IMG/VR virus record: IMGVR_UViG_3300032579_000009
Span: 1-64,000 of that record
DNA from: a virus
Length of the DNA: 64,000 bases
Direction: 5' to 3' (one strand)
Position 1 is the stretch's first letter. The number at the start of each line of letters is the position of its first letter. This document shows, one piece after another, positions 1 to 64,000 of this stretch. Made by a program: the position numbers and the translations under genes. The notes under the pieces were generated by a model. The model saw only the letters and a program-made list of their open reading frames with translations. It was not told where the DNA came from and ran no database searches.

Positions 1-3000
1 CTGGCGAACCAACAGTTGATACTCAATTGTATGAACTACGTATCCATGATGGCTCAACTCCTGGCGGGCATGTAGTACAAAGCCAAACAGGCAGTTTAGT
101 AAACGGATCGCAGTTCGCCACACTTGGCGCCACAGGTAATCTAACATTCACAGATGGTACTTATCTAACTGTAGCCAATGGAAATCTATTGGTTAACGGC
201 AACGTCATACAAGGTGGCAGTGGAGGTAATGTAGCTAACCTATGGAATCATGGACAAACAGTCAGCCTTGGTACAAATGGAATAACAACATTCCCTGGTG
301 ATATTTATTTTAATAACAACAGCGGTGTAATTGAACAAGGTGCGAATAGGCTTACGATCACTGGCAATGCTATTCAGGTTAATACTGGTGCTTACTTCAA
401 TGACGATGGTGAAGCTGCGATATTTGCTAATACATCTGTGCAAATAGCCACTGATAGTAATAGCGTTAATCCCAAAACCTGGGATTTTAGCCAAGTTGGT
501 AAACTGACATTCCCTAATGGTTCAACATTTGACGGCTATGACCTTGTTGCTTCAACAAATAGTTATATCGAGTTTGGTGGTTATACTGGCAATACTTGGT
601 TGGGCCTTGACAACAATAGTGCGTTTATCCAAACAAACTGGAACGCAGCACAAAGGCAGTGGACCTTTGACGCAACAGGCAATTTAACATTCCCAGATAA
701 TTCTGTTCAAGCTACAGCCTACAGTAACTCAGCAGTCTCTACATACTTATCTAGCACAACTACACAGACATTTGGCGGTGCAGTTAATATCGTAGGCAAC
801 TTGACTGTGCAAGGTAATCTAATACTCAACGGTAACAGTACCTTGGTATCAACTAATAACTTAATCATCAATGACAATATCATCTACATCGCCAACGCTA
901 ATCCAGGCAGTAGTTTAGATATTGGTTTTGCTGGACACTTCACAGCCAGTGGATTCTATCAACACACTGGATTAGTTCGCCAGGCCAGCACCAACACTTG
1001 GAAACTATTCAGCAACGTAGTTCCAGAACCAGGTGCTACCATTGACTTTACCAATGCCAAGTATGATGATCTACAAGTTGGTAATATCACGTCACCAACT
1101 ATCACAGCATTACAGGCCAATGCTAGTTCACAAGAAACAGAAATACAAAGTTTATTTGCCAATGCTTCAGCACAACAAACATTAATTTCTAACTTACAGG
1201 CCAATGCTAGTTCACAAGAAACAGAAATACAAAGTTTATTTGCTAACAGCTACCAACAACAGGCTTTAATTGGAAATCTACAGGCCAGTGCGTATAGTAA
1301 TGTCAACGTTGCGGCTTACTTAACAACTAACAGTTACCTAACCACAACCACAGCTAACTTAACCAACTATGCTTATGCGTCTAACGTGACTACAGCTAAC
1401 ACTGGCGTAGTAGGTTATGTCAATCAACAGGTAACAGCGGCCAACACAGCGGCTAATGCGGCTAACATAGGCATGCTGGGCTATGTCAACAGCCAATCAT
1501 TCTATAGTAATACTAAAGTTGCTACTTATTTACAATACGGCAATATCAGTAATATCAGTGTAGCTGGTAATGTCACAGCTGGTTACTTCATTGGTAATGG
1601 TGCACTCTTAACAGGTATAGCCGCAAGTAGCAGTTATAGTAATGTACAAGTAGCAACATACCTACCAACATATTCAGGTAATATTGCCAACATACGCTTA
1701 GGCGTAGCTGGGATATTGACATTCCCAGATGGCACAACGATGACTACTGCGGCTAGTGGTAGCGGAACTAACTACTCAAACGTCAACGTAGCGGCATATC
1801 TAAACACACAAGGCTATAACTTATATTCAAATGTCAACGTTGCAGCTTACCTAGCAGGTACAGTCACCGTTGGTAATTTGACTGCTACTGGTACTGTCAC
1901 AGCTAATTTATTAAACATCAACGCTAATACCATTACAGGTACCAGTGCCAATACCACTATCACTGCTGGTGTGTTTACATCAACGTTTAACAATCAAGGT
2001 AATGTGTTATTACCCAATGTAGGTGTTACAGGTAATGTAACCACAGGCGGATACTTCATTGGTAATGGTGCGCTCTTAACTGGTATTGTAGCCAGCGGCA
2101 GCACCTATGGTAATACACAGGTAGCACAATATCTACAGGTTGGTAACATTGCTAACATCTCGGTAGCAGGCAATGTAATAGCAACTTACTTTATTGGTAA
2201 CGGTAGCCAACTTACAGGATTGCCTAGCAGTTATAGTAATGTCCAAGTGGCAGCATATCTAAATACCAATAACTATAGTCCATATAGCAATGTCAATGTA
2301 GCCAACTATCTAACCACAGCCACTATTACCACAACTGGTAATATCACGGCTCAGAACATCAGTGGTAATATTTCAATCACTGGCAATGTGACAGGCACAC
2401 AATCTAATGTGACCTTACAAGCTGGCACATTTAACTCAGTGTTTAACAACCAAGGTAATGTGCTATTACCTAATGTATATGTCAGTGGTAACATCCAAAC
2501 CTCAGGTTACTTGTTTGGTAACGGTGCGTTCTTGACTGGCATTGTCACGGGTGGAGGTGGTGGCAGTAATTACGGTAACAGTAATGTAGCCGCATACTTG
2601 CCTACATACTTTGGCAACGTTGGCAATGTTAAATTTGGTACCAGCAGTATAGGATTCCCATATGGTACACAGTTCCTTGAAGTTAACAGCCTAAACAGCG
2701 AAATCTTAGTGCCATATCAGTTTACAGTTAACACCAATGGTGGTAGCGTACAGTACACATTTGGCAACAGTGGTTACCTTGGCCTACCAGGCGGTCTAGT
2801 ATTCCCAGATAGTTCACAACAGACAACTGCTTATAGTAATGCTGCTGTTCTAACATATCTGACATCAGTTAACCCAGTCCAATTAGGTTTAGGTGCTGGC
2901 GCAACCAGCCAAGGTACAGACGCTGTAGCCATTGGTCGTAGTGCAGGTAAACAACAAGGCACAGAATCTGTTGCTATTGGTGTAATCGCAGGACAAACTA

Positions 3001-5591
3001 ATCAAGGTAGCTGGGGTGTAGCAATTGGCAGCAGTGCTGGTACAAGCAATCAAGGTCAACGTGCTGTAGCTATTGGGGTCCAAGCCGCTGAAGTTACCCA
3101 AGGCGCAGGTGCAGTGGCTATTGGTGCTTATGCTGGTGATAATAACCAAGGACAATACGCAGTTGCTATTGGTACACACGCAGGTGACTCAAACCAACCA
3201 GCAAGCAGTATCATCTTAAATGCCAGCGGGTCAGCATTGAACGGCACCAACAGTGGCTTATATATCAACCCTGTGCGTAACGACCTTGCCAACGTGGCCA
3301 ATGTGGTCTACTACAACGCAGTGACCAATGAATTGACCTACGCACCTGCAGCAAGCAGTAGTTACAGTAATATTCAAGTAGCAACCTACTTACCTACATA
3401 TTCAGGTAACATCGCTAACATTACCCTAAGCCCAAGTGGAGTATTGACATTTGCAGATGGCACGACACAGACCACAGCAGGTGGCGGTGGTGGTACTAAC
3501 TACAGCAACGCCAACGTATCAAGTTACTTGATCAACAGTTCATCAGTGTTCATTGGCAACGCAGGCAATGTCAGTGTAGCTAACATTTACCCAATACAAA
3601 GTAATATCACACAGTTATTCATTGGTAACCAAACCAGCTTATCATCAGGTAACTCTAGTGTTACAACCAACACTTGGTTGCTGAATAACCTGTTCTTCAA
3701 CAGTGCGGGTAACTTGGCAGTTCGTAATACACAAGCTGGATACAACTATATCCAAATGGGTACCAATGGTATAATGTTGGGCGGTTACCTTGGTGCCAGC
3801 ACTGCTAACACAGTAGCATCAATATTCACTCCATGGATGACAGTAAACGGCTCCACAGGCCTGGTGCTAACAGGCGGCTTGACTGCAGGTGCTGCAGTAG
3901 CAGTCAACAGCGCCAGCGGCGTTACCACTAACCAAGCATCATTCCCTCTAGTCAATGCTACAGCAACATCAATACAATTTGGTGGTGCAGCGACATCGAT
4001 CACCATGGGATCTACCACAGGTACTGGTAACGTGTTCTTTGGTGGTAACGCAGTACTTCAAGCGCCTAATGCTGCCTTAGGCACTAACCTTTATCCATTG
4101 GTGCTACGACCAGCAGGTCAATACAACTATCTATCACTTTATGGTATCGTTGGCGGATATAACAGCCCTCCATACACCAGCCAGGCCTTAACTGGTGGTA
4201 ACGGTGCGGGAATGACAGCCAGTTACAGTTCAGTGGGCGGCTATGTTAGCCAAAGCTCATTGGTTGTAACTAACCCTGGTACTGGATATCGTAATGGTGA
4301 CATCCTAACCCTACCAGGCGGTGGTGGTACTACAGTCCAACTATACAATTACAATCCTGCGAAAACCAGTAACACTGCGGCGGCCAGCTACACATTTGGC
4401 TTTGATGGTAACTTGACCTTACCTGGCAACATAATATTCCCTTCTAGCTCTTATATCTATGGTGATTTCAGTAATGCCACTGTAAACAGTAGAACTGTGT
4501 TTGTTACCACTGGTAATAGTGCTACAACAGGCGTCTATGCAGTACCAAGTGGTACTGGTACTGGCGCGGCATGGCAAGCGGCTAATAGCAGTAACCTAAC
4601 AGCCGCAAGTAAGATCATGATCACTACCAATGGTAGCACTGATGTACAACTAGTATCAGGCATCAACGGCGCAGGTACATACTTGCCATTGAGCTTCTAC
4701 AACAATGGTAGTGCTCAGATGCAGTTGACTACTGCTGGTAACTTGAACATGACTGTGAACAACAGCATATCAACAAGTGGCACTGGATACTTTATTGGTA
4801 ATAGTGTAGGTACCACAGCTACCTACACTGGTAATGTTACAGCTGGTGGTATAGTTGCTACACAATATGGTAACAGCTATGGTACCACAGCTACATATAC
4901 TGGCAATATCACAGCTGGTGGCAGCAGTGGCCCACAAACACGTTTCTTATGGGATACTTGGCAGGCTAACACTACTTCAGCATTAACAGCATTTACACCA
5001 AGTGGTACCATTGGCGGCAACGCTGCTTGGGATAGCACTCAAGCATATGGTTTAAAGCTGACTCCATCATCAACTACACAGAACGGGTATATAAACTGGA
5101 ACAGTAGTAGCGTAAACTACAACTATGACATGGTTATAACAGCCAGCATAGGTGCAGGCAATGGTACTGGTGCTGACGGACAGTGGATCTATTTTGGTGC
5201 AAATGCGGTACCGCAATCCAACCCTGGAGCAAATGCATCAAATGGTGGCATTGCAGTGTTTAACCACTATTACTCAAGTGCAAATCAATTTGAAGTTTAC
5301 GTTAACGGCACACAGACTAACATTCCATTTATATTAGAAGGCAGTGGCACTTATAATCCAAGCGGCATTACTGTTTGGAATAGTTCTTACACAAGTTTCT
5401 ATAACTTGACATTGAAAATACGTAAGATACAAAACGGTAACCGTATGATGGAAGTGTACCTAAATGAAGCATACCAAGGCGCTGTGAATATTGGCTCGTG
5501 GACTCCGGCGGGCAACAACTTTGGTGTGGCAGCATACACTGGTGGTAGCACAGCTAATAACTGGGTGCGTCAATTGAGAATAGACTGGTAA
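1..5591 (+). CDS. Giant repetitive tail-fibre/adhesin protein, 5' end outside the window
   Basis: The frame is open from base 3 with no stop upstream, so the first visible start (TTG at 27) is probably internal and the gene begins before the window. At least 1862 residues are visible. The start has a LRIHDGSTPGG segment like the N-terminal region of the fibre at 35451. The body repeats YSNVxVAxYL about 13 times, GNGALLTGI-like four times and FPDGTTQTTA-like several times. A heptad-like stretch lies at nt 1105-1290. Around nt 2915-3200 there are six VAIG..AG repeats like the head repeats of YadA-type trimeric adhesins. The C-terminal 200 residues look like a concanavalin A/LamG-type lectin fold. 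This is a virion surface fibre, probably trimeric and host-binding. It is followed 3 nt later by another LamG-like gene. Confidence 0.8.
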   Translation, partial: GEPTVDTQLYELRIHDGSTPGGHVVQSQTGSLVNGSQFATLGATGNLTFTDGTYLTVANGNLLVNGNVIQGGSGGNVANLWNHGQTVSLGTNGITTFPGDIYFNNNSGVIEQGANRLTITGNAIQVNTGAYFNDDGEAAIFANTSVQIATDSNSVNPKTWDFSQVGKLTFPNGSTFDGYDLVASTNSYIEFGGYTGNTWLGLDNNSAFIQTNWNAAQRQWTFDATGNLTFPDNSVQATAYSNSAVSTYLSSTTTQTFGGAVNIVGNLTVQGNLILNGNSTLVSTNNLIINDNIIYIANANPGSSLDIGFAGHFTASGFYQHTGLVRQASTNTWKLFSNVVPEPGATIDFTNAKYDDLQVGNITSPTITALQANASSQETEIQSLFANASAQQTLISNLQANASSQETEIQSLFANSYQQQALIGNLQASAYSNVNVAAYLTTNSYLTTTTANLTNYAYASNVTTANTGVVGYVNQQVTAANTAANAANIGMLGYVNSQSFYSNTKVATYLQYGNISNISVAGNVTAGYFIGNGALLTGIAASSSYSNVQVATYLPTYSGNIANIRLGVAGILTFPDGTTMTTAASGSGTNYSNVNVAAYLNTQGYNLYSNVNVAAYLAGTVTVGNLTATGTVTANLLNINANTITGTSANTTITAGVFTSTFNNQGNVLLPNVGVTGNVTTGGYFIGNGALLTGIVASGSTYGNTQVAQYLQVGNIANISVAGNVIATYFIGNGSQLTGLPSSYSNVQVAAYLNTNNYSPYSNVNVANYLTTATITTTGNITAQNISGNISITGNVTGTQSNVTLQAGTFNSVFNNQGNVLLPNVYVSGNIQTSGYLFGNGAFLTGIVTGGGGGSNYGNSNVAAYLPTYFGNVGNVKFGTSSIGFPYGTQFLEVNSLNSEILVPYQFTVNTNGGSVQYTFGNSGYLGLPGGLVFPDSSQQTTAYSNAAVLTYLTSVNPVQLGLGAGATSQGTDAVAIGRSAGKQQGTESVAIGVIAGQTNQGSWGVAIGSSAGTSNQGQRAVAIGVQAAEVTQGAGAVAIGAYAGDNNQGQYAVAIGTHAGDSNQPASSIILNASGSALNGTNSGLYINPVRNDLANVANVVYYNAVTNELTYAPAASSSYSNIQVATYLPTYSGNIANITLSPSGVLTFADGTTQTTAGGGGGTNYSNANVSSYLINSSSVFIGNAGNVSVANIYPIQSNITQLFIGNQTSLSSGNSSVTTNTWLLNNLFFNSAGNLAVRNTQAGYNYIQMGTNGIMLGGYLGASTANTVASIFTPWMTVNGSTGLVLTGGLTAGAAVAVNSASGVTTNQASFPLVNATATSIQFGGAATSITMGSTTGTGNVFFGGNAVLQAPNAALGTNLYPLVLRPAGQYNYLSLYGIVGGYNSPPYTSQALTGGNGAGMTASYSSVGGYVSQSSLVVTNPGTGYRNGDILTLPGGGGTTVQLYNYNPAKTSNTAAASYTFGFDGNLTLPGNIIFPSSSYIYGDFSNATVNSRTVFVTTGNSATTGVYAVPSGTGTGAAWQAANSSNLTAASKIMITTNGSTDVQLVSGINGAGTYLPLSFYNNGSAQMQLTTAGNLNMTVNNSISTSGTGYFIGNSVGTTATYTGNVTAGGIVATQYGNSYGTTATYTGNITAGGSSGPQTRFLWDTWQANTTSALTAFTPSGTIGGNAAWDSTQAYGLKLTPSSTTQNGYINWNSSSVNYNYDMVITASIGAGNGTGADGQWIYFGANAVPQSNPGANASNGGIAVFNHYYSSANQFEVYVNGTQTNIPFILEGSGTYNPSGITVWNSSYTSFYNLTLKIRKIQNGNRMMEVYLNEAYQGAVNIGSWTPAGNNFGVAAYTGGSTANNWVRQLRIDW
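1110..1243 (+). repeat. 50-nt perfect direct repeat inside the fibre gene
   Basis: Bases 1110-1159 are repeated exactly at 1194-1243, an 84-nt (28-codon) period. The repeat encodes a coiled-coil-like segment with Q and S rich heptads. It keeps the frame, so unequal recombination could lengthen or shorten the fibre. Confidence 0.85.
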
Positions 5592-5594
5592 ATT

Positions 5595-6281
5595 ATGTAT
5601 ATTAATGGCGTAAATATCCAAGGTTTAAATTTCCTTCCACCAGCTGGTTTACAAGGCAGCCTCAGTTTCGCTGGTGGTGCTAGTGGTACTAATCAATTGG
5701 TACTCAGTCCTGGAGTTACTATTGGAGCAGGATCATACACCATTGAAGGATGGTTCCAACTACCTAACTTTACTTCAGCCTACGGTATCGTTGGTGCTAC
5801 ATCTACAAATGGATTTACTTTAATTGTTTCTAGTTCAACGATATTTACCACAGACAAATACGGTGGTGGTGGTCAGTTCAGCTACACAGTGCCCACTATG
5901 ACGGCTAACAAGTGGTATTATTTTGCCTTGACAAGGAACGGCACAACTGAAGCATTATTCCTTGGTAACACAGCTGGTGGTACCGCTACCAGAGCTGGTG
6001 CTACCCAGACTAACTCGCTGAACTATGCTGCCGCTAGTCCTTGGATTGGATCATATTATGGAGCAAGTTGGCCAGGACTTATGACCAATCTTCGCATTGT
6101 AGTTGGCAGTAATGTCTACGATCCTACGCAGACATCGATCTCAGTGCCTAATCAAGAACTCACAGCTATAGCCAATACCAAATATCTCATGCTAGGTGGT
6201 AACGTGACATTGGACACAAGTGCTACACAGACCATAACAGTCACTGGTACAGTAACATTGAGCTCAACCAAACCATTCTAA
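5595..6281 (+). CDS. LamG/concanavalin A-like lectin-domain protein
   Basis: This 228-residue beta-rich protein contains the LamG_3-type pattern SYTIEGWFQLP, then NKWYYFALTRNG, then a central ITNLRI-like strand (MTNLRIVVGSNVYDPT). Such domains bind sugars or act as trimerising tips in phage fibres. It starts 3 nt after the giant fibre stop, with the neighbouring LamG gene 9 nt downstream, so the three form one tail-fibre transcription unit. It is probably a fibre tip or accessory adhesin. The binding partner cannot be seen from sequence. Confidence 0.65.
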   Translation: MYINGVNIQGLNFLPPAGLQGSLSFAGGASGTNQLVLSPGVTIGAGSYTIEGWFQLPNFTSAYGIVGATSTNGFTLIVSSSTIFTTDKYGGGGQFSYTVPTMTANKWYYFALTRNGTTEALFLGNTAGGTATRAGATQTNSLNYAAASPWIGSYYGASWPGLMTNLRIVVGSNVYDPTQTSISVPNQELTAIANTKYLMLGGNVTLDTSATQTITVTGTVTLSSTKPF

Positions 6282-6290
6282 GGATCAGAT

Positions 6291-7001
6291 ATGATAATAC
6301 AGGGTGTAACACTCAAAGGCACTTACGTAGTTGATAGTTTACCTTATGTCACTGCCAACCTTGTGTTAAACCTAGACGCTGGATTGACATCAAGTTTCTC
6401 TGGCAACACCACTTGGCGTGATACTGCTAACGGCTTATCATTTACCCTAAGCGGTAGTCCTACATTCAGCAGCAACAATGGTGGATACCTAAACTTTGTG
6501 CCTGGCAGCAGTCAATATGCTTACAGCCCAAATCAGAGCTTTGGTAATCTGTCACGCTGGACTGTAGAAACCTGGCACTACTACACTGGCACTAACACGG
6601 GAGCAGATCCTTGTATACTCACAGAACAATATCCTGGGGTTACTAGTAGGATTAACTTTAGCCTTGGTGTTGATGTTTCTGGTGGCTTACAAAATGGATT
6701 CTGGGATGGTACCTGGCATGCTACTCCAGCTTATTCATTGACATCAAATGCTTGGTATCACATCGTGGGTACCTATGATGGCACAACAGTTAAACTGTTC
6801 GTAAATAATACGCAGGTTAGCACCCTTGGCTACACGGGTTCATCTACCAGTTCACAAGCTGGTATTGTGTTGATGCGGCGTTGGGACCTTGGTGACTATT
6901 GGGGTGGCGGATTGGGTGTTGTCCGTATTTACAACACTGCCTTTGGTAATACACAGATCAATCAAAACTATCAAGCAGTTCGTTCAAGGTTTGGAATATA
7001 G
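6291..7001 (+). CDS. LamG/concanavalin A-like lectin-domain protein
   Basis: This 236-residue protein has the LamG_3 signature: a strand with WTVETWHYY, then NAWYHIVGTYDGTTVKLFVNN, then a GVVRIYNTAFGNTQI strand ending near the C-terminus. The layout matches lectin-like modules of phage fibres and neck proteins. It is the last gene of the fibre block; a sigma70-like promoter for the primase follows at once. A role in receptor binding is inference from domain and position. Confidence 0.65.
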   Translation: MIIQGVTLKGTYVVDSLPYVTANLVLNLDAGLTSSFSGNTTWRDTANGLSFTLSGSPTFSSNNGGYLNFVPGSSQYAYSPNQSFGNLSRWTVETWHYYTGTNTGADPCILTEQYPGVTSRINFSLGVDVSGGLQNGFWDGTWHATPAYSLTSNAWYHIVGTYDGTTVKLFVNNTQVSTLGYTGSSTSSQAGIVLMRRWDLGDYWGGGLGVVRIYNTAFGNTQINQNYQAVRSRFGI

Positions 7002-7002
7002 G

Positions 7003-7031
7003 TTGATCTAACCAAAAAATCAGTGTATAAT
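7003..7031 (+). promoter_or_regulatory. Sigma70-like promoter before primase
   Basis: TTGATC (7003-7008) and TATAAT (7026-7031) are 17 nt apart. The primase ATG at 7039 is 7 nt beyond the -10 box, so the transcript would have almost no leader. Confidence 0.7.
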
Positions 7032-7038
7032 ATAGTAT

Positions 7039-8067
7039 ATGCTGAATATCATAAGCGACTTCATAAAATCAATCTTACCAGCTAAGAAGAAAACTACTCC
7101 TAGTGGGTGGACTAGCTTTAATGCGCCCTGTTGTCATCATAATGGCGAAAGTGCAGATACTCGTGGCCGTGGTGGATTGACTGCTAACGCAGATGGATCA
7201 GTCAGCTATCATTGTTTTAACTGTAACTTCAAAGCATCATATCAACCAGGCAGACATTTAACATTCAAATTTCGTAAGTTACTAAAATGGTTGGGTGCAG
7301 ATGACACCAACATTAAACGATTGGTTATTGAAGCAATACGTATCCGTGAATTAGTCGCACCAGAAGAGGTTAAAGCTGAAGCTGAAGAAAAAGTTGAGTT
7401 TAAACATCGTGACTTACCGGAAGGTGCTATTAGTTTCCAACAACTACTTACATTTCACTTGTTAGATGATTTACGTAATGTTCCGCCATTACTAAATTCA
7501 GCAGTTGATTATGTTACTGCTCGTAAAATTGACACACAAAAATATGAATTTTATTGGACTGATTCAACAGAACACAGCCTACATCAGCGTGTGATTATTC
7601 CTTGCGTTTGGCAAGGTAAAACCATTGGCTATACCAGTCGTGCTTTTGTTGATGGCGTTAAGCCAAAATACTACAGTCATTATGAACCTAACTTTGTGTT
7701 TAATACAAACGCCCAACAACCAGACAGCAAGTTTGTCATAGTCTGTGAAGGGCCATTTGATGCTATGAGCATAGATGGTGTAGCAGTGTTGAACAATGAG
7801 TGTAATGAAACTCAAGCAGACATCATTGAAAGCCTGGGCAAGGAAGTCATAGTAGTAGCTGATCGTGACCGGGCAGGTGCTAAAATGATTAACAATGCTA
7901 TAGAGTATGGATGGAGTGTTAGTTTCCCAGTGTGGTTAGAAACATGTAAGGATATAAATGAAGCAGTGGTAAAATATGGCAAGTTGTTTGTGTTGAAAAC
8001 TATCATAGACAGCAAAGAAACAAGCAAACTCAAGATTGAATTAATGAAAAAGAAACTGTATAATTAA
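7039..8067 (+). CDS. DNA primase, T4 gp61-like (CHC2 zinc finger and Toprim)
   Basis: This 342-residue protein makes RNA primers at the replication fork with the helicase encoded next. A zinc-binding set C31-x2-H34 and C59-x2-C62 lies near the N-terminus, as in CHC2-type primases. The Toprim catalytic set is visible as E237 in VIVCEGPFDA and D275-x-D277 in VADRDRAG. The length fits T4 gp61. The helicase gene starts 4 nt after its stop, so the two are co-transcribed. The ATG follows a sigma70-like -10 box closely and no Shine-Dalgarno is obvious, so the mRNA may be leaderless. Confidence 0.9.
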   Translation: MLNIISDFIKSILPAKKKTTPSGWTSFNAPCCHHNGESADTRGRGGLTANADGSVSYHCFNCNFKASYQPGRHLTFKFRKLLKWLGADDTNIKRLVIEAIRIRELVAPEEVKAEAEEKVEFKHRDLPEGAISFQQLLTFHLLDDLRNVPPLLNSAVDYVTARKIDTQKYEFYWTDSTEHSLHQRVIIPCVWQGKTIGYTSRAFVDGVKPKYYSHYEPNFVFNTNAQQPDSKFVIVCEGPFDAMSIDGVAVLNNECNETQADIIESLGKEVIVVADRDRAGAKMINNAIEYGWSVSFPVWLETCKDINEAVVKYGKLFVLKTIIDSKETSKLKIELMKKKLYN

Positions 8068-8071
8068 TATT

Positions 8072-9466
8072 ATGAGCACAAAAGACTATTCACTAGATTT
8101 ACAAAAACTTTTTATTGAAATGATGTTGCAGGATGCACAAAGCTATGTGCGTGTGCAGAATATCTATAATCCAGAAAACTTTGATCGTAGTCTTAAAGAT
8201 GTTGCTAAGTTTATTAAAGAACACAGTGACAATCACAAGACTCTGCCTACTATTGAGCAGGTCAAGGCAGTTACAGGAACAGAGTTAAAACACGTACCAG
8301 ATCTAACAGAAGACCACTATAATTGGTTTATGACAGAGTTTGAAGGCTTTACTAAACGTCAAGAACTTGAACGTGCTATTCTTAAAGCCGCAGACATGTT
8401 GGAAAAGGGTGACTACAATCCTGTAGAAAAACTAATCAAAGATGCAGTACAGATTAGTCTTACTAAAGACATGGGTACTGATTACTTTGCAGATCCTAAA
8501 CAGCGTATTGAAAAATATTATAACAGTGGCGGTCAAGTATCAACAGGTTGGCCACAACTTGATAGACTGCTATATGGCGGATTTAGTCGCGGTGAACTAA
8601 ACATCTTTGCTGGTGGATCTGGATCAGGCAAATCACTTGTTATGATGAACTTGGCTTTGAGTTGGTTACAAGCAGGCCTAAGTGGTGTGTATGTAAGTCT
8701 GGAGTTGAGTGAAGAACTTTGCGCACTTAGAACAGATGCTATGCTAACTGGGATGGGCACAAAAGATATTCGCAAAGACATTGATACAACTACAATGAAA
8801 GTGCGGTTGGTTAGTAAGAAAGCAGGTAACTATCAAATCAAAGGCTTCCCAGCACAGTCAAACGTTAACGACATTAGAGCATATTTAAAAGAGTATCAAA
8901 TCCAAACAGGACGCAAAGTAGACTTTGTTATGGTAGACTATTTGGATTTAGTCATGCCTGTAAGTGCAAAAGTTAGCCCAAATGATTTGTTTGTTAAAGA
9001 CAAGTATGTGTCAGAAGAACTGCGTAACTTGGCTAAAGAACTAGGTGTACTATTTGTTACAGCGTCACAGTTAAATCGCGGTGCGGTTGAGGAAATTGAA
9101 TTTGACCATAGTCATATTGCTGGTGGATTATCAAAAATTAACACAGCAGATAATGTATTTGGTATCTTTACAAGTCGTGCTATGCGTGAGCGTGGACGTT
9201 ATCAAATACAGTGTATGAAGTCACGTAGTTCAACTGGTGTAGGACAAAAGATTGACCTAGACTACGACATTGATACAATGCGCATCACAGACCCAGGTGA
9301 AGAAGCACAAGAAAGTGGCCTGCGTGGTGCGGGTACTACTAACATTCTGAGCCAAATCAAAACTGGTAGCAGTGTAAGTCCCGCAGAAGATCACCCTAAG
9401 ATCAATGCCACGGTAGACAGTAGTAAATTAAAGAGCATGCTGGCAGGTCTTAAGAGTGCAGAATAA
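8072..9466 (+). CDS. Replicative DNA helicase, T4 gp41/DnaB-like
   Basis: This 464-residue RecA-fold helicase has a Walker A at residues 181-188 (GGSGSGKS), a Walker B ending in D289 (DFVMVDYLDL), and the SxLELS and ASQLNRG segments typical of the DnaB/gp41 family. It should form a hexamer that unwinds DNA on the lagging strand and binds the primase. Its stop codon overlaps the next ATG by one base (TAATG), which indicates translational coupling to the following oxygenase-like gene. Confidence 0.92.
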   Translation: MSTKDYSLDLQKLFIEMMLQDAQSYVRVQNIYNPENFDRSLKDVAKFIKEHSDNHKTLPTIEQVKAVTGTELKHVPDLTEDHYNWFMTEFEGFTKRQELERAILKAADMLEKGDYNPVEKLIKDAVQISLTKDMGTDYFADPKQRIEKYYNSGGQVSTGWPQLDRLLYGGFSRGELNIFAGGSGSGKSLVMMNLALSWLQAGLSGVYVSLELSEELCALRTDAMLTGMGTKDIRKDIDTTTMKVRLVSKKAGNYQIKGFPAQSNVNDIRAYLKEYQIQTGRKVDFVMVDYLDLVMPVSAKVSPNDLFVKDKYVSEELRNLAKELGVLFVTASQLNRGAVEEIEFDHSHIAGGLSKINTADNVFGIFTSRAMRERGRYQIQCMKSRSSTGVGQKIDLDYDIDTMRITDPGEEAQESGLRGAGTTNILSQIKTGSSVSPAEDHPKINATVDSSKLKSMLAGLKSAE

Positions 9467-10053
9467 TGCTGTTGGATTTTAAATTAATCACTGACAGTAC
9501 TAGTTACTCTTTAGACCGACTATCAAAAATAGATTCTACAGCTTGTCCTCATTTGTTTTTTCTTAAAGATTTTATTAATCCTGATCTATTAGTTAAACTG
9601 TTAGACTACATAACAACAGAAGAAATAGTTTGGACCAAGGAACTAAAACAAGAATATAATAATAGATTGAAATTAAATTGGATACCTGAATCAGTCATTG
9701 AAGAAACACACATAGTATTAGACAATCTTACTGCTGATTTAAATCAAAGATTTAATAGAACTAATAAATTTCTTGGCCTATCTATATGGAAAGATCAAGA
9801 AGGGTATACTATTAGTATGCATGAAAAAGACAATAGCATTATTGACGTTGCTGTACAAATTTATCTATCAGAATCAACTGTTGATCTAGCAACTAAATTT
9901 TTAGTTAATGGCACAATCCTATCAACAGACTACAAAGAAAATTATGGATATCTAGTAGATAATAGTGTTGGAGTACCGCACTACATGAATACTCCTGTTC
10001 CCGCAGATCATATTAGATATTCGTTATATGCTATGTGGGGACACAGCGGATAG
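9466..10053 (+). CDS. Putative 2OG-Fe(II) oxygenase-like protein
   Basis: This is a 195-residue protein. The segment from SIWKDQEGYTISMHEKD through VQIYLS, followed later by GVPHYMN and RYSLYAMW, follows the order seen in small phage 2-oxoglutarate/Fe(II) oxygenases: His..Asp, then a distal His, then Arg. The first ligand pair is spaced H-E-K-D rather than the canonical HxD, so activity is uncertain. It overlaps the helicase stop by 1 nt and its 3' end overlaps the convergent minus-strand gene by 30 nt. The substrate is unknown. Confidence 0.45.
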   Translation: MLLDFKLITDSTSYSLDRLSKIDSTACPHLFFLKDFINPDLLVKLLDYITTEEIVWTKELKQEYNNRLKLNWIPESVIEETHIVLDNLTADLNQRFNRTNKFLGLSIWKDQEGYTISMHEKDNSIIDVAVQIYLSESTVDLATKFLVNGTILSTDYKENYGYLVDNSVGVPHYMNTPVPADHIRYSLYAMWGHSG

Positions 10054-10851
10054 TATTCCCCCAATTCCTAATACTCCAGAATTATTTTTTGCCACATGAA
10101 TTAATTTAGTTGGCGATAGATCTAAGTCTTGACATAGCTCATAATGATATGGCCCGTAGGTATCCCAAGCGTAGTCGCGAGGAATATTCTGCATCATAAA
10201 TGCACCACAGCTGGTCAATGCACTGTTAATATCGCCGTGATAGCGATTTAAGATAGTAACTGAATCTACAGCTCGTTGACGACTCCAACGTAATCCTATT
10301 CTATTCCATTCTAGGCTATATTTGCTCATACTCATGCCAAAGGATTTAATACAGGGATGATCAAGGTCAATTGAAATATCTTTGCTGGCAATAATCCAAG
10401 CAAAATCAATATGTATGTCAATGTTTTTTTGTTCACACTCAGCTAACAGTTGAGGCCATTCTGGTCTTAGATCAGCATATCGCCAATTTGGCAAGGATAT
10501 TATCAATGGAGTATTAGGCTGTAGATTACCTAGATCAGTACCCCATTTGCCCATAAGACCATAGTATGCATATTCTTCAGGCAGTATCTGTATACCATTC
10601 CACCCATATTTAAGTACTAACGATTCAATAAAGTGTGTGCAACCAAGTAATACATCTACACAGGGAAATTGATCCCACCCTTGTATGTCATTGATTTTAG
10701 TTGCCCTAAACCATTCTTCTGCCATTGGAATAAAGGTTTGATAATTGACAATTTTGTGTGAGTTTTCAAACCAATCTTGCTTTAATTTTTTAAAAAAATT
10801 ATCATTGATTGGAATCAATTTTTTTGATATATCGTTCATTGAGTATTTCAT
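10024..10851 (-). CDS. Aminotransferase-like (PLP fold type I) protein, possibly reduced
   Basis: This 275-residue protein resembles the large domain of class I/II aminotransferases. A Y-x2-Y pattern (EEYAYYG) is followed by LIISLPNWRYA, then IDFAWI with D149 where the PLP-pyridine Asp sits, then SMSKY with K177 where the Schiff-base Lys sits, then RIGLRW (R184). The protein is roughly 100 residues shorter than typical family members, so a domain is missing or minimal. It overlaps the upstream partner gene by 4 nt (ATGA). The substrate is unknown; the family assignment is by motif order only. Confidence 0.5.
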   Translation of the reverse strand: MKYSMNDISKKLIPINDNFFKKLKQDWFENSHKIVNYQTFIPMAEEWFRATKINDIQGWDQFPCVDVLLGCTHFIESLVLKYGWNGIQILPEEYAYYGLMGKWGTDLGNLQPNTPLIISLPNWRYADLRPEWPQLLAECEQKNIDIHIDFAWIIASKDISIDLDHPCIKSFGMSMSKYSLEWNRIGLRWSRQRAVDSVTILNRYHGDINSALTSCGAFMMQNIPRDYAWDTYGPYHYELCQDLDLSPTKLIHVAKNNSGVLGIGGILSAVSPHSI

Positions 10852-11330
10852 ATTTCTCCATCCATGGCATCAAAAACAAATTGATAAAACGGACTAGAAA
10901 AATTAAAAGTCCAAATTCCATCATGCGATAGATGCATTTCACCAGGTACTGTTTTTTCTAAAATTATTCCTGCGGCCTTTTGTTCACTGGCCCAAGGTTC
11001 TAAATATATTGGCGTATAATAGCTATGGGTATAAAGCCAATTGCGTATGTTTATGCCATCTATAATTATGTTTTTAATTGTTAACGTTTGGTCGCTGACA
11101 GTACCATCTGGATTGATACGAACCTGTTTATGCCCTTTACCATACTTGTCAATACAGAGGGTATGTGTTTTTCCAAATTCTAAAGTATGATCAAATGATA
11201 TTATACATTCTTCTTTTGTAATGTCACCATTGAATTTGCGAGTATCGTCTATAGATATACTAGCCCTTGGTGGCATGCCCCAATAGTCTGGGATAAATTC
11301 CAATTCAAATTTTATAGTTTCTAGGGTCAT
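10848..11330 (-). CDS. Unrecognised beta-rich protein upstream of the aminotransferase-like gene
   Basis: This is a 160-residue acidic protein with alternating hydrophobic residues that suggest a beta sandwich, and no signal peptide. I do not recognise the family. Its stop overlaps the start of the aminotransferase-like gene (ATGA), so the two are probably translated together. A reverse-strand ATTAAATA element lies just upstream (about 11343-11350) and may be its late-type promoter. A carbohydrate-binding or ligand-handling role would be speculation. Confidence 0.55.
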   Translation of the reverse strand: MTLETIKFELEFIPDYWGMPPRASISIDDTRKFNGDITKEECIISFDHTLEFGKTHTLCIDKYGKGHKQVRINPDGTVSDQTLTIKNIIIDGINIRNWLYTHSYYTPIYLEPWASEQKAAGIILEKTVPGEMHLSHDGIWTFNFSSPFYQFVFDAMDGEI

Positions 11331-11381
11331 TGTAAGAGTATTTAATCCATGCTATACTATAATAAATTAATTTTAATCTAC

Positions 11382-11389
11382 GATAAATA
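11382..11389 (+). promoter_or_regulatory. T4-late-type promoter element
   Basis: The element GATAAATA lies 20 nt upstream of the TTG start at 11410. A GGAG Shine-Dalgarno lies between them. Confidence 0.45.
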
Positions 11390-11409
11390 TACTAAATTGG
11401 AGTAAGATT

Positions 11410-11658
11410 TTGCAGAAACGCACTCGTAGCATACTCACAGAACTTGATGAGTTACTCACGCACAAGGACAAGGAGAATCTCCTTGAGACTCGCGCCAACA
11501 ACATTATCAATGGCGCAATCAACCTTATCCGTAACATACACGAAAACTACGATGCTGAAACAGCTGGCGAGTTAGAACGTCGTTTCCTTAATGCCATCAA
11601 AGGCCAAGATCCTGCTAAATTCTCACGTGGTATCAGGAAACTCAAAGATGAAGACTAA
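11410..11658 (+). CDS. Small charged helical protein, unknown role
   Basis: This 82-residue, largely helical, Arg/Lys/Glu-rich protein starts at TTG with a GGAG Shine-Dalgarno about 9 nt upstream. I do not recognise it. Its 3' end overlaps the next gene by 11 nt. It opens a five-gene forward block (to 14885) that is probably expressed late from the TAAATA element upstream. A virion assembly role is suggested only by position. Confidence 0.6.
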   Translation: MQKRTRSILTELDELLTHKDKENLLETRANNIINGAINLIRNIHENYDAETAGELERRFLNAIKGQDPAKFSRGIRKLKDED

Positions 11659-12286
11659 TGAATTTTTAGACGAAGGTCTACTTGATTTTACTAGAAAAGC
11701 CGCAGCCGGCATTGGAGGTGCAGCCACTGGTGGAGTTGTGGGAGCCAAAGCAGGTTGGCAACAAAAAACAGGTCAAATTGAATTACAACAATTAGCCAAC
11801 AAAGTTGTTACTGCATGGAACAAATACACTGGAGGTACAGGCGACACTGACATAGCATCATGGGCCGCTAAATATTTCAGTTGTGATGAAAATTTATTAC
11901 CACCTGCTCCAGAAACCCTATCGCCTGCTAATAGCAGTAAGTACCTAACAGATGTGACAAAACTCTATAAGATGGGCAAACTAAACAAACAAGCAGCACA
12001 AACAAGGCAAAAACCCACACGAAATCAACAACAAGACGCTAACCAAGCTGACGAACCAATTACTATAAATGGTCAAAAACTAGATCCTAAGAATCCTAAA
12101 GAAAAGGCCATTATTGATCAGATTAAAGCACAACAACAGTCAGCTGGCACAAACACGCCGCCAACAGCAGCAGCTGATGGTGATGCACAACAAGCTGATG
12201 CCGGGTTGCCTGACATTAGTAAATTAACACCAGAAGAACGTGCTGAACTGCGCAGGCAACTACTAGCATCAATGGCGGCAAAATAA
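11648..12286 (+). CDS. Unknown protein with N-terminal glycine-zipper segment
   Basis: The frame is open from 11591, but the ATG at 11648 is preferred. It overlaps the upstream gene by only 11 nt and gives an MKTNEFLDEG start like the MKKTTSYLYEG start of the next gene. A glycine-rich helix (GIGGAATGGVVGAKAG) near residue 23 could insert in or lie on a membrane. The middle is Q/N/P-rich and disordered. The last 25 residues (DISKLTPEERAELRRQL) match the C-terminal DISKLTLQQKQALLKQL of the next gene, so the two genes share a tail module. The function is unknown. Confidence 0.6.
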   Translation: MKTNEFLDEGLLDFTRKAAAGIGGAATGGVVGAKAGWQQKTGQIELQQLANKVVTAWNKYTGGTGDTDIASWAAKYFSCDENLLPPAPETLSPANSSKYLTDVTKLYKMGKLNKQAAQTRQKPTRNQQQDANQADEPITINGQKLDPKNPKEKAIIDQIKAQQQSAGTNTPPTAAADGDAQQADAGLPDISKLTPEERAELRRQLLASMAAK

Positions 12287-13659
12287 TGAAAAAGACTACG
12301 TCATATCTATACGAGGGATTAACTCCTAAAAATAAAAATAGCATGATGCTATGGGAATCGGCTGGTCGTGTAATTGCAGAAGCACAATTAAATCCTCAAC
12401 AAATCTTAAACCTATTCCAACAAATTGAACAAGGTGCTACGGGTGCTGGAGGCAATCGCACAGGGTTAGGAATAACTAAAGATGCGGCCGCCAAAGTGCA
12501 GTCAGCATACAATGACCTAGTGAGTAAAGTTCAAAATAGCGGCCCAATGAAAAATGCAGATGCCGCATATGATGATGTTGCTGAAAAATTAAAACAGGCA
12601 ACAGGTGGCGACAAAGGTGTTATGCAATATGTTCAAAAGTATAGAACATTTGCCAAAGCACATCCCGTAGCACAAACGTTAATTTACAGTGCGCTGATAG
12701 CAGCTGCTGGCATTAGCGGTGCAGGTGCTGGCGGAGCAGCCGCACTTGGCTTATTAAAAATGACTGATAAGTTATTGCAAGGTGAGGAGTTTAGCACAGC
12801 CGCTGGACAAGGACTTAAAACAGGTGGCATGGCCTATGCTGCTGGTGCGTTAGGCAAAGCAATGAAAGGTGGAGATACAACTACTACATCGTCATCATTT
12901 AGTCAACACACCACAGGACTACAACCAGCAAGTCCGTGGGACATTCCAAGTGGAGTTAAACAACAATTTCCGCTTGATAAGTTTTCATATAAAACAGATG
13001 GTATAGATCTTAGTATCTATGACAAAGCAGGTAAACTAGTAGCAACAAGACCAAGTGTTGATGCTATGGAAAGTATTGTGCTTTCATCGGCACAGGTTAA
13101 CCAACTGTTTGAACATATCCTTATTGCTGAAGGCTTATTTGATAAATTTAAAACAGCTGCGGCTAATGTTAGCAGAGGTATAGCAGGCAAACATGCTCAA
13201 GGTAGAACCGCTAAAGGTACCTACGGCAAAGCAGGCCTGGGTGATAAAGCCGCAAATCTATTAGGCAAAGGTATTGGCGCAGTTAAAAACAAAGCACAAA
13301 CAGTAGGACATAACCTTACTACTAAAGTTACCGCAGACAAACTACAGGCCGCATGGAAGGCTGCTGGCAGTCCAACAGACAGCGAAGCTATTGTAGATAT
13401 ATTACAAAAACAAGGTATTGATCCAGCAGTTATATCGGATGCAATGAAAGCAATTAACATTACCAAGGTTGATAGAAGTCGCCTACCTGATATTAGTAAA
13501 TTAACACTACAACAAAAACAAGCACTATTAAAACAACTAGATGCACTTGACGCAAAACCAAACAGACCAAAGGCTATTAACAGAAAAGCTGTACAAGTCC
13601 AATCACGTGATTATAAAGAATTTAAATATCTAGTAGACGGTATAAAGGCACGCATTTAA
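12286..13659 (+). CDS. Unknown 457-residue protein with hydrophobic Gly/Ala helix
   Basis: The start overlaps the preceding stop by 1 nt and the stop overlaps the following start by 1 nt (TAATG), so translation is coupled. A long Ala/Gly hydrophobic stretch (SALIAAAGISGAGAGG) lies near residues 140-165. A Lys/Gly/Ala-rich basic region follows, and then a DISKLT-type motif shared with the upstream gene. It resembles ejected or internal virion proteins in composition, but I recognise no family. Confidence 0.55.
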   Translation: MKKTTSYLYEGLTPKNKNSMMLWESAGRVIAEAQLNPQQILNLFQQIEQGATGAGGNRTGLGITKDAAAKVQSAYNDLVSKVQNSGPMKNADAAYDDVAEKLKQATGGDKGVMQYVQKYRTFAKAHPVAQTLIYSALIAAAGISGAGAGGAAALGLLKMTDKLLQGEEFSTAAGQGLKTGGMAYAAGALGKAMKGGDTTTTSSSFSQHTTGLQPASPWDIPSGVKQQFPLDKFSYKTDGIDLSIYDKAGKLVATRPSVDAMESIVLSSAQVNQLFEHILIAEGLFDKFKTAAANVSRGIAGKHAQGRTAKGTYGKAGLGDKAANLLGKGIGAVKNKAQTVGHNLTTKVTADKLQAAWKAAGSPTDSEAIVDILQKQGIDPAVISDAMKAINITKVDRSRLPDISKLTLQQKQALLKQLDALDAKPNRPKAINRKAVQVQSRDYKEFKYLVDGIKARI

Positions 13660-14885
13660 TGAAATTATTTGAAATAAAGAATCAAACACCTAACTTCTTG
13701 CTAACAGAAAGCAAGAACACTCACCTTGAGCATTTAGAAGATTTGATCTTTAACAATGGCTATGCTGGCGCAGTAGAAGCATTAAATTTCATTGAAAGCC
13801 TACGTCACATGCTAGGAGAAGGTACAGGTACTACTACCAAACTCACAGTCAAATGGGACGGCAGTCCAGCTATTATCTGTGGTATTGATCCTGCTGACAG
13901 CAAATTTTTTGTAGGCACTAAATCAGTGTTTTCTAAAGGTGAACCTAAACTCTGTAAGAAACCACAAGACGTACAACAGTTCTACGGTGATAAACCTGAA
14001 CTAGCAGAAATACTATTAGCCGCACTAAAATATCTCAGCAAACTAGGCATTGGCGGAGTAGTACAAGGCGACCTAATGTTTACCCCTGGTAAAGTTACTA
14101 AGGTAGAAGTCAACGATGAGTTGTGCTATGTGTTTACACCTAACACTATTACCTACGCTGTACCAGTTGACAGTCATCTTGGTCAACGCATCGCTAATGC
14201 ACAACTAGGAATCATATTTCATACTACCTACACTGGTAACAGTATAGAAGAAATGACAGCTACATTTGGAGTTAATGTAAGTGGATTCCATCAGACCAAA
14301 GCAGTATGGTTTGATGATGCTACCTATAAAGACTACACAGGAGTAGCTAGCCTAACACCTACAGAAGACAGCAAGATTAAAAAATATCTAGCCTCAACCA
14401 AAGCTACTATGGAAAAGATTGGCCAACAACGCTTTGATGTTATACTAGCAGACAAAGAGTTTGGTCGCATGGTTAAACCATTTATCAATAAACTAGTACG
14501 CAGTGGAGTACATGCCGCAGAGCCTACACAATTTTTAAAAGATTTTATCGCACACTATAACAGTGAAATGATGAAAGGCGTAGAAGATCCAACTAGCCGT
14601 GTTGCTAAAAATCGTGTTGAAAAGATCAAGCAAAAAGAACAATGGATCGCTGACAACAGCAACAACCTATTAGGCGTTCTAGCTACCTACAAGCGTGTAG
14701 TAGAACTTAAGGGAATACTCTTACACAAACTAAGTCAAGTAGAAGGTATTGGTACATTCCAAAAAACAGCAGACGGATATAAAGTCACAGCGCCAGAAGG
14801 CTTTGTAGCTATAGGACATGATGGTGGCGCTGTTAAACTAGTTGATCGTCTAGCATTCAGCAGAATTAACTTCTTAAACAAATAA
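13659..14885 (+). CDS. KxDG nucleotidyltransferase/ligase-fold-like phage protein
   Basis: This 408-residue protein has K65-W-D-G-S-P in a strand-like context (LTVKWDGSPAIICG), matching motif I (KxDG) of covalent nucleotidyltransferases such as ligases and capping enzymes. It is followed by FFVGTKSVFSKG, and by GVVQGDLMF where motif III (xGE-like) would lie. Related proteins are found in cyanophages under a domain-of-unknown-function label, as I recall. RNA or DNA ligase activity is not proven; the motif IV and V lysines are not obvious. It is the last gene before a late promoter. Confidence 0.5.
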   Translation: MKLFEIKNQTPNFLLTESKNTHLEHLEDLIFNNGYAGAVEALNFIESLRHMLGEGTGTTTKLTVKWDGSPAIICGIDPADSKFFVGTKSVFSKGEPKLCKKPQDVQQFYGDKPELAEILLAALKYLSKLGIGGVVQGDLMFTPGKVTKVEVNDELCYVFTPNTITYAVPVDSHLGQRIANAQLGIIFHTTYTGNSIEEMTATFGVNVSGFHQTKAVWFDDATYKDYTGVASLTPTEDSKIKKYLASTKATMEKIGQQRFDVILADKEFGRMVKPFINKLVRSGVHAAEPTQFLKDFIAHYNSEMMKGVEDPTSRVAKNRVEKIKQKEQWIADNSNNLLGVLATYKRVVELKGILLHKLSQVEGIGTFQKTADGYKVTAPEGFVAIGHDGGAVKLVDRLAFSRINFLNK

Positions 14886-14912
14886 TCTAGTCAGTTAACT
14901 TTTTGTATTTTG

Positions 14913-14920
14913 GCTAAATA
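14913..14920 (+). promoter_or_regulatory. T4-late-type promoter element
   Basis: GCTAAATA lies 39 nt upstream of the ATG at 14960. An AGGAG Shine-Dalgarno (14947-14951) shows that this transcript has a conventional leader. Confidence 0.5.
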
Positions 14921-14959
14921 ATAGTATGCGCACTGCGCACAAACTTAGGAGAAATACAA

Positions 14960-15310
14960 ATGTCATACACAACAATCGCACGTATTAACGGTTTCCCACA
15001 ACCAACCGATGGTTTAAATGGTAACTTAACCATTACAGGTCGTACGCTAACACATTACACTGTTACATACGCAAACATTGGTTCAAACCCATACACAGTT
15101 GGTTCAAACTTTGATTTACTAGTTAAAGCAATTGAAACAATTGGTTCTATTGAACTTTTAGGTGATCCAACAATTGGTACACCATGGCCAAGTAGCTTCC
15201 GTGTTGCTATCTCAGGTGCAGCTCCATCAGCATCAAGTGGTACAGGTAACTTACAAGGTATTTGTTCAGCAGCAGTTTCTGGTACAACAGTTGCATCATT
15301 CGTTTACTAA
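14960..15310 (+). CDS. Small probable virion protein
   Basis: This is a 116-residue Thr/Ser/Gly-rich beta-type protein with no signal peptide. It is a single-gene unit with its own late-type promoter, a strong AGGAG ribosome site and a strong terminator directly behind it. That arrangement suits a protein made in large amounts, such as a capsid decoration or tail protein. I recognise no specific family. Confidence 0.55.
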   Translation: MSYTTIARINGFPQPTDGLNGNLTITGRTLTHYTVTYANIGSNPYTVGSNFDLLVKAIETIGSIELLGDPTIGTPWPSSFRVAISGAAPSASSGTGNLQGICSAAVSGTTVASFVY

Positions 15311-15337
15311 TATCTAAACGAAAGTACTAAACTTAAG

Positions 15338-15365
15338 AAAGGCACTTTTATAAGTGCCTTTTTTA
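15338..15365 (+). terminator. Rho-independent terminator
   Basis: The stem AAAGGCACTT (15338-15347) pairs with AAGTGCCTTT (15352-15361) across a 4-nt loop and runs into a T tract. Confidence 0.9.
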
Positions 15366-15370
15366 TTGGC

Positions 15371-15378
15371 CATAAATA
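15371..15378 (+). promoter_or_regulatory. T4-late-type promoter element, GTG 4 nt downstream
   Basis: CATAAATA ends 4 nt before the GTG start at 15383, so the predicted mRNA start coincides with the start codon. It lies directly behind the terminator at 15338. Confidence 0.6.
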
Positions 15379-15382
15379 CCTA

Positions 15383-15814
15383 GTGGACGATCAAAGATAC
15401 ATCTATCAAGCATATACTCTAGTAGACATTACCCCAACAGGGCGAACGATATACTCACGAGAACATGAACTTGAACGCAATCAACAGCGTAACTGGGAAA
15501 CTGTTCTACAACTTATAAATCTACGCACACAAACTGAAATCTTAGAAACGGCCAATTCAGTAAAAAATATTAAAAATCTTGATCAGGTGTTTGGCGTTAA
15601 CTACACAGGCAAACATAGAGTTTGGAGTTTTAAATTTTCAGTAGACTATGCAGAAGTCTATAGAGAAGGTGCAGATTTATATGGACTACTAAAAAGTGAT
15701 TTTAAGCTGACCCCAGTAATCCTAGGTCTCACAGAAACTGCACATCCAAATCAACCTATATTTTACACTAGCGGTCCGTGGAAAAACATATACTTTAACG
15801 CTCTACCACACTAA
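15383..15814 (+). CDS. Conserved-looking phage protein, unknown function
   Basis: This 143-residue protein starts at GTG right after a late-type promoter. It has a mixed alpha/beta composition with an Arg/Gln-rich first half and an aromatic C-terminal third. No catalytic motif is visible. The length and position between virion genes suggest a tail completion or assembly protein, but this is inference from context. Confidence 0.55.
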   Translation: MDDQRYIYQAYTLVDITPTGRTIYSREHELERNQQRNWETVLQLINLRTQTEILETANSVKNIKNLDQVFGVNYTGKHRVWSFKFSVDYAEVYREGADLYGLLKSDFKLTPVILGLTETAHPNQPIFYTSGPWKNIYFNALPH

Positions 15815-15912
15815 CTAAATACTTTAGATGCTATAGGCATTCATTAAGGCACATATTAAGGCACATTATTAAGGCTCATCAAAAAACAGCATCGCTCATA
15901 CAGGAAAGCGAG
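15814..15912 (+). promoter_or_regulatory. Leader with late-type promoter and short direct repeats
   Basis: ACTAAATA (15814-15821) overlaps the preceding stop region. Three tandem copies of ATTAAGGCNCA-like sequence lie at about 15843-15876. The gene at 15913 follows an AGGAAAG ribosome site. No coding potential is seen in the leader. Confidence 0.4.
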
Positions 15913-16176
15913 ATGCCAGGTCCATCAGAAATTGAGAAACAGAGCTTAGAAGCCCACGTTGAAATATGTGCCGTAAGGTACAGCAACTTGGAAACTAAAC
16001 TATCTAATTTAGAACATCGTATGGATAAACTTGAAGGCTACCTAGTCAGCATCAAGGAAAGTCTAGACGACAAACTTGAAGGTCGCGGCAAACAAAGCGT
16101 CAGCATCATCGTCACCATCTTAAGTGTTGTCCTGACTGGTCTACTAGGTTTATTAGCCCACATCGTGTTCAAGTAA
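15913..16176 (+). CDS. Small coiled-coil protein with C-terminal membrane anchor
   Basis: This is an 87-residue protein. Residues 15-50 form heptads (LETKLSNLEHRMDKLEGYL) and the last 25 residues form one membrane helix (IIVTILSVVLTGLLGLLAHI). This architecture, a coiled coil plus a tail anchor, fits a holin-associated, spanin-like or superinfection-exclusion protein. Nothing specific can be assigned. An AGGAAAG ribosome site precedes the ATG. Confidence 0.6.
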   Translation: MPGPSEIEKQSLEAHVEICAVRYSNLETKLSNLEHRMDKLEGYLVSIKESLDDKLEGRGKQSVSIIVTILSVVLTGLLGLLAHIVFK

Positions 16177-16182
16177 TAAATA
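16175..16182 (+). promoter_or_regulatory. T4-late-type promoter element, ATG 5 nt downstream
   Basis: AATAAATA overlaps the stop of the upstream gene. The next ATG (16188) lies exactly where a T4 late transcript would begin. Confidence 0.6.
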
Positions 16183-16187
16183 CTTGC

Positions 16188-16397
16188 ATGAAGATCGTAG
16201 AATTAACTAATAAAATACTATTACCTATCACTAACGAAGAGAAAGACCTTCTTGAACGTTTTATAGGTGAAACCCCTATTGCAAAAAATCAACTCAATGA
16301 ACGTGAACAAGTGATTGCTAATCATTTGACTACTAAAGACGTGTTACTTCGAACCAATGACTCCGGCAAAATCTACTACAAAAAACGCATCGGCTGA
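16188..16397 (+). CDS. Small unknown protein
   Basis: This is a 69-residue charged protein with no recognisable domain. Its ATG coincides with the predicted start point of the late promoter at 16175 and it lacks a Shine-Dalgarno, so it is probably translated from a leaderless mRNA. The next gene overlaps its 3' end by 41 nt in another frame. Confidence 0.5.
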   Translation: MKIVELTNKILLPITNEEKDLLERFIGETPIAKNQLNEREQVIANHLTTKDVLLRTNDSGKIYYKKRIG

Positions 16398-16854
16398 GTT
16401 TGATGTAGAAAAGATACGTCGTTTTACACAAACAGAATTATCTAATCTAACACAAACCAACAATGAATTGCCCTTTTGTTATCAAATAGGCAGTGATGTT
16501 CTTGTGGGTCGTTACCGTGTGGTTAAGATCAATGACAAATGTTGGCGTGTAATGGATCAAGAACAGCAGATATTTGACTTTTTTAGTCGTAAAGATGCTA
16601 TATTTTACTGTATTGCCCTGCATAAACAAAAATTACAGTTAGCTAACGATATCAAAGACAGCGACAGCTTGTTAAACAGACTAGAGTTTGAAGCCACATT
16701 GTATCGTCAAAGATACAAAAAAGCCATAACAAACGGCGATAGTTGGAGTGAAGAATACTATTCAACACGCTATCAAGAGGTTATGCAACGTATTGATAGC
16801 ACTAAAAAAGAAATTAAGAAAAATCTAGATCTGGCTAAATATATTAAAGTCTAA
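16357..16854 (+). CDS. Unknown 165-residue protein
   Basis: The first half is mixed alpha/beta (YRVVKINDKCWRVMDQEQ) and the C-terminal half is charged and helical with likely coiled-coil character. The ATG at 16357 overlaps the previous gene by 41 nt; a shorter start is possible. It lies directly upstream of the scaffold-like gene, so an assembly role is possible. I recognise no family. Confidence 0.5.
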   Translation: MTPAKSTTKNASAEFDVEKIRRFTQTELSNLTQTNNELPFCYQIGSDVLVGRYRVVKINDKCWRVMDQEQQIFDFFSRKDAIFYCIALHKQKLQLANDIKDSDSLLNRLEFEATLYRQRYKKAITNGDSWSEEYYSTRYQEVMQRIDSTKKEIKKNLDLAKYIKV

Positions 16855-16870
16855 ACAGGAATCGGACCAT

Positions 16871-17563
16871 ATGAAACTTTCAGAAATGGCAGTAAAATCA
16901 GCCAAAAAATATAATAAATTAATGGAAAGCCGCTTTGGTTTTGCTATTAATTTTAACAGCTTAACTGTTAGCAAAGCAGAGCAATTAAGCGAAACAATCA
17001 CAGCTAACCTAAACAAGATCCGCCACAGTGTGGACCTACACACTGCTGAACGTAATCCACGTTATATGGAATTACTTACAGTGCGTGAAAGTATCAATAC
17101 ATGGTTAGAAGAACAACGTCGTCAACTTAACGAAGGTGAAGTTGGCAGTGCTGAAGTTTTACTAGCTGCTAAGAACATGGTTGACAGTGTACAAGACGCT
17201 ATTGAAAAAGTAGGTAAAATGCAAAATGAGCAATTACCTGAACTACTAGATTCAATCCGTGATCAAATTGGCGCTGAACAAGCTGACGGCTTTAAAAACG
17301 CAGTAGGTGAAACACTAGCAACTCTAATGTCGAACCTACAACAAGCACGTGAAGGCGTTGACAATGGCGTTCGTATTTTATCAGGCGAGCAAGTTGACAA
17401 TCCAATGGACATTGGAGGTGCAGACTTACCAGGTGATGAACTAGGCGGTGATTTACCACCAGCCCCAGTTAGTGATTTAGATTCTGAAGAAGACACTGAT
17501 GGATTTGCAGCCAGCGATGCAGCAGTTGGTGGATCTGAAGAACTTGGCCGCGAACGTCGTTAA
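16871..17563 (+). CDS. Probable prohead core/scaffold-like protein
   Basis: This is a 230-residue protein. Residues 1-165 are almost entirely helical with heptads, and the C-terminal 60 residues are acidic and disordered (DIGGADLPGDELGGDLPP). This matches the composition of T4-like prohead core and scaffold proteins that are removed during capsid maturation. An AGGAATCGG segment precedes the ATG. The assignment rests on composition and on the virion-gene neighbours, not on a diagnostic motif. Confidence 0.4.
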   Translation: MKLSEMAVKSAKKYNKLMESRFGFAINFNSLTVSKAEQLSETITANLNKIRHSVDLHTAERNPRYMELLTVRESINTWLEEQRRQLNEGEVGSAEVLLAAKNMVDSVQDAIEKVGKMQNEQLPELLDSIRDQIGAEQADGFKNAVGETLATLMSNLQQAREGVDNGVRILSGEQVDNPMDIGGADLPGDELGGDLPPAPVSDLDSEEDTDGFAASDAAVGGSEELGRERR

Positions 17564-17565
17564 TC

Positions 17566-17955
17566 GTGCGCTTACATGAATTTACACATAGCCCAAAAAA
17601 CACTCCAGAGTCAAATTTAACAACGGCTCTGGAGCTTATTCGCAATCGTTACAAAGATCAAGACACACCTCCAAAAATTTCAACACAGAGTCTAATCAAT
17701 CTTGTGCTTAACACAGACAAGACATTTGATTATGACGCACTGGTTGCTGCTAACACTAACAATCCAGCAATTCAAAATATTATCAAAAGCTACAATAAAG
17801 ATTATATAGAATTACGTCCGGCCGGTGAAGATAATGATAGCTCAGCAACAGTAGAAAATCCTAAAGGTCAAGATGTAGACCCAAATGCACCAGTGGACAC
17901 AGTTGGTGATATGGCTAAATCCGCGGCCAAAAAACGCGGCGCCGCAGGATTCTAG
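17566..17955 (+). CDS. Unknown small protein following the scaffold-like gene
   Basis: This 129-residue protein begins at GTG 2 nt after the preceding stop, so it is co-translated. It has a helical N-terminal half and an acidic disordered linker (AGEDNDSSATVENPKGQD). The C-terminal tail is basic (KSAAKKRGAAGF) and resembles DNA- or capsid-binding tails. A head-assembly role is inferred from position only. Confidence 0.5.
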   Translation: MRLHEFTHSPKNTPESNLTTALELIRNRYKDQDTPPKISTQSLINLVLNTDKTFDYDALVAANTNNPAIQNIIKSYNKDYIELRPAGEDNDSSATVENPKGQDVDPNAPVDTVGDMAKSAAKKRGAAGF

Positions 17956-17956
17956 T

Positions 17957-17964
17957 ATTAAATA
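17957..17964 (+). promoter_or_regulatory. T4-late-type promoter element, ATG 4 nt downstream
   Basis: ATTAAATA lies in the last codons and stop region of the preceding gene. The ATG of the radical SAM gene is at 17969. Confidence 0.55.
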
Positions 17965-17968
17965 CTAG

Positions 17969-18787
17969 ATGATTCGTTTATTCCCTGGAGTAGAATTCTA
18001 TATAACCAACGTCTGTAATCTCACCTGTCGCGGGTGTAATCGCTTTAATAATTTAAATTTCAAAGGACATCAACGTTGGGCAGATCATGCGGCTGCATAT
18101 GAAGCATGGAGTCGTCGTTTAGATCTACCGCAGATTACTATCATAGGTGGAGAACCTACACTTAATCCTGATTTAGAATTATGGGTTAGTAATCTAAGGC
18201 GCCTATGGCCTGACAGTGTTATTATGGTGCAGACTAACGGCACCTATCAACGTCCTGAACATTTAACCTATTGGGACAAATATCGTGTGGGGTTTGGATT
18301 AAGTTTGCATGATCCTGCAACAGCAGAAGAACTAAAAGCCAAGTGGAAATACCATGCTGGCGAAATAGAAGCCTATGTATTCCATCAATCAACAGTGATC
18401 AAACAAGATGATCATTATGTGTTACACAACAGCGACACTGTAAAAGCATTTAATAGTTGTGATATGAAACACGACCATACTATGTATCAGGGCAAACTAT
18501 ATAAGTGTCCAGCAATGAGCAATTTACCAGATTTTGATCAACAGTTTGATTTACGGTTGGATACTAGACAACGTGAATTGCTATACAGTTACCAACCACT
18601 GTCAGCGGACTGCTCAGAAGAAGACCTACAAGAATTTGCCGCAACCGTAGATACACCTATAGCACAATGTGAATTTTGCCCGCAGGATCTACAGTGGCAC
18701 ACTGCCCTAGGCGAACTTAAAGAAAATCTACCAAAACCTACGTTTGCTCCGCCAGTAACAGAAGCTGAATTAAAATTCTACAAATAG
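17969..18787 (+). CDS. Radical SAM protein
   Basis: This 272-residue protein has CNLTCRGC (CxxxCxxC) near residue 16, which binds the 4Fe-4S cluster that cleaves S-adenosylmethionine. It is followed by the IIGGEPTLNPD (GGEP) SAM-binding motif and the IMVQTNGTY strand. A C-terminal Cys group (C-x2-C in CEFCPQD, and CDMKHD) could bind a second cluster or zinc, as in SPASM-like proteins. The substrate is unknown; peptide or tRNA modification are the usual roles. iscU/iscA-like genes lie close downstream. The ATG is at the predicted late transcription start. Confidence 0.85.
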   Translation: MIRLFPGVEFYITNVCNLTCRGCNRFNNLNFKGHQRWADHAAAYEAWSRRLDLPQITIIGGEPTLNPDLELWVSNLRRLWPDSVIMVQTNGTYQRPEHLTYWDKYRVGFGLSLHDPATAEELKAKWKYHAGEIEAYVFHQSTVIKQDDHYVLHNSDTVKAFNSCDMKHDHTMYQGKLYKCPAMSNLPDFDQQFDLRLDTRQRELLYSYQPLSADCSEEDLQEFAATVDTPIAQCEFCPQDLQWHTALGELKENLPKPTFAPPVTEAELKFYK

Positions 18788-18858
18788 CTTGACACAACAC
18801 AATAAATACTTTAGTATTTTAGTATACTATTGTTTTTCACATGCTTGTGCGCCAAGAT

Positions 18859-18866
18859 GATAAATA
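18859..18866 (+). promoter_or_regulatory. T4-late-type promoter element, ATG 5 nt downstream
   Basis: GATAAATA is followed by the ATG of the endonuclease at 18872, exactly at the expected +1 position. A TTGACA box lies at 18789-18794 but has no good -10 box. Confidence 0.6.
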
Positions 18867-18871
18867 CTTGT

Positions 18872-19459
18872 ATGAAAAACAAATATGGTATTATTAAGAA
18901 GTGTTTATATTGCGGAAATGACTTTGAAACTAAACCTCGTTTCTTAGATTATTGTTCTCAAAAATGTAAAAATCCTTTAAATAGAGGAGAATATGATCCC
19001 TGGAATAAAGGGGTTAAACTTACAGAAGAACAAAAAGCAAAACAAAATACAAGCGGGCTTACAAAAGGTTGGGGATGGAATAAAGGCATACCAAATCAAC
19101 TCCAATCAGAAAAATGGACAGGCAAAGGAAATCCCAATTGGGATGGAAAAATTAATAATCAACGCCCTAAGAATTATGTAGATGATGAATTTACAGCATA
19201 CAAAAGAGAATGTAAAAAAGCAACATATCGTTCTTGGTACGCTATGAAGAAAGAAGGTATGGTTCCCAAATTAGGCAAAAGAAAAACAGATTGGCAAATG
19301 GATCATATTATTCCGTACGAACAGGGATTTCAATTGGGGATAGATCCTAAAATAATTGGCGGTAGAAAGAATCTAAGATTTATATTAGGTGAAGAAAACA
19401 GAAGTAAATGGGATAGTTTCCAACCTGATGATGTTGTTAAATCTATTATAGGAGATTAA
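18872..19459 (+). CDS. HNH-type homing endonuclease
   Basis: The frame is open from 18830, but the ATG at 18872 gives MKNKYG, lies at the late promoter start point and is preferred (195 residues). A zinc ribbon C-x2-C...C-x3-C (CLYCGNDF ... YCSQKC) is followed by repeated WNKG/GNPNWDGK segments like the NUMOD DNA-binding modules of homing enzymes. The nuclease core is WQMDHIIPYEQG...NLRFILGEENRSK. It sits alone between the radical SAM gene and iscU, typical of a free-standing mobile gene. Confidence 0.75.
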   Translation: MKNKYGIIKKCLYCGNDFETKPRFLDYCSQKCKNPLNRGEYDPWNKGVKLTEEQKAKQNTSGLTKGWGWNKGIPNQLQSEKWTGKGNPNWDGKINNQRPKNYVDDEFTAYKRECKKATYRSWYAMKKEGMVPKLGKRKTDWQMDHIIPYEQGFQLGIDPKIIGGRKNLRFILGEENRSKWDSFQPDDVVKSIIGD

Positions 19460-19460
19460 A

Positions 19461-19857
19461 ATGTCTTACAGCACAAAAGTGCTTGACCATTACGAAAATC
19501 CAAGAAATGTTGGAAGCATGAATAAGGAGGATCCGCAAGTTGGCACAGGTATGGTTGGTGCGCCAGCTTGCGGATGACGGAGATGTAATGAAGCTCCAGA
19601 TAAAAGTGGAGAATGGAATTATAACAGATGCAAAATTCAAAACCTATGGCTGTGGCTCAGCGATTGCTAGCTCGTCTCTTGTTACAGAAATGCTCAAAGG
19701 CAGAACGCTCAAGGAAGCTGGTGAAATTAAGAACTCAGCGATTGCAGAAGAACTCGCATTACCGCCCGTTAAGATACACTGTTCGGTGCTTGCTGAGGAT
19801 GCAATCAAATCAGCTATAGAAGATTATAGGAAGAAACATGATAACCTTAACAGCTAA
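19461..19857 (+). pseudogene. iscU: IscU-type Fe-S scaffold, interrupted by a 7-nt insertion
   Basis: IscU assembles 2Fe-2S clusters before transfer to target proteins. Frame A (19461-19577) gives 38 residues almost identical in pattern to bacterial IscU (MSYSTKVLDHYENPRNVG ... GMVGAPACG) and ends at TGA 19575-19577. The remainder (DVMKLQIKVENG ... YGCGSAIASSSLVTEM ... LPPVKIHCSVLAEDAIKSAI) continues in the +1 frame to 19857. Removing 7 nt, 19575-19581, restores the canonical ACG-DVMKLQ joint and a full-length protein of about 130 residues. All three cluster Cys are present across the two halves. It is either a true disruption or frameshift, or an assembly error. iscA overlaps the 3' end by 20 nt. 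Confidence 0.8.
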
Positions 19858-20158
19858 TGCCGCAAAAAAAATGCAAGATGCCTTGTACAATCGCAAGAAA
19901 GGTATAGGCATGCGTATTGGTGTGCGCACCAGTGGCTGTAGTGGTTTTGCTTACTTGCTAGAATTTGCTGATCAAACGTTTGATGGCGATCTTGAAATAG
20001 AAGAACGCGGCGTTACTCTTATAATCAATAAAAAAGACCTAGTATACCTACAGGGTATGGAAATAGATTATACCAAAAAAGGTCTTAATGAAGGTTTTGA
20101 GTTTGCTAACCCTAACGAGAAAGCACGTTGTGGGTGCGGCGAATCATTTACTGTTTGA
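19838..20158 (+). CDS. iscA: IscA/ErpA-type Fe-S cluster carrier
   Basis: This 106-residue A-type carrier receives Fe-S clusters from IscU and delivers them to apoproteins. The three ligand Cys are visible: C34 (RTSGCSGFAY), C98 and C100 (RCGCGESF). The length is typical of IscA. It overlaps the end of iscU by 20 nt, in the same order as bacterial isc operons. Possible clients in this window are the two radical SAM proteins and the RecB/Cas4-like nuclease, which is inference. Confidence 0.92.
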   Translation: MITLTANAAKKMQDALYNRKKGIGMRIGVRTSGCSGFAYLLEFADQTFDGDLEIEERGVTLIINKKDLVYLQGMEIDYTKKGLNEGFEFANPNEKARCGCGESFTV

Positions 20159-20183
20159 CCTTTTCTAATTAGTACTATATACT
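20155..20183 (+). promoter_or_regulatory. Sigma70-like promoter before the nuclease
   Basis: TTGACC (20155-20160) and TATACT (20178-20183) are 17 nt apart. The next ATG (20190) is 6 nt beyond the -10 box, at the expected +1. Confidence 0.65.
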
Positions 20184-20189
20184 AGTACT

Positions 20190-20903
20190 ATGCTTATACA
20201 ACGATACGACTATACCCCCATCTCTCGTGACACTGTTGAAGGAAAAAGACTCTACACCCTGCCAGATGGCAGCAGAGTTCCTAGTGTTACAACAATCTTA
20301 GACAAGACTAAACCTCGAGAAAAAGTAGAAGCTCTTAACAACTGGCGTAAAGCCGTAGGCGAAAAGAAAGCACAGGAAATTACCACAGAAGCTGCCAGCC
20401 GCGGTACACGTATGCACAAGTGGTTAGAAGACTATGTGCGTAACGATCGCCAATTAGGAACCCCTGGTACTAATCCCAACAGTCAACAAAGCTATGCTAT
20501 GGCACAGCAGATTATAGAACATGGGCTTAAACACGTAGATGAAGTATGGGGCATTGAAGTGCCCTTATATGTTCCCGGCTTGTATGCAGGCACTACAGAT
20601 GCCTGTGGAGTGTACAAAGGCCAGCCCGCAATTTTAGACTACAAACAGACCAATAAACCTAAGAAAAAGGAGTGGATTGAAGACTATTTCCTTCAATTAT
20701 GCGCCTATGCTGCCGCACATAATGAAGTCCATGGCACAGACATTCGACAGGGTGTAATCTTAATGGCTGTGGCACCTAAAATACTAGCAGAAGGCGGCTT
20801 TGAAAAACCTGAATTCCAAACCTGGACTGTAGAAGGTGCTGAGTGGAACATCTGGATGGATCGCTGGTTTGATAGAGTTGAACAGTATTATAAACTAGCA
20901 TAA
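20190..20903 (+). CDS. PD-(D/E)xK exonuclease, RecB/Cas4-like
   Basis: This is a 237-residue nuclease. The order of motifs fits the RecB/Cas4 group: an N-terminal SVTTILDKTKP, a helix with RGTRMHKWLEDYV (conserved His), then GTTDACGVYKG with the catalytic Asp, then ILDYKQTNK (D-x-K), then a Q-x2-AYAAAHN helix. No four-Cys cluster like Cas4 is visible, so it is closer to the phage T4-like cyanophage exonucleases. It likely acts in recombination or DNA processing. The start is at a leaderless-type promoter. Confidence 0.8.
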   Translation: MLIQRYDYTPISRDTVEGKRLYTLPDGSRVPSVTTILDKTKPREKVEALNNWRKAVGEKKAQEITTEAASRGTRMHKWLEDYVRNDRQLGTPGTNPNSQQSYAMAQQIIEHGLKHVDEVWGIEVPLYVPGLYAGTTDACGVYKGQPAILDYKQTNKPKKKEWIEDYFLQLCAYAAAHNEVHGTDIRQGVILMAVAPKILAEGGFEKPEFQTWTVEGAEWNIWMDRWFDRVEQYYKLA

Positions 20904-20906
20904 ATA
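20899..20906 (+). promoter_or_regulatory. T4-late-type promoter element
   Basis: CATAAATA overlaps the nuclease stop and lies 24 nt before the ATG at 20931, which has an AAGG ribosome site. Confidence 0.5.
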
Positions 20907-20930
20907 CTAGATACAAAGTAAGGTGTAACC

Positions 20931-21197
20931 ATGTCAGAAATAACTAATATACAGCCAATTAGCACAACTCAGTCAGCTGTGTCAGCTATCAATCAAATAG
21001 AAGGTCGCGTATTTGACAAAGATGGTGTAACTAATTATGGTGTTGTTGCAGAAGAATTAGCAGTTACATTCCCAGAATTTGTAGATTTATCAAATCCCAG
21101 TAATCCAGTAGTAAACTATAATGGTATTATTGCTTATCTAGTTAATGCTATTCATGAACTCAATGGTAGGGTACAAAATTTAGAGGATAGTAATTAA
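20931..21197 (+). CDS. Stand-alone fibre chaperone-like (S74-type) protein
   Basis: This is an 88-residue protein. YGVVAEELAVTFPEFV ... VNYNGIIAYLVNAIHELNGRVQNLE matches the core and terminal coiled helix of intramolecular chaperone (peptidase S74) domains found at the end of phage fibres. Here the domain is a separate small gene without the catalytic Ser-Lys region, so it would act as a non-cleaved folding partner or trimerisation domain. It lies 2 nt upstream of a fibre-like gene, its likely partner. Confidence 0.65.
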   Translation: MSEITNIQPISTTQSAVSAINQIEGRVFDKDGVTNYGVVAEELAVTFPEFVDLSNPSNPVVNYNGIIAYLVNAIHELNGRVQNLEDSN

Positions 21198-21199
21198 TC

Positions 21200-21775
21200 A
21201 TGGCTGTTATACAAGTTAGTTTAATTCAAGTACGTAGTGGCTTAAACGCAGATCTTCCTTCGTTGTCTACGGGTGAGTTTGGTTGGAGTATTGATACTCA
21301 ACAACTATATATTGGTAATGGTACAGCTGCAGAAGGCAGTCCAAATCCAGGCGGTGTTACAGAATTACTTACTCAATACAGTGCAGGTAATTTTAACGTT
21401 GCCCTTGGCGCTGTTGAAGCTAACATTGCTATTCTACAGGCTAATGTTGCTACCTTACAGTCAGAAGTGGGTGATTATAAAATTACCCTAGCTGACAATC
21501 AAGCTAACGTAACCAACACCGCAGTACAACTTAATTCATTAACTACTAACACCATTGATTATAATATCATTCGTGGCACAGCAGCCAGAGTAGGCACTAT
21601 CAAAGTATCAACCTACAATGGTACAGTGGTCTATGAAGATGACTATAGTGAAACTGCTAGTACAGGTATTAATCTTAGTTTTACTACAACCACAACCACA
21701 GCTAATTTAGCCTATACTAGTACGTATGTAGGCAATGCGGCAGTATTAACCTACTACCTAAAAGCGTTTAATTAA
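21200..21775 (+). CDS. Tail-fibre-like protein
   Basis: This 191-residue protein begins with the pattern LSTGEFGWSIDTQQLYIGNG, found at the N-terminus of phage fibres and tropism determinants, and like the starts of the fibres at 1 and 35451. A heptad segment follows (VEANIAILQANVATLQSEV), then a Thr-rich beta domain. The two preceding and following genes are 2 nt or less away, so they form one unit. It is a virion surface protein; the receptor is unknown. Confidence 0.65.
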   Translation: MAVIQVSLIQVRSGLNADLPSLSTGEFGWSIDTQQLYIGNGTAAEGSPNPGGVTELLTQYSAGNFNVALGAVEANIAILQANVATLQSEVGDYKITLADNQANVTNTAVQLNSLTTNTIDYNIIRGTAARVGTIKVSTYNGTVVYEDDYSETASTGINLSFTTTTTTANLAYTSTYVGNAAVLTYYLKAFN

Positions 21776-21776
21776 C

Positions 21777-22238
21777 ATGTTGGAAAATTTTTGGAATCTG
21801 CGAGTTAATGAAAGACTAGCGCAGTGGAAGGACTTCCGCCGCAATTTAGATCAATTGCCGATTGAACAGGCAGTAGAACAACTAAATCAATTTTGGAGCC
21901 GCGCTCCAGGCATTGGCTACTATTTGGCACCAGATAATACAACAGATTGGCCAGATCCCTGGACATTATTGGCTGAAAATTATTACTGCGACATTGCAAA
22001 AGCCCTAGGAATAGTTTATACTATATACTTTACTGGTCATAAAAATTTAAATCCAGAAATAAGAATATATTATGATCCTGAAACCAAAGAACGCAGTAAC
22101 GTAGCGTGGCTAGCAGATGGGAAATATATTCTTAATTTCTATCCTTACACGATAGTAAATACAAGTGAAGTTGAAAAAATGCAGTTGCAATTACTGTATC
22201 AATATTCAAGTACAGATTTACAATTAGAAAAATATTAA
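21777..22238 (+). CDS. Unknown protein between fibre and ribonucleotide reductase genes
   Basis: This 153-residue, Trp- and Tyr-rich protein has the segment TTDWPDPWTLLAENYYCDIAKALGIVYT followed by a beta strand run ending in YPYTIVN. The composition resembles conserved phage proteins of marine T4-like viruses, but I assign no function. It starts 1 nt after the fibre stop. Confidence 0.55.
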   Translation: MLENFWNLRVNERLAQWKDFRRNLDQLPIEQAVEQLNQFWSRAPGIGYYLAPDNTTDWPDPWTLLAENYYCDIAKALGIVYTIYFTGHKNLNPEIRIYYDPETKERSNVAWLADGKYILNFYPYTIVNTSEVEKMQLQLLYQYSSTDLQLEKY

Positions 22239-22253
22239 AAAGAGGCACTCAAG

Positions 22254-24578
22254 TTGAGCAATATTCAAGTTAAGAAACGCAGCGGAGCCATCGTTCCGTT
22301 AGATTTAACAAAATGGCAAAATCAAGTAGCTAAAGTATGTCAAGGTATAGCTGATGTTAGCCAATCGATGATTGAGATCAAGGCCCAACCACACTTTTAC
22401 GATGGTATCAGTACACGCGAAATTGATGAAATTACTCTACGTGCTATTGTTGATCTTATTGACGTAGAACACGAACCCGATGTAGGGCATACCAACTATC
22501 AATATGTAGCAGGCAAACAACGCCTAAGTATGCTGCGTAAAGACGTCTATGGTGACTATAATGTTCCGCACCTATTGGAAATTGTTAAAACCAATGTAGC
22601 CACAGGATTGTATACCAATGAACTATTAACTTGGTACACAGAAGAAGAGTGGAACAAAATGAATGACCTGTTAGATCATGAAAAAGATGAAAGTTATTCA
22701 TACGCAGCCATTGAACAACTAATTGAAAAGTATCTAGTTCGTAACCGCTCAACAAAACAAATTTACGAAACTCCGCAGATTCGCTATATAATTGCGGCCG
22801 CAACAGTGTTTCACAAAGAACTACCTAGTCAAAGATTGCGTTATATTAAAGATTACTACGCCTGCGCCAGCGATGGATTGTTTACCTTAGCTACTCCTGT
22901 TCTAGCTGGCCTGGGCACCCCTACAAAACAATTTAGTTCATGCGTGTTGATCAAATCAGACGATGATCTAGATAGTATTTTTGCATCAGGCGAAATGATG
23001 GCCAAGTATGCAAGTAAACGTGCTGGTATTGGCTTGGAGATTGGACGTCTACGCCCATTGGGATCTCCCATCAGAGGTGGTGAAATCATGCACACTGGTA
23101 TGATCCCTTTCCTTAAAAAATGGTTTGGTGACCTACGTTCATGTTCACAAGGTGGTATTAGAAATGCGTCAGCTACTGTGTTTTATCCAATATGGCATCA
23201 TCAATTTGATGATCTTATTGTGCTTAAAAATAATCAGGGCACTGAGGAAACTCGTGTACGTCATATGGATTATGGGGTCGTACTATCGGCACTGTTTTGG
23301 CGTAGATTCAAAAACAAAGAAATGATCACGTTCTTTGATCCAAACGAAGTGCCTGACTTATATGAAGCATTTTACAAAGACATTGCACTATTTGAAGAAC
23401 TCTATGTCAAATACGAAAAGCAAAAAGACCTACGTAAAAAAGTCCTACCAGCAGAAGAAGTATTTAAAGGTGGTATCTTAAAGGAGAGAACTGATACTGG
23501 GCGTATCTATCTTGTGTTCATTGACAATGTCATGAACCAAGGTCCATTTGATCCAGAATACCACACAATTTATCAGTCAAATTTATGTTGTGAAATATTA
23601 CTTCCTACCCGTCCTTTTAAGCGTCTTGACGACAGTAACGGCCGCATCGCTTTATGCACTTTGGGATCAATCAACTGGGGTGCGTTCCGCAATCCAGAAG
23701 ACATGCGTCGTGCTTGCCGTATACTTCAGCGCAGTCTATGTAATATCCTTGACTATCAAGATTTCTTAAGTATACAAAGCAAACTCAGTAATGACGAAAT
23801 ACAACCACTAGGTATTGGTGTTACTAATCTTGCCTATTGGCATGCTAAACGCAGTTATCAATACGGCACACCAGATGCACTACAAGATGTTAAAACATGG
23901 ATGGAGCATCAGGCATTTTACCTAACAGAAGCCACAGTTGAACTAGCTAAAGAACGTGGTGCTTGTACACACAGCGAACACACACGTTATGGTAAAGGTT
24001 ACTTCCCTTGGGAAAGTCGTGCTAAAGGTGTTAACACTCTAGCAGACTTTACACCAAGTCGTGAATTGGATTGGGAACAGCTACGCAGTGACATGAGATC
24101 ATATGGTGTGCGTAACGCTACCTTAATGGCAGTAGCACCTGTTGAAAGTTCTAGTGTGGTGATTAACAGTACCAATGGTATTGAAATGCCCATGAGTTTG
24201 ATCTCAGTTAAAGAATCAAAAGCAGGCTCGTTTATTCAAGTTGTTCCAGAATACAACAAACTAAAAACTAAGTATCAATTGATGTGGGAACAAAAGGACT
24301 GCGACGCATATTTGAAAACAGCGGCGGTGCTAGCGGCTTATGTGGATCAAAGTATCAGTACAAATACATTTTACAATCCAGCGCACTTCCCAGATCGTAA
24401 AGTTCCAACTACATTGATTGCTAAGAACTTGATGCAGGCTCATGCGTGGGGTATTAAAACATTCTACTATAGCTTGATTAATAAAGCTGGAGCAAAAGCA
24501 CAAGACGAACCTAAAGAAATCTTAGTAGATGAAGTATCAACATTAGACGACGAGGACTGCGAAAGCTGCAAATTATAA
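22254..24578 (+). CDS. nrdA: Ribonucleotide reductase class Ia, large subunit
   Basis: NrdA reduces ribonucleoside diphosphates to deoxynucleotides. This 774-residue protein has an N-terminal ATP-cone (VKKRSGAIVPLD). The active-site set is complete: C230 (SSCVLI), N443/C445/E447 (SNLCCEIL) and C468 (ALCTLGSINW). The C-terminal redox tail ends in CESCKL. The start is TTG with an AGAGG ribosome site 9 nt upstream; no better ATG precedes the ATP-cone. nrdB follows with no gap and glutaredoxin after it, a full operon for dNTP supply during infection. Confidence 0.97.
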   Translation: MSNIQVKKRSGAIVPLDLTKWQNQVAKVCQGIADVSQSMIEIKAQPHFYDGISTREIDEITLRAIVDLIDVEHEPDVGHTNYQYVAGKQRLSMLRKDVYGDYNVPHLLEIVKTNVATGLYTNELLTWYTEEEWNKMNDLLDHEKDESYSYAAIEQLIEKYLVRNRSTKQIYETPQIRYIIAAATVFHKELPSQRLRYIKDYYACASDGLFTLATPVLAGLGTPTKQFSSCVLIKSDDDLDSIFASGEMMAKYASKRAGIGLEIGRLRPLGSPIRGGEIMHTGMIPFLKKWFGDLRSCSQGGIRNASATVFYPIWHHQFDDLIVLKNNQGTEETRVRHMDYGVVLSALFWRRFKNKEMITFFDPNEVPDLYEAFYKDIALFEELYVKYEKQKDLRKKVLPAEEVFKGGILKERTDTGRIYLVFIDNVMNQGPFDPEYHTIYQSNLCCEILLPTRPFKRLDDSNGRIALCTLGSINWGAFRNPEDMRRACRILQRSLCNILDYQDFLSIQSKLSNDEIQPLGIGVTNLAYWHAKRSYQYGTPDALQDVKTWMEHQAFYLTEATVELAKERGACTHSEHTRYGKGYFPWESRAKGVNTLADFTPSRELDWEQLRSDMRSYGVRNATLMAVAPVESSSVVINSTNGIEMPMSLISVKESKAGSFIQVVPEYNKLKTKYQLMWEQKDCDAYLKTAAVLAAYVDQSISTNTFYNPAHFPDRKVPTTLIAKNLMQAHAWGIKTFYYSLINKAGAKAQDEPKEILVDEVSTLDDEDCESCKL

Positions 24579-25679
24579 ATGTCAAAAGCACAATACAATT
24601 TAAATACCAAAACAGACTATCTATCACGTAAGATGTTTCTTGACCCAGCAGGTCCTGTAACCATACAACGTTTTGAAGAAGTAAAATATAACAAGCTGGT
24701 TAAACTAGAACAAACAGCTCGTGGGTTCTTTTGGATCCCAGAAGAAGTCAGCTTAACCAAAGACTCAAATGATTTTAAAGATGCCAGCGACACAGTCAAG
24801 CATATTTTTACCAGCAATTTACTAAGACAAACTGCCCTGGACAGTTTACAAGGACGTGGCCCTGCACAGGTGTTTACTCCGGTAGTAAGTATTCCAGAAC
24901 TAGAAGCACTGATGTATAATTGGAGTTTCTTTGAAACTAATATACACAGTCGCAGTTACAGCCATATCATTCGCAACATCTATAATGTGCCCAAGGATGT
25001 GTTTAACACTATTCATGACACTGAAGAGATTGTTAGTATGGCATCAACCATTGGCAACTACTATGATGCTCTCCACCTAATAAACTGCAAGGTAGAGCTA
25101 GGACACAAAGTAGATGAACAACAACATATTAAAGCCATATGGTTGGCTCTCAACGCCAGTTACGGACTAGAAGCATTCCGCTTTATGGTCAGTTTTGCTA
25201 CTTCACTTGCGATGGTGGAGAACAAGATTTTTATTGGTAACGGCAATATTATATCACTGATCTTGCAAGACGAGTTGTTACACAAAGAATGGACTGCTTG
25301 GTTAATTAATCAGGTAGCCAAAGAAGATCCACGTTTTGCCAAGGTCAAAGAAGAGTGTACGGCAGAAGTCTATGCTATGTATCAAGATGTTATTCGTGAA
25401 GAAAAGGAGTGGGCTGATTACTTGTTTAAATTTGGTCCAGTGATTGGTCTTAATGCTAATATCTTAAAAGAATTCGTAGACTATACTGCACTTGGCGCAC
25501 TAAAAGAAATTGGTATTAAATATCAAGAACCAGCACCTAAGACCACACCAATTCCTTGGTTTAACAAACACAGCGACACTAGTAAGAAACAAACAGCATT
25601 ACAGGAAAATGAGTCAACAAATTATGTAATTGGAGTCATGGGCGAAGGTATTGACTACAATGAATTACCAGATTTATAG
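24579..25679 (+). CDS. nrdB: Ribonucleotide reductase class Ia, small subunit
   Basis: This 366-residue beta subunit carries the diiron-tyrosyl radical. LDSLQGR holds the first Asp ligand. HSRSYSHIIRNI holds the His ligand and radical Tyr. VENKIFIGN and DELLH hold the second-half Glu and His ligands. The first-half Glu is spaced E-T-N-I-H, one residue longer than the ETIH of E. coli NrdB, which may be normal for this phage group. The start directly follows the nrdA stop. The C-terminal tail (DYNELPDL) is the type that docks to NrdA. Confidence 0.95.
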   Translation: MSKAQYNLNTKTDYLSRKMFLDPAGPVTIQRFEEVKYNKLVKLEQTARGFFWIPEEVSLTKDSNDFKDASDTVKHIFTSNLLRQTALDSLQGRGPAQVFTPVVSIPELEALMYNWSFFETNIHSRSYSHIIRNIYNVPKDVFNTIHDTEEIVSMASTIGNYYDALHLINCKVELGHKVDEQQHIKAIWLALNASYGLEAFRFMVSFATSLAMVENKIFIGNGNIISLILQDELLHKEWTAWLINQVAKEDPRFAKVKEECTAEVYAMYQDVIREEKEWADYLFKFGPVIGLNANILKEFVDYTALGALKEIGIKYQEPAPKTTPIPWFNKHSDTSKKQTALQENESTNYVIGVMGEGIDYNELPDL

Positions 25680-25687
25680 GAAAAAAA

Positions 25688-25948
25688 ATGTTAATAGTAT
25701 ATAGTAAAAATCACTGCCCGTTCTGCGTGCAGGCAAAAAAATGGTTAGAACTGAAAAAAGTTGATTTTGAAGAAATCAACGTAGAACAAGACCCAGATAA
25801 ATTAGTTTGGTTAAAATCAAAAGGGCATCAAAGTGTGCCACAGATCTACACAGACAAAGATGAACTGTTTGTAGAAGGTGGATTCAAAGGATTAGTAGGA
25901 TTAACTGAAGAAGAATTTCAACGACGCTTAGGAGCAACAAATGCTTGA
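25688..25948 (+). CDS. Glutaredoxin
   Basis: This 86-residue thioredoxin-fold protein has a CPFC active site (C10, C13), a cis-Pro loop (HQSVPQIY) and a GGF motif for glutathione (EGGFKG). It would recycle the disulfide of the phage ribonucleotide reductase. The position directly after nrdB, with an 8-nt gap and an A-rich ribosome site, supports that role. The length is typical for GrxC/NrdH-size proteins. Confidence 0.93.
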   Translation: MLIVYSKNHCPFCVQAKKWLELKKVDFEEINVEQDPDKLVWLKSKGHQSVPQIYTDKDELFVEGGFKGLVGLTEEEFQRRLGATNA

Positions 25949-26252
25949 GAAACAAGGTTACGCTAAAGATACAGTAGTATCATTCAAAATTGTTAATGGT
26001 GATGAAATCATTGCTAAAATTCTGTCAGAGGACAGTACCAGCTTTACTATTGACAAACCATGTACAGTAATGCCTAGCCAAAAAGGCCTAGGTCTGATAC
26101 AAAGCCTCTTTACAAGTGACTTAAATAAGAGTATAGTCCTGCAAAAAGCACATGTGATGTTACATAGTCCTACAATCAAAGACATGGAAGACCATTACAT
26201 TCAAACTACCACTGGTATTACCCCAGTTGGTGCAGGCGGCATTATAACTTAA
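25941..26252 (+). CDS. Small beta-barrel (Sm-like) phage protein, unknown
   Basis: This 103-residue protein overlaps the glutaredoxin stop by 8 nt. The first 60 residues alternate strands (VVSFKIVNGDEIIAKILSED, FTIDKPCTVM), which resembles an SH3/Sm-like small barrel. The C-terminus is Gly-rich. It is conserved-looking but without a known function; I infer expression with nrdAB. Confidence 0.55.
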   Translation: MLEKQGYAKDTVVSFKIVNGDEIIAKILSEDSTSFTIDKPCTVMPSQKGLGLIQSLFTSDLNKSIVLQKAHVMLHSPTIKDMEDHYIQTTTGITPVGAGGIIT

Positions 26253-26262
26253 GGCAACGCCA

Positions 26263-28173
26263 ATGGCAATATCAGATCTTGTAACTTCCAAATCAGCTAC
26301 CAGCATAATAGAGGGTTTAAAAGCTACGCTGGCTACTCCAGCACCTAGTCTTACCCCTAGTACGTTTACAGCAATGATTGGTATCAATCAAGGATCTGCA
26401 CTACAACTAGCGGCGCCAGTTCAAGCTACAATGTCACAGCTGGCAAATATTGCAGCCAGTAATTCATCAGCTAATGTGCAGGCCGCGGCTGCACTGTCTA
26501 GTTTAACTAGTTTCCAATCTGGATTGGGATTTAGTGGCACTCCTAATCATGCCGCCTTTGGTGATTTCTTAAACCAAGCACAGGGCCACATAAAAAATGC
26601 AACAGATCTGCGCACCAGCACTGATTTTATGGCTAACATAAATTACAGTGATTTTGGTGCTGGCATCACTGACATGGGCAGTAGTGCAGATCGAGGTATG
26701 GTAAATCAGCTGGGCAGTCTAAGTGGTGCTGGCGCATCAATGTTGTCAACGGGCTCAATGTTTAATGGCATAAGTGTTAAGAGTTTTGGCACACCTAGCG
26801 GATTAGTAGAAGCATTAAACAATAATAAATTAGGGAATGCATCAGGCGTTAATGATTTATTAGCAAAAAATGGTGTGCCATTAGATGATCTTAACAACCC
26901 TGTTTACACAGATCAAATAAATCAAGTCATGGGCAGTGTTACTAATTCTGCCACAATTAACACAGCCGCAACACAATTTGGCATTACAGCCCCATATGGT
27001 GGATTACCATCATACAATGGTAGTGACAGTAGTTTGTATACCAATAATGCGTTTGCAGGTGGTGCACCTTCTTTAGGTTCTACCGTAGAAGGAACAGTAA
27101 CACAAGGATATAGTACAGCTAGCACAGCCTTTGGAGCCGCAGCCGCACCAGTAGTTGGTACAGGCGGTATACAGAGTCTTAAAGATCTCAGTGATCCTAG
27201 TAAACTAGCAAATCCAGCAGACACAGCAGGATTTTCTGGTGTTAGTGCGCTGACCACACATCTAAGTGATCTTGGTGCTGGGTCTGTTAAAGATGCTGGC
27301 CAAGCACCAGATCTATTTGGGCAAATACAGTCAGTGACAACACCTTTGCACTCAGCGGCCTTTCCAAGTCTAGGCGGGTTAATCAGTGATCATCAAAGTA
27401 TAATTGACAGCATGACAGGCACTGGTAGTGGACCCAAAGGTTTGCCTAGCATGACTGACTTTACTCAACATCTAGCAGGTGGGCCTAGCATTACCAGTTT
27501 CCTTCAAACAGTGGGCTCTAATGCATCAGCCGCTATATCAGCACTGACCGCATCAATAGCAACTGCTACAAGTCTTTTTACCAAAGCAGGTGTAGACTTT
27601 ACTGCACCTGTTAAAAATACCCTAGGCTCATCAATGAACTTTGCACAAAACCTACACAAGTTTGGTGCAGACAATAGCGGTAGCGGCATAGGTGATATAC
27701 TACATAACATGGCCAATACATCTACTCCCTACGGTGAAGCAATCAAGGCCAGCCTAGCAGAAGGTAAAAATAGTAGATTGCTGTCAGACAATGGTATTAG
27801 TCCGTTGACTACTACACCGCCACCTCCAGTTGGCAAGACATCAACTGTGAATTTTCCTATTACTGTTAGTAGAAGATTTGATCGTCCGCCAACAAGTACT
27901 ACAGGCAGCTATGTAACAGTAGAAGCAACAGCCACAGGTACTAATGCTTGGGAACAAACATGGAAAGTTATAAATGGAGAAACACCATCCAAAGCTGGTA
28001 AGCCACCATTTGCAGAATTATTCAGCGGCAGCTACGCTACACTACTTCTAGCAAGTGCGCAACAGTCGGGAGATGCTACCTCAACGGCTCCTCAAATTTA
28101 TGAAGCATTACCGCAAATGAAAGCGGAACTTACTAGTCAATTAAGTGGCGGAAGCCCTTCAGTAACAGGATAG
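26263..28173 (+). CDS. Large Ala/Ser/Gly-rich protein, probably structural
   Basis: This 636-residue low-complexity protein is rich in Ala, Ser, Gly, Thr and Asn with many short amphipathic segments (GSSADRGMVNQLGSLSGAG). No signal peptide or catalytic motif is present. A proline-rich hinge (TTPPPPVG) near residue 525 precedes a compact beta-like C-terminal domain. The composition fits a virion or injected protein. It lies 10 nt after the previous gene and 4 nt before the HExxH gene, so the three are co-transcribed. I do not recognise the family. Confidence 0.55.
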   Translation: MAISDLVTSKSATSIIEGLKATLATPAPSLTPSTFTAMIGINQGSALQLAAPVQATMSQLANIAASNSSANVQAAAALSSLTSFQSGLGFSGTPNHAAFGDFLNQAQGHIKNATDLRTSTDFMANINYSDFGAGITDMGSSADRGMVNQLGSLSGAGASMLSTGSMFNGISVKSFGTPSGLVEALNNNKLGNASGVNDLLAKNGVPLDDLNNPVYTDQINQVMGSVTNSATINTAATQFGITAPYGGLPSYNGSDSSLYTNNAFAGGAPSLGSTVEGTVTQGYSTASTAFGAAAAPVVGTGGIQSLKDLSDPSKLANPADTAGFSGVSALTTHLSDLGAGSVKDAGQAPDLFGQIQSVTTPLHSAAFPSLGGLISDHQSIIDSMTGTGSGPKGLPSMTDFTQHLAGGPSITSFLQTVGSNASAAISALTASIATATSLFTKAGVDFTAPVKNTLGSSMNFAQNLHKFGADNSGSGIGDILHNMANTSTPYGEAIKASLAEGKNSRLLSDNGISPLTTTPPPPVGKTSTVNFPITVSRRFDRPPTSTTGSYVTVEATATGTNAWEQTWKVINGETPSKAGKPPFAELFSGSYATLLLASAQQSGDATSTAPQIYEALPQMKAELTSQLSGGSPSVTG

Positions 28174-28177
28174 CGAT

Positions 28178-28885
28178 ATGTATCTAAATCCAACTGTAGA
28201 ATATAATCATCTTAGCGAATGGTTATCTACACTAGTTGGAGAGAAGATTACTCCTCGCAGTCTTGTTAAACGTCTAAGCAAACATCTAAACAAACATCAA
28301 CATCCTGTACGTGTGAAACTCTATACTGGTGCCAAAGGCGCACTAGAACCAGGCGAGTGGACTATTGGTGCAGAATACGATCCTGGCCTAGATGAAATCA
28401 AAAAGAAACAGTTTATCATAGATTTTATTCTTAATCACCCTAAGACTGCACCTATAACTATCTCAGCTGACATGGCTGATCAAATGGCTATAGATCTAGT
28501 AGAAACACTGATACATGAATATGAACATCAAAGACAGTTCCGCAGTCGTAGATATCGCTATCACAGAAATACCTACAAAAGCAATCATAAAGATCCTAAC
28601 AAACGTGCTGATCAAGAATATCTAGGTGATCCAGACGAAATAGATGCGTATGCGCAGAACATAGCTGCCAGACAATACCTAATGAAATATAAGTTAAATA
28701 TTACTAGCGCCAGTAAAATCAACAGTCCAGATTTAAATCAATATTACAAGGCATTTGGTAAAGATCACGAAGTAACTAAATTGTTACTAAAAAAAGTTAA
28801 AGCAAACGTAAAATACTTCAAGGAGAACGATAATGGCAAAAATCACAGACGGGCCTTCAAACGACCACAATCTAAACGTAAATGA
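28178..28885 (+). CDS. Putative zinc metallopeptidase-like protein (HExxH)
   Basis: This 235-residue protein has HEYEH at residues 113-117 in a helix (VETLIHEYEHQRQ), the zincin zinc-binding motif. The segment GDPDEIDAYAQNIA about 50 residues later carries a Glu/Asp that could be the third ligand. The protein is basic, especially at the C-terminus (RRAFKRPQSKRK). It may process virion proteins or act on the host envelope. It follows the large Ala/Ser-rich gene closely, so that protein is a candidate substrate, which is inference. Confidence 0.6.
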   Translation: MYLNPTVEYNHLSEWLSTLVGEKITPRSLVKRLSKHLNKHQHPVRVKLYTGAKGALEPGEWTIGAEYDPGLDEIKKKQFIIDFILNHPKTAPITISADMADQMAIDLVETLIHEYEHQRQFRSRRYRYHRNTYKSNHKDPNKRADQEYLGDPDEIDAYAQNIAARQYLMKYKLNITSASKINSPDLNQYYKAFGKDHEVTKLLLKKVKANVKYFKENDNGKNHRRAFKRPQSKRK

Positions 28886-29063
28886 TGATGTACTAGGTGA
28901 TATACAGCCAGAAGATTATGTGTTTGTTGTTGCGCAAGACGGACACTTAAAAGGCATAAGCATGCCAGAAGTTGATGTAGAAGCTACTACCAAAGTAGAA
29001 GAAATTTTTAAGTTCTTTATTAACCACGACAACGGTTACTTATCTAGTAGAACCATTCACTAA
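28833..29063 (+). CDS. Small acidic unknown protein
   Basis: This 76-residue protein overlaps the 3' end of the HExxH gene by 53 nt in another frame. Its ATG has a good ribosome site (AAGGAGAACGATA upstream). It is acidic and probably a small alpha/beta fold; I assign no function. It ends head-to-head with the last minus-strand gene, overlapping it by 4 nt. Confidence 0.55.
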   Translation: MAKITDGPSNDHNLNVNDDVLGDIQPEDYVFVVAQDGHLKGISMPEVDVEATTKVEEIFKFFINHDNGYLSSRTIH

Positions 29064-29287
29064 CACCAAGTCAATCTAAAATAAGTTGCATCTGCGGGAT
29101 CTTCAAAGCGGAAGGCAAATCCTTCCGTGCCACGCCACCCGTGCAGATGATAGCGGCCACCTGGAGCTGATTCTACCCAATCTAGTATAACAGGAGGTTT
29201 GTGAATTCCACTGTGCAACATAACTTCCCAGGTTATTACTACTTCTTCCCATTCTTCAGGCGGCGGCCACAATTTTAGCTCTATCAT
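29060..29287 (-). CDS. Small protein, distal member of the LRW-tail family
   Basis: This is a 75-residue protein, the last gene of the minus-strand operon. Its C-terminus FAFRFEDPADATYFRLTWC aligns with the ends of nine or ten other small genes here (consensus F..D..TAF.LRW), but with RLTW instead of LRW. There is no gene behind it, so the AGGTGG-type ribosome site that encodes RW elsewhere is not needed. The start overlaps the phosphoesterase stop (ATGA). Function unknown. Confidence 0.6.
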   Translation of the reverse strand: MIELKLWPPPEEWEEVVITWEVMLHSGIHKPPVILDWVESAPGGRYHLHGWRGTEGFAFRFEDPADATYFRLTWC

Positions 29288-30174
29288 ACCTCAATGTATT
29301 TTAGTTCAAAGTATCCAGCACGATTCTCATGATTGACATAGCCACGTGGGTTACACACCACACGTGTTTCACCTAAGACATAGTCAAAGTCCTCGTGTGT
29401 ATGACCATGACACCATAATTTAATCTGTGGACGATAAGCTATGAAGTCATCTAGGTTACTACGGAAGCCACCATTCATAATTGTGTCAGCTCGGTACTTA
29501 GCATGTACACTCTGCTCACTTGGACAGTGATGTGATACAACCACAAACTTTTGGTCAGCACGTTCTGCTACAACATGATTGATGTAGTCTAGGGCCTTGT
29601 TGTGGTCTTCTACTGCGTGTTCTGGTTTAAACTTACCAGCAGACTCTTTAATCTTATATGTAACTGTCTGTGTCTTAGCTACATCATCATAATGATACAA
29701 TGGCACTTTACGTTGTATCATATGATTGCTGTTATCTACACCGTGGAAGTCGTTCATTATGTGCGGCATTTCACGCAAGGTAACAGAATCACTACCATTC
29801 ATATCAGTCCAAACAGTAGCACCAATGATGGTAACATCATCTACAACTAATACGTCTTTTTCTAATATATGGACGTTTTCCAAATGACCTAAGGCATTTT
29901 TAAGAATACCATAGGTATATTTGAAGTCACCGTGATAGTGTTCGTGATTGCCCATGACGTAGACAACCTTGGGAAACTCCTTTGATATTTGTTCAAAGAA
30001 TGCCAAGTAACGTTCAGCACGACCGCGCTGTGCTTTTAAGTTACTGTTCATAAGTTCAATATCACGGGCCACACAGATGTCGCCAGCAAGTACAAGCACA
30101 TCTGCACTTTCTGTATTGTGTAGTTCTATTGTACCAAACTCTAAGTGTAGGTCACTACCCAATGCAATTTTCAT
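29284..30174 (-). CDS. Calcineurin-like metallophosphoesterase
   Basis: This 296-residue enzyme has the five blocks of the family in order: SDLHLEF (D-x-H), VLAGDI (GD), VMGNHEHYH (GNHE), VVSHHCP (H) and CHGHTHEDFD (GHxH). These bind two metal ions. Substrates could be a cyclic or dinucleotide, a nucleic acid end or a protein; sequence alone does not tell. It sits in the operon of tiny paralogous genes and ends in ATTGAGGTATGA, which serves as the ribosome site and start of the next gene. Confidence 0.9.
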   Translation of the reverse strand: MKIALGSDLHLEFGTIELHNTESADVLVLAGDICVARDIELMNSNLKAQRGRAERYLAFFEQISKEFPKVVYVMGNHEHYHGDFKYTYGILKNALGHLENVHILEKDVLVVDDVTIIGATVWTDMNGSDSVTLREMPHIMNDFHGVDNSNHMIQRKVPLYHYDDVAKTQTVTYKIKESAGKFKPEHAVEDHNKALDYINHVVAERADQKFVVVSHHCPSEQSVHAKYRADTIMNGGFRSNLDDFIAYRPQIKLWCHGHTHEDFDYVLGETRVVCNPRGYVNHENRAGYFELKYIEV

Positions 30175-30485
30175 TGTACCACCAATAACATCATTGTAAC
30201 ATCCTCTTCACGACATAGATATAAATGTCTGTAATACTTATTCTTTTTGCCATGTGCTGTACTATAGTCGTTGCTCCACACCTGGCGAGGAAGAAACCCG
30301 TCATTACCCCAGGTGTATTCTTTACCCCAGGTATTTTCGCACCATTTCATTACCGCCATCCAAATGTGCCATTTTTCACCTTGTGTGTCAAAGTCAATGC
30401 GATACCTAAAGCCACGATTGTAGCCTTTGTATCTGCCATCAAGTTTGACAACATTTGGTGATTTATAGTGCATTATTTTACTCAT
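30171..30485 (-). CDS. Small WCE-motif protein, paralog of the gene at 31647
   Basis: The frame extends to 30509, but the ATG at 30485 (MSKIMHYK) lies 6 nt after a TATAAT box and is preferred, giving 104 residues. AVMKWCENTWGKEYTWG parallels MMKWCEDTVGPGRPE in the protein encoded at 31647, so the two are paralogs. The C-terminus (REEDVTMMLLVVQ) keeps the D..T pattern but not LRW. The function is unknown. It has its own promoter inside the operon. Confidence 0.55.
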   Translation of the reverse strand: MSKIMHYKSPNVVKLDGRYKGYNRGFRYRIDFDTQGEKWHIWMAVMKWCENTWGKEYTWGNDGFLPRQVWSNDYSTAHGKKNKYYRHLYLCREEDVTMMLLVVQ

Positions 30486-30491
30486 ACTAAT

Positions 30492-30520
30492 ATTATACAC
30501 TAAACGCACTCAAAAGTCAA
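30492..30520 (-). promoter_or_regulatory. Internal sigma70-like promoter, minus strand
   Basis: Read on the minus strand, TTGACT (30515-30520) and TATAAT (30492-30497) are 17 nt apart. The ATG at 30485 is 6 nt beyond the -10 box. Confidence 0.7.
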
Positions 30521-30703
30521 TGCCAACATCACTTCAGCATGTGCGGTTATAGTTAAATAGCTATGGTCTATTTCATATTCATTTGGACAGTACTCTTCTA
30601 ACCAATTAATAAATTTTTTATAGTCATCAGCGTAGAGGTCCTCATAAGGACTCATTATGTAGATACTAGCACGATCACTGCCAGATATTTTCTTTAGATT
30701 CAT
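30500..30703 (-). CDS. Small protein, divergent LRW-tail family member
   Basis: This 67-residue protein starts at the ATG at 30703, which overlaps the previous stop as ATGA; a GTG at 30709 is also open. Its C-terminus (YLTITAHAEVMLALTFECV) is a weak match to the family consensus, and LRW is lost. The next gene has its own promoter, so no overlapping ribosome site is needed. Function unknown. Confidence 0.5.
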   Translation of the reverse strand: MNLKKISGSDRASIYIMSPYEDLYADDYKKFINWLEEYCPNEYEIDHSYLTITAHAEVMLALTFECV

Positions 30704-30933
30704 GACCACCTCAACTTTACCATGGTAGCATGTTCTTCTTTTAAACAGAGGAAATGGTATTCATACTTACCATTGACGATATATTCCATATCTTCGTAAA
30801 GAGTATTGATCTCATGGGCCTCTAACCAAGCATCAACTTCGTCCCTAAACGCAACTGCCGTTGAATACTCATAATAGTCACCACGGGCTGTGACTTTAAT
30901 ATAATGACTTGTTCCGTTGTAATAGTATGCCAT
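30700..30933 (-). CDS. Small LRW-tail family protein
   Basis: This 77-residue protein has a Tyr-rich N-terminus (MAYYYNGTSHYIKV) and ends in KEEHATMVKLRWS. The last codons TTG AGG TGG TCA TGA contain both a Shine-Dalgarno (GAGGTGG) and the ATG of the next gene. The start is ATG 30933, overlapping the preceding TAA by 1 nt. Function unknown. Confidence 0.55.
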   Translation of the reverse strand: MAYYYNGTSHYIKVTARGDYYEYSTAVAFRDEVDAWLEAHEINTLYEDMEYIVNGKYEYHFLCLKEEHATMVKLRWS

Positions 30934-31148
30934 TAACTCCACCTCAACAAGAACATAGTATATGCTTGTTTATTAGGAAAAACCAATTCATCCCAAGACC
31001 CCCACGGACTTCTAATAATTTTTACATTGTGTAATTGCTCAAAGGCATCTTTGTGTTGGTGTCGCTCTAGCCCAAATCCACCTTTGGCAATTACCACCTG
31101 ATTGGCATTACGAAACGCTGAGGGGATGTCACGTATTAGAACTTTCAT
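30933..31148 (-). CDS. Small LRW-tail family protein
   Basis: This 71-residue protein starts at ATG 31148 (MKVLIRDIPS), which overlaps the previous stop as CTATGA and is preceded by GAGGTGG. It ends with NKQAYTMFLLRWS, whose TTG AGG TGG codons serve the next gene. The N-terminal half looks alpha/beta. Function unknown. Confidence 0.55.
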   Translation of the reverse strand: MKVLIRDIPSAFRNANQVVIAKGGFGLERHQHKDAFEQLHNVKIIRSPWGSWDELVFPNKQAYTMFLLRWS

Positions 31149-31366
31149 AGCCACCTCAGACAAAAAGCAGTATAATCTTCTTCTTTAGCAAACACCACAC
31201 CTAGATATAGATAAAACTCATCCATGTGCCATCTACACACAGTGACACTACTATCCATGGCCATTAGCCAACCCGGTAGTTCGTCAGCAACAAAATATCC
31301 ATTATTTCGCTGGAAATGGCTTTCGATGCTGTCTAGTAATTCACCGTTGATTAGCGTTCTTTTCAT
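31145..31366 (-). CDS. Small LRW-tail family protein
   Basis: This is a 73-residue protein ending in AKEEDYTAFCLRWL; CTG AGG TGG CTA TGA holds the ribosome site and start of the next gene. Its own start (CAATGA) overlaps the upstream stop but has no clear Shine-Dalgarno, matching the upstream gene's non-LRW ending (TLKFQ). Function unknown. Confidence 0.55.
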   Translation of the reverse strand: MKRTLINGELLDSIESHFQRNNGYFVADELPGWLMAMDSSVTVCRWHMDEFYLYLGVVFAKEEDYTAFCLRWL

Positions 31367-31650
31367 TGGAATTTTAACGTAAATATTAAAAACTTTTGTT
31401 CATCTACAACAGTATACCCATTAATACCAATCATACCATTACCACCATGGTTAAATTGAAGTTCTACACCGTATTCATCTTTTAGCCAAGCGTAGAATTT
31501 ATCATTATCAACATTGTTAGGTGATATAGACTGCCAATAATGATTACTCTTTAATAAAAATTTATGAATACGATATAAATCAGCATCAGGATCAAATGCC
31601 GTATTGGCACGAGCCTCTGGTGTGCTATATAAATCATTTTGTGAAGTCAT
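31363..31650 (-). CDS. Small LRW-tail family protein, divergent end
   Basis: This 95-residue protein starts at ATG 31650 (MTSQND), preceded by GAGGTGG inside the previous gene. The C-terminus (VVDEQKFLIFTLKFQ) keeps the D....F.L pattern but has KFQ instead of RW. A helical N-terminal half with many Asn residues is visible. Function unknown. Confidence 0.5.
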   Translation of the reverse strand: MTSQNDLYSTPEARANTAFDPDADLYRIHKFLLKSNHYWQSISPNNVDNDKFYAWLKDEYGVELQFNHGGNGMIGINGYTVVDEQKFLIFTLKFQ

Positions 31651-31925
31651 AGCCACCTCAGGGCAAATGCTGTAGCATCATTGGCATGCTTAAAGTGAAA
31701 ATTATAATAACCATACCAATTAAATGTATACCAAACATCTTGGTCGTCTAACCAATTATGTCCAGGTTCTGGTCTGCCTGGGCCAACAGTATCTTCGCAC
31801 CACTTCATCATATTGTGATAACGCCAGCCATTGTCGCCAGTGACTTTGACCAAACGAACCGCATGCCACCCTTCGTTGAGTAGCTGATGTTCTGCTTGAT
31901 GTCTTTCTGCTGGTGCTGCTCTCAT
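31647..31925 (-). CDS. Small LRW-tail family protein with WCE motif
   Basis: This 92-residue protein contains YHNMMKWCEDTVGPG, shared with the gene at 30171, and a Trp/Tyr-rich second half. It ends in HANDATAFALRWL, the clearest form of the family tail. The CTG AGG TGG CTA TGA end overlaps the next start. Function unknown. Confidence 0.6.
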   Translation of the reverse strand: MRAAPAERHQAEHQLLNEGWHAVRLVKVTGDNGWRYHNMMKWCEDTVGPGRPEPGHNWLDDQDVWYTFNWYGYYNFHFKHANDATAFALRWL

Positions 31926-32170
31926 GCATACCTCATTAAAAATGCTGTTAGATCGTTTGGCGTACCAAAGCGTATATAATGTTTTTTGGCGTAATCCCCT
32001 CGCTTGTCTAATACAAGTTGATATTTGGCATTGTAGTCAGCTAACGCAGTATTGACATGATCCCATGTATAATATTGACCGTGTTCAGCAATAACAGTTA
32101 ATATAAAGTTATTCCAAACTTTAGTAGCTTCAATGTTGTCTTTAAGGTTTAAGTATAAATTTTCAGCCAT
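31922..32170 (-). CDS. Small LRW-tail family protein
   Basis: This 82-residue protein starts at ATG 32170, which overlaps the previous TAA by 1 nt after GAGGTGGGCA. It ends with GTPNDLTAFLMRYA; ATG AGG TAT still supplies a GAGGT ribosome site for the next ATGA start. Function unknown. Confidence 0.55.
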   Translation of the reverse strand: MAENLYLNLKDNIEATKVWNNFILTVIAEHGQYYTWDHVNTALADYNAKYQLVLDKRGDYAKKHYIRFGTPNDLTAFLMRYA

Positions 32171-32406
32171 TATGCCCACCTCAATAAAAACGCTGTCAGT
32201 TGTTCTTTGGTTTCTAATGCTATGGTCATGCCTTCTTGATGCATACGACCTCTAGGCAAATTTTCATCCATCCAAGTGTATATTTCTGACTCATGGTTAA
32301 GCCAATACCTAATGTCAGCAATGACAATATAGTGGTAAGGCATTTCGTGATCAAATGGCCCACTAGCAATAAACTTACGCCCATTGCCTCCGTCTAATAT
32401 ACTCAT
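32170..32406 (-). CDS. Small LRW-tail family protein
   Basis: This 78-residue protein starts at an ATGA overlap with the methyltransferase stop. It ends in ETKEQLTAFLLRWA, encoded by TTG AGG TGG GCA TAA with the next ATG overlapping. A central helix (EIYTWMDENL) is like those in its paralogs. Function unknown. Confidence 0.55.
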   Translation of the reverse strand: MSILDGGNGRKFIASGPFDHEMPYHYIVIADIRYWLNHESEIYTWMDENLPRGRMHQEGMTIALETKEQLTAFLLRWA

Positions 32407-33539
32407 TTAGTAAAAACGTAAACGCCTTCCCATTTTTCACGACCTTTGGTTTTGTCATTGCCTACACCTGGGCGAGTGTTCAACATCATCTTGATAGTGC
32501 GAGAATGTTTGAAGCCTAGTTTTTCAGCAGTAGCAATCCAGCGGTCAACTACCTTGTATTCTTTGTTGCCATAACTCTTATAGTCAGCGATGTTGGTGGC
32601 AAATACTCCATCACTGTTTAATCCTTTGTGAATATTTGACATAGTAGGCACTACATAACCATCAAACCATTCATCAAGTGTAGTAAACTGATTCATACAC
32701 TGTGTGGGTTCATCACTGTATTTTTCCAAGTTAAAATAAGGTGGACTACTAAATGCTAAGTCTATGTTCTCAGGAATGTATTCTTCACTGACTGCCTGCG
32801 CAATTCTAGGACGACTGAATCCAGACTTTTCTATTAGGGTGGCTAGGTAAACTAGATACTTGACAGTTTCAGTGTTGGGATCTATACACTCATAATCATG
32901 GCGCAGGTTGCCAGTGGCAATGCCCAACATACGACCACCATAGCCAGCTGAGTAGTCATAGACACGACCCCACAGCATATTACACAACTCATAGCTGACT
33001 GCACGAGCATTTAAGGGTTTGAAGTTCTGTATGTTCTCTCCTGTGACCAACTCAAGAGCTCTACGTAGTGCGGTAGGACTAACAAGATTATTACCATCCC
33101 TGTGCTCAAAACAAAGCCTAATGGCCCGCTCAAGTTTTCTATCATCATAAAAACGATCCTTTAAACTGTTACTGCCACGACCTTTGGGTTCAGCTGTCAT
33201 CATGTTAGGAAACAAGAAACGATTAACTGTCTGCCCACCATTGTTGCCTAGGCCTAACACACCTTTGTTAACTTGATTACCAGCGGTATTGGCCAGCTCT
33301 TTGATCTTGGCGATCAACCCCTGTTCAGTGAAGTAAACAATAGGTGTGATGTTTACACTGCGATAGATGTCAAATACTTCTTGTAAGCACACTTCAGGTT
33401 CTTGACTATAACGTTCTTTGGTGTAGGTTGCTAACTGTTCGTAGTGCGCTTCATAACAGGTAAATTCACCCAGGTCACTTAAGTTAGCTAGGGTAGCATA
33501 TTGTTCAACACCCCAGGTTTTATGTAGTTGATTAATCAA
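32403..33539 (-). CDS. SAM-dependent DNA methyltransferase (amino-MTase, SPPY motif)
   Basis: This 378-residue protein has DLAFSSPPYFN (motif IV, S-P-P-Y), typical of N6-adenine or N4-cytosine DNA methyltransferases, and YSAGYGGRMLGIATGN as motif I for SAM binding. An N-terminal 150-residue extension has no recognised domain. No restriction enzyme is adjacent, so an orphan role in protecting or marking phage DNA is likely. It is the second gene of the minus operon. The recognition site cannot be inferred. Confidence 0.8.
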   Translation of the reverse strand: MINQLHKTWGVEQYATLANLSDLGEFTCYEAHYEQLATYTKERYSQEPEVCLQEVFDIYRSVNITPIVYFTEQGLIAKIKELANTAGNQVNKGVLGLGNNGGQTVNRFLFPNMMTAEPKGRGSNSLKDRFYDDRKLERAIRLCFEHRDGNNLVSPTALRRALELVTGENIQNFKPLNARAVSYELCNMLWGRVYDYSAGYGGRMLGIATGNLRHDYECIDPNTETVKYLVYLATLIEKSGFSRPRIAQAVSEEYIPENIDLAFSSPPYFNLEKYSDEPTQCMNQFTTLDEWFDGYVVPTMSNIHKGLNSDGVFATNIADYKSYGNKEYKVVDRWIATAEKLGFKHSRTIKMMLNTRPGVGNDKTKGREKWEGVYVFTK

Positions 33540-33552
33540 TCTTTGCTCTTTC

Positions 33553-33870
33553 TCAATCTGTATTTTTGTCTGAATCTAGTAGTTTCTGCCACAGTTGCAT
33601 AGGATATTTTAAATAAAAATAAGTTAAAAATCGCTCAAGTTCACTGTGGCTAGTCCAATGCCAAGTATCGTAACTCATGCGTTTGACCCCCACACGACCT
33701 TCTAGTTCTTCTACTACATAGTCTATGATCTGTGTCCAACCTATAACACCCTCATCATCACCAAAGACCTTTTGGTTATAGCGTTCTTTAACAACCCCGG
33801 CAGGCAAGCTGATAAAGCCCTGTTCAGCTGTCATAGCCCAACATTTAGGTTTTTTGGTTATAGTAAACAT
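33553..33870 (-). CDS. Unknown small protein, first gene of the minus operon
   Basis: This 105-residue protein carries a WHWTSHSELERFLTYFYLKYP segment distantly like the tails of the small paralogs. The ATG lies 6 nt beyond a TATAAT box on the minus strand and lacks a Shine-Dalgarno. The methyltransferase gene follows after 13 nt. Function unknown. Confidence 0.55.
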   Translation of the reverse strand: MFTITKKPKCWAMTAEQGFISLPAGVVKERYNQKVFGDDEGVIGWTQIIDYVVEELEGRVGVKRMSYDTWHWTSHSELERFLTYFYLKYPMQLWQKLLDSDKNTD

Positions 33871-33876
33871 ACAAGT

Positions 33877-33893
33877 ATTATACAGTATTTAAG
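33877..33893 (-). promoter_or_regulatory. Promoter region of the minus operon
   Basis: On the minus strand TATAAT (33877-33882) sits 6 nt before the ATG at 33870. The nearest -35-like TTGACT (33905-33910) is 22 nt away, longer than usual. An overlapping CTTAAATA (33886-33893) could be a late element. Confidence 0.5.
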
Positions 33894-33918
33894 ATAAAAA
33901 AGCAAGTCAAAATTCCAC

Positions 33919-33947
33919 TTGACTCTTGGATATTTTGAGTGTATAAT
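33919..33947 (+). promoter_or_regulatory. Sigma70-like promoter
   Basis: TTGACT (33919-33924) and TATAAT (33942-33947) are 17 nt apart. They drive the gene at 33980, which has a normal leader with an AAGGAACC ribosome site. Confidence 0.7.
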
Positions 33948-33979
33948 GTTACACATGAACAATAAAAAAGGAACCACAG

Positions 33980-34189
33980 ATGATTTTTTCATTAGACCAT
34001 TTATTTCCTAAACGCAGGTTTGATCCCGCTAATCGTGACGACCTACTGGCTTATAAAAAGTATATGACCACAGGTGCTTGGGGCAAGGGCGGATGTCCAT
34101 TTAAACTTGAACAGGGCTGGACTAGTATTCCGCAGATGTGTACAGTTAAACTAGCTACTTGGGCAGTTAAAAACGCTATTAAACGATGA
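33980..34189 (+). CDS. Small unknown protein
   Basis: This 69-residue basic protein has a Trp/Gly/Cys central part (TTGAWGKGGCPFKLEQGW) and a helical end. The ATG follows AAAAAAGGAACC. Its stop overlaps the next start (ATGA). No family recognised. Confidence 0.55.
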   Translation: MIFSLDHLFPKRRFDPANRDDLLAYKKYMTTGAWGKGGCPFKLEQGWTSIPQMCTVKLATWAVKNAIKR

Positions 34190-34422
34190 AAGCTGTGGTA
34201 TTTGAATCTGAATACTGGCACAAGAAGTTGTGGCCCCGCATCATTGAAGAAAATGGTGCGGCTGTGCGTATATCCTGGGTGTGTCGTCAACGCCTAGGAT
34301 TTACAGTACGTGAACATACTTGGTATGAAGATGTAGATGGATTCCTAGATAGATTCACTGATATTCGTTTGGATTTCTACGACGAATCTTTGCGCACTAT
34401 GTTCTTACTCAAATACAAATAA
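34186..34422 (+). CDS. Small protein, forward-strand member of the LRW-tail family
   Basis: This 78-residue protein ends in DFYDESLRTMFLLKYK, parallel to the TMFLLRWS ending of the gene at 30933 on the other strand. LRW has become LKYK and no gene overlaps its end, consistent with the AGGTGG ribosome site no longer being required. It starts by ATGA overlap. Function unknown. Confidence 0.55.
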   Translation: MKAVVFESEYWHKKLWPRIIEENGAAVRISWVCRQRLGFTVREHTWYEDVDGFLDRFTDIRLDFYDESLRTMFLLKYK

Positions 34423-34425
34423 TTC

Positions 34426-34433
34426 CATAAATA
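34426..34433 (+). promoter_or_regulatory. T4-late-type promoter element, ATG 4 nt downstream
   Basis: CATAAATA ends 4 nt before the ATG at 34438. Confidence 0.6.
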
Positions 34434-34437
34434 CTGT

Positions 34438-34719
34438 ATGGCTTCATACAGTATTCCAGTAAATAATTCCACTAGTACCACCACTGCTACTACACTACCA
34501 CGTAGTACAGTGCAGGTTTTTGCTAACGTACCTGTCTACTACACCGTAGGCAGTGACACACCTGTGGCCACAGATCGTTGCGCAGTCATAGCCGCAAATC
34601 AAACTCTTACCCTACGCTTACCAGTTAAATGCCTACGAATAGCATTCCTAGCAGTAGACGCACCAGGATTTGCTACTATTGTAGAAATAAATGGAACCAA
34701 AGCTAGCTGTTCTGCATAA
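34438..34719 (+). CDS. Small beta-rich probable virion protein
   Basis: This 93-residue Thr/Val/Ala-rich protein has strands such as TVQVFANVPVYYTVGSD and TLTLRLPVKCLRIAFLAV. It resembles in composition the gene at 34749, so both may be capsid or fibre decoration proteins. It is under a late promoter and possibly leaderless. No specific family recognised. Confidence 0.5.
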   Translation: MASYSIPVNNSTSTTTATTLPRSTVQVFANVPVYYTVGSDTPVATDRCAVIAANQTLTLRLPVKCLRIAFLAVDAPGFATIVEINGTKASCSA

Positions 34720-34722
34720 ATA
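34715..34722 (+). promoter_or_regulatory. T4-late-type promoter element
   Basis: CATAAATA overlaps the previous stop and is 26 nt before the ATG at 34749, which has a TTAGGA ribosome site. Confidence 0.55.
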
Positions 34723-34748
34723 TAGTTATTAGATATTAGGAAAACATT

Positions 34749-35096
34749 ATGGCAGTTCAAACCATTACCTGGAACGTTGTAGCAAACACAGCACAGGCCA
34801 CCACAGCCCAAGCATTAACCAGCACCAAAGTTAAGGTAGCAGCCAACAACCACGTTTGGGTAGGTGTAGGCAACGTTAGCACAGTTAGAGCTAACAATGT
34901 CAGTAGCTTTATTATCCCACCAAACGTTATTACCACAGTAGACTGCGGCCCAGCTAATTTGTCTATTGATGCTAACAACAAGAATGTTATCAGTACTACA
35001 GGTCCATTTATCAGCTTCTTATCAGCAGGTCCTGGTCCAGCGGCAGTGTCATTCACTGAAATTGGTACTGTAAACTTTAACAACGTACAGAGTTAA
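34749..35096 (+). CDS. Small beta-rich probable virion protein
   Basis: This 115-residue Val/Asn/Thr/Ala-rich protein has an alternating pattern throughout (VKVAANNHVWVGVGNVSTV) and no charged helix. It is similar in style to the gene at 34438. The late promoter, the good ribosome site and the fibre gene 355 nt downstream point to a virion component. Function not assigned. Confidence 0.5.
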   Translation: MAVQTITWNVVANTAQATTAQALTSTKVKVAANNHVWVGVGNVSTVRANNVSSFIIPPNVITTVDCGPANLSIDANNKNVISTTGPFISFLSAGPGPAAVSFTEIGTVNFNNVQS

Positions 35097-35098
35097 TT

Positions 35099-35446
35099 AT
35101 GAAAACAGCAGAAATCCTACGTAAACTAGCAGACGTTATTGATCAACACGAAGGCGGTGCAGAACATCGTCCAGAAAATTCAATGCCACACGCTGATTTA
35201 ACTCCGGTTGAAGTTGATCACACTGATGGTACAGAACCAGCAGCAATGGTTCCGCCCTTACAACAAAAACTAGAATTACTTAAACAGGCAGTACATAGTG
35301 ATGATGAGGTATGCACAGTCTGTGGTGGTTGCCCATGCGAATGCAGTGATGAACCTGAAGACGAATTATCATTTATTAAACGTGCAGCTGGCGTTCCAGT
35401 TGCAGTCATTGACGCCGTAGCTGAAGATAACGACATAGGAGACTAG
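35099..35446 (+). CDS. Small protein with clustered cysteines
   Basis: This is a 115-residue acidic protein. The N-terminal helix (MKTAEILRKLADVIDQHEGG) and a middle helix (LQQKLELLKQAV) flank a disordered part. A CTVCGGCPCEC cluster follows (C-x2-C-x2-C-x-C-x-C), which could bind zinc or an iron-sulfur cluster. The C-terminus is again helical and acidic. It starts 2 nt after the previous stop and ends 4 nt before the fibre gene. I do not recognise the family. Confidence 0.55.
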   Translation: MKTAEILRKLADVIDQHEGGAEHRPENSMPHADLTPVEVDHTDGTEPAAMVPPLQQKLELLKQAVHSDDEVCTVCGGCPCECSDEPEDELSFIKRAAGVPVAVIDAVAEDNDIGD

Positions 35447-35450
35447 TTCT

Positions 35451-37286
35451 ATGTCAACTAATGCGGTAAAAGTTAGTTCAGGGTTTACCCAATACCCATT
35501 TACTACTCATATAGGCGAAGCAGGCCGACTATTCTATAATGCAGCCACTGGCGAACTACGCATCAGTAACGGTGTTACTCCAGGCGGTTTGCCAGTTTAT
35601 ACCGCAGTAGGCGCAGCCAACATTGGTAATCTGGTAATTACCAACACTACTATTAGTACCTATTCTGCCAATGCCAACATCAGTATACAGACCAATGGCA
35701 CCGGCGTTATCAATCTGGTAGGCAACATTGGATTTTTTACCACAGCAACAGGTCCAGTCGGAACTCCGCTACTATCAGTAGACAATCTGGGCAATCTTGT
35801 AGTCAATGGTAAATTGGTAGTTAATGGACAGAGTTACTTTATTGGCAATGAAACTAATTTTGGTAACATAGTAGTCAATGGTGTCACAACATTTAACGGT
35901 GCTACTATCATCAACGGTGATACTACTCGTAATGGCAACACTTATCAGACTGGTAATGTAAACATCACTGGTAATTCAGTTAACAGCGGCACCAGCACAT
36001 TTAACGGTAATACTATATTCAATGGTAATGCTTATCACACAGGATTCACATCATTTGTTGGCGATGTAGCACACATAGGTAACATTGTCATCACAGGCCA
36101 AACAACCAACAATGGTCTAAGCATATTCAACGGCGACCTAACTATTGCTGGTAATGCGCACTTAGTTGGTAACACCAGCATAACTGGTAACACTCTAGTA
36201 ACTGGATTCACAACAGTAGCAGGCAATACTCTGGTTACAGGTAATACTGTAGTAGTAGGAACTGCGACTCTAACTGGTAATAGTTATATAGCTGGCAATA
36301 CCTTTGTTACAGGAACTACGACTGTAGTTGGTAATACCTATGTAACTGGACAGGTTACAACTATTACTGGTAACACTTACCTACAAGGCAACAGTTTTGT
36401 CACTGGCACTATATCAATCACTGGTAATAGTTTTCAAACTGGTCTAGCAACATACATAGTATCAACAGTAAATACCACACAAGGTGCGGTGGAAATTACT
36501 GGTGATAGTAGTGGCTTATACCAAGCACCAATTAACCCTGGTGTGATGTTACAGGTTACTGGACAATATAATCTTCCTGGTCGAGTTTACAACGACGGAC
36601 AAAATAATTATGCAGTATACGTAGGTCGTAGATACAACGGCAATATTATAGTTCCCACACAGGTATTAAACAATCAAGATGTGGCTCGTTATGGTGCCAC
36701 AGCCTACACATCAGGTGGTTGGTTTGGTAACGGTATTGCTAGAATAAGCATAGTAGCTAACGAAGATCAAACCTTGACTAACCAAGGTGGTCGTATTGAT
36801 TTTTGGGTAACACCAAACGGCAGTAATTCTAGCGGCATCACTAGTGTAGTATCTGTAACTTCTAGTCAAATGACAGTTAATGCCAACATAGCCATTGGTG
36901 CAAACAGCACACTTACAACTCCACGTGTGGTTATTAACGATGGTGGCCTACGCATTATTAATGGTGGTATTTGGGCCAATGTGAGCTTTGCTTCAGACAG
37001 TATGGTATTAGCATACCATCCCACTGGAGCAGGTACTGTGCCATTTACAGTTAACCTAAGCAATTACACCGCTGGTGCTACAGTTAGAGTACAGATTAGA
37101 CTAGACAATACCAGCCGTGATATCAATTATGGTGTGTCCACAGGTGAAAACAGCAGTACAGCCGCTACCAGTTACAACGGTAATGGTATAGGGTCAACTG
37201 ACATTAGTAACAGTACTATACAACTGCTCTATACCTGCTATGATGGCACAGCGGCTAATACCTACGTGGCTGTAACTACACTTTAA
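35451..37286 (+). CDS. Tail fibre with beta-helix-like repeats
   Basis: This is a 611-residue protein. The N-terminal region GEAGRLFYNAATGELRISNG ... TPGG is the phage fibre attachment type also seen in the gene at the window start. Residues about 115-345 are short repeats of the form N-G-N-T-x-x-T/V-G, which suggests a triple beta-helix. The rest is a compact beta domain (about 350-611) ending in AANTYVAVTTL, a likely receptor-binding tip. It is preceded by small virion genes and followed by a promoter. Confidence 0.75.
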   Translation: MSTNAVKVSSGFTQYPFTTHIGEAGRLFYNAATGELRISNGVTPGGLPVYTAVGAANIGNLVITNTTISTYSANANISIQTNGTGVINLVGNIGFFTTATGPVGTPLLSVDNLGNLVVNGKLVVNGQSYFIGNETNFGNIVVNGVTTFNGATIINGDTTRNGNTYQTGNVNITGNSVNSGTSTFNGNTIFNGNAYHTGFTSFVGDVAHIGNIVITGQTTNNGLSIFNGDLTIAGNAHLVGNTSITGNTLVTGFTTVAGNTLVTGNTVVVGTATLTGNSYIAGNTFVTGTTTVVGNTYVTGQVTTITGNTYLQGNSFVTGTISITGNSFQTGLATYIVSTVNTTQGAVEITGDSSGLYQAPINPGVMLQVTGQYNLPGRVYNDGQNNYAVYVGRRYNGNIIVPTQVLNNQDVARYGATAYTSGGWFGNGIARISIVANEDQTLTNQGGRIDFWVTPNGSNSSGITSVVSVTSSQMTVNANIAIGANSTLTTPRVVINDGGLRIINGGIWANVSFASDSMVLAYHPTGAGTVPFTVNLSNYTAGATVRVQIRLDNTSRDINYGVSTGENSSTAATSYNGNGIGSTDISNSTIQLLYTCYDGTAANTYVAVTTL

Positions 37287-37295
37287 CCAAAACTC

Positions 37296-37323
37296 TTGAC
37301 ATTCAATTATCTTTTATTATAAC
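37296..37323 (+). promoter_or_regulatory. Sigma70-like promoter
   Basis: TTGACA (37296-37301) and TATAAC (37318-37323) are 16 nt apart. They lie upstream of a second, late-type element for the same gene. Confidence 0.5.
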
Positions 37324-37338
37324 ATATAGATAACATTC

Positions 37339-37346
37339 TATAAATA
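37339..37346 (+). promoter_or_regulatory. T4 late promoter, consensus TATAAATA
   Basis: This is a perfect TATAAATA, ending 7 nt before the ATG at 37354. Confidence 0.7.
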
Positions 37347-37353
37347 TTTAACT

Positions 37354-39027
37354 ATGATATTTGGATTATTCACCCTAGCAGTAGCAATATTCATATCTGG
37401 TGTTAGTGCCTTTTATTCTGTAACAGGTTTAACAGCAATATTCGCCGCGGCATTTTGGCCTATAGTTATCATGGGCGGCGCATTAGAGTTGGGAAAAATT
37501 ACCGCAACTGTCTGGTTACACAAATACTGGAATAGGGCAGGATGGCAATTCAAAACTTATCTAGTGCCTGCTATCGTCATCTTAATGTTAATCACAAGCA
37601 TGGGTACGTTTGGGTATCTTTCGGCCGCTCACTTATCGCAATCAACAGCAAATGAAGATATTTCATCACAAGTTTCTCTATTAGATGAAAAGATTAAAAC
37701 GGAACAAGATAATATTGCTACTAGCAAACAAGCCCTCAAACAAATGGATGCCCAAGTAGATCAACTACTAGGACGCACAGACGATGACAAGGGTGCTAAT
37801 CGTGCTGTTCAAGTACGCAAGCAACAAGCTAAGGAACGCAAATCATTACAAGCAGATATTAGTATAGCACAGAAAAATATTAGCACACTACAAGCAGAAC
37901 GTGCGCCTATTGCGGCCAAAAGTCGTGTTGCTGAAAGCCACATAGGACCAATTAAGTACATAGCCGCACTGATCTACGGTGACAATCCCAATGCTGATCT
38001 ATTAGAGCGTGCTGTGCGTTGGGTAATCATCTTACTAGTATTTGTATTTGATCCCCTAGCACTTATATTAATCTTGGCCGCAGAACAAACTATTGCCTGG
38101 GCTCGAGATGACAAAGAAAAACGCAAGGGCTGGCATCAAGAGTGGGTACCCGACACAGAAGCATGGCCTGAGTGGGACGATGAAATCACTGAAGAGCAAA
38201 TAGAGGCTATCAAACAAGAAGCCAACGTAGACAATGACATTGAAATGACGTCGTTCTTTGATGAAGGTAAGGAACTAGCTAAAGAAATAGATGCCAATAA
38301 TGGATATCTAAACAAACCATGGGCATGGCCAAGTGCTTCTGGTAATGTAGGCTTAGTTGCTAAAGAGCCTTTATTCATTAGTCGTATTGCTGTGCCGGAA
38401 TCAAACCCAGACGTAGTTGTTACACTACCTGAAGAGCCTGCTGAAATAAAAAAGCCAGAACCTGAACTCAACGGCATTGCCGCTGAAGATTTCATTGATT
38501 TTATCACTGCTAACACTGTAGTAGCAGAAAATCCAGAACCAGTTGCAAGTATACCTGTGGCCACAGTAGAAGAAGTTGCAGTACCTGCTAGACCAAAACC
38601 ACAACAACGTACTCTATTCCATCATCATTTGGCTAACACAGTTGAAGAACCAGAGGTAGTACACCATCCAGATAAGTTTGATCCAGAACCTATTATCAAA
38701 CCTAGATCTGTGGATATTCCTAGTTTTGCTATCAGTGAAGCAGACAATAATCCAGTGGATGCTGGATTTGGTACAGAGTTTCCACCAAATCCAAACAAAG
38801 GTGATATGTTTCTACGTGTAGACATGTTGCCCAGCAAGCTGTTCAAGTGGAATGAAAAGAAGTGGATAGAAGTAGATAAAACCAAGACTGACAGTTTTGC
38901 CTACGACGCCGCATATATACAACATCTAATCGAGAAGATTGACAGCGGAGAGTATGATGTGGACATGTTGTCCGTCGCTGAACAAGAGCAAATTTCAAGG
39001 TACTTAAACAATGACAAACCCAACTGA
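37354..39027 (+). CDS. Membrane protein with coiled coil and long acidic cytoplasmic tail
   Basis: This is a 557-residue protein. Two or three hydrophobic segments lie near residues 3-45 and 70-95. A charged coiled coil (about 105-190) follows, then another membrane segment near 225-250 (WVIILLVFVFDPLALILIL). A long disordered acidic and Pro-rich region leads to a small C-terminal domain (GDMFLRVDMLPSKLFKWNEKKWIEVDK). The arrangement resembles conserved membrane proteins of marine T4-like phages without a defined role. It may remodel the host membrane. It carries both early-like and late-like promoters. Confidence 0.6.
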   Translation: MIFGLFTLAVAIFISGVSAFYSVTGLTAIFAAAFWPIVIMGGALELGKITATVWLHKYWNRAGWQFKTYLVPAIVILMLITSMGTFGYLSAAHLSQSTANEDISSQVSLLDEKIKTEQDNIATSKQALKQMDAQVDQLLGRTDDDKGANRAVQVRKQQAKERKSLQADISIAQKNISTLQAERAPIAAKSRVAESHIGPIKYIAALIYGDNPNADLLERAVRWVIILLVFVFDPLALILILAAEQTIAWARDDKEKRKGWHQEWVPDTEAWPEWDDEITEEQIEAIKQEANVDNDIEMTSFFDEGKELAKEIDANNGYLNKPWAWPSASGNVGLVAKEPLFISRIAVPESNPDVVVTLPEEPAEIKKPEPELNGIAAEDFIDFITANTVVAENPEPVASIPVATVEEVAVPARPKPQQRTLFHHHLANTVEEPEVVHHPDKFDPEPIIKPRSVDIPSFAISEADNNPVDAGFGTEFPPNPNKGDMFLRVDMLPSKLFKWNEKKWIEVDKTKTDSFAYDAAYIQHLIEKIDSGEYDVDMLSVAEQEQISRYLNNDKPN

Positions 39028-39349
39028 AAGTAGATTCATCACACACCCAACAGTTTTAGAAAAAAGCACCACAAGTCACACAGTAGTCTTAGTTGATCCA
39101 TACGAATTAGAAACCAAAGTTCTTACTATATTTTTACAATCTTGTTCACTTAACTTTGATGTGTACTTCTACACAGGCGAAACTGGTGATTTAGAGTATC
39201 TAAGTGAAATTACCAAAAATGCTGATGCAGTGCTGATCAACACAGTCAGTGAAGTTTCAGTAGTCCCAGATGGTCAACGCTATGGTCCAGATCTAGACCT
39301 AAAGAGTTGTATAGACTATTTCCGTCGCTATGCTGCTCAAAATAGTTGA
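39011..39349 (+). CDS. Small alpha/beta unknown protein
   Basis: This 112-residue protein overlaps the membrane protein gene by 17 nt. It has a Rossmann-like or response-receiver-like alternation (HTVVLVDPYELETKVLTIFL, ADAVLINTVSEVSVV), but no phosphoacceptor or nucleotide motif that I can defend. It may act with the membrane protein. Confidence 0.55.
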   Translation: MTNPTESRFITHPTVLEKSTTSHTVVLVDPYELETKVLTIFLQSCSLNFDVYFYTGETGDLEYLSEITKNADAVLINTVSEVSVVPDGQRYGPDLDLKSCIDYFRRYAAQNS

Positions 39350-39375
39350 CACTCCAGATAAATCCCTGTTATAAT
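39346..39375 (+). promoter_or_regulatory. Sigma70-like promoter before S21
   Basis: TTGACA (39346-39351) and TATAAT (39370-39375) are 18 nt apart. The S21 ATG is 42 nt further and has an AAAGGA ribosome site. Confidence 0.7.
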
Positions 39376-39417
39376 GCTAGTATTGGTAAATAATATACTA
39401 ATATAATAAAGGATTTT

Positions 39418-39651
39418 ATGCCATACGAAAACCCACTTAAAGGCAGTACTGTTTACGTTAAGAATGATAACGTAGAAGCGGCCATGCGCAAGTTCAAAAA
39501 GAAAATGATGGACAGCGGCCTGCTACAAGAACTACGTGATCGTGAATTTTATGAAAAGCCCACAGCTACTCGTAAGAAAAAAGCGTCGGCAGCTAAAAAC
39601 CGTTGGAAAAAGAAAATTTCCAGCCAAGAGTTGCCCAAAAAATTATATTAG
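39418..39651 (+). CDS. rpsU: Ribosomal protein bS21
   Basis: bS21 binds the 30S subunit near the anti-Shine-Dalgarno and helps initiation. This 77-residue protein shows the family pattern [19 protein letters not shown], then [21 protein letters not shown], then a basic tail ([11 protein letters not shown]). The length is normal. A phage copy could displace host S21 and favour phage mRNAs, an idea proposed for other phages with S21. It has a conventional sigma70-like promoter and leader, unlike many genes here. Confidence 0.93.
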
Positions 39652-39744
39652 TATATAATAACTAATACAAGAAATAAATAATTATACAACCGCTGATTTA
39701 TACTTAATTGCAGGCGGCTAAACTTGCTAAAGGAGGATGGCAGA

Positions 39745-39807
39745 ATGAATAATTCTGATACAGAAGTGGGAGGCTTTGGCTTCCCAACATACGGTAGACT
39801 GCTCTGA
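39745..39807 (+). CDS. 20-residue small ORF upstream of dnaK
   Basis: ATG 39745 follows a very strong ribosome site (AAAGGAGG, 39729-39736) and encodes MNNSDTEVGGFGFPTYGRLL. The coding part also contains a GGGAGGC/GCTTCCC hairpin (about 39767-39784). It may be a regulatory leader peptide or part of a structured dnaK leader. No homolog is known to me. Confidence 0.4.
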   Translation: MNNSDTEVGGFGFPTYGRLL

Positions 39808-39825
39808 TGAGGGTTTACATTTTAG

Positions 39826-39846
39826 ATCTTGCTTAATAAAGGAGAA
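39826..39846 (+). promoter_or_regulatory. Leader element shared with the hsp20 gene
   Basis: ATCTTGCTTAATA (39826-39838) followed by AAGGAGAA recurs at 41790-41812 upstream of hsp20. The AAGGAG is the ribosome site for dnaK. Confidence 0.55.
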
Positions 39847-39851
39847 ACTAT

Positions 39852-41774
39852 ATGTCTAAGATCATTGGTATTGACCTCGGCACCACTAACTCATGTGTGG
39901 CCATTCTTGAAAACAACAAACCAAAAGTAATTGAAAATAACGAAGGTGCTCGTACTACACCTAGTATCGTTGCCTACGGCGATGAGATCGTAGTTGGTGC
40001 ACCAGCTAAACGTCAAGCAGTTACAAATCCAAAGAAAACAGTCTATGCGGCTAAACGCTTAATTGGTCGTAAGTTTGACGAAAAAGAAGTACAAAAAGAC
40101 ATTGACCTAATGCCATACAAAATTGTTAAAAACAAAAATGGTGATGCATGGGTTAAGATTGATGATCAAGAACTAGCACCACCACAGATTTCAGCTGAAG
40201 TCTTACGCAAAATGAAAAAGACCGCTGAAGACTATCTTGGACATGAAGTAACACAGGCAGTTATTACTGTTCCTGCTTACTTTAATGACAGCCAACGTCA
40301 AGCAACTAAAGATGCAGGTACTATTGCAGGCCTAGAAGTCTTACGTATTATCAATGAGCCAACAGCGGCTGCACTAGCGTTTGGTATGGATAAAGATTCT
40401 AAGAAAGATCGTAAGATTGCTGTATACGATCTAGGTGGTGGTACATTTGACGTATCAATCATTGAAATTGTAGATGTTGATGGCGAAAAACAATTTGAAG
40501 TACTAGCTACCAATGGTGACACATTCCTAGGCGGTGAAGACTTTGACCAACGTCTAATGAACTACTTAATTGATGAATTCTTAAAAGAGTCAGGCGTTGA
40601 CCTGTCAAAAGATGTTCTAGCTCTACAACGCCTAAAAGAATCAGCAGAAAAAGCTAAAATTGAACTATCAAGCAGCCAACAAACCACAGTAAACTTACCG
40701 TACGTTACTGCTGATGCCACTGGTCCTAAACACTTAAACGTAACTATTACACGTGCTAAGTTTGAAGGCCTAGTAGAAGATTTGATCAAACGTGCTAGCG
40801 AGCCATGTAAGGTAGCATTGAAAGATGCAGGTGTAAGTGCCAGCGACATTGATGATGTTATCTTAGTTGGTGGCCAAACACGCATGCCTAAGGTACAGGA
40901 ATCAGTTAAAGAGATCTTTGGACGTGATCCACGCAAAGACGTTAACCCAGACGAAGCTGTAGCAGTTGGTGCGGCTATCCAAGGTGCTGTTCTAGCAGGT
41001 GATAAAACAGACGTGTTATTGTTAGACGTTACTCCGTTGAGCCTAGGTATTGAAACAGTTGGCGGTGTTATGACTAAACTGATTAAAAAGAATACAACTA
41101 TTCCTACTAAAGTTAGTCAAACATTCTCAACAGCAGAAGACAACCAACCAGCAGTTACAGTAGCTATTGGACAAGGTGAACGTGAGTTTATCAAGGACAA
41201 CAAGAAACTAGGTGAATTTAACCTAGAAGGTATTGCTCCTGCTCCACGTGGCGTGCCAGCAATTGAAATTACACTTGACATTGATGCTAACGGTATCTTG
41301 AAAGTAAGTGCCAAAGATAAAAACACTGGCAAAGAAAACAAGATCACTATCAAAGCTAACTCAGGCTTAACTGAAGAAGAAATTGAAAAGATGATTCAAG
41401 AAGCTGAAGCTAACAAAGATGCTGACGTTAAAGCTCGTGCTGTAGTTGATGCTAAAAACCGTGCTGATGAACAAGTACACGGTATTAACAAAGCATTAAA
41501 AGAACACGGTGACAAGTTAGATGATGGCATGAAAGAAAAAATTGAATCAGCACTAAAAGATCTTGAAACAGCCAAAGCTACAGAAGATGCTGACAAGATC
41601 ATGGAAGCTATCTCAGCACTAGCTGAGCCAGTTAAACCATTGTTTGATATTATGCAACAGGCTGAAGTAGCTAAACAAGCTGAAGTTCAACCTGGTGCAC
41701 AACCCAATTCAGAGAAACCAGTAGAAGGTGAAGTAGTAGATGCTGAGTTCACTGAAGTTAAAAAGGATGCCTAA
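39852..41774 (+). CDS. dnaK: Molecular chaperone DnaK (Hsp70), full length
   Basis: This 640-residue Hsp70 has all family blocks: [14 protein letters not shown] (phosphate 1), [41 protein letters not shown] (phosphate 2), [14 protein letters not shown] (adenosine), a substrate-binding beta domain from about residue 390 and a helical lid ending in [15 protein letters not shown]. It binds unfolded proteins in an ATP cycle. No dnaJ or grpE is in the window, so it would use host co-chaperones through its intact DnaJ- and GrpE-binding surfaces. It is followed by hsp20 43 nt later. Phage-borne complete DnaK is rare. Confidence 0.97.
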
Positions 41775-41789
41775 GGGGTCCTTTAATTA

Positions 41790-41812
41790 ATCTTGCTTAA
41801 TATAAGGAGAAT
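41790..41812 (+). promoter_or_regulatory. Leader element shared with dnaK
   Basis: ATCTTGCTTAATA (41790-41802) followed by TAAGGAGAA mirrors the dnaK leader and supplies the hsp20 ribosome site. Confidence 0.55.
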
Positions 41813-41817
41813 AAGCT

Positions 41818-42261
41818 ATGAAACAAGTATATGTAAATTCGTTAGATATCCCACAAATTCACAGATTTGCTGTGGGCTTTGACCGTATGTTTGATGAACT
41901 TGCTCGTACAGCAGGTACATTAAACTCAAGTAACTATCCACCATACAACATCGTTCGTGTTGCTGAGAACGAGTATGAAATTGAAGTAGCAGTCGCTGGC
42001 TTTGCAGAAGACGAACTAGATGTTGAAATGCAAAATGGTGAACTGTTTGTGCGTGGTGAATCAAAAGCCACTGACACACGTGTGGGCAACTACTTACATC
42101 AAGGCATTGCTGCACGTGACTTTACACGCACGTTTGCTCTTGCAGACAACGTTGAAGTCAAAGGTGCTAGTGTTAAAAACGGCATCTTAACAATCAAATT
42201 GGAAGTGTTTGTTCCTGAACACGAAAAGCCAAAAAAGATTGCAATTACCTTTCAGAAGTAG
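41818..42261 (+). CDS. Small heat-shock protein, Hsp20/IbpA type
   Basis: This 147-residue protein has an alpha-crystallin domain in residues about 38-135: PPYNIVRVAENEYEIEVAV, GFAEDELDVEM, RDFTRTFALADNVEVKGAS, then NGILTIKLEV. The N-terminus (FDRMFDELART) is IbpA-like. It holds unfolding proteins for refolding by DnaK, encoded just upstream. The two genes share a leader element, which suggests common post-transcriptional control. Hsp20 is known from T4-like cyanophages. Confidence 0.93.
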   Translation: MKQVYVNSLDIPQIHRFAVGFDRMFDELARTAGTLNSSNYPPYNIVRVAENEYEIEVAVAGFAEDELDVEMQNGELFVRGESKATDTRVGNYLHQGIAARDFTRTFALADNVEVKGASVKNGILTIKLEVFVPEHEKPKKIAITFQK

Positions 42262-42268
42262 TATAATT

Positions 42269-42302
42269 AATAGTAAGGGGTAAGGAAACTTACCCCGCTA
42301 TT
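42269..42302 (+). promoter_or_regulatory. GAAA-tetraloop hairpin upstream of clpS
   Basis: GGGGTAAG (42277-42284) pairs perfectly with CTTACCCC (42289-42296) across a GAAA loop, and flanking AATAG/CTATT extends the stem. There is no T tract, so it is more likely a processing, stability or control element than a terminator. Confidence 0.6.
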
Positions 42303-42339
42303 CAACTAAAAAATTATGTCAATTATAGAAAAGGAACAT

Positions 42340-42648
42340 ATGGGTACCAAAGCTGTCACAAGGACAAAGCCTGTCCCTAACTTTGATTTGCAAGAACCTC
42401 CAATGTATCGTGTGATCTACATTAATGATAATGTAACTACCATGGAGTTTGTTGTGGAAACATTGGTAACTATATTCAATCATACACCAGAATCAGCAGA
42501 AGCAGTTACAATGAAGATCCATGAAGAAGGATCAGGTATTGCCGCTGTACTACCATATGAAATGGCAGAACAAAAAGGTGTAGAAGTAACGCAACTGGCC
42601 CGTAACAACGGATTTCCACTGCAAGTTAAACTAGAACCAGACGCATGA
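42340..42648 (+). CDS. clpS: ClpS adaptor of the ClpAP protease
   Basis: This 102-residue protein starts at the second ATG, 42340, which has AAAAGGAAC 3-5 nt upstream; the ATG at 42316 lacks a site. The ClpS core is clear: PPMYRVIYINDNVTTMEFVVE (N-degron pocket DN), HTPESAEAVTMKIHEEG and a C-terminal VEVTQLARNNGFPL. ClpS delivers N-end-rule substrates to host ClpA and blocks other substrates. It is probably used to redirect host proteolysis, together with DnaK and Hsp20 upstream. The next gene overlaps by 4 nt. Confidence 0.92.
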   Translation: MGTKAVTRTKPVPNFDLQEPPMYRVIYINDNVTTMEFVVETLVTIFNHTPESAEAVTMKIHEEGSGIAAVLPYEMAEQKGVEVTQLARNNGFPLQVKLEPDA

Positions 42649-43133
42649 TTTTCAACAAGATTAAAGAACTCAAAGCTGAAGGTAAGCGCATAGGTATCAC
42701 CTTTAGTACCTTTGACATGCTACATGCTGGCCATATAGCCATGTTAAGTGAAGCTAAAAACCACTGTGATTACCTAATATGTGGATTACAAACAGATCCA
42801 ACTATTGATCGTCCTGACACTAAGAACAAACCTGTTCAAAGTATTGTTGAACGTCAAATTCAATTGGCCGCTTGTCGTTATGTAGATGAAGTTGTTATCT
42901 ACCAAACAGAACAAGACCTAATTGACTTGCTGTTAATCCTACCACTTGATGTGCGTATTTTAGGTGAAGAATATCAACATACTGATTTTACTGGTAAAGA
43001 AGAATGTCTATATCGTGGCATTGAATTAATTTACAATAAACGTGATCATTCATTTAGTAGTTCAAGTTTACGTAAACGTGTAGCACATGCCGAAACTGAA
43101 AAATTATTGAAGGCTAAACATGAAACTAAGTGA
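42645..43133 (+). CDS. Cytidylyltransferase-like nucleotidyltransferase
   Basis: This 162-residue protein has TFDMLHAGHIAML with the HxGH motif (H27, H30), and SSSSLRKRV in place of the ISSTxR signature. These are the two nucleotide-binding motifs of the TagD/HldE/RfaE2 family that activate sugar or polyol phosphates with CTP or ATP. Its substrate cannot be deduced. It could feed modification of surface sugars or of phage DNA. It overlaps clpS by 4 nt and the next gene by 14 nt. Confidence 0.85.
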   Translation: MIFNKIKELKAEGKRIGITFSTFDMLHAGHIAMLSEAKNHCDYLICGLQTDPTIDRPDTKNKPVQSIVERQIQLAACRYVDEVVIYQTEQDLIDLLLILPLDVRILGEEYQHTDFTGKEECLYRGIELIYNKRDHSFSSSSLRKRVAHAETEKLLKAKHETK

Positions 43134-43305
43134 AGATACAAAATTTTTTATCCTACTATTTGTTGTTATTGCATCAATGGTCATGGCATTTTTTCCACCT
43201 AAACCAGAAGTAACAGTGTTCTATGACTGCCGCATAGCTGAGATTAGTCCAGATGTGCCACCCAAGGTCAAAGAAGAATGTCGTAAGAAAATGGAGAAAC
43301 ACTAA
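43120..43305 (+). CDS. Small single-pass membrane protein
   Basis: This 61-residue protein has one membrane helix (FFILLFVVIASMVMAFF), followed by a short domain with two Cys residues (YDCRIAEI ... KEECRKK) that could form a periplasmic disulfide. It overlaps neighbours on both sides by 14 and 1 nt. The function is unknown; a membrane or lysis-related accessory is possible. Confidence 0.55.
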   Translation: MKLSEDTKFFILLFVVIASMVMAFFPPKPEVTVFYDCRIAEISPDVPPKVKEECRKKMEKH

Positions 43306-43838
43306 TGGATGTGATGTTAGACTTAGAAACGCTAAGTGTGCGTCCTGATGCTACAATTTGTACATTTGGTGCTTGTAAATTTAGTCCTTATAACCAAGAA
43401 GACATTGTAGACGGTATCTACTTCCGCATTGACATTGACAGTCAAATTGCTCTAGGACGACATGTAGATGACAATACTATTGCTTGGTGGGGTAATCAAG
43501 CAGAAGATGTCCGTGAAGAAGCTCTGGGTGAAGGTGATAGAGTCAGCTTAGAAAAGTTTACGCAAGAACTAAACAGATTTATTGTAGGTTGTGATAATAT
43601 CTGGGCACAAGGTCCAGTATTTGACATTGTTATTTTAGAAAACCTATATCGCCAAATGGGCTTACCATGCCCATGGCAGTTCTGGCAGATCCGTGATAGT
43701 CGTACCTTGTTAAGTAGCCTAGGTGACCCACGTGAAAAGAACAAAGCAGGCCTACACAATGCCTTAGAAGATGCAGTAAGTCAAGCACAGGCTGTGCAGT
43801 ACGTGTTTAAACAAGCAGGTATTACGGAGAAGCGTTAA
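43305..43838 (+). CDS. DEDDh 3'-5' exonuclease (DexA/RNase T-like)
   Basis: This 177-residue protein has MLDLETLS (ExoI: D6, E8), IWAQGPVFDIVILENL (ExoII Asp) and GLHNALEDAVSQAQ (ExoIIIe: H-x4-D). This is the catalytic set of the DEDDh family, and the length and style are those of T4 DexA-like phage exonucleases. It probably trims DNA ends during recombination or degrades host DNA. It overlaps neighbours by 1 nt on both sides (ATG and TAATG). Confidence 0.88.
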   Translation: MDVMLDLETLSVRPDATICTFGACKFSPYNQEDIVDGIYFRIDIDSQIALGRHVDDNTIAWWGNQAEDVREEALGEGDRVSLEKFTQELNRFIVGCDNIWAQGPVFDIVILENLYRQMGLPCPWQFWQIRDSRTLLSSLGDPREKNKAGLHNALEDAVSQAQAVQYVFKQAGITEKR

Positions 43839-44158
43839 TGCAGATTATATTTGGGCGTGAAAACGCAGAAAAACTCAGAGAAAAGTACACAGTACTTGAT
43901 CTAGAAACAGTAGAAAAAGATGGACACAGTCTAGAAGTATTTTGTCTAATTCCTGGTGATAAAATTGGTCTAGGTGATTTACCACAGTTAGAAAGCTGGG
44001 TTAAACTACATCACGATTTCCTTAATGGGTATTCTAAACAAGAATATGACTACTGCCTACAATGCATTGAACATCTTCGCGGCAAGTTTGGCGGAGAAGT
44101 AGACACATTCTACGATGAAATTCTTCGTCGTATCAACGAAAAAGACGTCAAAGTTTAA
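43838..44158 (+). CDS. Conserved-looking small phage protein, unknown
   Basis: This 106-residue acidic alpha/beta protein ends in a long helix (DTFYDEILRRINEKDVKV). The start overlaps the exonuclease stop (TAATG). It looks like the conserved small genes that follow replication genes in T4-like phages of aquatic bacteria. No catalytic motif seen. Confidence 0.55.
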   Translation: MQIIFGRENAEKLREKYTVLDLETVEKDGHSLEVFCLIPGDKIGLGDLPQLESWVKLHHDFLNGYSKQEYDYCLQCIEHLRGKFGGEVDTFYDEILRRINEKDVKV

Positions 44159-44203
44159 TCTAGATTAAGATTAAAGTACTATAAAACTTCACCCTAGGGT
44201 TCT

Positions 44204-44211
44204 AGTAAATA
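44204..44211 (+). promoter_or_regulatory. Late-type promoter element before the curli cassette
   Basis: AGTAAATA is a near match to the late consensus, 21 nt before the GTG at 44233; TAGGAG (44219-44224) is the ribosome site. Confidence 0.4.
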
Positions 44212-44232
44212 TTAATACTAGGAGCCTAGACA

Positions 44233-44685
44233 GTGAAAAAAATAATAATAACAATCACTTTCTTAGCGGCATCAACTGCGACGGCCGCACCTCTGCCTGA
44301 CTATACATTCAAAAGCCCAAGCTTCAATGGCAATGGTTACGGCACTTATGTCTTAACCATACAGAACGAAGAGTTTACTCGCAAGCAGGCAATTGAGCAG
44401 GCCTTACAAGCAGCACAGCAACAGGCCAAAACAGATGCAGCTAATACTCCTATTAACCAGTTCCTAGTAAACTTAGAATCACGTGTGCTAGCACAGGTAA
44501 GTCAAAACCTAGCTACTGCTATGTTTGCTCCTGGTGCAGCCACTAGCGGAACATTTAATTTCCAAGGTAATACAATATTTTGGCATAACCTAGGGAATTC
44601 TGTAGAATTACAAGTAACGGATAACTTGGGGAATGTAACCACGATCAATGTACCACTAGGATCATTTACATTTACACAACCATAA
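44233..44685 (+). CDS. csgF: CsgF-like curli assembly factor
   Basis: This is a 150-residue secreted protein. Signal peptide residues 1-18 (MKKIIITITFLAASTATA) end at an AxA site. The mature start PDYTFKSPSFNGNGYGTY matches the N-terminal segment of CsgF that plugs into the CsgG pore. It is followed by a Q/A-rich helix (QALQAAQQQAK), LESRVLAQVSQNLA, and a C-terminal beta part (NSVELQVTDNLGNVTTINV) as in CsgF. In bacteria CsgF anchors the curli nucleator at the outer-membrane pore. It begins with GTG and is 1 nt from csgG. Confidence 0.8.
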   Translation: MKKIIITITFLAASTATAAPLPDYTFKSPSFNGNGYGTYVLTIQNEEFTRKQAIEQALQAAQQQAKTDAANTPINQFLVNLESRVLAQVSQNLATAMFAPGAATSGTFNFQGNTIFWHNLGNSVELQVTDNLGNVTTINVPLGSFTFTQP

Positions 44686-44686
44686 T

Positions 44687-45718
44687 ATGAAAAGAATAAT
44701 AACAATATTAGCTATATTATCGTTGACTGGCTGTGCCACTATACAGAAAGCTGGATATGAGTCTAAACCAGAAACAGTGGGTATTAAACTACAAAAAGAG
44801 TTTGATACTATACCAGCACCAATGGGCAAGCCTATTACTGTGGCTGTGTATAGTTTTAAAGATCAAACTGGGCAACGCCGTAATATACCAAACATTGCTA
44901 GTTTTAGTACTGCGGTAACACAGGGTGCTGAGCCGTTTTTAATACGTGCCTTACAGGAAGTAGGACACGGACAATGGTTTGATGTAGTAGAACGTGTTAA
45001 CGTGGACAACCTAGTTAAAGAGCGTACTATTATCAAACAGATGCGCGATGCCTACGAAGGCACTAATGCTAAACCACTAATGCCCTTACAGTTTGCTGGT
45101 GTTATTATGGAAGGTGGTATTATTGGTTATGATAGCAGTATAGAAAGCGGTGGTACAGCTTATAAATGGTTGGGCATTGGTCCACAGACACAGTACAGTA
45201 AAGATGTAGTTACAGTTAGTTTGCGAGCAATATCAGTTAACTCTGGTAAAGTTCTAGCCACAGTAACAGAAAGTAAAACAATTTATTCAACAGCTGATAG
45301 TATTGCTGTGCTTAAGTTCTTTAAAGGTGGCACACAATCATTTGAATTTGAAACAGGCTTGACTATAAACGAGCCAACAAGTTTAGCGGTGAAAACTACA
45401 ATTGAAGCCGCAGTAGTAGAGTTGATCAAAGAAGGTCAACGTAAAGGAATTTGGGACTATAGAACTAATGCTCCACAGGCATTACCTGTAGTACCAAGTA
45501 CTCCTGTAGCACAACCTCCAGAGCCAGCGGTGGTAACACAACCAATAGCTAAAGAGGAACCAATTGAGGCCAAGGCGGTGGAAGAGCCAACAGCACCAGT
45601 GGAAGTAAAACAGGAAACTAAGAAACCACAGGTAAAAAAGAAAACTAATAAACTAATGCCAGTGGTGGATAACGGACCTAAAGTGTCCAAGGAGCAGATA
45701 GATGTTAAATTACATTAA
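44687..45718 (+). CDS. csgG: CsgG-like outer-membrane curli secretion channel (lipoprotein)
   Basis: This is a 343-residue protein. The lipobox LTGC puts the lipidated Cys at residue 16. The CsgG core is intact: ITVAVYSFKDQTGQRRN, NIASFSTAVTQGAEPFLIRAL, WFDVVERVNVDNLVKERTII, FAGVIMEGGIIGYDS, then the amphipathic transmembrane hairpins and VVTVSLRAISVNSGKVL. After the core is an extra Pro/Lys-rich tail of about 75 residues (VPSTPVAQPPEPAVV), not typical of CsgG. The pore exports curlin subunits across the outer membrane. It overlaps the first curlin gene by 17 nt. Confidence 0.93.
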   Translation: MKRIITILAILSLTGCATIQKAGYESKPETVGIKLQKEFDTIPAPMGKPITVAVYSFKDQTGQRRNIPNIASFSTAVTQGAEPFLIRALQEVGHGQWFDVVERVNVDNLVKERTIIKQMRDAYEGTNAKPLMPLQFAGVIMEGGIIGYDSSIESGGTAYKWLGIGPQTQYSKDVVTVSLRAISVNSGKVLATVTESKTIYSTADSIAVLKFFKGGTQSFEFETGLTINEPTSLAVKTTIEAAVVELIKEGQRKGIWDYRTNAPQALPVVPSTPVAQPPEPAVVTQPIAKEEPIEAKAVEEPTAPVEVKQETKKPQVKKKTNKLMPVVDNGPKVSKEQIDVKLH

Positions 45719-46532
45719 AAGTTTATTCGCAGTGTTATTACTTACTACAAGTGTGGCCTATGCTGACAACAACATCTATATTGATCAAAGCGGTGACTCT
45801 AACACTATCACAGTAACACAAGGTGATGGTAGTGGCAGCACAGGCAGTGACAATATTGGTGGTACAGGCAGCGGCAGTGCCGGCACAGGTAATCGTGCTA
45901 AAATTTACGGTAACAACAATGTTGTCAACGTAGATCAAGCTGGTACAAGTGATACCTTAAAATTGAATATCAATAACAATGCTACAAGTGGCTTTACATC
46001 AGAAACACGCAATGGTAATACATATAACAAAACATTCAATTATAGCGTAACTGGTGACAGTTCAACTGGTGTTATTAATATTACAGGTACACCTAGTGGC
46101 GGTGCAGCAACAGCCAGCTCAGGCAACCTAGTTAATATTAATCAAAGCGGTAACAGTGCTGGAGTTACTTTAAGTATTACAGGTAGCACCAACGACGTTA
46201 CAGCATTAACCAGTGGTGGTAGTAGCAATACACTTACTTCAACAATCACAGGTAGTGGAAATAGTCAAGGTATCAGCCTAACAGGTGGCGGTAGCAACGC
46301 AGCAACACTAACACAAACTGGTGGTAGCAATATTATCAATTTGACCAGTGTTGGCGCAAGCAATACCTACACAGTTAGTCAAACGGGCACAGGTCACGAT
46401 GCTGAATTGAGTTTCAATGGTAGTAGCAATACAGTTGCAGTTACACAGCAAGGTAGTACAGGTGTAAGCAACGTTAATGTTACTTCAGTAGGCAGCAGTA
46501 ACTCAATCACTATCAACACCAACGCTCACTAA
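45702..46532 (+). CDS. Curlin-repeat (CsgA/CsgB-like) secreted protein
   Basis: This is a 276-residue protein. Signal peptide residues 1-21 (ending SVAYA) are followed by NNIYIDQSGDSNTITVTQ, a curlin repeat (N-x-I-x-I-x-Q-x-G-x-x-N). Further repeats run to the C-terminus in variants S-x-N-x-x-x-x-Q-x-G and S-N-T-x-x-V-T. Ser, Thr, Asn and Gly make up most of the protein. It should pass through CsgG and form amyloid-like fibres or a beta-solenoid. It differs from CsgA by its longer, more divergent repeats. Confidence 0.85.
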   Translation: MLNYIKSLFAVLLLTTSVAYADNNIYIDQSGDSNTITVTQGDGSGSTGSDNIGGTGSGSAGTGNRAKIYGNNNVVNVDQAGTSDTLKLNINNNATSGFTSETRNGNTYNKTFNYSVTGDSSTGVINITGTPSGGAATASSGNLVNINQSGNSAGVTLSITGSTNDVTALTSGGSSNTLTSTITGSGNSQGISLTGGGSNAATLTQTGGSNIINLTSVGASNTYTVSQTGTGHDAELSFNGSSNTVAVTQQGSTGVSNVNVTSVGSSNSITINTNAH

Positions 46533-46544
46533 GCGGGGTGTAAA

Positions 46545-47360
46545 ATGCGAGCATGGATATGGGCAGCAGTCTTATTTGTTACGACTCTGCCCTCTTTTGC
46601 TGGCGACAACCAAGCATATATTGATCAATCTGGTCAATTCTCAGATATTTACGTATTACAAGATGGAGTAGGCAATGGCCTATATGGTATAGGCGGCCCT
46701 GCTATTCCCACAAATACAGCTACCATTCATGGTAATGGTAATGTAGTAACCATACAACAAACAGGCTCCAACGATCAACTACAGTTGAACATGGAAACTT
46801 CCAGTATGCCACGTCCGATGACCAATGTTAGTTGTCCTACATGCCCACAACCTGTACAAGGCAACAGTTGGAGTTATAACATTAATGGTAACAATGCCAA
46901 AGCGGTTATAGATGTCAACGCAGATGGCAAGAATACTTCAGTGAGTAATGGCATGGATGTGTCACAGATAGGTGATAATGCCGTATACAATGGGCGTTTT
47001 ATTGGCGACCATAACTCAGTGACTGTATCAACTACAGGACTTAACCAAACAGTTAATACAAGCGTAAGCGGTAGTACTAATACACAGACTACCAGTGCCG
47101 CTAATGGTAGTTACAATATTGTCACGGTAACACAATCTGGCACAAATGGCACGGCGCAGACTAACTTAAATGGTACTGCTAATATAGTCACAGTAAATCA
47201 AACAGATGGCGCTGCAAATGGACATCGCACAAACCTAGACATTAGTGGTAATAGTAATACCATTGCTGTTAATCAAAGTAGTCTAGTAGCAGATAGTAAT
47301 ATAAATCTTAAAACCACTGGCAGTAATAATGTTATCAACATAACGAGTATGTCAAGATGA
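46545..47360 (+). CDS. Curlin-repeat (CsgA/CsgB-like) secreted protein
   Basis: This 271-residue protein has a signal peptide (residues 1-19, ending PSFA), then DNQAYIDQSGQFSDIYVLQDG and many repeats of the N-x-V-x-V-x-Q-x-G type (NGNVVTIQQTGSND, GSYNIVTVTQSG, TANIVTVNQTDG). A C-P-x-C-P pair in the middle (VSCPTCPQP) could form a disulfide or bind metal. It follows the first curlin gene by 12 nt and overlaps the FecR-like gene by 4 nt. It may act as nucleator or second subunit. Confidence 0.83.
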   Translation: MRAWIWAAVLFVTTLPSFAGDNQAYIDQSGQFSDIYVLQDGVGNGLYGIGGPAIPTNTATIHGNGNVVTIQQTGSNDQLQLNMETSSMPRPMTNVSCPTCPQPVQGNSWSYNINGNNAKAVIDVNADGKNTSVSNGMDVSQIGDNAVYNGRFIGDHNSVTVSTTGLNQTVNTSVSGSTNTQTTSAANGSYNIVTVTQSGTNGTAQTNLNGTANIVTVNQTDGAANGHRTNLDISGNSNTIAVNQSSLVADSNINLKTTGSNNVINITSMSR

Positions 47361-48481
47361 AGCAACTACTAATCTTGTTACTTGTCCCTTTACTAGCCAA
47401 TGCCGCAGTGGGTACTATCACAGAACAAACAGCCCTGCCTGGTACTATTACTCGTAGTTTTACTGCCATGGAAGGTAAGAAAGGTGCTGGCATTGAAATG
47501 AATGACAAGGTACAGACTACTAAAGGTAAGATTGGCATTACATTCCAAGACGATACTAAAGTAGAAGTTAATGAAAGTAGTAAGTTAGTCATTGATGATT
47601 TTGTATTTGATCCTAAAAAGCCCAGTGCCGGCAAACTGGCTATGAAGTTTACACAGGGCACAGTTCGTTACGCATCAGGTGCTATTGCGCACAGTAACCC
47701 TAACAAAGTAGCACTAAACACGCCTAGCGCGACCATAGCAGTGCGTGGTACAGACTTTACGGCTACAGTAGATGAAATGGGCGAAAGTACTGTTATTCTA
47801 CTGCCAAGTTGTCCTAAAGGTTGGGCAGATATAGACAGAGATTGTAAAACAGGTGCCATTGACGTTATTAACGATGCTGGTATGGTTAGTCTTAATGTAG
47901 CCTTTCAAGGCACTAAGGTAGCCAGTCGTACTACAATGCCAATGAAACCAACAGTATTAAACTTGTCACCTGATACGATTAACAACCTGCTGATCGTTAG
48001 TCCGCCCAAAGAACTACGCAAGGAAGGAATAGAAACTAAAAACATATCAACTAAAAATCCTGCTGATATGTTAAATGTAGACTTTCTTAAACAAGATTAT
48101 TTAAAAAATGAGTTTGAAAAAGAAGGCACACCCTTTGGAGATAACCCATTGGCACACCCACTATTAGAACAATACTTCCTTGAAAACATTTTTGACATCT
48201 TGGCACAACAGCTACAAGAAGAACAAGCTGGACTACTAGCTAACTTGATAGCACCAAGTCAAACTAATAACATACTGCCAGACTATAAAAAGTCTACAGG
48301 TGTTACTGAAAGTATTGGCGCAAGTGAAGTTACCTTATGCCGTAGTGATGGCAGTAACAATCAATGTATTAGTACTCCTAAAGATCAAAATAGTCTACTA
48401 GTAGAAACACAGGGCGCAGTTACTATTAAAAACCGTGTCAATCAAGGTGCGGGCAGTACTATAACGGTGATACAACGATGA
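47357..48481 (+). CDS. Secreted FecR-domain protein in the curli cassette
   Basis: This is a 374-residue protein. Signal peptide residues 1-16 (ending ANA) are followed by a FecR-like beta domain: VQTTKGKIGITFQDDTKVEVN, SKLVIDDFVFDP, GKLAMKFTQGTVRYASG and ATIAVRGTDFTATV, ending near residue 190. There is no membrane anti-sigma part, so it is not a classical FecR regulator. Stand-alone secreted FecR domains are thought to bind polymers or assist surface assembly. The C-terminus has a weak curlin-like repeat (VTIKNRVNQGAGSTITVIQ). It overlaps both neighbours by 4 nt. Confidence 0.75.
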   Translation: MKQLLILLLVPLLANAAVGTITEQTALPGTITRSFTAMEGKKGAGIEMNDKVQTTKGKIGITFQDDTKVEVNESSKLVIDDFVFDPKKPSAGKLAMKFTQGTVRYASGAIAHSNPNKVALNTPSATIAVRGTDFTATVDEMGESTVILLPSCPKGWADIDRDCKTGAIDVINDAGMVSLNVAFQGTKVASRTTMPMKPTVLNLSPDTINNLLIVSPPKELRKEGIETKNISTKNPADMLNVDFLKQDYLKNEFEKEGTPFGDNPLAHPLLEQYFLENIFDILAQQLQEEQAGLLANLIAPSQTNNILPDYKKSTGVTESIGASEVTLCRSDGSNNQCISTPKDQNSLLVETQGAVTIKNRVNQGAGSTITVIQR

Positions 48482-49953
48482 AAAAGTTACTGTTAATCTT
48501 ATTACTTGTATGTTCTAGTGCATGGGCTGACGTTACCCAAGAACATTTTAGCTTCGCACAGGTATTTGATGTACAGTGGTATACCAGCAACGGCAAATTA
48601 TATGCCAGCAGTTTCAATTATTTGTATGCCAGTGTCAACGCAAGTGGCCAATTACAAGCGGGCAGACTAACATCTACACAAACTAATGCCTATGCATCAG
48701 CTGGTGATTATTTGGCTTTTTTTCATAGCTCAACTAATCCTGGAACCTTTGGACTTGGAGTATATGACACTAACAATAATCTAGTTCGTGTGTTGGACTA
48801 CACAGGGACCTTTGTGGCTCTGGCAGATGGTGCTATATTCTATAATGGTAATGGCAGTTGGGGTACATTGTTCACTACAGCACAGGGATATAGTTATGGG
48901 CAAGGTGGATCTTGGACTATCACACAGAGTTATCCTAGTAATACCTACATGACTAATTATACTCCGCCTAACACTACTCCCTTAGCGGCAGGACAGTCGG
49001 CGCCACCTGCTGTTACTATAACCAGCAGAGTAAACTCAACAATTACCACAACAGCTACAAGTGGAGCGACGGTCTATACCTACAGTCAACCTATTACCAC
49101 TACAACCTATAGTGATGGCTCTCAGACTGTGGTTAACAATGGCAGTGCAGTACTATTAAGCACAACTACTGTGGGTGGGGGCAGTGGTATTACCAATGCT
49201 GAACAAACATCAATGAACATTTCTCGTAATCAGCAGGTCAACTTGCCCACACCCAGCCACGTCTATATAGATCAAATTGGCAGTGGTGATCATATTAATA
49301 TCACAGTAAACAATCAGTCTAACCTAATAGGTGGACAAGATCAAACTGCTATGAAAGTTCGTGGCGGCAATAACACAGTTACTATACATCAGGGCGACCC
49401 TACTAATACATTAAGCACACATAACGTCATAGCCGCAGACCTACTAGGGGGAAGCAATAGTCTAACAGTTAATCAAGGCACAGACGCAAACGGTAACGGT
49501 AGTGGCACAGACTCTGGATATCATTATAGTAGCATATATGTTAGTGGAGTTAACAATTCAGTTAACGTTCAACAGCAGGCCACAGTTAATAATAACGTAG
49601 GCAACTATGCCAGCATCAATGTCACAGGCAATCAGAATAACATAGGTCTAATACAAACTGGTAACTCACCTAAACAGTTATTCACCGCAGTCTCAGGCAA
49701 TCAAAATACAGAAACAATTAGTCAAACTGGACTTGGGCAGCATTTTCTAGATGTTAATCTAAATGGAGATGGTAACACTGCTACAGTAAATCAGTCAGGC
49801 AATACAGCCAACACAGCAACCATCAACCTAACCAATGCTGGTGGCCCCGCTAGTGTAAATCTAACACAAACAGGCGGACAAAGTTATGGTATAAGTCAAA
49901 CCTGCGTACAAGCAGGAGGCTGCGGTACTGTGACTGTACGTCAAGGACCGTAA
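48478..49953 (+). CDS. Large secreted protein with C-terminal curlin repeats
   Basis: This is a 491-residue protein. A signal peptide (residues 1-17, ending SAWA) is followed by a 230-residue beta domain of unknown type (Tyr/Ser rich). Curlin repeats run from about residue 260 to the end (VYIDQIGSGDHINITVNNQ, NNTVTIHQGD, NQNTETISQTGLG, NTATVNQSGN). The C-terminal C-x5-C (CVQAGGC) could close a disulfide. It may be a fibre cap or adhesin on the curli-like polymer. It is the last gene of the cassette. Confidence 0.8.
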   Translation: MKKLLLILLLVCSSAWADVTQEHFSFAQVFDVQWYTSNGKLYASSFNYLYASVNASGQLQAGRLTSTQTNAYASAGDYLAFFHSSTNPGTFGLGVYDTNNNLVRVLDYTGTFVALADGAIFYNGNGSWGTLFTTAQGYSYGQGGSWTITQSYPSNTYMTNYTPPNTTPLAAGQSAPPAVTITSRVNSTITTTATSGATVYTYSQPITTTTYSDGSQTVVNNGSAVLLSTTTVGGGSGITNAEQTSMNISRNQQVNLPTPSHVYIDQIGSGDHINITVNNQSNLIGGQDQTAMKVRGGNNTVTIHQGDPTNTLSTHNVIAADLLGGSNSLTVNQGTDANGNGSGTDSGYHYSSIYVSGVNNSVNVQQQATVNNNVGNYASINVTGNQNNIGLIQTGNSPKQLFTAVSGNQNTETISQTGLGQHFLDVNLNGDGNTATVNQSGNTANTATINLTNAGGPASVNLTQTGGQSYGISQTCVQAGGCGTVTVRQGP

Positions 49954-49996
49954 CTAAACTGTAATCTAAAATGTAATCTTTTAATAGGATATTCTT

Positions 49997-50004
49997 TATA
50001 AATA
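49997..50004 (+). promoter_or_regulatory. T4 late promoter, consensus TATAAATA
   Basis: This is a perfect TATAAATA, 20 nt before the ATG at 50025, with AAAGGAGG between. Confidence 0.7.
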
Positions 50005-50024
50005 TCTTACTAAAGGAGGACATC

Positions 50025-50186
50025 ATGATGAAACAAAGTAAACTAGTAACTAAGTTGTATCGTGCTTGTCTCGACCACGATACAGAAGCAATTAAAGAAC
50101 TACGTAAAAAAGAGTTTCTTAAAATTGTGAAACACAAGGCCGAAGGGAAGCCATTCAACAGCAAATGGTCTATAGTTAGGATCTAA
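50025..50186 (+). CDS. Small basic protein
   Basis: This is a 53-residue Lys-rich protein, helical, with the segment YRACLDHDTEAIKELRKKEF. A consensus late promoter, a very strong ribosome site (AAAGGAGG) and a strong terminator frame it, so it is a real and probably abundant late product. The function is unknown; charge and size would suit a DNA- or RNA-binding or virion-associated protein. Confidence 0.7.
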   Translation: MMKQSKLVTKLYRACLDHDTEAIKELRKKEFLKIVKHKAEGKPFNSKWSIVRI

Positions 50187-50196
50187 CTGTATCAAT

Positions 50197-50222
50197 AAAA
50201 AGCCCCTTAATTGGGGCTTTTT
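50197..50222 (+). terminator. Bidirectional rho-independent terminator
   Basis: AAAAAGCCCC (50197-50206) pairs with GGGGCTTTTT (50213-50222) around TTAATT. It serves the forward gene at 50025 and the convergent minus genes ending at 50238. Confidence 0.92.
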
Positions 50223-50237
50223 ATTGAGTTAGTTTTC

Positions 50238-50438
50238 TTATGCGTAGGTATCTGGGTTAATTTTTGTTGCTTCTACTAGCTCGCCTTCGGCATTGTAGAC
50301 TTTAACGGTTTGATCAACATCAACTTCAGGTTTTACATCTTTACGTGCAAAACTTAGAGCTTCTTTGATAGTTTCAAACTCATACTCTATTTGTTCTAGT
50401 ACGCCTTTGATCCATCTGTTGATTTTAACTAAGCCCAT
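50238..50438 (-). CDS. Small protein, tandem paralog A
   Basis: This is a 66-residue protein. Its layout (VKINRWIKGVLEQIEYEFETIKEALSFAR ... VKVYNAEGELV) parallels the gene just upstream (VKVHKWQRGRLTVQDHEFEDLGQALTFAN ... IKIYDDEDGSLV), so the pair arose by tandem duplication. Both end in TYA. The fold is probably beta-beta-alpha-beta. Function unknown. Confidence 0.6.
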   Translation of the reverse strand: MGLVKINRWIKGVLEQIEYEFETIKEALSFARKDVKPEVDVDQTVKVYNAEGELVEATKINPDTYA

Positions 50439-50440
50439 GA

Positions 50441-50683
50441 TTAAGCGTAAGTTGAATCCTGACTAGATAACCCAACTGATTGTACTAGTGAACCGTCTTC
50501 GTCATCATATATCTTAATTACTTGTTCTGTTTCAACTTCGTAAATTGTTTTTTGATGATTTACTTCAGCTTGATTAGCAAATGTAAGAGCCTGTCCTAGA
50601 TCTTCAAATTCATGATCTTGAACTGTTAAACGACCTCTTTGCCATTTGTGTACTTTAACGTGATGCTTATTGTGATGTGCCAT
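50441..50683 (-). CDS. Small protein, tandem paralog B
   Basis: This is an 80-residue paralog of the 50238 gene with a His-rich start (MAHHNKHHVKVHKW) that could bind metal. It lies 5 nt downstream of the glycosyltransferase gene and is probably co-expressed with it; an AAAGGATAAT ribosome site precedes it. Function unknown. Confidence 0.6.
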   Translation of the reverse strand: MAHHNKHHVKVHKWQRGRLTVQDHEFEDLGQALTFANQAEVNHQKTIYEVETEQVIKIYDDEDGSLVQSVGLSSQDSTYA

Positions 50684-50688
50684 TTTTA

Positions 50689-51741
50689 TTATCCTTTAAA
50701 AATTTTTGCCCAAATCTTACGGGTGTTATCTGTGTATTTATTTAAATTTCTTTGATTCAATGCTACATTAACAGCAGCAAAGCGGTGTGTACGCAGTAGC
50801 GCATCAGCAATTTCGTCGCTTTCAGCTGGGCGAGCATTAAACCATCTAGTAGCCCAAGGAATTTCGTAACTGCCCACTACAGGCACACCTTGACTGATCA
50901 AGTCAGCTGACACAATATTAAATGTTTCACTGAAGTTACACTGTAGGCCAATGTCCATGGTTGAACAGATTTCTAAGAATCCTTCACGTGGAGTCCACTC
51001 ATGTCCAATTAGTTGATGCCCTTGGCCAGCCAGATGTTGAAATAGCCCACGTAGGTTATGCATCACAGGATCGCCCTTCATTTCAATACGGCCCATGTTG
51101 ATATGGAAACGCAGTTGTTTACCTGCGGTCTGAGCAAACTTAAGAGCTGCTACAGCCTGTACCAAATGATTCTTTAACGGGCGCACTGCACCAAAACAGG
51201 CAATGTCTACCCAGTATTTGTTCTTGTCATATTTTTTCTGTTTCATTTCTTGCGGATAGAAATTAGGCATGTAGATGATACGGCGCTGAGTTTCTTCGTC
51301 AGTCCACCCCTGTTTGATCTGCAGATAAGTTCTAACTTCATCTAACATGCGAGGAGCATTGACACCAATAACAATATTTTTGAATGTGACATAGTCGCCA
51401 ATCCAATCCATGGCCATACCTTCACCAGCCATAAATGGCATTTCACTGTGTAAGCGTATGATCCAAGTTACGTTAGGATGTAGTTTGGTTAGAATTTCAA
51501 ACTTTTGCGGAACAACCCAAAGTGCTTCAACAATACAGTGTGTGGGCTTATGGCGTGTTACCAAGCGATCAATGCAGTTGTTGTCTATAGCCACTTCCAT
51601 AGCTGACTCAACTCCCATGTCGTTTAGCATTTGATCAACAAAGCTGGCACTGTTAAACAAGCCTGTGCTAAGGCCCTGCGGACTGTGTTTAACTGGGTTG
51701 AAATCCTCACGCCGCTTGAGGATAAAAAGTACCTTGCTCAT
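50689..51741 (-). CDS. Glycosyltransferase, GT-B fold (GT4-like)
   Basis: This 350-residue protein has an N-terminal Rossmann part (KVLFILKRRED, CIVEALWVVPQKF). The C-terminal donor site follows GT4 enzymes: ACFGAVRPLKNH, then LQCNFSETFNIVSADLISQGVPVV with the E-x7-E-like region (E in FSETFNIV). It likely transfers a sugar from a nucleotide donor to phage DNA, a virion protein or host envelope. The gene is monocistronic or heads the two small paralogs and has a consensus late promoter on the minus strand. Confidence 0.8.
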   Translation of the reverse strand: MSKVLFILKRREDFNPVKHSPQGLSTGLFNSASFVDQMLNDMGVESAMEVAIDNNCIDRLVTRHKPTHCIVEALWVVPQKFEILTKLHPNVTWIIRLHSEMPFMAGEGMAMDWIGDYVTFKNIVIGVNAPRMLDEVRTYLQIKQGWTDEETQRRIIYMPNFYPQEMKQKKYDKNKYWVDIACFGAVRPLKNHLVQAVAALKFAQTAGKQLRFHINMGRIEMKGDPVMHNLRGLFQHLAGQGHQLIGHEWTPREGFLEICSTMDIGLQCNFSETFNIVSADLISQGVPVVGSYEIPWATRWFNARPAESDEIADALLRTHRFAAVNVALNQRNLNKYTDNTRKIWAKIFKG

Positions 51742-51773
51742 TGAAAAACCTTTCTAATTGATAATATACAGCT

Positions 51774-51781
51774 ATTTATAT
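51774..51781 (-). promoter_or_regulatory. T4 late promoter, minus strand
   Basis: TATAAATA on the minus strand, 32 nt upstream of the glycosyltransferase ATG at 51741, with AGAAAGG as ribosome site. Confidence 0.65.
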
Positions 51782-51829
51782 CTTAGACGATTACGTGTAG
51801 ATTACATTGATAATTCCTTATTATTTTTG

Positions 51830-51858
51830 TTGACTTTAAGATAAATCTGTTGTATAAT
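51830..51858 (+). promoter_or_regulatory. Sigma70-like promoter before the omega gene
   Basis: TTGACT (51830-51835) and TATAAT (51853-51858) are 17 nt apart. A TTTAAATA late-like element overlaps just downstream (51861-51867 region). Confidence 0.7.
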
Positions 51859-51887
51859 AGTTTAAATACTAACGTTTGGAGAAATAC

Positions 51888-52136
51888 ATGGACAACAAAA
51901 CCTACAGTAAAGACTTAGATATTCAAAAGATTGAAAACAATGTAGGGGGTAGCCGTTTTGAATTGATATTAATTGCAGCTACACGAGCCCGTGAAATATC
52001 TAATATACGCAATATTGCTAATAGAAATAATCCAGCGTTGAAGTATGATACTAAAATTACCACAGAAGCATTAAAAGAAATTGAAGATGGTAAAATAGGC
52101 CGCGAATACTTAATGAAAGTAGTCAAAGCAAGATAA
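51888..52136 (+). CDS. rpoZ: RNA polymerase omega subunit-like protein
   Basis: This is an 82-residue protein. The core GGSRFELILIAATRAREISN followed by TTEALKEIEDGKIG matches the omega (RpoZ) family pattern N-R-F-x-L-V-x-x-A-A-x-R-A-x-Q...AL-x-E-I-x-x-G-K. Omega binds the RNA polymerase beta prime subunit, stabilises the enzyme and forms part of the ppGpp site. The ATG at 51888 has TTTGGAG 6 nt upstream; an in-frame TTG at 51876 is less likely. A phage omega could replace the host subunit to retune the polymerase. It has a strong early-type promoter. Confidence 0.82.
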   Translation: MDNKTYSKDLDIQKIENNVGGSRFELILIAATRAREISNIRNIANRNNPALKYDTKITTEALKEIEDGKIGREYLMKVVKAR

Positions 52137-52157
52137 CTAATAAGCACAAGTTTCTGC

Positions 52158-52382
52158 ATGAAAACCCTGGCAGACCTAGCCGTTGGCCAAGTAGCAGTGA
52201 TCAAAGCCTTAGCGTTTGATGATCTAGGTTACCATAAGCGACTATATGGTCTAGGACTGCGAGAGGGTAAAGAAATAAAAATTATTAGAAAGGGGTTGAC
52301 AGGTAGCCCACTTCATGTTATAATAGGTACTACTGAATTAGCAATTCGTCAAAAAGAGGCGAAAAATATACATATATTTTAA
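52158..52382 (+). CDS. FeoA-like SH3-fold protein
   Basis: This 74-residue protein follows the FeoA pattern: LADLAVGQVAVIKAL, then a KRLYGLGLREGKEIKIIRKG strand-turn, then SPLHVIIGTTELAIRQKEAKNIHI. FeoA is a small cytoplasmic partner of the ferrous iron transporter FeoB; similar domains are found at the end of DtxR-type regulators. No feoB is present, so it would act on the host FeoB or as a stand-alone regulator. It follows the omega gene by 21 nt, likely on the same mRNA. Confidence 0.8.
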   Translation: MKTLADLAVGQVAVIKALAFDDLGYHKRLYGLGLREGKEIKIIRKGLTGSPLHVIIGTTELAIRQKEAKNIHIF

Positions 52383-52419
52383 TTCGGTATAAATAAATTT
52401 ATAAGAAATAAAAAAGAGG

Positions 52420-52448
52420 TTGACACAGTTTATATTAGACTGTATAAT
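52420..52448 (+). promoter_or_regulatory. Sigma70-like promoter plus upstream TATAAATA
   Basis: TTGACA (52420-52425) and TATAAT (52443-52448) are 17 nt apart. A consensus TATAAATA lies at 52388-52395. Both can drive the small gene at 52492. Confidence 0.75.
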
Positions 52449-52491
52449 AGTTTTTATAGTAACAAATTAATTAAAGGAAAGCGAAAGCAAA

Positions 52492-52644
52492 ATGTTTAAC
52501 AACAAGCTACATCAATTTAGAGGATCGAAACAAGTGCAAGCACTCGTAACGATATCTTATTGGCTAGCGATTGAGACAACATTAGGCAATGATCGTGCAC
52601 CGAATAGTATCGATGGGGTTCGAGAGGGATGGGATGGTTATTAA
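52492..52644 (+). CDS. Small 50-residue protein
   Basis: ATG 52492 follows AAAGGAAAG and encodes 50 residues, with a hydrophobic helix in the middle (VQALVTISYWLAIETTL) and an acidic Gly-rich end. A strong promoter and a terminator flank it, so it is a real transcription unit. It could be a small membrane-associated or inhibitor protein acting early in infection. No homolog recognised. Confidence 0.6.
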   Translation: MFNNKLHQFRGSKQVQALVTISYWLAIETTLGNDRAPNSIDGVREGWDGY

Positions 52645-52671
52645 GTAAATAACAAAATCCAAAACTTTAAG

Positions 52672-52705
52672 AACCCTAGAACAGAAATGTTACTAGGGTT
52701 TTTTG
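52672..52705 (+). terminator. Rho-independent terminator
   Basis: AACCCTAG (52672-52679) pairs with CTAGGGTT (52693-52700) and is followed by TTTT. Confidence 0.8.
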
Positions 52706-52920
52706 TTTTATGTGTCAGGGAAACGAGGTCCAAGCAAGGCACATTAAAGATTGTATGTTAAACGGGCGGGACTAGAGGATGGATTACCCTTGTGTGGGTA
52801 AAAAAATTCTAGTTATAATAAAACACATTGGACGAATATACTTGCTGGGGTCGTATAATGCGGCGCCTTCAATACCAAACACCAGTGTGCTTTATTATAC
52901 GCATTCGCAAGAGTGTGTTT
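52706..52920 (+). other. Structured non-coding segment at the head of the tRNA array
   Basis: No convincing ORF lies here. TATAATAAAACACATTGG (52814-52831) pairs with CCAGTGTGCTTTATTATA (52882-52899): 16 Watson-Crick pairs, one G-T and one mismatch. An upstream ACTAGA/TCTAGT helix encloses a TTACCC/GGGTAA hairpin (about 52770-52813). The first tRNA begins at 52924. It may be a stable RNA or a processing signal; I could not match it to tmRNA, RNase P or a known riboswitch. Confidence 0.5.
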
Positions 52921-52923
52921 AAA

Positions 52924-52997
52924 CTCAGTGTGGTGTAGAGATAACATGCGTGGTTTGGGACCATGTGTCGAAGGTTTGATTCCTTCCACTGAGACCA
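52924..52997 (+). tRNA. tRNA-Pro(TGG)
   Basis: Acceptor CTCAGTG/CACTGAG with encoded ACCA. The anticodon loop TTTGGGA reads TGG; the T-arm contains GGTTTGATTCC. Confidence 0.85.
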
Positions 52998-53003
52998 TTT
53001 AGC

Positions 53004-53087
53004 GGGTGATGAGCAGCATTGGCGACTGCAGCAGACTGTAAATCTGTGTCCTCTGGAAACTAGGTTCGACTCCTAGATCACCCACCA
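53004..53087 (+). tRNA. tRNA-Tyr(GTA)
   Basis: Acceptor GGGTGAT/ATCACCC with CCA. The loop CTGTAAA gives GTA, and a long variable arm is present as expected for bacterial tRNA-Tyr. Confidence 0.92.
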
Positions 53088-53093
53088 AGTTAT

Positions 53094-53188
53094 GTCGCAG
53101 TTCCAGTTACATTAATCTCTCAGTTCAAAGCTGTTAGTGTGCAAAGGACACGAGAAAGTCAACTTCTTCTGGGTAGACTGTGACGCCA
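53094..53188 (+). ncRNA. Unassigned tRNA-sized structured RNA
   Basis: The ends GTCGCAG (53094-53100) and CTGTGAC (53178-53184) pair over 7 bp and are followed by GCCA, as in a tRNA. CCAG (53103-53106) pairs with CTGG (53169-53172). Inside, TCTC/GAGA (53116-53119, 53152-53155) encloses hairpins CAG/CTG and GTGT/ACAC. There is no T-arm GGTTCGA motif, so it is not an ordinary tRNA. Confidence 0.5.
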
Positions 53189-53195
53189 AAATTTA

Positions 53196-53269
53196 GGGTC
53201 GTTAATTCAATGGGAGAATAGCTGGCTTTTAACCAGTCTACGACGGATCGTAACCGTCACGACTCACCA
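53196..53269 (+). tRNA. tRNA-Lys(TTT)
   Basis: Acceptor GGGTCGT/ACGACTC with ACCA. The loop CTTTTAA gives TTT. The T-loop is the unusual GGATCGTAACC, shared with the tRNA-Ile at 54212. Confidence 0.85.
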
Positions 53270-53316
53270 AGTATTTTATAGATAGAGCTAAATAATAGTA
53301 ATAAGGAGCTCTACCT

Positions 53317-53727
53317 ATGAAGTATTTTAATTGTTTATGTTGCGGAAAAGAAAATATCATTAAAGGCTATAGTTATACAGGAAAATATTGTAATAACAAA
53401 TGTCAAGCAACACATCGCACAGCTAAATGGTTTGAAGATAATAAATTATTGTTTGAACAAGGTTTACTTAAGCATAGATCAGCAATTAAAAAGTTTGTTA
53501 AATTAAGAGATGGTGAAATGTGTTCTATTTGCGGACAATCGCCAGAATATAATAACAAGCCGTTAGTTATGATTATAGATCATATTGATGGTGACGCAAG
53601 TAATAATATGCCGGATAATTTTAGATTAGTGTGTCCAAATTGCGACTCGCAGTTAGATACATATAAAGCACGAAATATAGGAAATGGTCGTGCTACTAAA
53701 GGTATGAAATGGTATAGTAGTTTATAA
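53317..53727 (+). CDS. HNH homing endonuclease in the tRNA array
   Basis: This is a 136-residue protein. An N-terminal zinc knuckle (FNCLCCGKEN ... YCNNKCQ) is followed by an HNH core with CSICGQ, IIDHIDGDASNNMPDNFRLVCPNCDSQ (D-H, N, and C-x2-C). It begins after AAGGAG downstream of a CTAAATA element. Its position between two tRNA genes is typical of mobile nuclease genes in phage tRNA clusters. Confidence 0.85.
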   Translation: MKYFNCLCCGKENIIKGYSYTGKYCNNKCQATHRTAKWFEDNKLLFEQGLLKHRSAIKKFVKLRDGEMCSICGQSPEYNNKPLVMIIDHIDGDASNNMPDNFRLVCPNCDSQLDTYKARNIGNGRATKGMKWYSSL

Positions 53728-53729
53728 AT

Positions 53730-53805
53730 GCGGTATTAGCTCAATCGGGAGAGCACGGCACTGTCACTGCCGAGGTAAGGGGATCGAAACCCCTATATCG
53801 CGCCA
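53730..53805 (+). tRNA. tRNA-Asp(GTC)
   Basis: Acceptor GCGGTAT/ATATCGC with GCCA. The loop CTGTCAC gives GTC; it starts 3 nt after the HNH stop. Confidence 0.9.
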
Positions 53806-53813
53806 AATAATTG

Positions 53814-53842
53814 TTGACAGCATTGTCTGTTAGCTATATAAT
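53814..53842 (+). promoter_or_regulatory. Sigma70-like promoter inside the tRNA array
   Basis: TTGACA (53814-53819) and TATAAT (53837-53842) are 17 nt apart, driving the tRNA-Glu at 53859 and followers. Confidence 0.75.
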
Positions 53843-53858
53843 GTTTATTAGAGTCATT

Positions 53859-53934
53859 GCTCCCATCGTCTAGAGGCCTAGGACACCCGCCTTTCACGCA
53901 GGTAACACGAGTTCGAATCTCGTTGGGAGTACCA
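53859..53934 (+). tRNA. tRNA-Glu(TTC), copy 1
   Basis: Acceptor GCTCCCA/TGGGAGT with ACCA. The loop CTTTCAC gives TTC. A related second copy lies at 60085. Confidence 0.92.
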
Positions 53935-53947
53935 GTTTTAAAGTTAC

Positions 53948-54022
53948 GGGCTGTTGGTATACTTGGGAACACACCTGCCTTGCACGCAGGAGTACGGGGT
54001 TCGACTCCCCGACGGTCCACCA
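53948..54022 (+). tRNA. tRNA-Ala(TGC)
   Basis: Acceptor GGGCTGT/ACGGTCC with two G-T pairs, then ACCA. The stem CCTGC/GCAGG holds loop CTTGCAC (TGC). Confidence 0.85.
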
Positions 54023-54030
54023 AATTAATT

Positions 54031-54105
54031 GCGCGGTTAGCTCAGCGGGAGAGCAGGGCCCTTACAAGGCCAAGGTCGAAAGTTCAATCCTTTCACTGCG
54101 CACCA
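54031..54105 (+). tRNA. tRNA-Val(TAC)
   Basis: Acceptor GCGCGGT/ACTGCGC with ACCA; loop CTTACAA gives TAC. Confidence 0.9.
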
Positions 54106-54128
54106 AGTTAGTAGTAGTAAAGTTTTAT

Positions 54129-54204
54129 TCCGGTCAAGCAAACACGGTGTAGGCGGTGGACTGTTAATCCATGAAGGTTGGTTCGATTCCAACGACCGGA
54201 GCCA
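54129..54204 (+). tRNA. tRNA-Asn(GTT)
   Basis: Acceptor TCCGGTC/GACCGGA with GCCA; loop CTGTTAA gives GTT. Confidence 0.9.
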
Positions 54205-54211
54205 TTTTTAT

Positions 54212-54285
54212 AGTCTGTTAGTTCAATGGGAGAACAGTCGACTGATAATCGACAAACACTGGATCGTAACCAGTACGGACTACCA
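54212..54285 (+). tRNA. tRNA-Ile(GAT)
   Basis: Acceptor AGTCTGT/ACGGACT with ACCA; stem GTCGA/TCGAC holds loop CTGATAA (GAT). The T-loop is the atypical GGATCGTAACC. Confidence 0.88.
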
Positions 54286-54290
54286 AGTAT

Positions 54291-54478
54291 TCCAACCACA
54301 TCGCGTTTAGGGTGAAGTAGGGCGTGCCAATAAAACCCTGTAAGATCAAAAATACCTACCAAGCAAGGAGGAATCACAGCGCAAGCTGAAGAACAATGTG
54401 GTGACTTGCTACCCGGGAGAAAGCTGTAACATTACGTATTCGAGGTTAGGAGAGTACAGCAAACCGCCCACTTATTTT
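54291..54478 (+). ncRNA. Unassigned structured RNA with possible pseudoknots
   Basis: Several perfect helices are visible: ACCACAT (54295-54301) with ATGTGGT (54396-54402); AGGGT (54309-54313) with ACCCT (54335-54339), crossing GTAGG (54317-54321) with CCTAC (54355-54359); AGCAAG (54362-54367) with CTTGCT (54405-54410); a CAGC-GCAA-GCTG hairpin (54377-54388); and GCTGT (54423-54427) with ACAGC (54456-54460). No ORF. It matches no RNA class I can name. Confidence 0.5.
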
Positions 54479-54568
54479 GGAAGCGTGGCAGAGCCTGGCT
54501 GATTGCACCTGTCTTGAAAACAGACAAGGGGAAACCCTTCGTGAGTTCGAATCTCACCGCTTCCGCCA
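54479..54568 (+). tRNA. tRNA-Ser(TGA)
   Basis: Acceptor GGAAGCG/CGCTTCC with GCCA; loop CTTGAAA gives TGA; long variable arm (AAGGGGAAACCCTT) as expected for Ser. Confidence 0.92.
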
Positions 54569-54579
54569 AATATTTTTAT

Positions 54580-54671
54580 CCTTCTGTAGTTCAATGGTAG
54601 AACGGCTCCCTTATAAGGAGTGAGTGCTAGATAAGCCGCTAATGGGGGTTCGAGTCCCTCCAGAAGGACCA
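54580..54671 (+). tRNA. tRNA with TAT anticodon and long variable arm (Ile-AUA type?)
   Basis: Acceptor CCTTCTG/CAGAAGG with ACCA; stem GCTCC/GGAGT holds loop CTTATAA (TAT, reads AUA). The variable region is about 22 nt with a possible AGTG/CGCT stem, which is normal for Ser, Leu and Tyr but not for Ile. Identity is therefore uncertain. Confidence 0.7.
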
Positions 54672-54673
54672 AT

Positions 54674-54747
54674 GCTCTTATAGTTAAGTGGCATAACGCA
54701 TCCATGGTAAGGATGTATTCCAAGTTCGATTCTTGGTGAGAGCACCA
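54674..54747 (+). tRNA. tRNA-Thr(GGT)
   Basis: Acceptor GCTCTTA/TGAGAGC with ACCA; stem CATCC/GGATG holds loop ATGGTAA (GGT). Confidence 0.87.
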
Positions 54748-54759
54748 AAAAAGTTTAAT

Positions 54760-54833
54760 TGGCTCATGGTGTAGTGGTAGCACAACAGGTTTTGATCCTG
54801 TTAGTCCTAGTTCGATTCTAGGTGGGCCTGCCA
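54760..54833 (+). tRNA. tRNA-Gln(TTG)
   Basis: Acceptor TGGCTCA with TGGGCCT and GCCA, leaving a T-T at position 1:72; loop TTTTGAT gives TTG. A weak first pair is common in tRNA-Gln. Confidence 0.85.
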
Positions 54834-54840
54834 AATAAAT

Positions 54841-54972
54841 AAAGAACAGTCCGGAGCATGCGAGTCCTACGATAAGTAGGAGAAAACTCCACTTATAGCT
54901 GGAATTTACCAGTGAACCCTATGGACGCATAGGGCTACGGGCATCCTGGGGGACAACTCCAACCTAATTAAA
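54841..54972 (+). ncRNA. Unassigned structured RNA with three hairpins
   Basis: GTCC and GGAC near the ends can close a domain that contains TCCTAC/GTAGGA (54865-54870, 54876-54881), CTGG/CCAG (54899-54902, 54909-54912) and CCCTATG/CATAGGG (54917-54923, 54928-54934). No ORF. No known class recognised. Confidence 0.5.
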
Positions 54973-54973
54973 A

Positions 54974-54992
54974 TGGTAGCACAGCAGTTTTG
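54974..54992 (+). pseudogene. Fragment resembling tRNA-Gln
   Basis: TGGTAGCACAGCAGTTTTG closely copies the D-arm to anticodon part of the tRNA-Gln just upstream (TGGTAGCACAACAGGTTTTG). It stops where the promoter of the GIY-YIG gene begins, so it looks like a tRNA remnant cut by that insertion. Confidence 0.4.
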
Positions 54993-55000
54993 TATAAATA
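54993..55000 (+). promoter_or_regulatory. T4 late promoter, consensus TATAAATA
   Basis: This is a perfect TATAAATA, 17 nt before the ATG at 55018, with GTGGAG between. Confidence 0.65.
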
Positions 55001-55017
55001 ATATAGTGGAGATAAAA

Positions 55018-55620
55018 ATGTTCTATATTATATACAAGACTACAAATTTAATCGATAATAAAATTTATGTCGGATCGCACCAAACTAAAGAGTTGAATGA
55101 CGATTACTTAGGGTCCGGAAAGTATCTTAAGCGTGCTATTTCTAAACACGGAAAGCAAAATTTTACTAAAGAGATTTTACATGTGTTTGACAATAAACAA
55201 GACATGTTTAATAAAGAACGCGAAATAGTAAATGAAGAATTTGTTAAGGATACAAATACATACAATTTCAAAATAGGCGGCTCGGGTGGTAATCCAGGCA
55301 TTGTGGGTGCATTTTCTGGTAAAAAACATTCGCAAGAGTCGATTGAAAAAATAAGATTGTCTGCCCTTGCCCAAGGAACAACAGATGAAAAAAGAAGAAA
55401 ATGTTCTGTTAATAATTGGGCAAAACAAGACCCAGACGCATTTAGAAAACACGCATCACGCATAAACAAAGATATCCCTAAAACAGATACACATAGAAAT
55501 GCGCTAGCAAAGGCACAGCTAGGACGAAAGATGATGAACAATGGTACAGTATCTAGTTTTATTAAAGCTGATGATATAAATGAATATTTAGAAAAAGGGT
55601 GGACACTAGGCCACCATTAA
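55018..55620 (+). CDS. GIY-YIG homing endonuclease (Seg-like)
   Basis: This 200-residue protein starts at ATG 55018 with a GGAG site; an upstream in-frame ATG at 54973 lies in the tRNA remnant and is less likely. The GIY-YIG core is MFYIIYKTTNLIDNKIYVGSH, with catalytic Tyr/Arg-region KYLKRAISKHG and Glu in NKEREIVNEEFV. The C-terminal part has the DNA-binding repeats GAFSGKKHSQES and KAQLGRKMMNNG (NUMOD3-like). It is a free-standing mobile gene inside the tRNA array, as Seg enzymes are in T4. Confidence 0.88.
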   Translation: MFYIIYKTTNLIDNKIYVGSHQTKELNDDYLGSGKYLKRAISKHGKQNFTKEILHVFDNKQDMFNKEREIVNEEFVKDTNTYNFKIGGSGGNPGIVGAFSGKKHSQESIEKIRLSALAQGTTDEKRRKCSVNNWAKQDPDAFRKHASRINKDIPKTDTHRNALAKAQLGRKMMNNGTVSSFIKADDINEYLEKGWTLGHH

Positions 55621-55628
55621 CAATCAAT

Positions 55629-55702
55629 TACCCCATAGTGTAACGGCAGCACGCGAAGCTCCAAACTTCTTAGTCGCGGTTCAAATCCGTGTGGGGTAGC
55701 CA
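55629..55702 (+). tRNA. tRNA-Trp(CCA)
   Basis: Acceptor TACCCCA/TGGGGTA with GCCA; stem GAAG/CTTC holds loop CTCCAAA (CCA). Confidence 0.9.
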
Positions 55703-55709
55703 TTTTTAC

Positions 55710-55787
55710 GCAACGGTACCAGAGTGGCCTAATGGCGGGGACTGCAAATCCCTAAAGCCGCCGGTTCAAATCCGGCCCTGTGCTCCA
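55710..55787 (+). tRNA. tRNA-Cys(GCA), weak acceptor stem
   Basis: The stem GGGA/TCCC holds loop CTGCAAA (GCA) and the T-arm GCCGG/CCGGC is good. The acceptor GCAACGG with CCTGTGC has two mismatches, so it may be poorly functional or need editing. The 3' end is TCCA. Confidence 0.75.
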
Positions 55788-55809
55788 AGAATAAATGTAA
55801 ATATATACT

Positions 55810-56385
55810 ATGTTAACAATGGATTTTATTGACGGCTCATATCCAGATTTCATTCATCGATTAGATGATTTTTTGGAATTGGTCCCATCTGGGCATGCTA
55901 AATGTTCTAAGAATGATATACTATTTTTATATTCAATCATCTATTCTAAAAAACCAGAAAATGTATTAGAAATAGGCCGTAGTTATGGCACATCAACTTT
56001 GACTATATGTGGTGCTTTAACGGACAATAATAAAGGTAAATTATATTCAATTGATGTGGAAAACTTATTGCCAAAAGATATAGCAAATATAATTGATAAA
56101 AGAACTCAATTGATTACTAATTCAAGTGAATACCTATTAGATGAAATCAATGATGTTAAATTTGGTGTTACATTCATTGATGGCGATCATTCATACGAGA
56201 TGGCCAAAAATGATATTATTAAATCCATGACACTATCAGAAGATGAAGCAATCATACTTTGTCATGATTCAGACATGTTAGGAGTACAACAGGCTATCAA
56301 CGAAGTCTGTGGTATGTATCCAACTAGCTTATTAAATTGTGGAGTATTTGGAGAAAAGATCCAAATGCTCATAGTCCGTAAATAA
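55810..56385 (+). CDS. Class I SAM-dependent methyltransferase (Methyltransf_24-like)
   Basis: This is a 191-residue protein. Motif I is VLEIGRSYGTSTLTI, motif II GKLYSIDVE, and VTFIDGDHSYEMAKND carries the FIDGDHSYE signature of the sugar or small-molecule O-methyltransferase subgroup. The target is unknown; a phage or host surface glycan is possible. It sits alone between tRNA genes. A TGTAAATA element ends 6 nt before the ATG, so the mRNA may be leaderless. A low-GC composition suggests recent acquisition. Confidence 0.8.
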   Translation: MLTMDFIDGSYPDFIHRLDDFLELVPSGHAKCSKNDILFLYSIIYSKKPENVLEIGRSYGTSTLTICGALTDNNKGKLYSIDVENLLPKDIANIIDKRTQLITNSSEYLLDEINDVKFGVTFIDGDHSYEMAKNDIIKSMTLSEDEAIILCHDSDMLGVQQAINEVCGMYPTSLLNCGVFGEKIQMLIVRK

Positions 56386-56393
56386 TCCAACAT

Positions 56394-56470
56394 AGCAATA
56401 TAGCTCAGCTGGCCAGAGCAGATCCTTCATACGGATAAGGTCACTAGTTCGAATCTAGTTATTGCTACCA
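56394..56470 (+). tRNA. tRNA with CAT anticodon (elongator Met or Ile2)
   Basis: Acceptor AGCAATA/TATTGCT with ACCA; loop TTCATAC (CAT). The anticodon stem lacks the three G-C pairs of initiators. The AGC..GCT acceptor could suit a lysidine-modified Ile2 tRNA. Confidence 0.85.
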
Positions 56471-56471
56471 T

Positions 56472-56549
56472 GCCTCCATAGCTCATTTGGATTAGAGCAT
56501 TTGGCTACGAACCAAAAGGTGGGGAGTTCGAATCTCTCTGGGGGCTCCA
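56472..56549 (+). tRNA. tRNA-Arg(ACG)
   Basis: Acceptor GCCTCCA/TGGGGGC with TCCA; stem TTTGG/CCAAA holds loop CTACGAA (ACG). Confidence 0.9.
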
Positions 56550-56557
56550 GTTTTAAT

Positions 56558-56631
56558 GCAGGATTAGTTTAATGGTAAAACGAAACGTTGCCAACGTCTA
56601 GTCACGAGTTCGATTCTCGTATCCTGCTCCA
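56558..56631 (+). tRNA. tRNA-Gly(GCC)
   Basis: Acceptor GCAGGAT/ATCCTGC with TCCA; loop TTGCCAA gives GCC. It resembles the tRNA-Gly at 59279. Confidence 0.9.
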
Positions 56632-56633
56632 AT

Positions 56634-56708
56634 GGTGTCTATAATGTAGCGGTAACATTCAGGATTGTGATTCCTGCATCACGGGTTCGAACCCCGTTAG
56701 ACACCCCA
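56634..56708 (+). tRNA. tRNA-His(GTG)
   Basis: An encoded G-1 (56634) faces C73, acceptor GTGTCTA/TAGACAC, then CCA; loop ATTGTGA gives GTG. Confidence 0.92.
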
Positions 56709-56709
56709 C

Positions 56710-56738
56710 TTGACATTTTGATTAAATGACTGTATAAT
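56710..56738 (+). promoter_or_regulatory. Sigma70-like promoter
   Basis: TTGACA (56710-56715) and TATAAT (56733-56738) are 17 nt apart; ATG 56745 lies 6 nt beyond, at +1. Confidence 0.75.
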
Positions 56739-56744
56739 ACACAT

Positions 56745-56909
56745 ATGAAAAATAAAAATACATACACCAAGTTCCAAGAAGCAGAAGATGCTGAAACAGC
56801 CTATGCTATGGTATTATCTGGGCAGTGGACTGTTGAACGATTTGCTGAATGGCACGATCAGGTCAAACATATTGAATATATGTATGCCACAGCAGATGAG
56901 AGTTTCTGA
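56745..56909 (+). CDS. Small acidic helical protein
   Basis: This is a 54-residue protein with helices FQEAEDAETAYAMVLSG and TVERFAEWHDQVKHIEYMYA. It starts exactly at the predicted transcription start of a strong sigma70-like promoter and has no Shine-Dalgarno. The following gene starts at the next base after its TGA. It heads a seven-gene unit of small proteins (to 58665). Function unknown. Confidence 0.6.
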   Translation: MKNKNTYTKFQEAEDAETAYAMVLSGQWTVERFAEWHDQVKHIEYMYATADESF

Positions 56910-57167
56910 GTGACTGAAGAACAACAATTAGCCTGGGATATATTAAGCACACCTGACAATGCGGACTTTAAAGAGTACCGCAGAATGCACTATGCAACAT
57001 GGCTAACTAAAGAACGCAAGGTATTACTAATATCTGATATGGAAACAGGTTATATTATTAACTGTATTAACATGCTAGAAGCATTAGGACAAGAAACTAC
57101 TTTAGCCTACGCAGGCTTAATTGATGAACTAGGAAGGCGAGGGCATGAATATGAAAACCAAATTTGA
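56910..57167 (+). CDS. Small unknown protein
   Basis: This is an 85-residue acidic helical protein with a GTG start immediately after the previous stop (TGAGTG). It contains YIINCINMLEALGQETTLAYAGLIDEL, a two-helix segment. No family recognised. The next gene overlaps by 23 nt. Confidence 0.55.
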   Translation: MTEEQQLAWDILSTPDNADFKEYRRMHYATWLTKERKVLLISDMETGYIINCINMLEALGQETTLAYAGLIDELGRRGHEYENQI

Positions 57168-57498
57168 TTGGAATGGTCTAAGTGATTTACCTGATGTAAG
57201 TCAAGAAGCACTTAAGAACTATTTCTTATATGCTCTACCACCAGGTAGTTTCTTAACCAGTTTGTTAAGTTGCGATCCGTGGACCGATGTTATTGCACGT
57301 GCAGACCATTGGAACAAAACACGCTTAAAAGAATATTCACTATGGCTACAGGACTTTGCTCCGCCAGGTAGTTGGGGTAGCCAAGATATTGTTGCTGATT
57401 GGTTGCGTAAAGGTTCTGCTTACGAACAGTTCCAAAAGTCTATGACTTGGGAAATACTACAAGCAAATGAATATGAATCAAAAGACTATGACTTCTAA
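57145..57498 (+). CDS. Small unknown protein, Trp-rich
   Basis: This is a 117-residue protein with PPGSFLTSLLSCDPWTDVIARADHWN and a second, similar PPGSWGSQDIVADWL, an internal duplication of a PPGS-x-L/W motif. Such proteins are seen in T4-like phage early regions, but the role is unknown. It overlaps both neighbours. Confidence 0.55.
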   Translation: MNMKTKFDWNGLSDLPDVSQEALKNYFLYALPPGSFLTSLLSCDPWTDVIARADHWNKTRLKEYSLWLQDFAPPGSWGSQDIVADWLRKGSAYEQFQKSMTWEILQANEYESKDYDF

Positions 57499-57682
57499 GC
57501 AACAACCAAGTTGGGTTGAGACACGAGAAGCTCTTCGTACACATGTTGAGGAGCCTCCTGTGTTTGTAGGAGAAATGGGCGTCGCAGGAGTTATAGATGG
57601 TCTATTACCCAACGGTGAACCATATGGTTGGTATAAACGTCGTGGTACTAAAGATACCAAGTTCAAAGGCAGGAAAGTTTAA
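57467..57682 (+). CDS. Small unknown protein
   Basis: This 71-residue basic protein overlaps the previous gene by 32 nt if started at 57467; ATG 57488 (MTSKQQ) would give 64 residues. It contains a Gly-rich middle (GEMGVAGVIDGLLPNGEPYG) like a small beta domain. Function unknown. Confidence 0.5.
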   Translation: MNMNQKTMTSKQQPSWVETREALRTHVEEPPVFVGEMGVAGVIDGLLPNGEPYGWYKRRGTKDTKFKGRKV

Positions 57683-57687
57683 ACTGA

Positions 57688-57882
57688 ATGAATAAGATTA
57701 ATTTTAGTGTTAATGAGTTTCCAAAATTGTGTAAAGAATTTTATAGGCAAGACTATATTAATTGGATAACATTTTTGTCTGACCTAGGATATAAGTTTAC
57801 CTGGCAACATTACGCCAGTAAACGAAAATATGTAGAAATGGACGAAGATGAATTTACTTTATTCTTGTTAAGGTGGGCATAA
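57688..57882 (+). CDS. Small LRW-tail family protein
   Basis: This 64-residue protein ends in DEDEFTLFLLRWA, a full match to the tail of the minus-strand array at 29060-32406. The codons TTA AGG TGG GCA TAA again provide the ribosome site for the next ATG (57882), which overlaps the stop by 1 nt. Function unknown. Confidence 0.6.
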   Translation: MNKINFSVNEFPKLCKEFYRQDYINWITFLSDLGYKFTWQHYASKRKYVEMDEDEFTLFLLRWA

Positions 57883-58265
57883 TGGACTTTACAATTAACC
57901 CAGAGTATATGACTAGTGTGACTATTCATAAAGAATGGAATTCTTATACGAATAATGGTCGTGTGCCAACCAATGATGAACTGCTATTAATCCTACAAGG
58001 TAAAGGTAAGTGTAGTAGCACAAGTTCAGAAGACCACCCAGAGTTTGCCCGTTTGCGTGAGCAGTTAGGCGAGCTAGGTTACATTCATATCCAACGTGGT
58101 CAGTGGAATGGCGATAGAGTTCTAAAGCCGTTCAAACTTAACGGCAGAAAGTTCAAAGAGGGTGATCGGTTTAGCTGTGGTGCGGCAATGGGTACGCATC
58201 TTGCTGTCCGTGCTAAACACCCAGAATATTATAAGGATGAGTACGATGATGAAACCGTGGATTGA
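57882..58265 (+). CDS. Unknown 127-residue protein
   Basis: An in-frame GTG lies at 57873, but ATG 57882 (TAATG overlap after AAGGTGG) is preferred. The protein has a small alpha/beta core (FARLREQLGELGYIHIQRGQW) and a basic segment (KLNGRKFKEGDRFSCG). The C-terminus overlaps the phosphatase start. No family recognised. Confidence 0.5.
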   Translation: MDFTINPEYMTSVTIHKEWNSYTNNGRVPTNDELLLILQGKGKCSSTSSEDHPEFARLREQLGELGYIHIQRGQWNGDRVLKPFKLNGRKFKEGDRFSCGAAMGTHLAVRAKHPEYYKDEYDDETVD

Positions 58266-58665
58266 AAATATTAGTCTTGATGATGTTCGCAAGGGATATC
58301 ACTACGACCCAGGTTTCAACAGTATGCTGATCCAGATTGTAGATCCTGGTGTAGAGTTTCCAACGCCTAAACATCAGTTCCGTAAGACCTATCAGTTCTA
58401 CTTCCTAGACGTAGAAGACAATGAGCCTGACGGTTGTTTGTATGATGCAGCAATTACCAATGAAGATGCTAAAGGTATTGCTGAAGCATTACGTGAAGCA
58501 TGGAATGAACATATGAATGTAGTGGTACACTGCCATATGGGTGTAGCACGCAGTGGTGCAGTAGCAGAAGTTGGCGTTATGATTGGGTTTAGAGATACAG
58601 AGAAATTTCGTATTCCTAACTTGATGGTCAAACACAAGCTAATGCACTATTTAGGTTTAGTTTAA
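58246..58665 (+). CDS. Dual-specificity/tyrosine phosphatase-like protein
   Basis: This is a 139-residue protein. VVVHCHMGVARSGAVAEV holds the C-x5-R-S/T active site (C96, R102) of the cysteine phosphatase superfamily, with a possible general-acid Asp in the DVEDNEPDG loop. The start chosen is ATG 58246, since the open frame upstream reads through the previous gene. The substrate could be a host phosphoprotein or a nucleotide or RNA phosphate. It is the last gene before tRNA-Phe. Confidence 0.8.
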   Translation: MMKPWIENISLDDVRKGYHYDPGFNSMLIQIVDPGVEFPTPKHQFRKTYQFYFLDVEDNEPDGCLYDAAITNEDAKGIAEALREAWNEHMNVVVHCHMGVARSGAVAEVGVMIGFRDTEKFRIPNLMVKHKLMHYLGLV

Positions 58666-58667
58666 AT

Positions 58668-58743
58668 GCTACCTTAGCTCATCTGGTAGAGCACCGGCCT
58701 GAAGAGTCGGGTGTGCTTGGTTCAAGTCCAAGAGGTAGCACCA
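58668..58743 (+). tRNA. tRNA-Phe(GAA)
   Basis: Acceptor GCTACCT/AGGTAGC with ACCA; loop CTGAAGA gives GAA; it begins 2 nt after the phosphatase stop. Confidence 0.9.
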
Positions 58744-58763
58744 ACGTTAAATAAAGGTATAAC

Positions 58764-59234
58764 ATGAAAAAATTAGACATCAATTATGTCCGTGATTACA
58801 TAGAATCACAGAGCGCAGAAACCAAAGTCTACATTGGTGGAGACAGCCGTCGTTTCCGTAAAAATGGCAAATGGTATGCTGAATACACCTTGGCAGTGGT
58901 TGTACACCTTAACGGTAAAAACGGCTGTAAGATCTTTGGTGAAAGCTCAGTTGAAGTTGACTATGATCAAAAGCGTAGTCGTCCAGCTATGCGTCTAATG
59001 AACGAAGTATATAAGATTTCAGAACTATACCTTAAACTGCACGAAGTATTAGAAGATCGTGAAGTTGAAGTTCACTTAGACATTAACCCTGATGAAATGC
59101 ATGGGTCAAGCTGTGTGGTGCAACAAGCAATTGGTTATATCCGTGGTACCTGTAATGTCATACCATTGGTTAAACCAAATGCGTTTGCGGCTAGCTATGC
59201 GGCAGACCGTCTACATCACGTAGTAAATGGTTGA
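58764..59234 (+). CDS. RNase H-like fold protein, DUF458/YkuK-like
   Basis: This is a 156-residue protein. TKVYIGGDSRRFRKNGKWYAEY, VEVHLDINPDEMHGSSCVVQQAIGYI and PNAFAASYAADRLHH follow the pattern of the YkuK (DUF458) family, an RNase H-like fold with acidic residues in equivalent places. Nuclease activity is not established for the family. It has an AAAGG ribosome site and stands between two tRNAs. The stop overlaps a promoter. Confidence 0.7.
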   Translation: MKKLDINYVRDYIESQSAETKVYIGGDSRRFRKNGKWYAEYTLAVVVHLNGKNGCKIFGESSVEVDYDQKRSRPAMRLMNEVYKISELYLKLHEVLEDREVEVHLDINPDEMHGSSCVVQQAIGYIRGTCNVIPLVKPNAFAASYAADRLHHVVNG

Positions 59235-59259
59235 CACAGCGGCCAAATGAGCGTATAAT
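59231..59259 (+). promoter_or_regulatory. Sigma70-like promoter for the 59279 tRNA group
   Basis: TTGACA (59231-59236) and TATAAT (59254-59259) are 17 nt apart; tRNA-Gly starts 20 nt later. Confidence 0.75.
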
Positions 59260-59278
59260 ATATGCTTGTTTGGTTAAT

Positions 59279-59352
59279 GCGGGATTAGTTTAATGGCAGA
59301 ACAAGAGATTTCCAATCTTTTGGTGAGGGTTCGATTCCCTTATCCCGCTCCA
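59279..59352 (+). tRNA. tRNA-Gly(TCC)
   Basis: Acceptor GCGGGAT/ATCCCGC with TCCA; loop TTTCCAA gives TCC. Confidence 0.9.
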
Positions 59353-59359
59353 TTTTACA

Positions 59360-59436
59360 GGGCCTATAGCTTAATTGGTTGAAGCAACAAACTCATAATT
59401 TGGAGATTCCTGGTTCAAGTCCAGGTGGGCCCACCA
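59360..59436 (+). tRNA. tRNA with CAT anticodon (Met or Ile2)
   Basis: Acceptor GGGCCTA/TGGGCCC with ACCA; stem CAAA/TTTG holds loop CTCATAA (CAT). GGGCC at the acceptor is frequent in Ile2 and Met tRNAs; the identity is not decided. Confidence 0.85.
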
Positions 59437-59438
59437 AA

Positions 59439-59513
59439 CCGGTGTTAGTTAAATGGATATAACAGGGGATTTCTACTCCCTAGTTGGGGGTTCGATTCCC
59501 TCACGCCGGACCA
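59439..59513 (+). tRNA. tRNA-Arg(TCT)
   Basis: Acceptor CCGGTGT/ACGCCGG with ACCA; stem GGGGA/TCCCT holds loop TTTCTAC (TCT). Confidence 0.87.
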
Positions 59514-59520
59514 TAAGTAT

Positions 59521-59549
59521 TTGACATAGTCACTAAAAGGCAGTATAAT
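59521..59549 (+). promoter_or_regulatory. Sigma70-like promoter abutting an ATG
   Basis: TTGACA (59521-59526) and TATAAT (59544-59549) are 17 nt apart. The ATG at 59550 directly follows the -10 box. Confidence 0.7.
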
Positions 59550-59789
59550 ATGAAATATACGCAAGAAGAGATTATTGAACTGGCCAAAGAAGTAGAGCTC
59601 AGTGATATGATTGATTGGGAAGGCCTGCCTTTAGAAAAAGATAGAATCTATCAAATCGTTGGCAGTCAAGCCTATGAAGTGTATGAAGAATTTACCAATA
59701 GTGCTGATGGTGAAGCAATACTGTTAGCCACAGTAACTAAGTTATTAGTAGAGAATTTTGTTCTTAACCTTAGGGTTAATAACGTTTAA
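59550..59789 (+). CDS. Small acidic unknown protein
   Basis: This is a 79-residue protein from ATG 59550. That codon touches the -10 box of the only promoter, so it would lie upstream of the predicted transcript start. Either transcripts come from further upstream or translation starts at Met-20 (59607). The sequence is acidic and helical (QAYEVYEEFTNSADGEAILL). It lies between tRNA genes. Function unknown. Confidence 0.5.
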   Translation: MKYTQEEIIELAKEVELSDMIDWEGLPLEKDRIYQIVGSQAYEVYEEFTNSADGEAILLATVTKLLVENFVLNLRVNNV

Positions 59790-59795
59790 GTTGAT

Positions 59796-59870
59796 AGCGG
59801 TGGTGGAGCAATTGGCAGCTCGCCAGCCTCATAAGCTGGAGACCAGGTTCGAGTCCTGCGACCGCAACCA
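59796..59870 (+). tRNA. tRNA-fMet-like (CAT)
   Basis: The 3' end GACCGCAACCA and an unpaired first position (A1-A72) resemble bacterial initiator tRNA, as does the D-arm GGTGGAGCA. Loop CTCATAA gives CAT. The anticodon stem CCAGC/GCTGG lacks the three consecutive G-C pairs of canonical initiators, so initiator identity is probable only. Confidence 0.75.
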
Positions 59871-60084
59871 ACACTAGGTTACACTTTTCCTTAAAGAAAG
59901 TGGGTCATTGGTGATACCATAACGCCAGGGTGCGCACGATAAAGTTTAGCGACTACCTCTAAGTCCCATTGCCGGGAGCCTTGAAAGTATCGTGGGTGTT
60001 TTGCTGTTTTTAACCACAAAGCAAACAGACGGACAGAGTAACCGCTCAGTTCTGGGCCAGGTAGTGCTGGTAGCAGGACACAAT
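59871..60084 (+). ncRNA. Unassigned structured RNA with a possible pseudoknot
   Basis: CACGATA (59935-59941) pairs with TATCGTG (59988-59994). ACTACCT (59952-59958), inside that helix, is perfectly complementary to AGGTAGT (60059-60065) outside it, so a pseudoknot is possible. Further hairpins: CACTTT/GAAAGTG near 59882, TGGT/ACCA near 59909 and CCAG/CTGG at 60057-60070. No good ORF. No known class recognised. Confidence 0.5.
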
Positions 60085-60160
60085 GCATCTATCGTCTAGA
60101 GGCCTAGGACACCGCCCTTTCACGGCGGGAACACGAGTTCGAATCTCGTTAGATGTACCA
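60085..60160 (+). tRNA. tRNA-Glu(TTC), copy 2
   Basis: Acceptor GCATCTA/TAGATGT with ACCA; stem CCGCC/GGCGG holds loop CTTTCAC (TTC). The D-arm and T-arm match the copy at 53859. Confidence 0.92.
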
Positions 60161-60231
60161 ATTAATTTTGGTAATTACAATAAATGACATTTTTCAATGT
60201 GTTTAGCTAAATAAACATAAGGAGATATAAA

Positions 60232-60684
60232 ATGTTATTAATAGAAGAGTATATTAAACAATCTAAAGAAGCAAGGCAACAACACTTAGTTTTAACGGAG
60301 TCTTGCATAGAAAGAGGTGGCCCACAAAAAGGTGGATTATCTAGTTATTGTAAAGGGCTAATGGCCCATGTATTAGATACGAGTATCCCAAGTGGACATA
60401 AAATACATATATGCCATGCCTGTAACAATGAAAAGTGTAGTAACCCAAAACATTTATATTGGGGCACTGCACAAGAAAATAGAATAGATCAGGGCAAAGA
60501 TAATAGTCCTTGGGATAGAATGGTTGCCAAATATGGGTATGAAGAAGCCTGTAAAATGAATGGTAAAAATAAAAAAGGTAATACCAATGGGTCAGGTAAT
60601 AAAGGTAAACCTAAATCAGAAGAACATAAAAGAAAAATTGCCCTTAATCGTAAGGGTGGTAGAAAGAAAAAAGAAACAGTTTAA
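60232..60684 (+). CDS. HNH homing endonuclease
   Basis: This is a 150-residue protein. HKIHICHACNNEKCSNPKHLYWGTAQENRID is the HNH_3 type core (His, C-x2-C, Asn-Pro-x-His-Leu). The C-terminal GNKGKPKSEEHKRKIA is a NUMOD3-like DNA-binding segment. It starts after AAGGAGAT, downstream of a CTAAATAAA element, and ends 5 nt before tRNA-Leu. A mobile gene in the tRNA array. Confidence 0.87.
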   Translation: MLLIEEYIKQSKEARQQHLVLTESCIERGGPQKGGLSSYCKGLMAHVLDTSIPSGHKIHICHACNNEKCSNPKHLYWGTAQENRIDQGKDNSPWDRMVAKYGYEEACKMNGKNKKGNTNGSGNKGKPKSEEHKRKIALNRKGGRKKKETV

Positions 60685-60689
60685 ATATT

Positions 60690-60774
60690 GCCCCGATGGT
60701 GGAATTGGCAGACACGCTTGTCTTAGAAGCAAGTACCGAAAGGTGTGAGAGTTCAAGTCTCTCTTGGGGCACCA
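60690..60774 (+). tRNA. tRNA-Leu(TAG)
   Basis: Acceptor GCCCCGA/TTGGGGC with ACCA; loop CTTAGAA gives TAG; long variable arm as expected. It is the only clear tRNA-Leu in the window. Confidence 0.9.
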
Positions 60775-60781
60775 TTAAATT

Positions 60782-60856
60782 GCTGGATTAGCTCAGTGGT
60801 AGAGCAACCGCCTTGTAAGCGGTAGGTCGTCAGTTCAATCCCGACATCCAGCACCA
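60782..60856 (+). tRNA. tRNA-Thr(TGT)
   Basis: Acceptor GCTGGAT/ATCCAGC with ACCA; stem ACCGC/GCGGT holds loop CTTGTAA (TGT). Confidence 0.92.
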
Positions 60857-60862
60857 AGAATT

Positions 60863-60956
60863 GGAGAGCTGGCCGAGTGGTCGAAGGCACTTCCCTGCTA
60901 AGGAAGCATACGGGCTTAAACCTGTATCGAGGGTTCGAATCCCTCGCTCTCCGCCA
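60863..60956 (+). tRNA. tRNA-Ser(GCT)
   Basis: Acceptor GGAGAGC/GCTCTCC with GCCA; stem CTTCC/GGAAG holds loop CTGCTAA (GCT); long variable arm. Confidence 0.92.
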
Positions 60957-60957
60957 A

Positions 60958-60965
60958 TATAAATA
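60958..60965 (+). promoter_or_regulatory. T4 late promoter, ATG 5 nt downstream
   Basis: A perfect TATAAATA directly behind tRNA-Ser; the ATG at 60971 is at the expected +1. Confidence 0.7.
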
Positions 60966-60970
60966 TTAAT

Positions 60971-61183
60971 ATGAATCCAACGACATCATTTCTAGTAGTA
61001 CTACTAATCACAGGCTGTGCTGTCCAGCCTACTCCCGCAAAAAATAATAAGCAAGTTGAAACAACACCAAATAAACCAGCGTACACATTGTACGTACCAC
61101 CAGAAGAAATATGGCCAGAAGATTATCAATCACCCCCAAAAGTCTGTGCTAGCCCATTTAGAGGAAGTATATTAGAAAGATGA
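60971..61183 (+). CDS. Small lipoprotein
   Basis: This is a 70-residue protein. The signal peptide FLVVLLITGC has a lipobox with Cys at residue 16, so the mature protein is lipid-anchored, then Pro/Lys-rich and unstructured. It overlaps the cyclase start by 4 nt (ATGA). It may be an accessory of the membrane cyclase, or an o-spanin-like or exclusion lipoprotein. The ATG coincides with the predicted late transcript start. Confidence 0.65.
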   Translation: MNPTTSFLVVLLITGCAVQPTPAKNNKQVETTPNKPAYTLYVPPEEIWPEDYQSPPKVCASPFRGSILER

Positions 61184-63204
61184 AAAACAAACTTAAGAAA
61201 ATCTTAGTCAGTCCATGGACTGCTCTCATTACTCTAGCTCTTATTGTAGCTGTAGTGTTTCAAGGACCTACATTTGTAGAAAGTGTTAGGCTCCGATACT
61301 TTGACACACTTATTACCAATCAGAAGCCTACTCAAAATAATATCTATACTGTAAACATAGATGAAGCTACCATAGACCGTTATGGTCAATGGCCATTTAA
61401 GCGTGACATCTATGCTAATCTAATTGATCAAATATACGCCCACAATGCTGGCCTAGTTGTTTGGGACGTATTAATGCCAGAAAAGGATCGCCAAGGTGGC
61501 GATGCAACACTAGCCACAGTGTTAAGAACACAGGCTAATGTTATTCTTACTAACATGCCCGCACAGACCAGCAAGAATATTCCACGCAAACCAGGTAGTG
61601 CTGTAATTGGTGCAGACTATTTAGATACTATCATTAACTATCCAGGCATTATTGCCAACATTCCAGAATTAGAAAATAATGCCATTGGTGTTGGTATTGC
61701 TAACACTATGCCAGAGATTGATGGTGTTAATCGTCGCTTGCCATTGTTTGTGGGCTATAATGGTGGCTTATATCCCAGCGTTCCTTTAGAAGTACTGCGT
61801 GTTATTAGTAATGATGACACATTCCAAGTTAAGCTAAATGAGAATGGCGTTGAGAAAATGCGTGTGCCTAGCTTCCGTCCTATTAGTACAGACAGCCTAG
61901 GTCGTATCTGGGTAGACTGGAGTCAACAGAGTATTCCTGTATCAGCAGTTAACCTACCTAAAGACTTTAAGAAAGGTATTGTTATTGTAGGTACCAGTGC
62001 CGCAGGTATTGGTAATCCAGTAGCAACATCAAAAGGCAGTGTTTGGCCACAAGACATGCAGGCCGCTGTAGTTGCTACGCTGGCTAACAATGTAAATATT
62101 GAACGTCCTGATTGGGCTCCTGGTGCTGAACTATTAGCACTTGTAGTTATCTCACTTATTATCCTAATATTATCACGTTGGGTATATGTTGGCCTAGGTG
62201 TAGGTGTTGTATTAACTGCTAGTTTAATTCCAGCAAGCATGTATGTGTTTGCGCACTACAAGTTCTTAATAGATGCTATTGTGCCTACAGCAGGTGTAGT
62301 TCTTGTTATGCTACACGCTTATGGTGTTAAGTTTGTTAGTGAATTCTTACAGAAACAACAGATCAAGAAACAGTTTGGCAGCTATGTTAATCCTACTATA
62401 GTAGAACGCTTGCAAAAGAATCCAGAGCTGATCAAACTAGGTGGTGAGCGTAAAGAACTATCAATTGTCATGACAGACCTGCGTGGGTTTACTACCCTAG
62501 GCGAATCGTTTGGTGATGATGTAGAAGGACTTACACAGATCATGAACGACTACATGACAGCACTGAGTATTCCTGTGCTTAAGAATGACGGTACACTGAT
62601 CAAGTTCATTGGTGATGCCAGCCTGCACGTTCATGGTGCTCCATTGGATGATGCTAACCATGCCAAGACTGCGGTACGTACAGCACTAGAAATGATTGAT
62701 GCCATTGCTGATTTCAACAAGGAACTAACAGCCAAAGGTCGTCCACCAGTGGGCATGGGTGCTGGTGTTAACACAGGTGAAACTTTAATTGGTAACATTG
62801 GTGCTAAAAGTAAGTTTGGCTATGATGTCTTAGGTGATAGTGTCAGCACTGCGGCACGTTTAGAAGGACAAACTAAGGCCTATGGTGTATTACTAATCAT
62901 TGGACCTAAGACTGCTGAGTATTGTAAAGATGACTTCCCTGTGGTATGGTTAGACAACATTGCTGTTAAAGGCAAAACCATCGGCTTAGATATCTATGCT
63001 GTGGGTCATACAGTCGCATACAAACACGAAGAATATAAGAAAGAATATCTACGTGGCAATTGGGTTGCCGCACTTAAATGGGCACGTGAACTAGAAGCTG
63101 ATCCAACTGTAGAAATTAAAGAATACTATCACAAGATGATTGAGCGTCTTGAAGAGGGAGTTCCAGCTAACTGGGACGGCACTTATCACGCTACGAGCAA
63201 ATAA
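61180..63204 (+). CDS. CHASE2-domain class III adenylate/guanylate cyclase
   Basis: This is a 674-residue membrane protein. A first membrane helix lies at about residues 13-30. An extracytoplasmic CHASE2 domain (about 31-305) starts with LRYFDTLITNQ and YTVNIDEATIDRYGQWPF. Three membrane helices follow at about 312-390. The catalytic domain runs from about residue 425: VMTDLRGFT (metal Asp 433), KFIGDASLHVHG (metal Asp 479) and GDSVSTAARLEG. The usual VN of the last motif is VS (S556), while the Arg (R560) is kept. It converts ATP or GTP to a cyclic nucleotide in the cytoplasm. It overlaps the lipoprotein and the radical SAM gene. Confidence 0.92.
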   Translation: MKNKLKKILVSPWTALITLALIVAVVFQGPTFVESVRLRYFDTLITNQKPTQNNIYTVNIDEATIDRYGQWPFKRDIYANLIDQIYAHNAGLVVWDVLMPEKDRQGGDATLATVLRTQANVILTNMPAQTSKNIPRKPGSAVIGADYLDTIINYPGIIANIPELENNAIGVGIANTMPEIDGVNRRLPLFVGYNGGLYPSVPLEVLRVISNDDTFQVKLNENGVEKMRVPSFRPISTDSLGRIWVDWSQQSIPVSAVNLPKDFKKGIVIVGTSAAGIGNPVATSKGSVWPQDMQAAVVATLANNVNIERPDWAPGAELLALVVISLIILILSRWVYVGLGVGVVLTASLIPASMYVFAHYKFLIDAIVPTAGVVLVMLHAYGVKFVSEFLQKQQIKKQFGSYVNPTIVERLQKNPELIKLGGERKELSIVMTDLRGFTTLGESFGDDVEGLTQIMNDYMTALSIPVLKNDGTLIKFIGDASLHVHGAPLDDANHAKTAVRTALEMIDAIADFNKELTAKGRPPVGMGAGVNTGETLIGNIGAKSKFGYDVLGDSVSTAARLEGQTKAYGVLLIIGPKTAEYCKDDFPVVWLDNIAVKGKTIGLDIYAVGHTVAYKHEEYKKEYLRGNWVAALKWARELEADPTVEIKEYYHKMIERLEEGVPANWDGTYHATSK

Positions 63205-64000
63205 TGGAAGAAATTAAATCAATTGGGATCGCTCTAGATCCCAATAATATACCAGCCTTTCTATTAGATTGGGAACTAACCAAAAAGTGCAATTTGGATT
63301 GCAGCTATTGCGAAATAGGTGAAGAAGGAGGGCACGATAACTCGTTACCTCATCCTCCGCTAGATGAATGTTTACAAACTATTGACTTTATGTATGAGTA
63401 CGTTAGCCTATACATGGCCAATAAAAAGCCCACTCAACGTAAGGTAGTATTAAACGTCTATGGCGGCGAAAGTTTGTATCATCCAGACATCATTGATATT
63501 CTCACTGCCTGCAGAGAAAAATATAAAAAGTATTCCAGCCAATGGGAATTAACTATTACCACCACTACCAATGCTATTGTTAAACAAAGTATCTGGAGCA
63601 AAGTAATAGATCTAATAGATGAATTTACAGTCAGCTATCATGCAGAAAATCTTCCTAAACAAGAAAAGATATTCTTTGAAAATCTATTAGAATTAAAGAA
63701 CAATAACAAGCGTGTAAAATGTGTGGTAATGATGCACACCGTACCTGAGTTATGGATTAAATCATCTGAAGCTGTGGAATTTTGTAAGCAACACGATATT
63801 AGATGTATACCCAAACCATTTGATAATCCAGAACTAGCATACACCGCTGATCAATATTCAAAGTTTAAAACATTTTGGATTTCTAATACCAATTCAAAAA
63901 ATAATCAACCAGCTATAGAACAATTAAATGATATAGCAACAGATACCAGCGATGTTGTAAGCATCTGTGAAGGTCGTGCATGTTGTGGTGGTAGGAAAAT
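63204..64000 (+). CDS. Radical SAM protein, 3' end outside the window
   Basis: The ATG at 63204 overlaps the cyclase stop (TAATG), and the frame stays open to the window end, so at least 265 residues are visible. LTKKCNLDCSYCEIG is the CxxxCxxC cluster motif and VYGGESLYHPD the SAM-binding GGE motif. A late Cys group (SICEGRACCGG) could hold an auxiliary cluster. It is related in layout to the radical SAM gene at 17969, though not a close copy. The substrate is unknown; coupling to the cyclase is suggested only by overlap. Confidence 0.85.
   Translation, partial: MEEIKSIGIALDPNNIPAFLLDWELTKKCNLDCSYCEIGEEGGHDNSLPHPPLDECLQTIDFMYEYVSLYMANKKPTQRKVVLNVYGGESLYHPDIIDILTACREKYKKYSSQWELTITTTTNAIVKQSIWSKVIDLIDEFTVSYHAENLPKQEKIFFENLLELKNNNKRVKCVVMMHTVPELWIKSSEAVEFCKQHDIRCIPKPFDNPELAYTADQYSKFKTFWISNTNSKNNQPAIEQLNDIATDTSDVVSICEGRACCGGRK

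Follow-up and report, generated by a model that had tools for sequence, protein, structure and literature searches.

The window analysed here (the whole stretch of 64,000 nucleotides, from a source record of 95,183 bases that is possibly a fragment) raises the question of what a T4-like virus of bacteria does with curli-type fibre export genes of its own, and at what stage of infection it would use them. Our best answer, which we hold at a probability of roughly 0.7, is that the genes constitute a curli (type VIII) secretion module carried by the phage, which would produce amyloid-type proteins of its own and export them late in infection. Phage-encoded curli are reported to be widespread in the ocean (PMC9599517), and published ideas about them span nutrient uptake, a lysis pore and sibling capture.

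Positions 44233-49953 hold six adjacent plus-strand open reading frames, as the initial annotation had described, with intergenic distances of 1, -17, 12, -4 and -4 nt. First come csgF and csgG, then a tandem pair of curlin-repeat genes, and lastly fecR and a longer gene with curlin repeats. The identities that the annotation gave to these genes also held, with Pfam scores above the cut-offs complemented by a curlin-repeat profile. CsgF (150 aa, GTG start, 44233-44685) matched PF10614 with 53.4 bits against a cut-off of 25.8 and phrog_35372 with 159.9 bits. CsgG, a lipoprotein pore of 343 aa (44687-45718) with the lipobox LTGC by eye, matched PF03783 with 149.8 bits against a cut-off of 20.8, phrog_20175 with 301.8 bits and, as a profile, solved CsgG chains (E 3.3e-64). 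Judged by eye, the N-termini of five of the six cassette proteins resemble Sec signal peptides. The Pro/Lys-rich CsgG tail that had been called odd is indeed present (about 85 aa, rich in Pro, Lys and Glu), but it extends the protein beyond the pore domain to a variable degree, being nearly absent, short or long among relatives and ending, in two of them (L017 and L028), with an SH3-like match under the Pfam cut-offs.

The first curlin-repeat protein, a putative secreted substrate of 276 aa (45702-46532), was recognized by Curlin_rpt (PF07012; three stretches, 34.0 bits, cut-off 20.7). Pfam gave no match for the second (271 aa, 46545-47360) or the third (491 aa, 48478-49953), and the third, N-terminal region included, matched no PHROG family either. 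A profile built from 765 bacterial curlin repeats, with a threshold of 8 bits per scanned segment, was exceeded by 11, 7 and 7 segments in proteins 1, 2 and 3, respectively (in the third the repeats run from about residue 259), compared with means of 0.29, 0.12 and 0.17 and maxima of 4, 3 and 3 in shuffled versions; no segment of CsgF, CsgG or FecR scored above 8 bits. The first two proteins are tandem relatives, with an alignment score of 316 against a maximum of 126 for shuffled versions. Secreted curlin-repeat substrates, as in type VIII (curli) secretion, are recognized in one protein by PF07012 and in all three by the repeat profile, with signal peptides by eye, in agreement with the earlier claim that a pore and its putative substrates occur together in a phage.

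For a survey of viral loci we combined 25 loci, the best 80 of 594 among the matches listed, two named phages and the window; the 108 loci with CsgG were reduced to 96 by removing identical CsgG proteins (L004 standing for the window), and the counting profiles were themselves derived from this viral set. csgF adjoins csgG in all 96, fecR lies downstream in 69/69 testable loci, and a cyclase is present in 39 of the 40 testable loci (L092 being the exception), a count that omits the window because its cyclase starts 15 kb after csgG. An open reading frame positive with the curlin-repeat profile was found between csgG and fecR in 73/73 loci and after fecR in 60/68, compared with 1 of 150 control open reading frames, a control set that excludes those rich in N, Q, G, S or T. 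These counts show that CsgF, CsgG, putative curlin-repeat substrates, a FecR protein whose start is signal-peptide-like and a CHASE2 adenylate cyclase belong to one module, which is conserved in many phages. They also contradict the initial annotation where it regarded a FecR-containing cassette with its own substrates as unusual, and such cassettes are already in print (PMC9599517, PMC7029224). Two curlin-like open reading frames between csgG and fecR occur in this sequence only (1/73 loci).

The cyclase partner of the module, a CHASE2 plus class III adenylate/guanylate cyclase of 674 aa (61180-63204, plus strand; PF05226 (CHASE2), 132.6 bits; PF00211, 64.8 bits; phrog_35576), is present in the window, but a tRNA island separates it from the cassette. 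Its start is overlapped by a predicted 70-aa lipoprotein (60971-61183, plus strand; lipobox ITGC by eye) with TATAAATA ahead at 60958, and small lipobox open reading frames precede 5 of 61 cyclases, window counted. A 106-aa open reading frame that precedes csgF (43838-44158, plus strand) resembles the C-terminal end of the cyclase and is a possible upstream partner gene; a profile made from 66 full-length phage cyclases gives it 35.2 bits, and no more than 5.1 to any of 1000 shuffled versions. A comparable cyclase-tail frame was found in 17/95 loci. The cyclase, this small frame and the leader hairpin described below were absent from the initial annotation.

The order csgF-csgG-curlin-fecR-(curlin)-adenylate cyclase has been published for pelagiphages and the Methylophilales phage Melnitz (2020-2022; PMC7029224, PMC9599517, PMC9004378). 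With the pelagiphage module (HTVC008M, uncultivated pelagimyophages and pelagipodophages) the window shares the csgF-csgG-curlin-fecR-curlin order and the adenylate cyclase, though the latter is not adjacent. Identity to HTVC008M, in which fecR and the second curlin are annotated as hypothetical, is 43% over the matched 74% of CsgG and 46% over the matched 61% of FecR. Unlike the pelagiphage module, the window has two tandem curlins before fecR, a cyclase 11 kb past the cassette behind tRNAs, the cyclase-tail relative upstream and the CsgG tail, and relatives occur on at least seven different IMG/VR contigs with lengths of 212-358 kb, versus 141-147 kb for Melnitz and HTVC008M. Melnitz has the same order, with 47% identity in CsgG and its cyclase directly after the second curlin, and differs in a nearby tmRNA, under a glutamine riboswitch according to its authors (PMC9004378). 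The E. coli system (csgDEFG/csgBAC) shares the CsgG family over the pore domain, the CsgF family and the curlin repeats; the window differs from it in the added FecR and CHASE2 cyclase and in that neither CsgE nor CsgC, which are accessory rather than essential, found a match in the 95,183-base record, possibly a fragment. That no CsgE gate gene turned up there weighs against the export reading. The word CHASE2 is absent from the main text of PMC9599517.

FecR and the cyclase were missing from all five bacterial curli loci examined. Among 385 genomes of the class of Maricaulis MAG G001, which we take to be the Alphaproteobacteria, five besides G001 carried a strong CsgG and none of these carried FecR or the cyclase. 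An origin in the Alphaproteobacteria has been proposed (PMC9599517); for FecR and the cyclase we rejected an origin in a bacterial curli operon, 0/5 strong-CsgG loci of that class having either. Among the best 80 of 424 genome-contig relatives, FecR was found in eight (L110, L112-L115, L152, L170 and L175), all on contigs of 3-61 kb; phage structural genes are present at L110 and L170, the three open reading frames scanned from L113 matched nothing but a single radical-SAM PHROG, L175 has a PHROG of unknown function, and the one open reading frame scanned from L152 has no PHROG. The presence of FecR and the cyclase, which the five bacterial curli loci lack, suggests a phage-specific way of operating curli without CsgE.

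The evidence on timing comes from the csgF leader (44188-44237, plus strand), where TAAATA (44206-44211) lies within an RNA hairpin whose 3' side carries the Shine-Dalgarno sequence AGGAG (44220-44224) and the GTG start (44233-44235). The fold has a predicted energy of -22.4 kcal/mol (z = -5.14), and none of 200 dinucleotide shuffles was equally stable. The combination of a T4-type late motif with an enclosing hairpin that conceals both the csgF Shine-Dalgarno sequence and the start is found in the window's leader and only partly across loci, the late promoter being called from TAAATA alone. Within 80 nt upstream, TAAATA precedes csgF in 68/96 viral loci (11.1 by shuffling) and the cyclase in 23/57 (4.5 shuffled), csgG in 0/96 and fecR in 3/79; 27/96 leaders have none within 85 nt of csgF, and none was found in the csgF leader of Melnitz, for which 15 late promoters are predicted (PMC9004378). 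TAAATA was likewise not found in the 80 nt upstream of a virion gene (L191:9314) and groEL, and the 50 proteins of the record that were scanned gave no PHROG with the name gp55 or gp33. Among the 17 TAAATA-led open reading frames of the 95-kb record, z fell below -2 (base shuffles) in three, namely csgF and two HNH-endonuclease-like frames; T4 homing endonucleases are regulated by a late-motif hairpin of this type (PMC2988022, PMC3014915). As in the T4 hairpin switch (gene e, soc, I-TevI), a late motif lies in a hairpin that would hide the Shine-Dalgarno sequence and start of read-through transcripts; unlike there, it stands ahead of a secretion operon and is predicted from sequence alone.

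In 64 folded leaders, the mean unpaired fraction of the Shine-Dalgarno sequence was 0.23 with the natural 5' arm, 0.36 with shuffled arms and 0.55 in the presumed late transcript, the natural arm hiding the site more than shuffled arms (Wilcoxon 8e-5, kinship not corrected). Opening of the site exceeded 0.3 in 32/64 leaders, and in 19 when taken against the shuffled-arm average; 20/64 beat 95% of their own shuffles, the window's leader falling outside this group (fraction 0.15). With 13 leaders, selected out of 69 for visible stems, RNAalifold returned no consensus structure. For a structure that we named ourselves, the same 13 leaders were 74.6% paired versus 68.2% shuffled and gave a covariation of 0.334 versus 0.222, with 0/500 shuffles as high; for pairs changed on both sides, 31/500 shuffles were as high. 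Taken as an analytical prediction, the leader switch looks built to restrain the module until late in infection, and the product should therefore appear only late, like T4 lysozyme. The main texts of PMC7029224, PMC9004378 and PMC9599517 on phage curli do not mention such a switch or contain the word hairpin. The switch offers a testable handle on phage curli, which are reported as widespread but unexplained.

We propose that transcripts reading in from upstream would fold so as to hide the csgF ribosome site and start, and that a late promoter within the hairpin would yield shorter transcripts without the 5' arm, which, like those for T4 lysozyme and I-TevI, would be open to translation. The cassette proteins would be exported by Sec, CsgG and CsgF would assemble an outer-membrane pore, and the curlins would exit to form polymers, either on the infected cell or at lysis. 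FecR, with its curlin-like C-terminal strand, would help with assembly or retention in the periplasm and would not be an iron regulator, and the cyclase may report the state of the envelope. The timing evidence favours late roles without choosing among those that the initial annotation had suggested, namely a lysis pore, aggregation, coating and trapping. The likeliest benefit, put forward tentatively and at somewhat less than even odds, would be a late amyloid coat by which cells, debris or virions are kept together or competitors are blocked; in culture, the authors of Melnitz saw no clumping (PMC9004378).

The part assigned to FecR bears on several alternatives. The protein (374 aa, 47357-48481, plus strand) matched PF04773 with 34.4 bits against a cut-off of 24.0 and phrog_37870 with 372.8 bits. 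An AlphaFold2 model from 72 sequences (pLDDT 81.9), which replaced a first model from 13 sequences (pLDDT 50.2), comprises a FecR fold, a low-confidence linker and a C-terminal beta domain. It has the FecR periplasmic fold, aligning to PupR with Z 15.2 (rmsd 2.5, 133 aligned). It also showed a weak likeness (Z 6.8, rmsd 2.4, with 73 of 76 residues aligned at 25% identity), for which a common arrangement may suffice, to 5ix9, a cell-surface anchoring domain linked to an RTX ice-binding adhesin; the FecR protein here is not part of an RTX adhesin. Foldseek and VIA-align with the whole model returned no curli-type structure among the matches listed. A terminal strand motif was found in 54/74 FecR proteins (unique among 85 full-length proteins) versus 3.1 shuffled. 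A full curlin repeat at the C-terminus was rejected: with an ungapped profile the best place lay there in 7/74 and the shuffle p was at most 0.05 in 16/74, and a gapped profile gave 6/63 only. We retain the weaker claim that the FecR C-terminus carries a conserved curlin-like last strand.

That FecR is mainly a periplasmic ligand of the CHASE2 cyclase, the two forming an envelope sensor that raises cAMP as secretion works or jams, is possible though rather unlikely. The co-occurrence of both in nearly all testable viral loci and the cyclase-tail relative adjoining csgF point that way, as does a cyclase-profile match in the same locus as FecR in three bacterial loci (the catalytic part in L255 and L257, the CHASE2 part in L258), but these are only three of the 20 bacterial FecR loci taken from the top of the matches listed. 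Such a sensor would be compatible with the late-export module rather than exclusive of it.

It is unlikely that CsgG and CsgF form a bare outer-membrane pore for lysis timing or permeabilisation, with amyloid export irrelevant, as proposed for Melnitz (PMC9004378). Late timing by the switch type of T4 lysozyme and the failure to find a CsgE gate gene in the record (possibly a fragment) would suit such a pore; it needs no curlin, yet the curlin-repeat gene between csgG and fecR in every locus tested, and after fecR in most, argues against the idea. Melnitz, moreover, is said to lack csgA/csgB (PMC9004378), yet in its GenBank record two repeat proteins are annotated as curlin-associated.

We regard as equally improbable an arrangement in which the folded FecR domain would sit as a periplasmic plug under CsgG, a flexible linker of about 100 residues would thread the pore, and the C-terminal curlin-like domain would template curlin polymerisation outside. 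The fibre would then be anchored without CsgB or CsgE, the CHASE2 cyclase would read the state of the plug, and release by the hairpin late in infection would give a phage-timed amyloid burst at lysis; if so, that burst would hold progeny and neighbouring cells together.

That an open CsgG pore imports nutrients or cofactors while FecR acts as an iron-sensing regulator has been suggested in the pelagiphage literature (PMC9599517) and suits the PupR fold of the FecR domain, but is very improbable: Sigma70_r2, the search for an ECF sigma partner, found no match across the record (possibly a fragment); by eye, FecR has a signal-peptide-like start without an N-terminal cytoplasmic domain; late timing fits feeding of the infection poorly; and substrates are retained in all 73 loci. 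In addition, the FecR domain lies within an open reading frame of at least 800 aa in 11 of the 20 top-listed bacterial FecR loci, some of them cut by locus ends. Finally, host DNA misassembled into the contig or captured very recently, which the initial annotation had raised against itself, can be dismissed, since beyond the mere presence of bacterial-type genes nothing speaks for it, whereas two other IMG/VR contigs (57 and 149 kb) encode a CsgG protein 100% identical to this one, in a cassette of unchanged order and bit scores, order and partners are conserved across many viral contigs, FecR and the cyclase are missing from the five bacterial curli loci examined, and cassette GC is 0.41 versus 0.40 for the window.

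Upstream of the module lies a plus-strand chaperone block (39852-42648; Hsp70, 39852-41774; Hsp20, 41818-42261; ClpS, 42316-42648), a neighbour that we did not count in the secretion system. DnaK aids E. coli curli (PMC6123696), and Hsp70 as a required curli helper was considered and dropped: it is present in 23/61 viral loci with enough upstream sequence, which indicates synteny within a lineage rather than a required part. Of the 23 Hsp70 loci that extend 7 kb or more past the gene, 17 have csgG 2.5-5.2 kb downstream of it, and the other six have no csgG there. Megablast of window positions 30000-54000 against phage records gave no match. Two Rfam matches (E 0.41 and 0.73), far under the gathering scores, fell at a terminator-like stem at 50.2 kb, and a tandem repeat search yielded a single find, a 12-base array at 49950-49979.

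The window covers the first 64,000 bases of a viral record of 95,183 bases. The six-gene curli-type export cassette proposed in the initial annotation was confirmed by profile searches, in which CsgF (44233-44685, 150 aa, GTG start), CsgG (44687-45718, 343 aa), the FecR-domain protein (47357-48481, 374 aa) and the first of three curlin-repeat proteins (45702-46532, 276 aa) matched Pfam models above curated cut-offs. This curlin and the other two (46545-47360, 271 aa, and the longer protein at 48478-49953, 491 aa) were recognized by a repeat profile derived from 765 repeats of bacterial curlins, with 11, 7 and 7 windows above the threshold of 8 bits compared to shuffle means of 0.29, 0.12 and 0.17, respectively; among control ORFs, 1 of 150 was positive. 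All six genes lie on the plus strand with intergenic gaps of 1, -17, 12, -4 and -4 nt from csgF to the last curlin gene. A 15-pair terminator-like stem is present 3' of the cassette (50192-50227), and such sites are not enriched (5 found compared to 6.0 in shuffles). CsgF, CsgG and FecR fall into PHROG families, all function-unassigned.

For comparison across viruses, 25 IMG/VR loci found with the CsgG of the window were combined with the best 80 of 594 found by alignment, and removal of identical CsgG proteins left 96 loci, including the named phages Melnitz and HTVC008M. CsgF adjoins CsgG in all 96 loci, FecR is present in all 69 whose downstream sequence exceeds 3.5 kb, and a cyclase is encoded in 39 of the 40 in which it exceeds 9 kb (the exception being L092), always downstream and on the same strand. 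All 73 loci in which FecR is complete have a curlin-profile-positive ORF between csgG and fecR, and 60 of 68 have one 3' of fecR. These results establish the gene identities, the gene order and the conservation of a module comprising the cassette and the cyclase. A single N/Q/G/S/T-rich ORF separates csgG from fecR in 72 of the 73 loci; only the sequence of the window has two, and these are related to one another. Identity to the two nearest full loci is 77-81% for CsgF, CsgG and Hsp70, 65-66% for FecR, 65-77% for the last curlin and 43-44% for the first, which, because its identity is lowest, is by this sequence comparison the fastest-changing of these proteins.

Since such an operon was described in pelagimyophages in 2020 (PMC7029224), curli genes were noted in a T4-like marine virus genome in 2020 (PMC7198788), and curlins, FecR and cyclase were identified in podoviruses and myoviruses in 2022 (PMC9599517), the present finding is not categorically new. 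A tblastn search of 50,697 phage records found CsgG relatives in seven: four of Melnitz strains, two of HTVC008M and one, 1.5 kb long and without annotation, that is named as a Salmonella phage. Melnitz is annotated csgF-csgG-curlin-FecR-curlin-adenylate cyclase, and HTVC008M has the identical gene order, with two of its genes annotated as hypothetical. Seven distinct contigs among the relatives listed are larger than either phage (212-358 kb). Because the DnaB of the window is nearest to that of Pseudomonas jumbo phages of 285-288 kb and one virion protein to that of cyanophage S-CAM1, the phage is, as judged from these similarities, T4-like and possibly large.

The core motif of T4-type late promoters, TAAATA, occurs within 80 nt upstream of csgF in 68 of 96 loci compared to 11.1 by shuffling (maximum 19); the corresponding counts are 0 of 96 for csgG, 3 of 79 for fecR and 23 of 57 for the cyclase (4.5 shuffled). 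In the window, TAAATA (44206-44211) is enclosed in an RNA hairpin (44188-44237) in which the Shine-Dalgarno (SD) sequence AGGAG and the GTG start codon of csgF are base-paired (-22.4 kcal/mol, z -5.14; 0 of 200 shuffles equally stable), and a putative late transcript, assumed to start just past TAAATA, would lack the 5' arm and has a predicted fold of -4.6 kcal/mol. Of the 69 leaders in which TAAATA lies no more than 85 nt upstream, 43 have flanking-stem scores of at least 6 (shuffled 19.4, maximum 28), and SD accessibility in 64 leaders was 0.23 with the natural 5' arm, 0.36 with shuffled arms and 0.55 in the presumed late transcript. Twenty of these 64, the window leader not among them, beat 95% of their own shuffles for SD hiding. 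In 13 leaders chosen for visible stems, both-side changes were seen at 5 of 11 stem pairs, and RNAalifold found no consensus structure in the same 13. Among the 17 ORFs of the 95-kb record that are preceded by TAAATA and an SD-like site, z by base shuffles is below -2 for three, namely csgF and two HNH-endonuclease-like ORFs at 53317-53727 (z -5.5) and 60232-60684 (z -4.5; match below the Pfam cut-off), each with TAAATA in a hairpin leader. T4 has the same arrangement at gene e, soc, 49 and homing endonucleases (PMC2988022, PMC3014915). The curli-phage papers PMC7029224, PMC9004378 and PMC9599517 do not use the word "hairpin" in their main texts. Within 60 nt, TAAATA precedes 11 of 49 ATG-led plus-strand ORFs of at least 100 aa in the window, compared to 2.1 at random places; of the virion gene and groEL, the two tested, neither has it upstream. 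The timing hairpin at csgF is a prediction, and we infer that production of the csg proteins is delayed to the late phase of infection.

With a probability of roughly 0.7, the cassette is a late amyloid-export module. In such a module, curlins would be exported late via CsgG-CsgF, FecR would act as an assembly or retention factor and the cyclase as a sensor, and extracellular amyloid would arise late in infection. Against this reading, Melnitz cultures are described without clumping (PMC9004378), CsgE was not found in the 95,183-base record, which may be a fragment, and some csgF leaders lack the switch. A lysis role was put forward in 2022 (PMC9004378); any specific benefit of the module is at best tentative.

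The FecR model built from 72 viral sequences (mean pLDDT 81.9) contains a predicted FecR fold at residues about 47-211 that aligns with PupR (Z 15.2, rmsd 2.5, 133 aligned). No Sigma70_r2 gene was found in the 95-kb record, itself possibly a fragment, and the reading of FecR as an iron regulator is therefore weak. Residues 15-111 align with 5ix9, a 76-residue cell-surface anchoring domain that we take to be from an RTX adhesin (Z 6.8, rmsd 2.4, 73 aligned, 25% identity; Foldseek TM by target 0.71). Block pLDDT is 45-76 for residues about 201-310, and six short strands are predicted with high confidence at residues 316-373. The motif G-x(1-3)-hydrophobic-x-hydrophobic-x-Q occurs in the last 25 residues of 54 of 74 FecR proteins (3.1 shuffled, at most 8). 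Of 913 windows from other parts of these proteins, 25 contain it, and a stricter form is present at the C-terminus in 17 of 74 (compared to 1.2); the full curlin-repeat profile did not recognize this C-terminus. Twenty bacterial FecR loci were chosen from among the top matches listed; in 11 of them the FecR domain is part of an ORF of at least 800 aa, and three have a cyclase-profile match in the same locus.

The adenylate cyclase (61180-63204, plus strand) combines a CHASE2 sensor with a class III catalytic domain and matches those of Melnitz and HTVC008M. Its start is overlapped by a predicted 70-aa lipoprotein gene (60971-61183, plus strand), and 28 tRNA genes (52924-60956), interleaved with homing-endonuclease-like ORFs, separate it from the cassette. 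A 106-aa ORF directly upstream of csgF (43838-44158, plus strand) has no significant Pfam match and is a relative of the cyclase C-terminal end, scoring 35.2 bits (best of 1000 shuffles, 5.1) with a profile of 66 full-length phage cyclases and nothing else; direct BLAST against the window cyclase was not significant (E 0.55). Such cyclase-tail ORFs were found in 17 of 95 loci; the one in the window could bind the cyclase or be a relic.

In the class of the Maricaulis MAG G001, 30 of 385 genomes match the CsgG profile, mostly weakly, and five beyond G001 match strongly. Each of the five strong loci includes csgF together with curlin-like ORFs; neither FecR nor the cyclase occurs in the 17 kb retrieved. 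On this small sample, FecR and the cyclase appear to be a phage-side addition, in disagreement with the origin proposed in PMC9599517. Two Maricaulis MAG contigs carry FecR, one with a virion structural gene. Two contigs that combine the curli module with phage structural genes (L110 and L170) have been assigned to bacterial MAGs, a Maricaulis and a Neomarinimicrobiota MAG, and such binning could mislead origin studies.

Directly upstream of the cassette are genes for Hsp70, Hsp20 and a ClpS adaptor (39852-42648), and GroEL is encoded elsewhere in the record (about 84862-86481; 5063-6682 of the further stretch L191). Because E. coli DnaK maintains curli subunits in a transport-competent state (PMC6123696), a chaperone helper role in curli export is possible by analogy. 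Of 23 loci centred on Hsp70 and extending at least 7 kb downstream, 17 contain csgG at a distance of 2.5-5.2 kb; among the 61 curli loci with enough upstream sequence, only 23 encode Hsp70. A 1854-aa ORF at 27-5591 had no PHROG match at E 0.001. In two further loci (L017 and L028), a charged linker in CsgG is followed by a C-terminal SH3-like match that scores under the Pfam cut-offs (21.8 and 21.1 bits); given a CsgG topology like that in E. coli, this part would face the periplasm.
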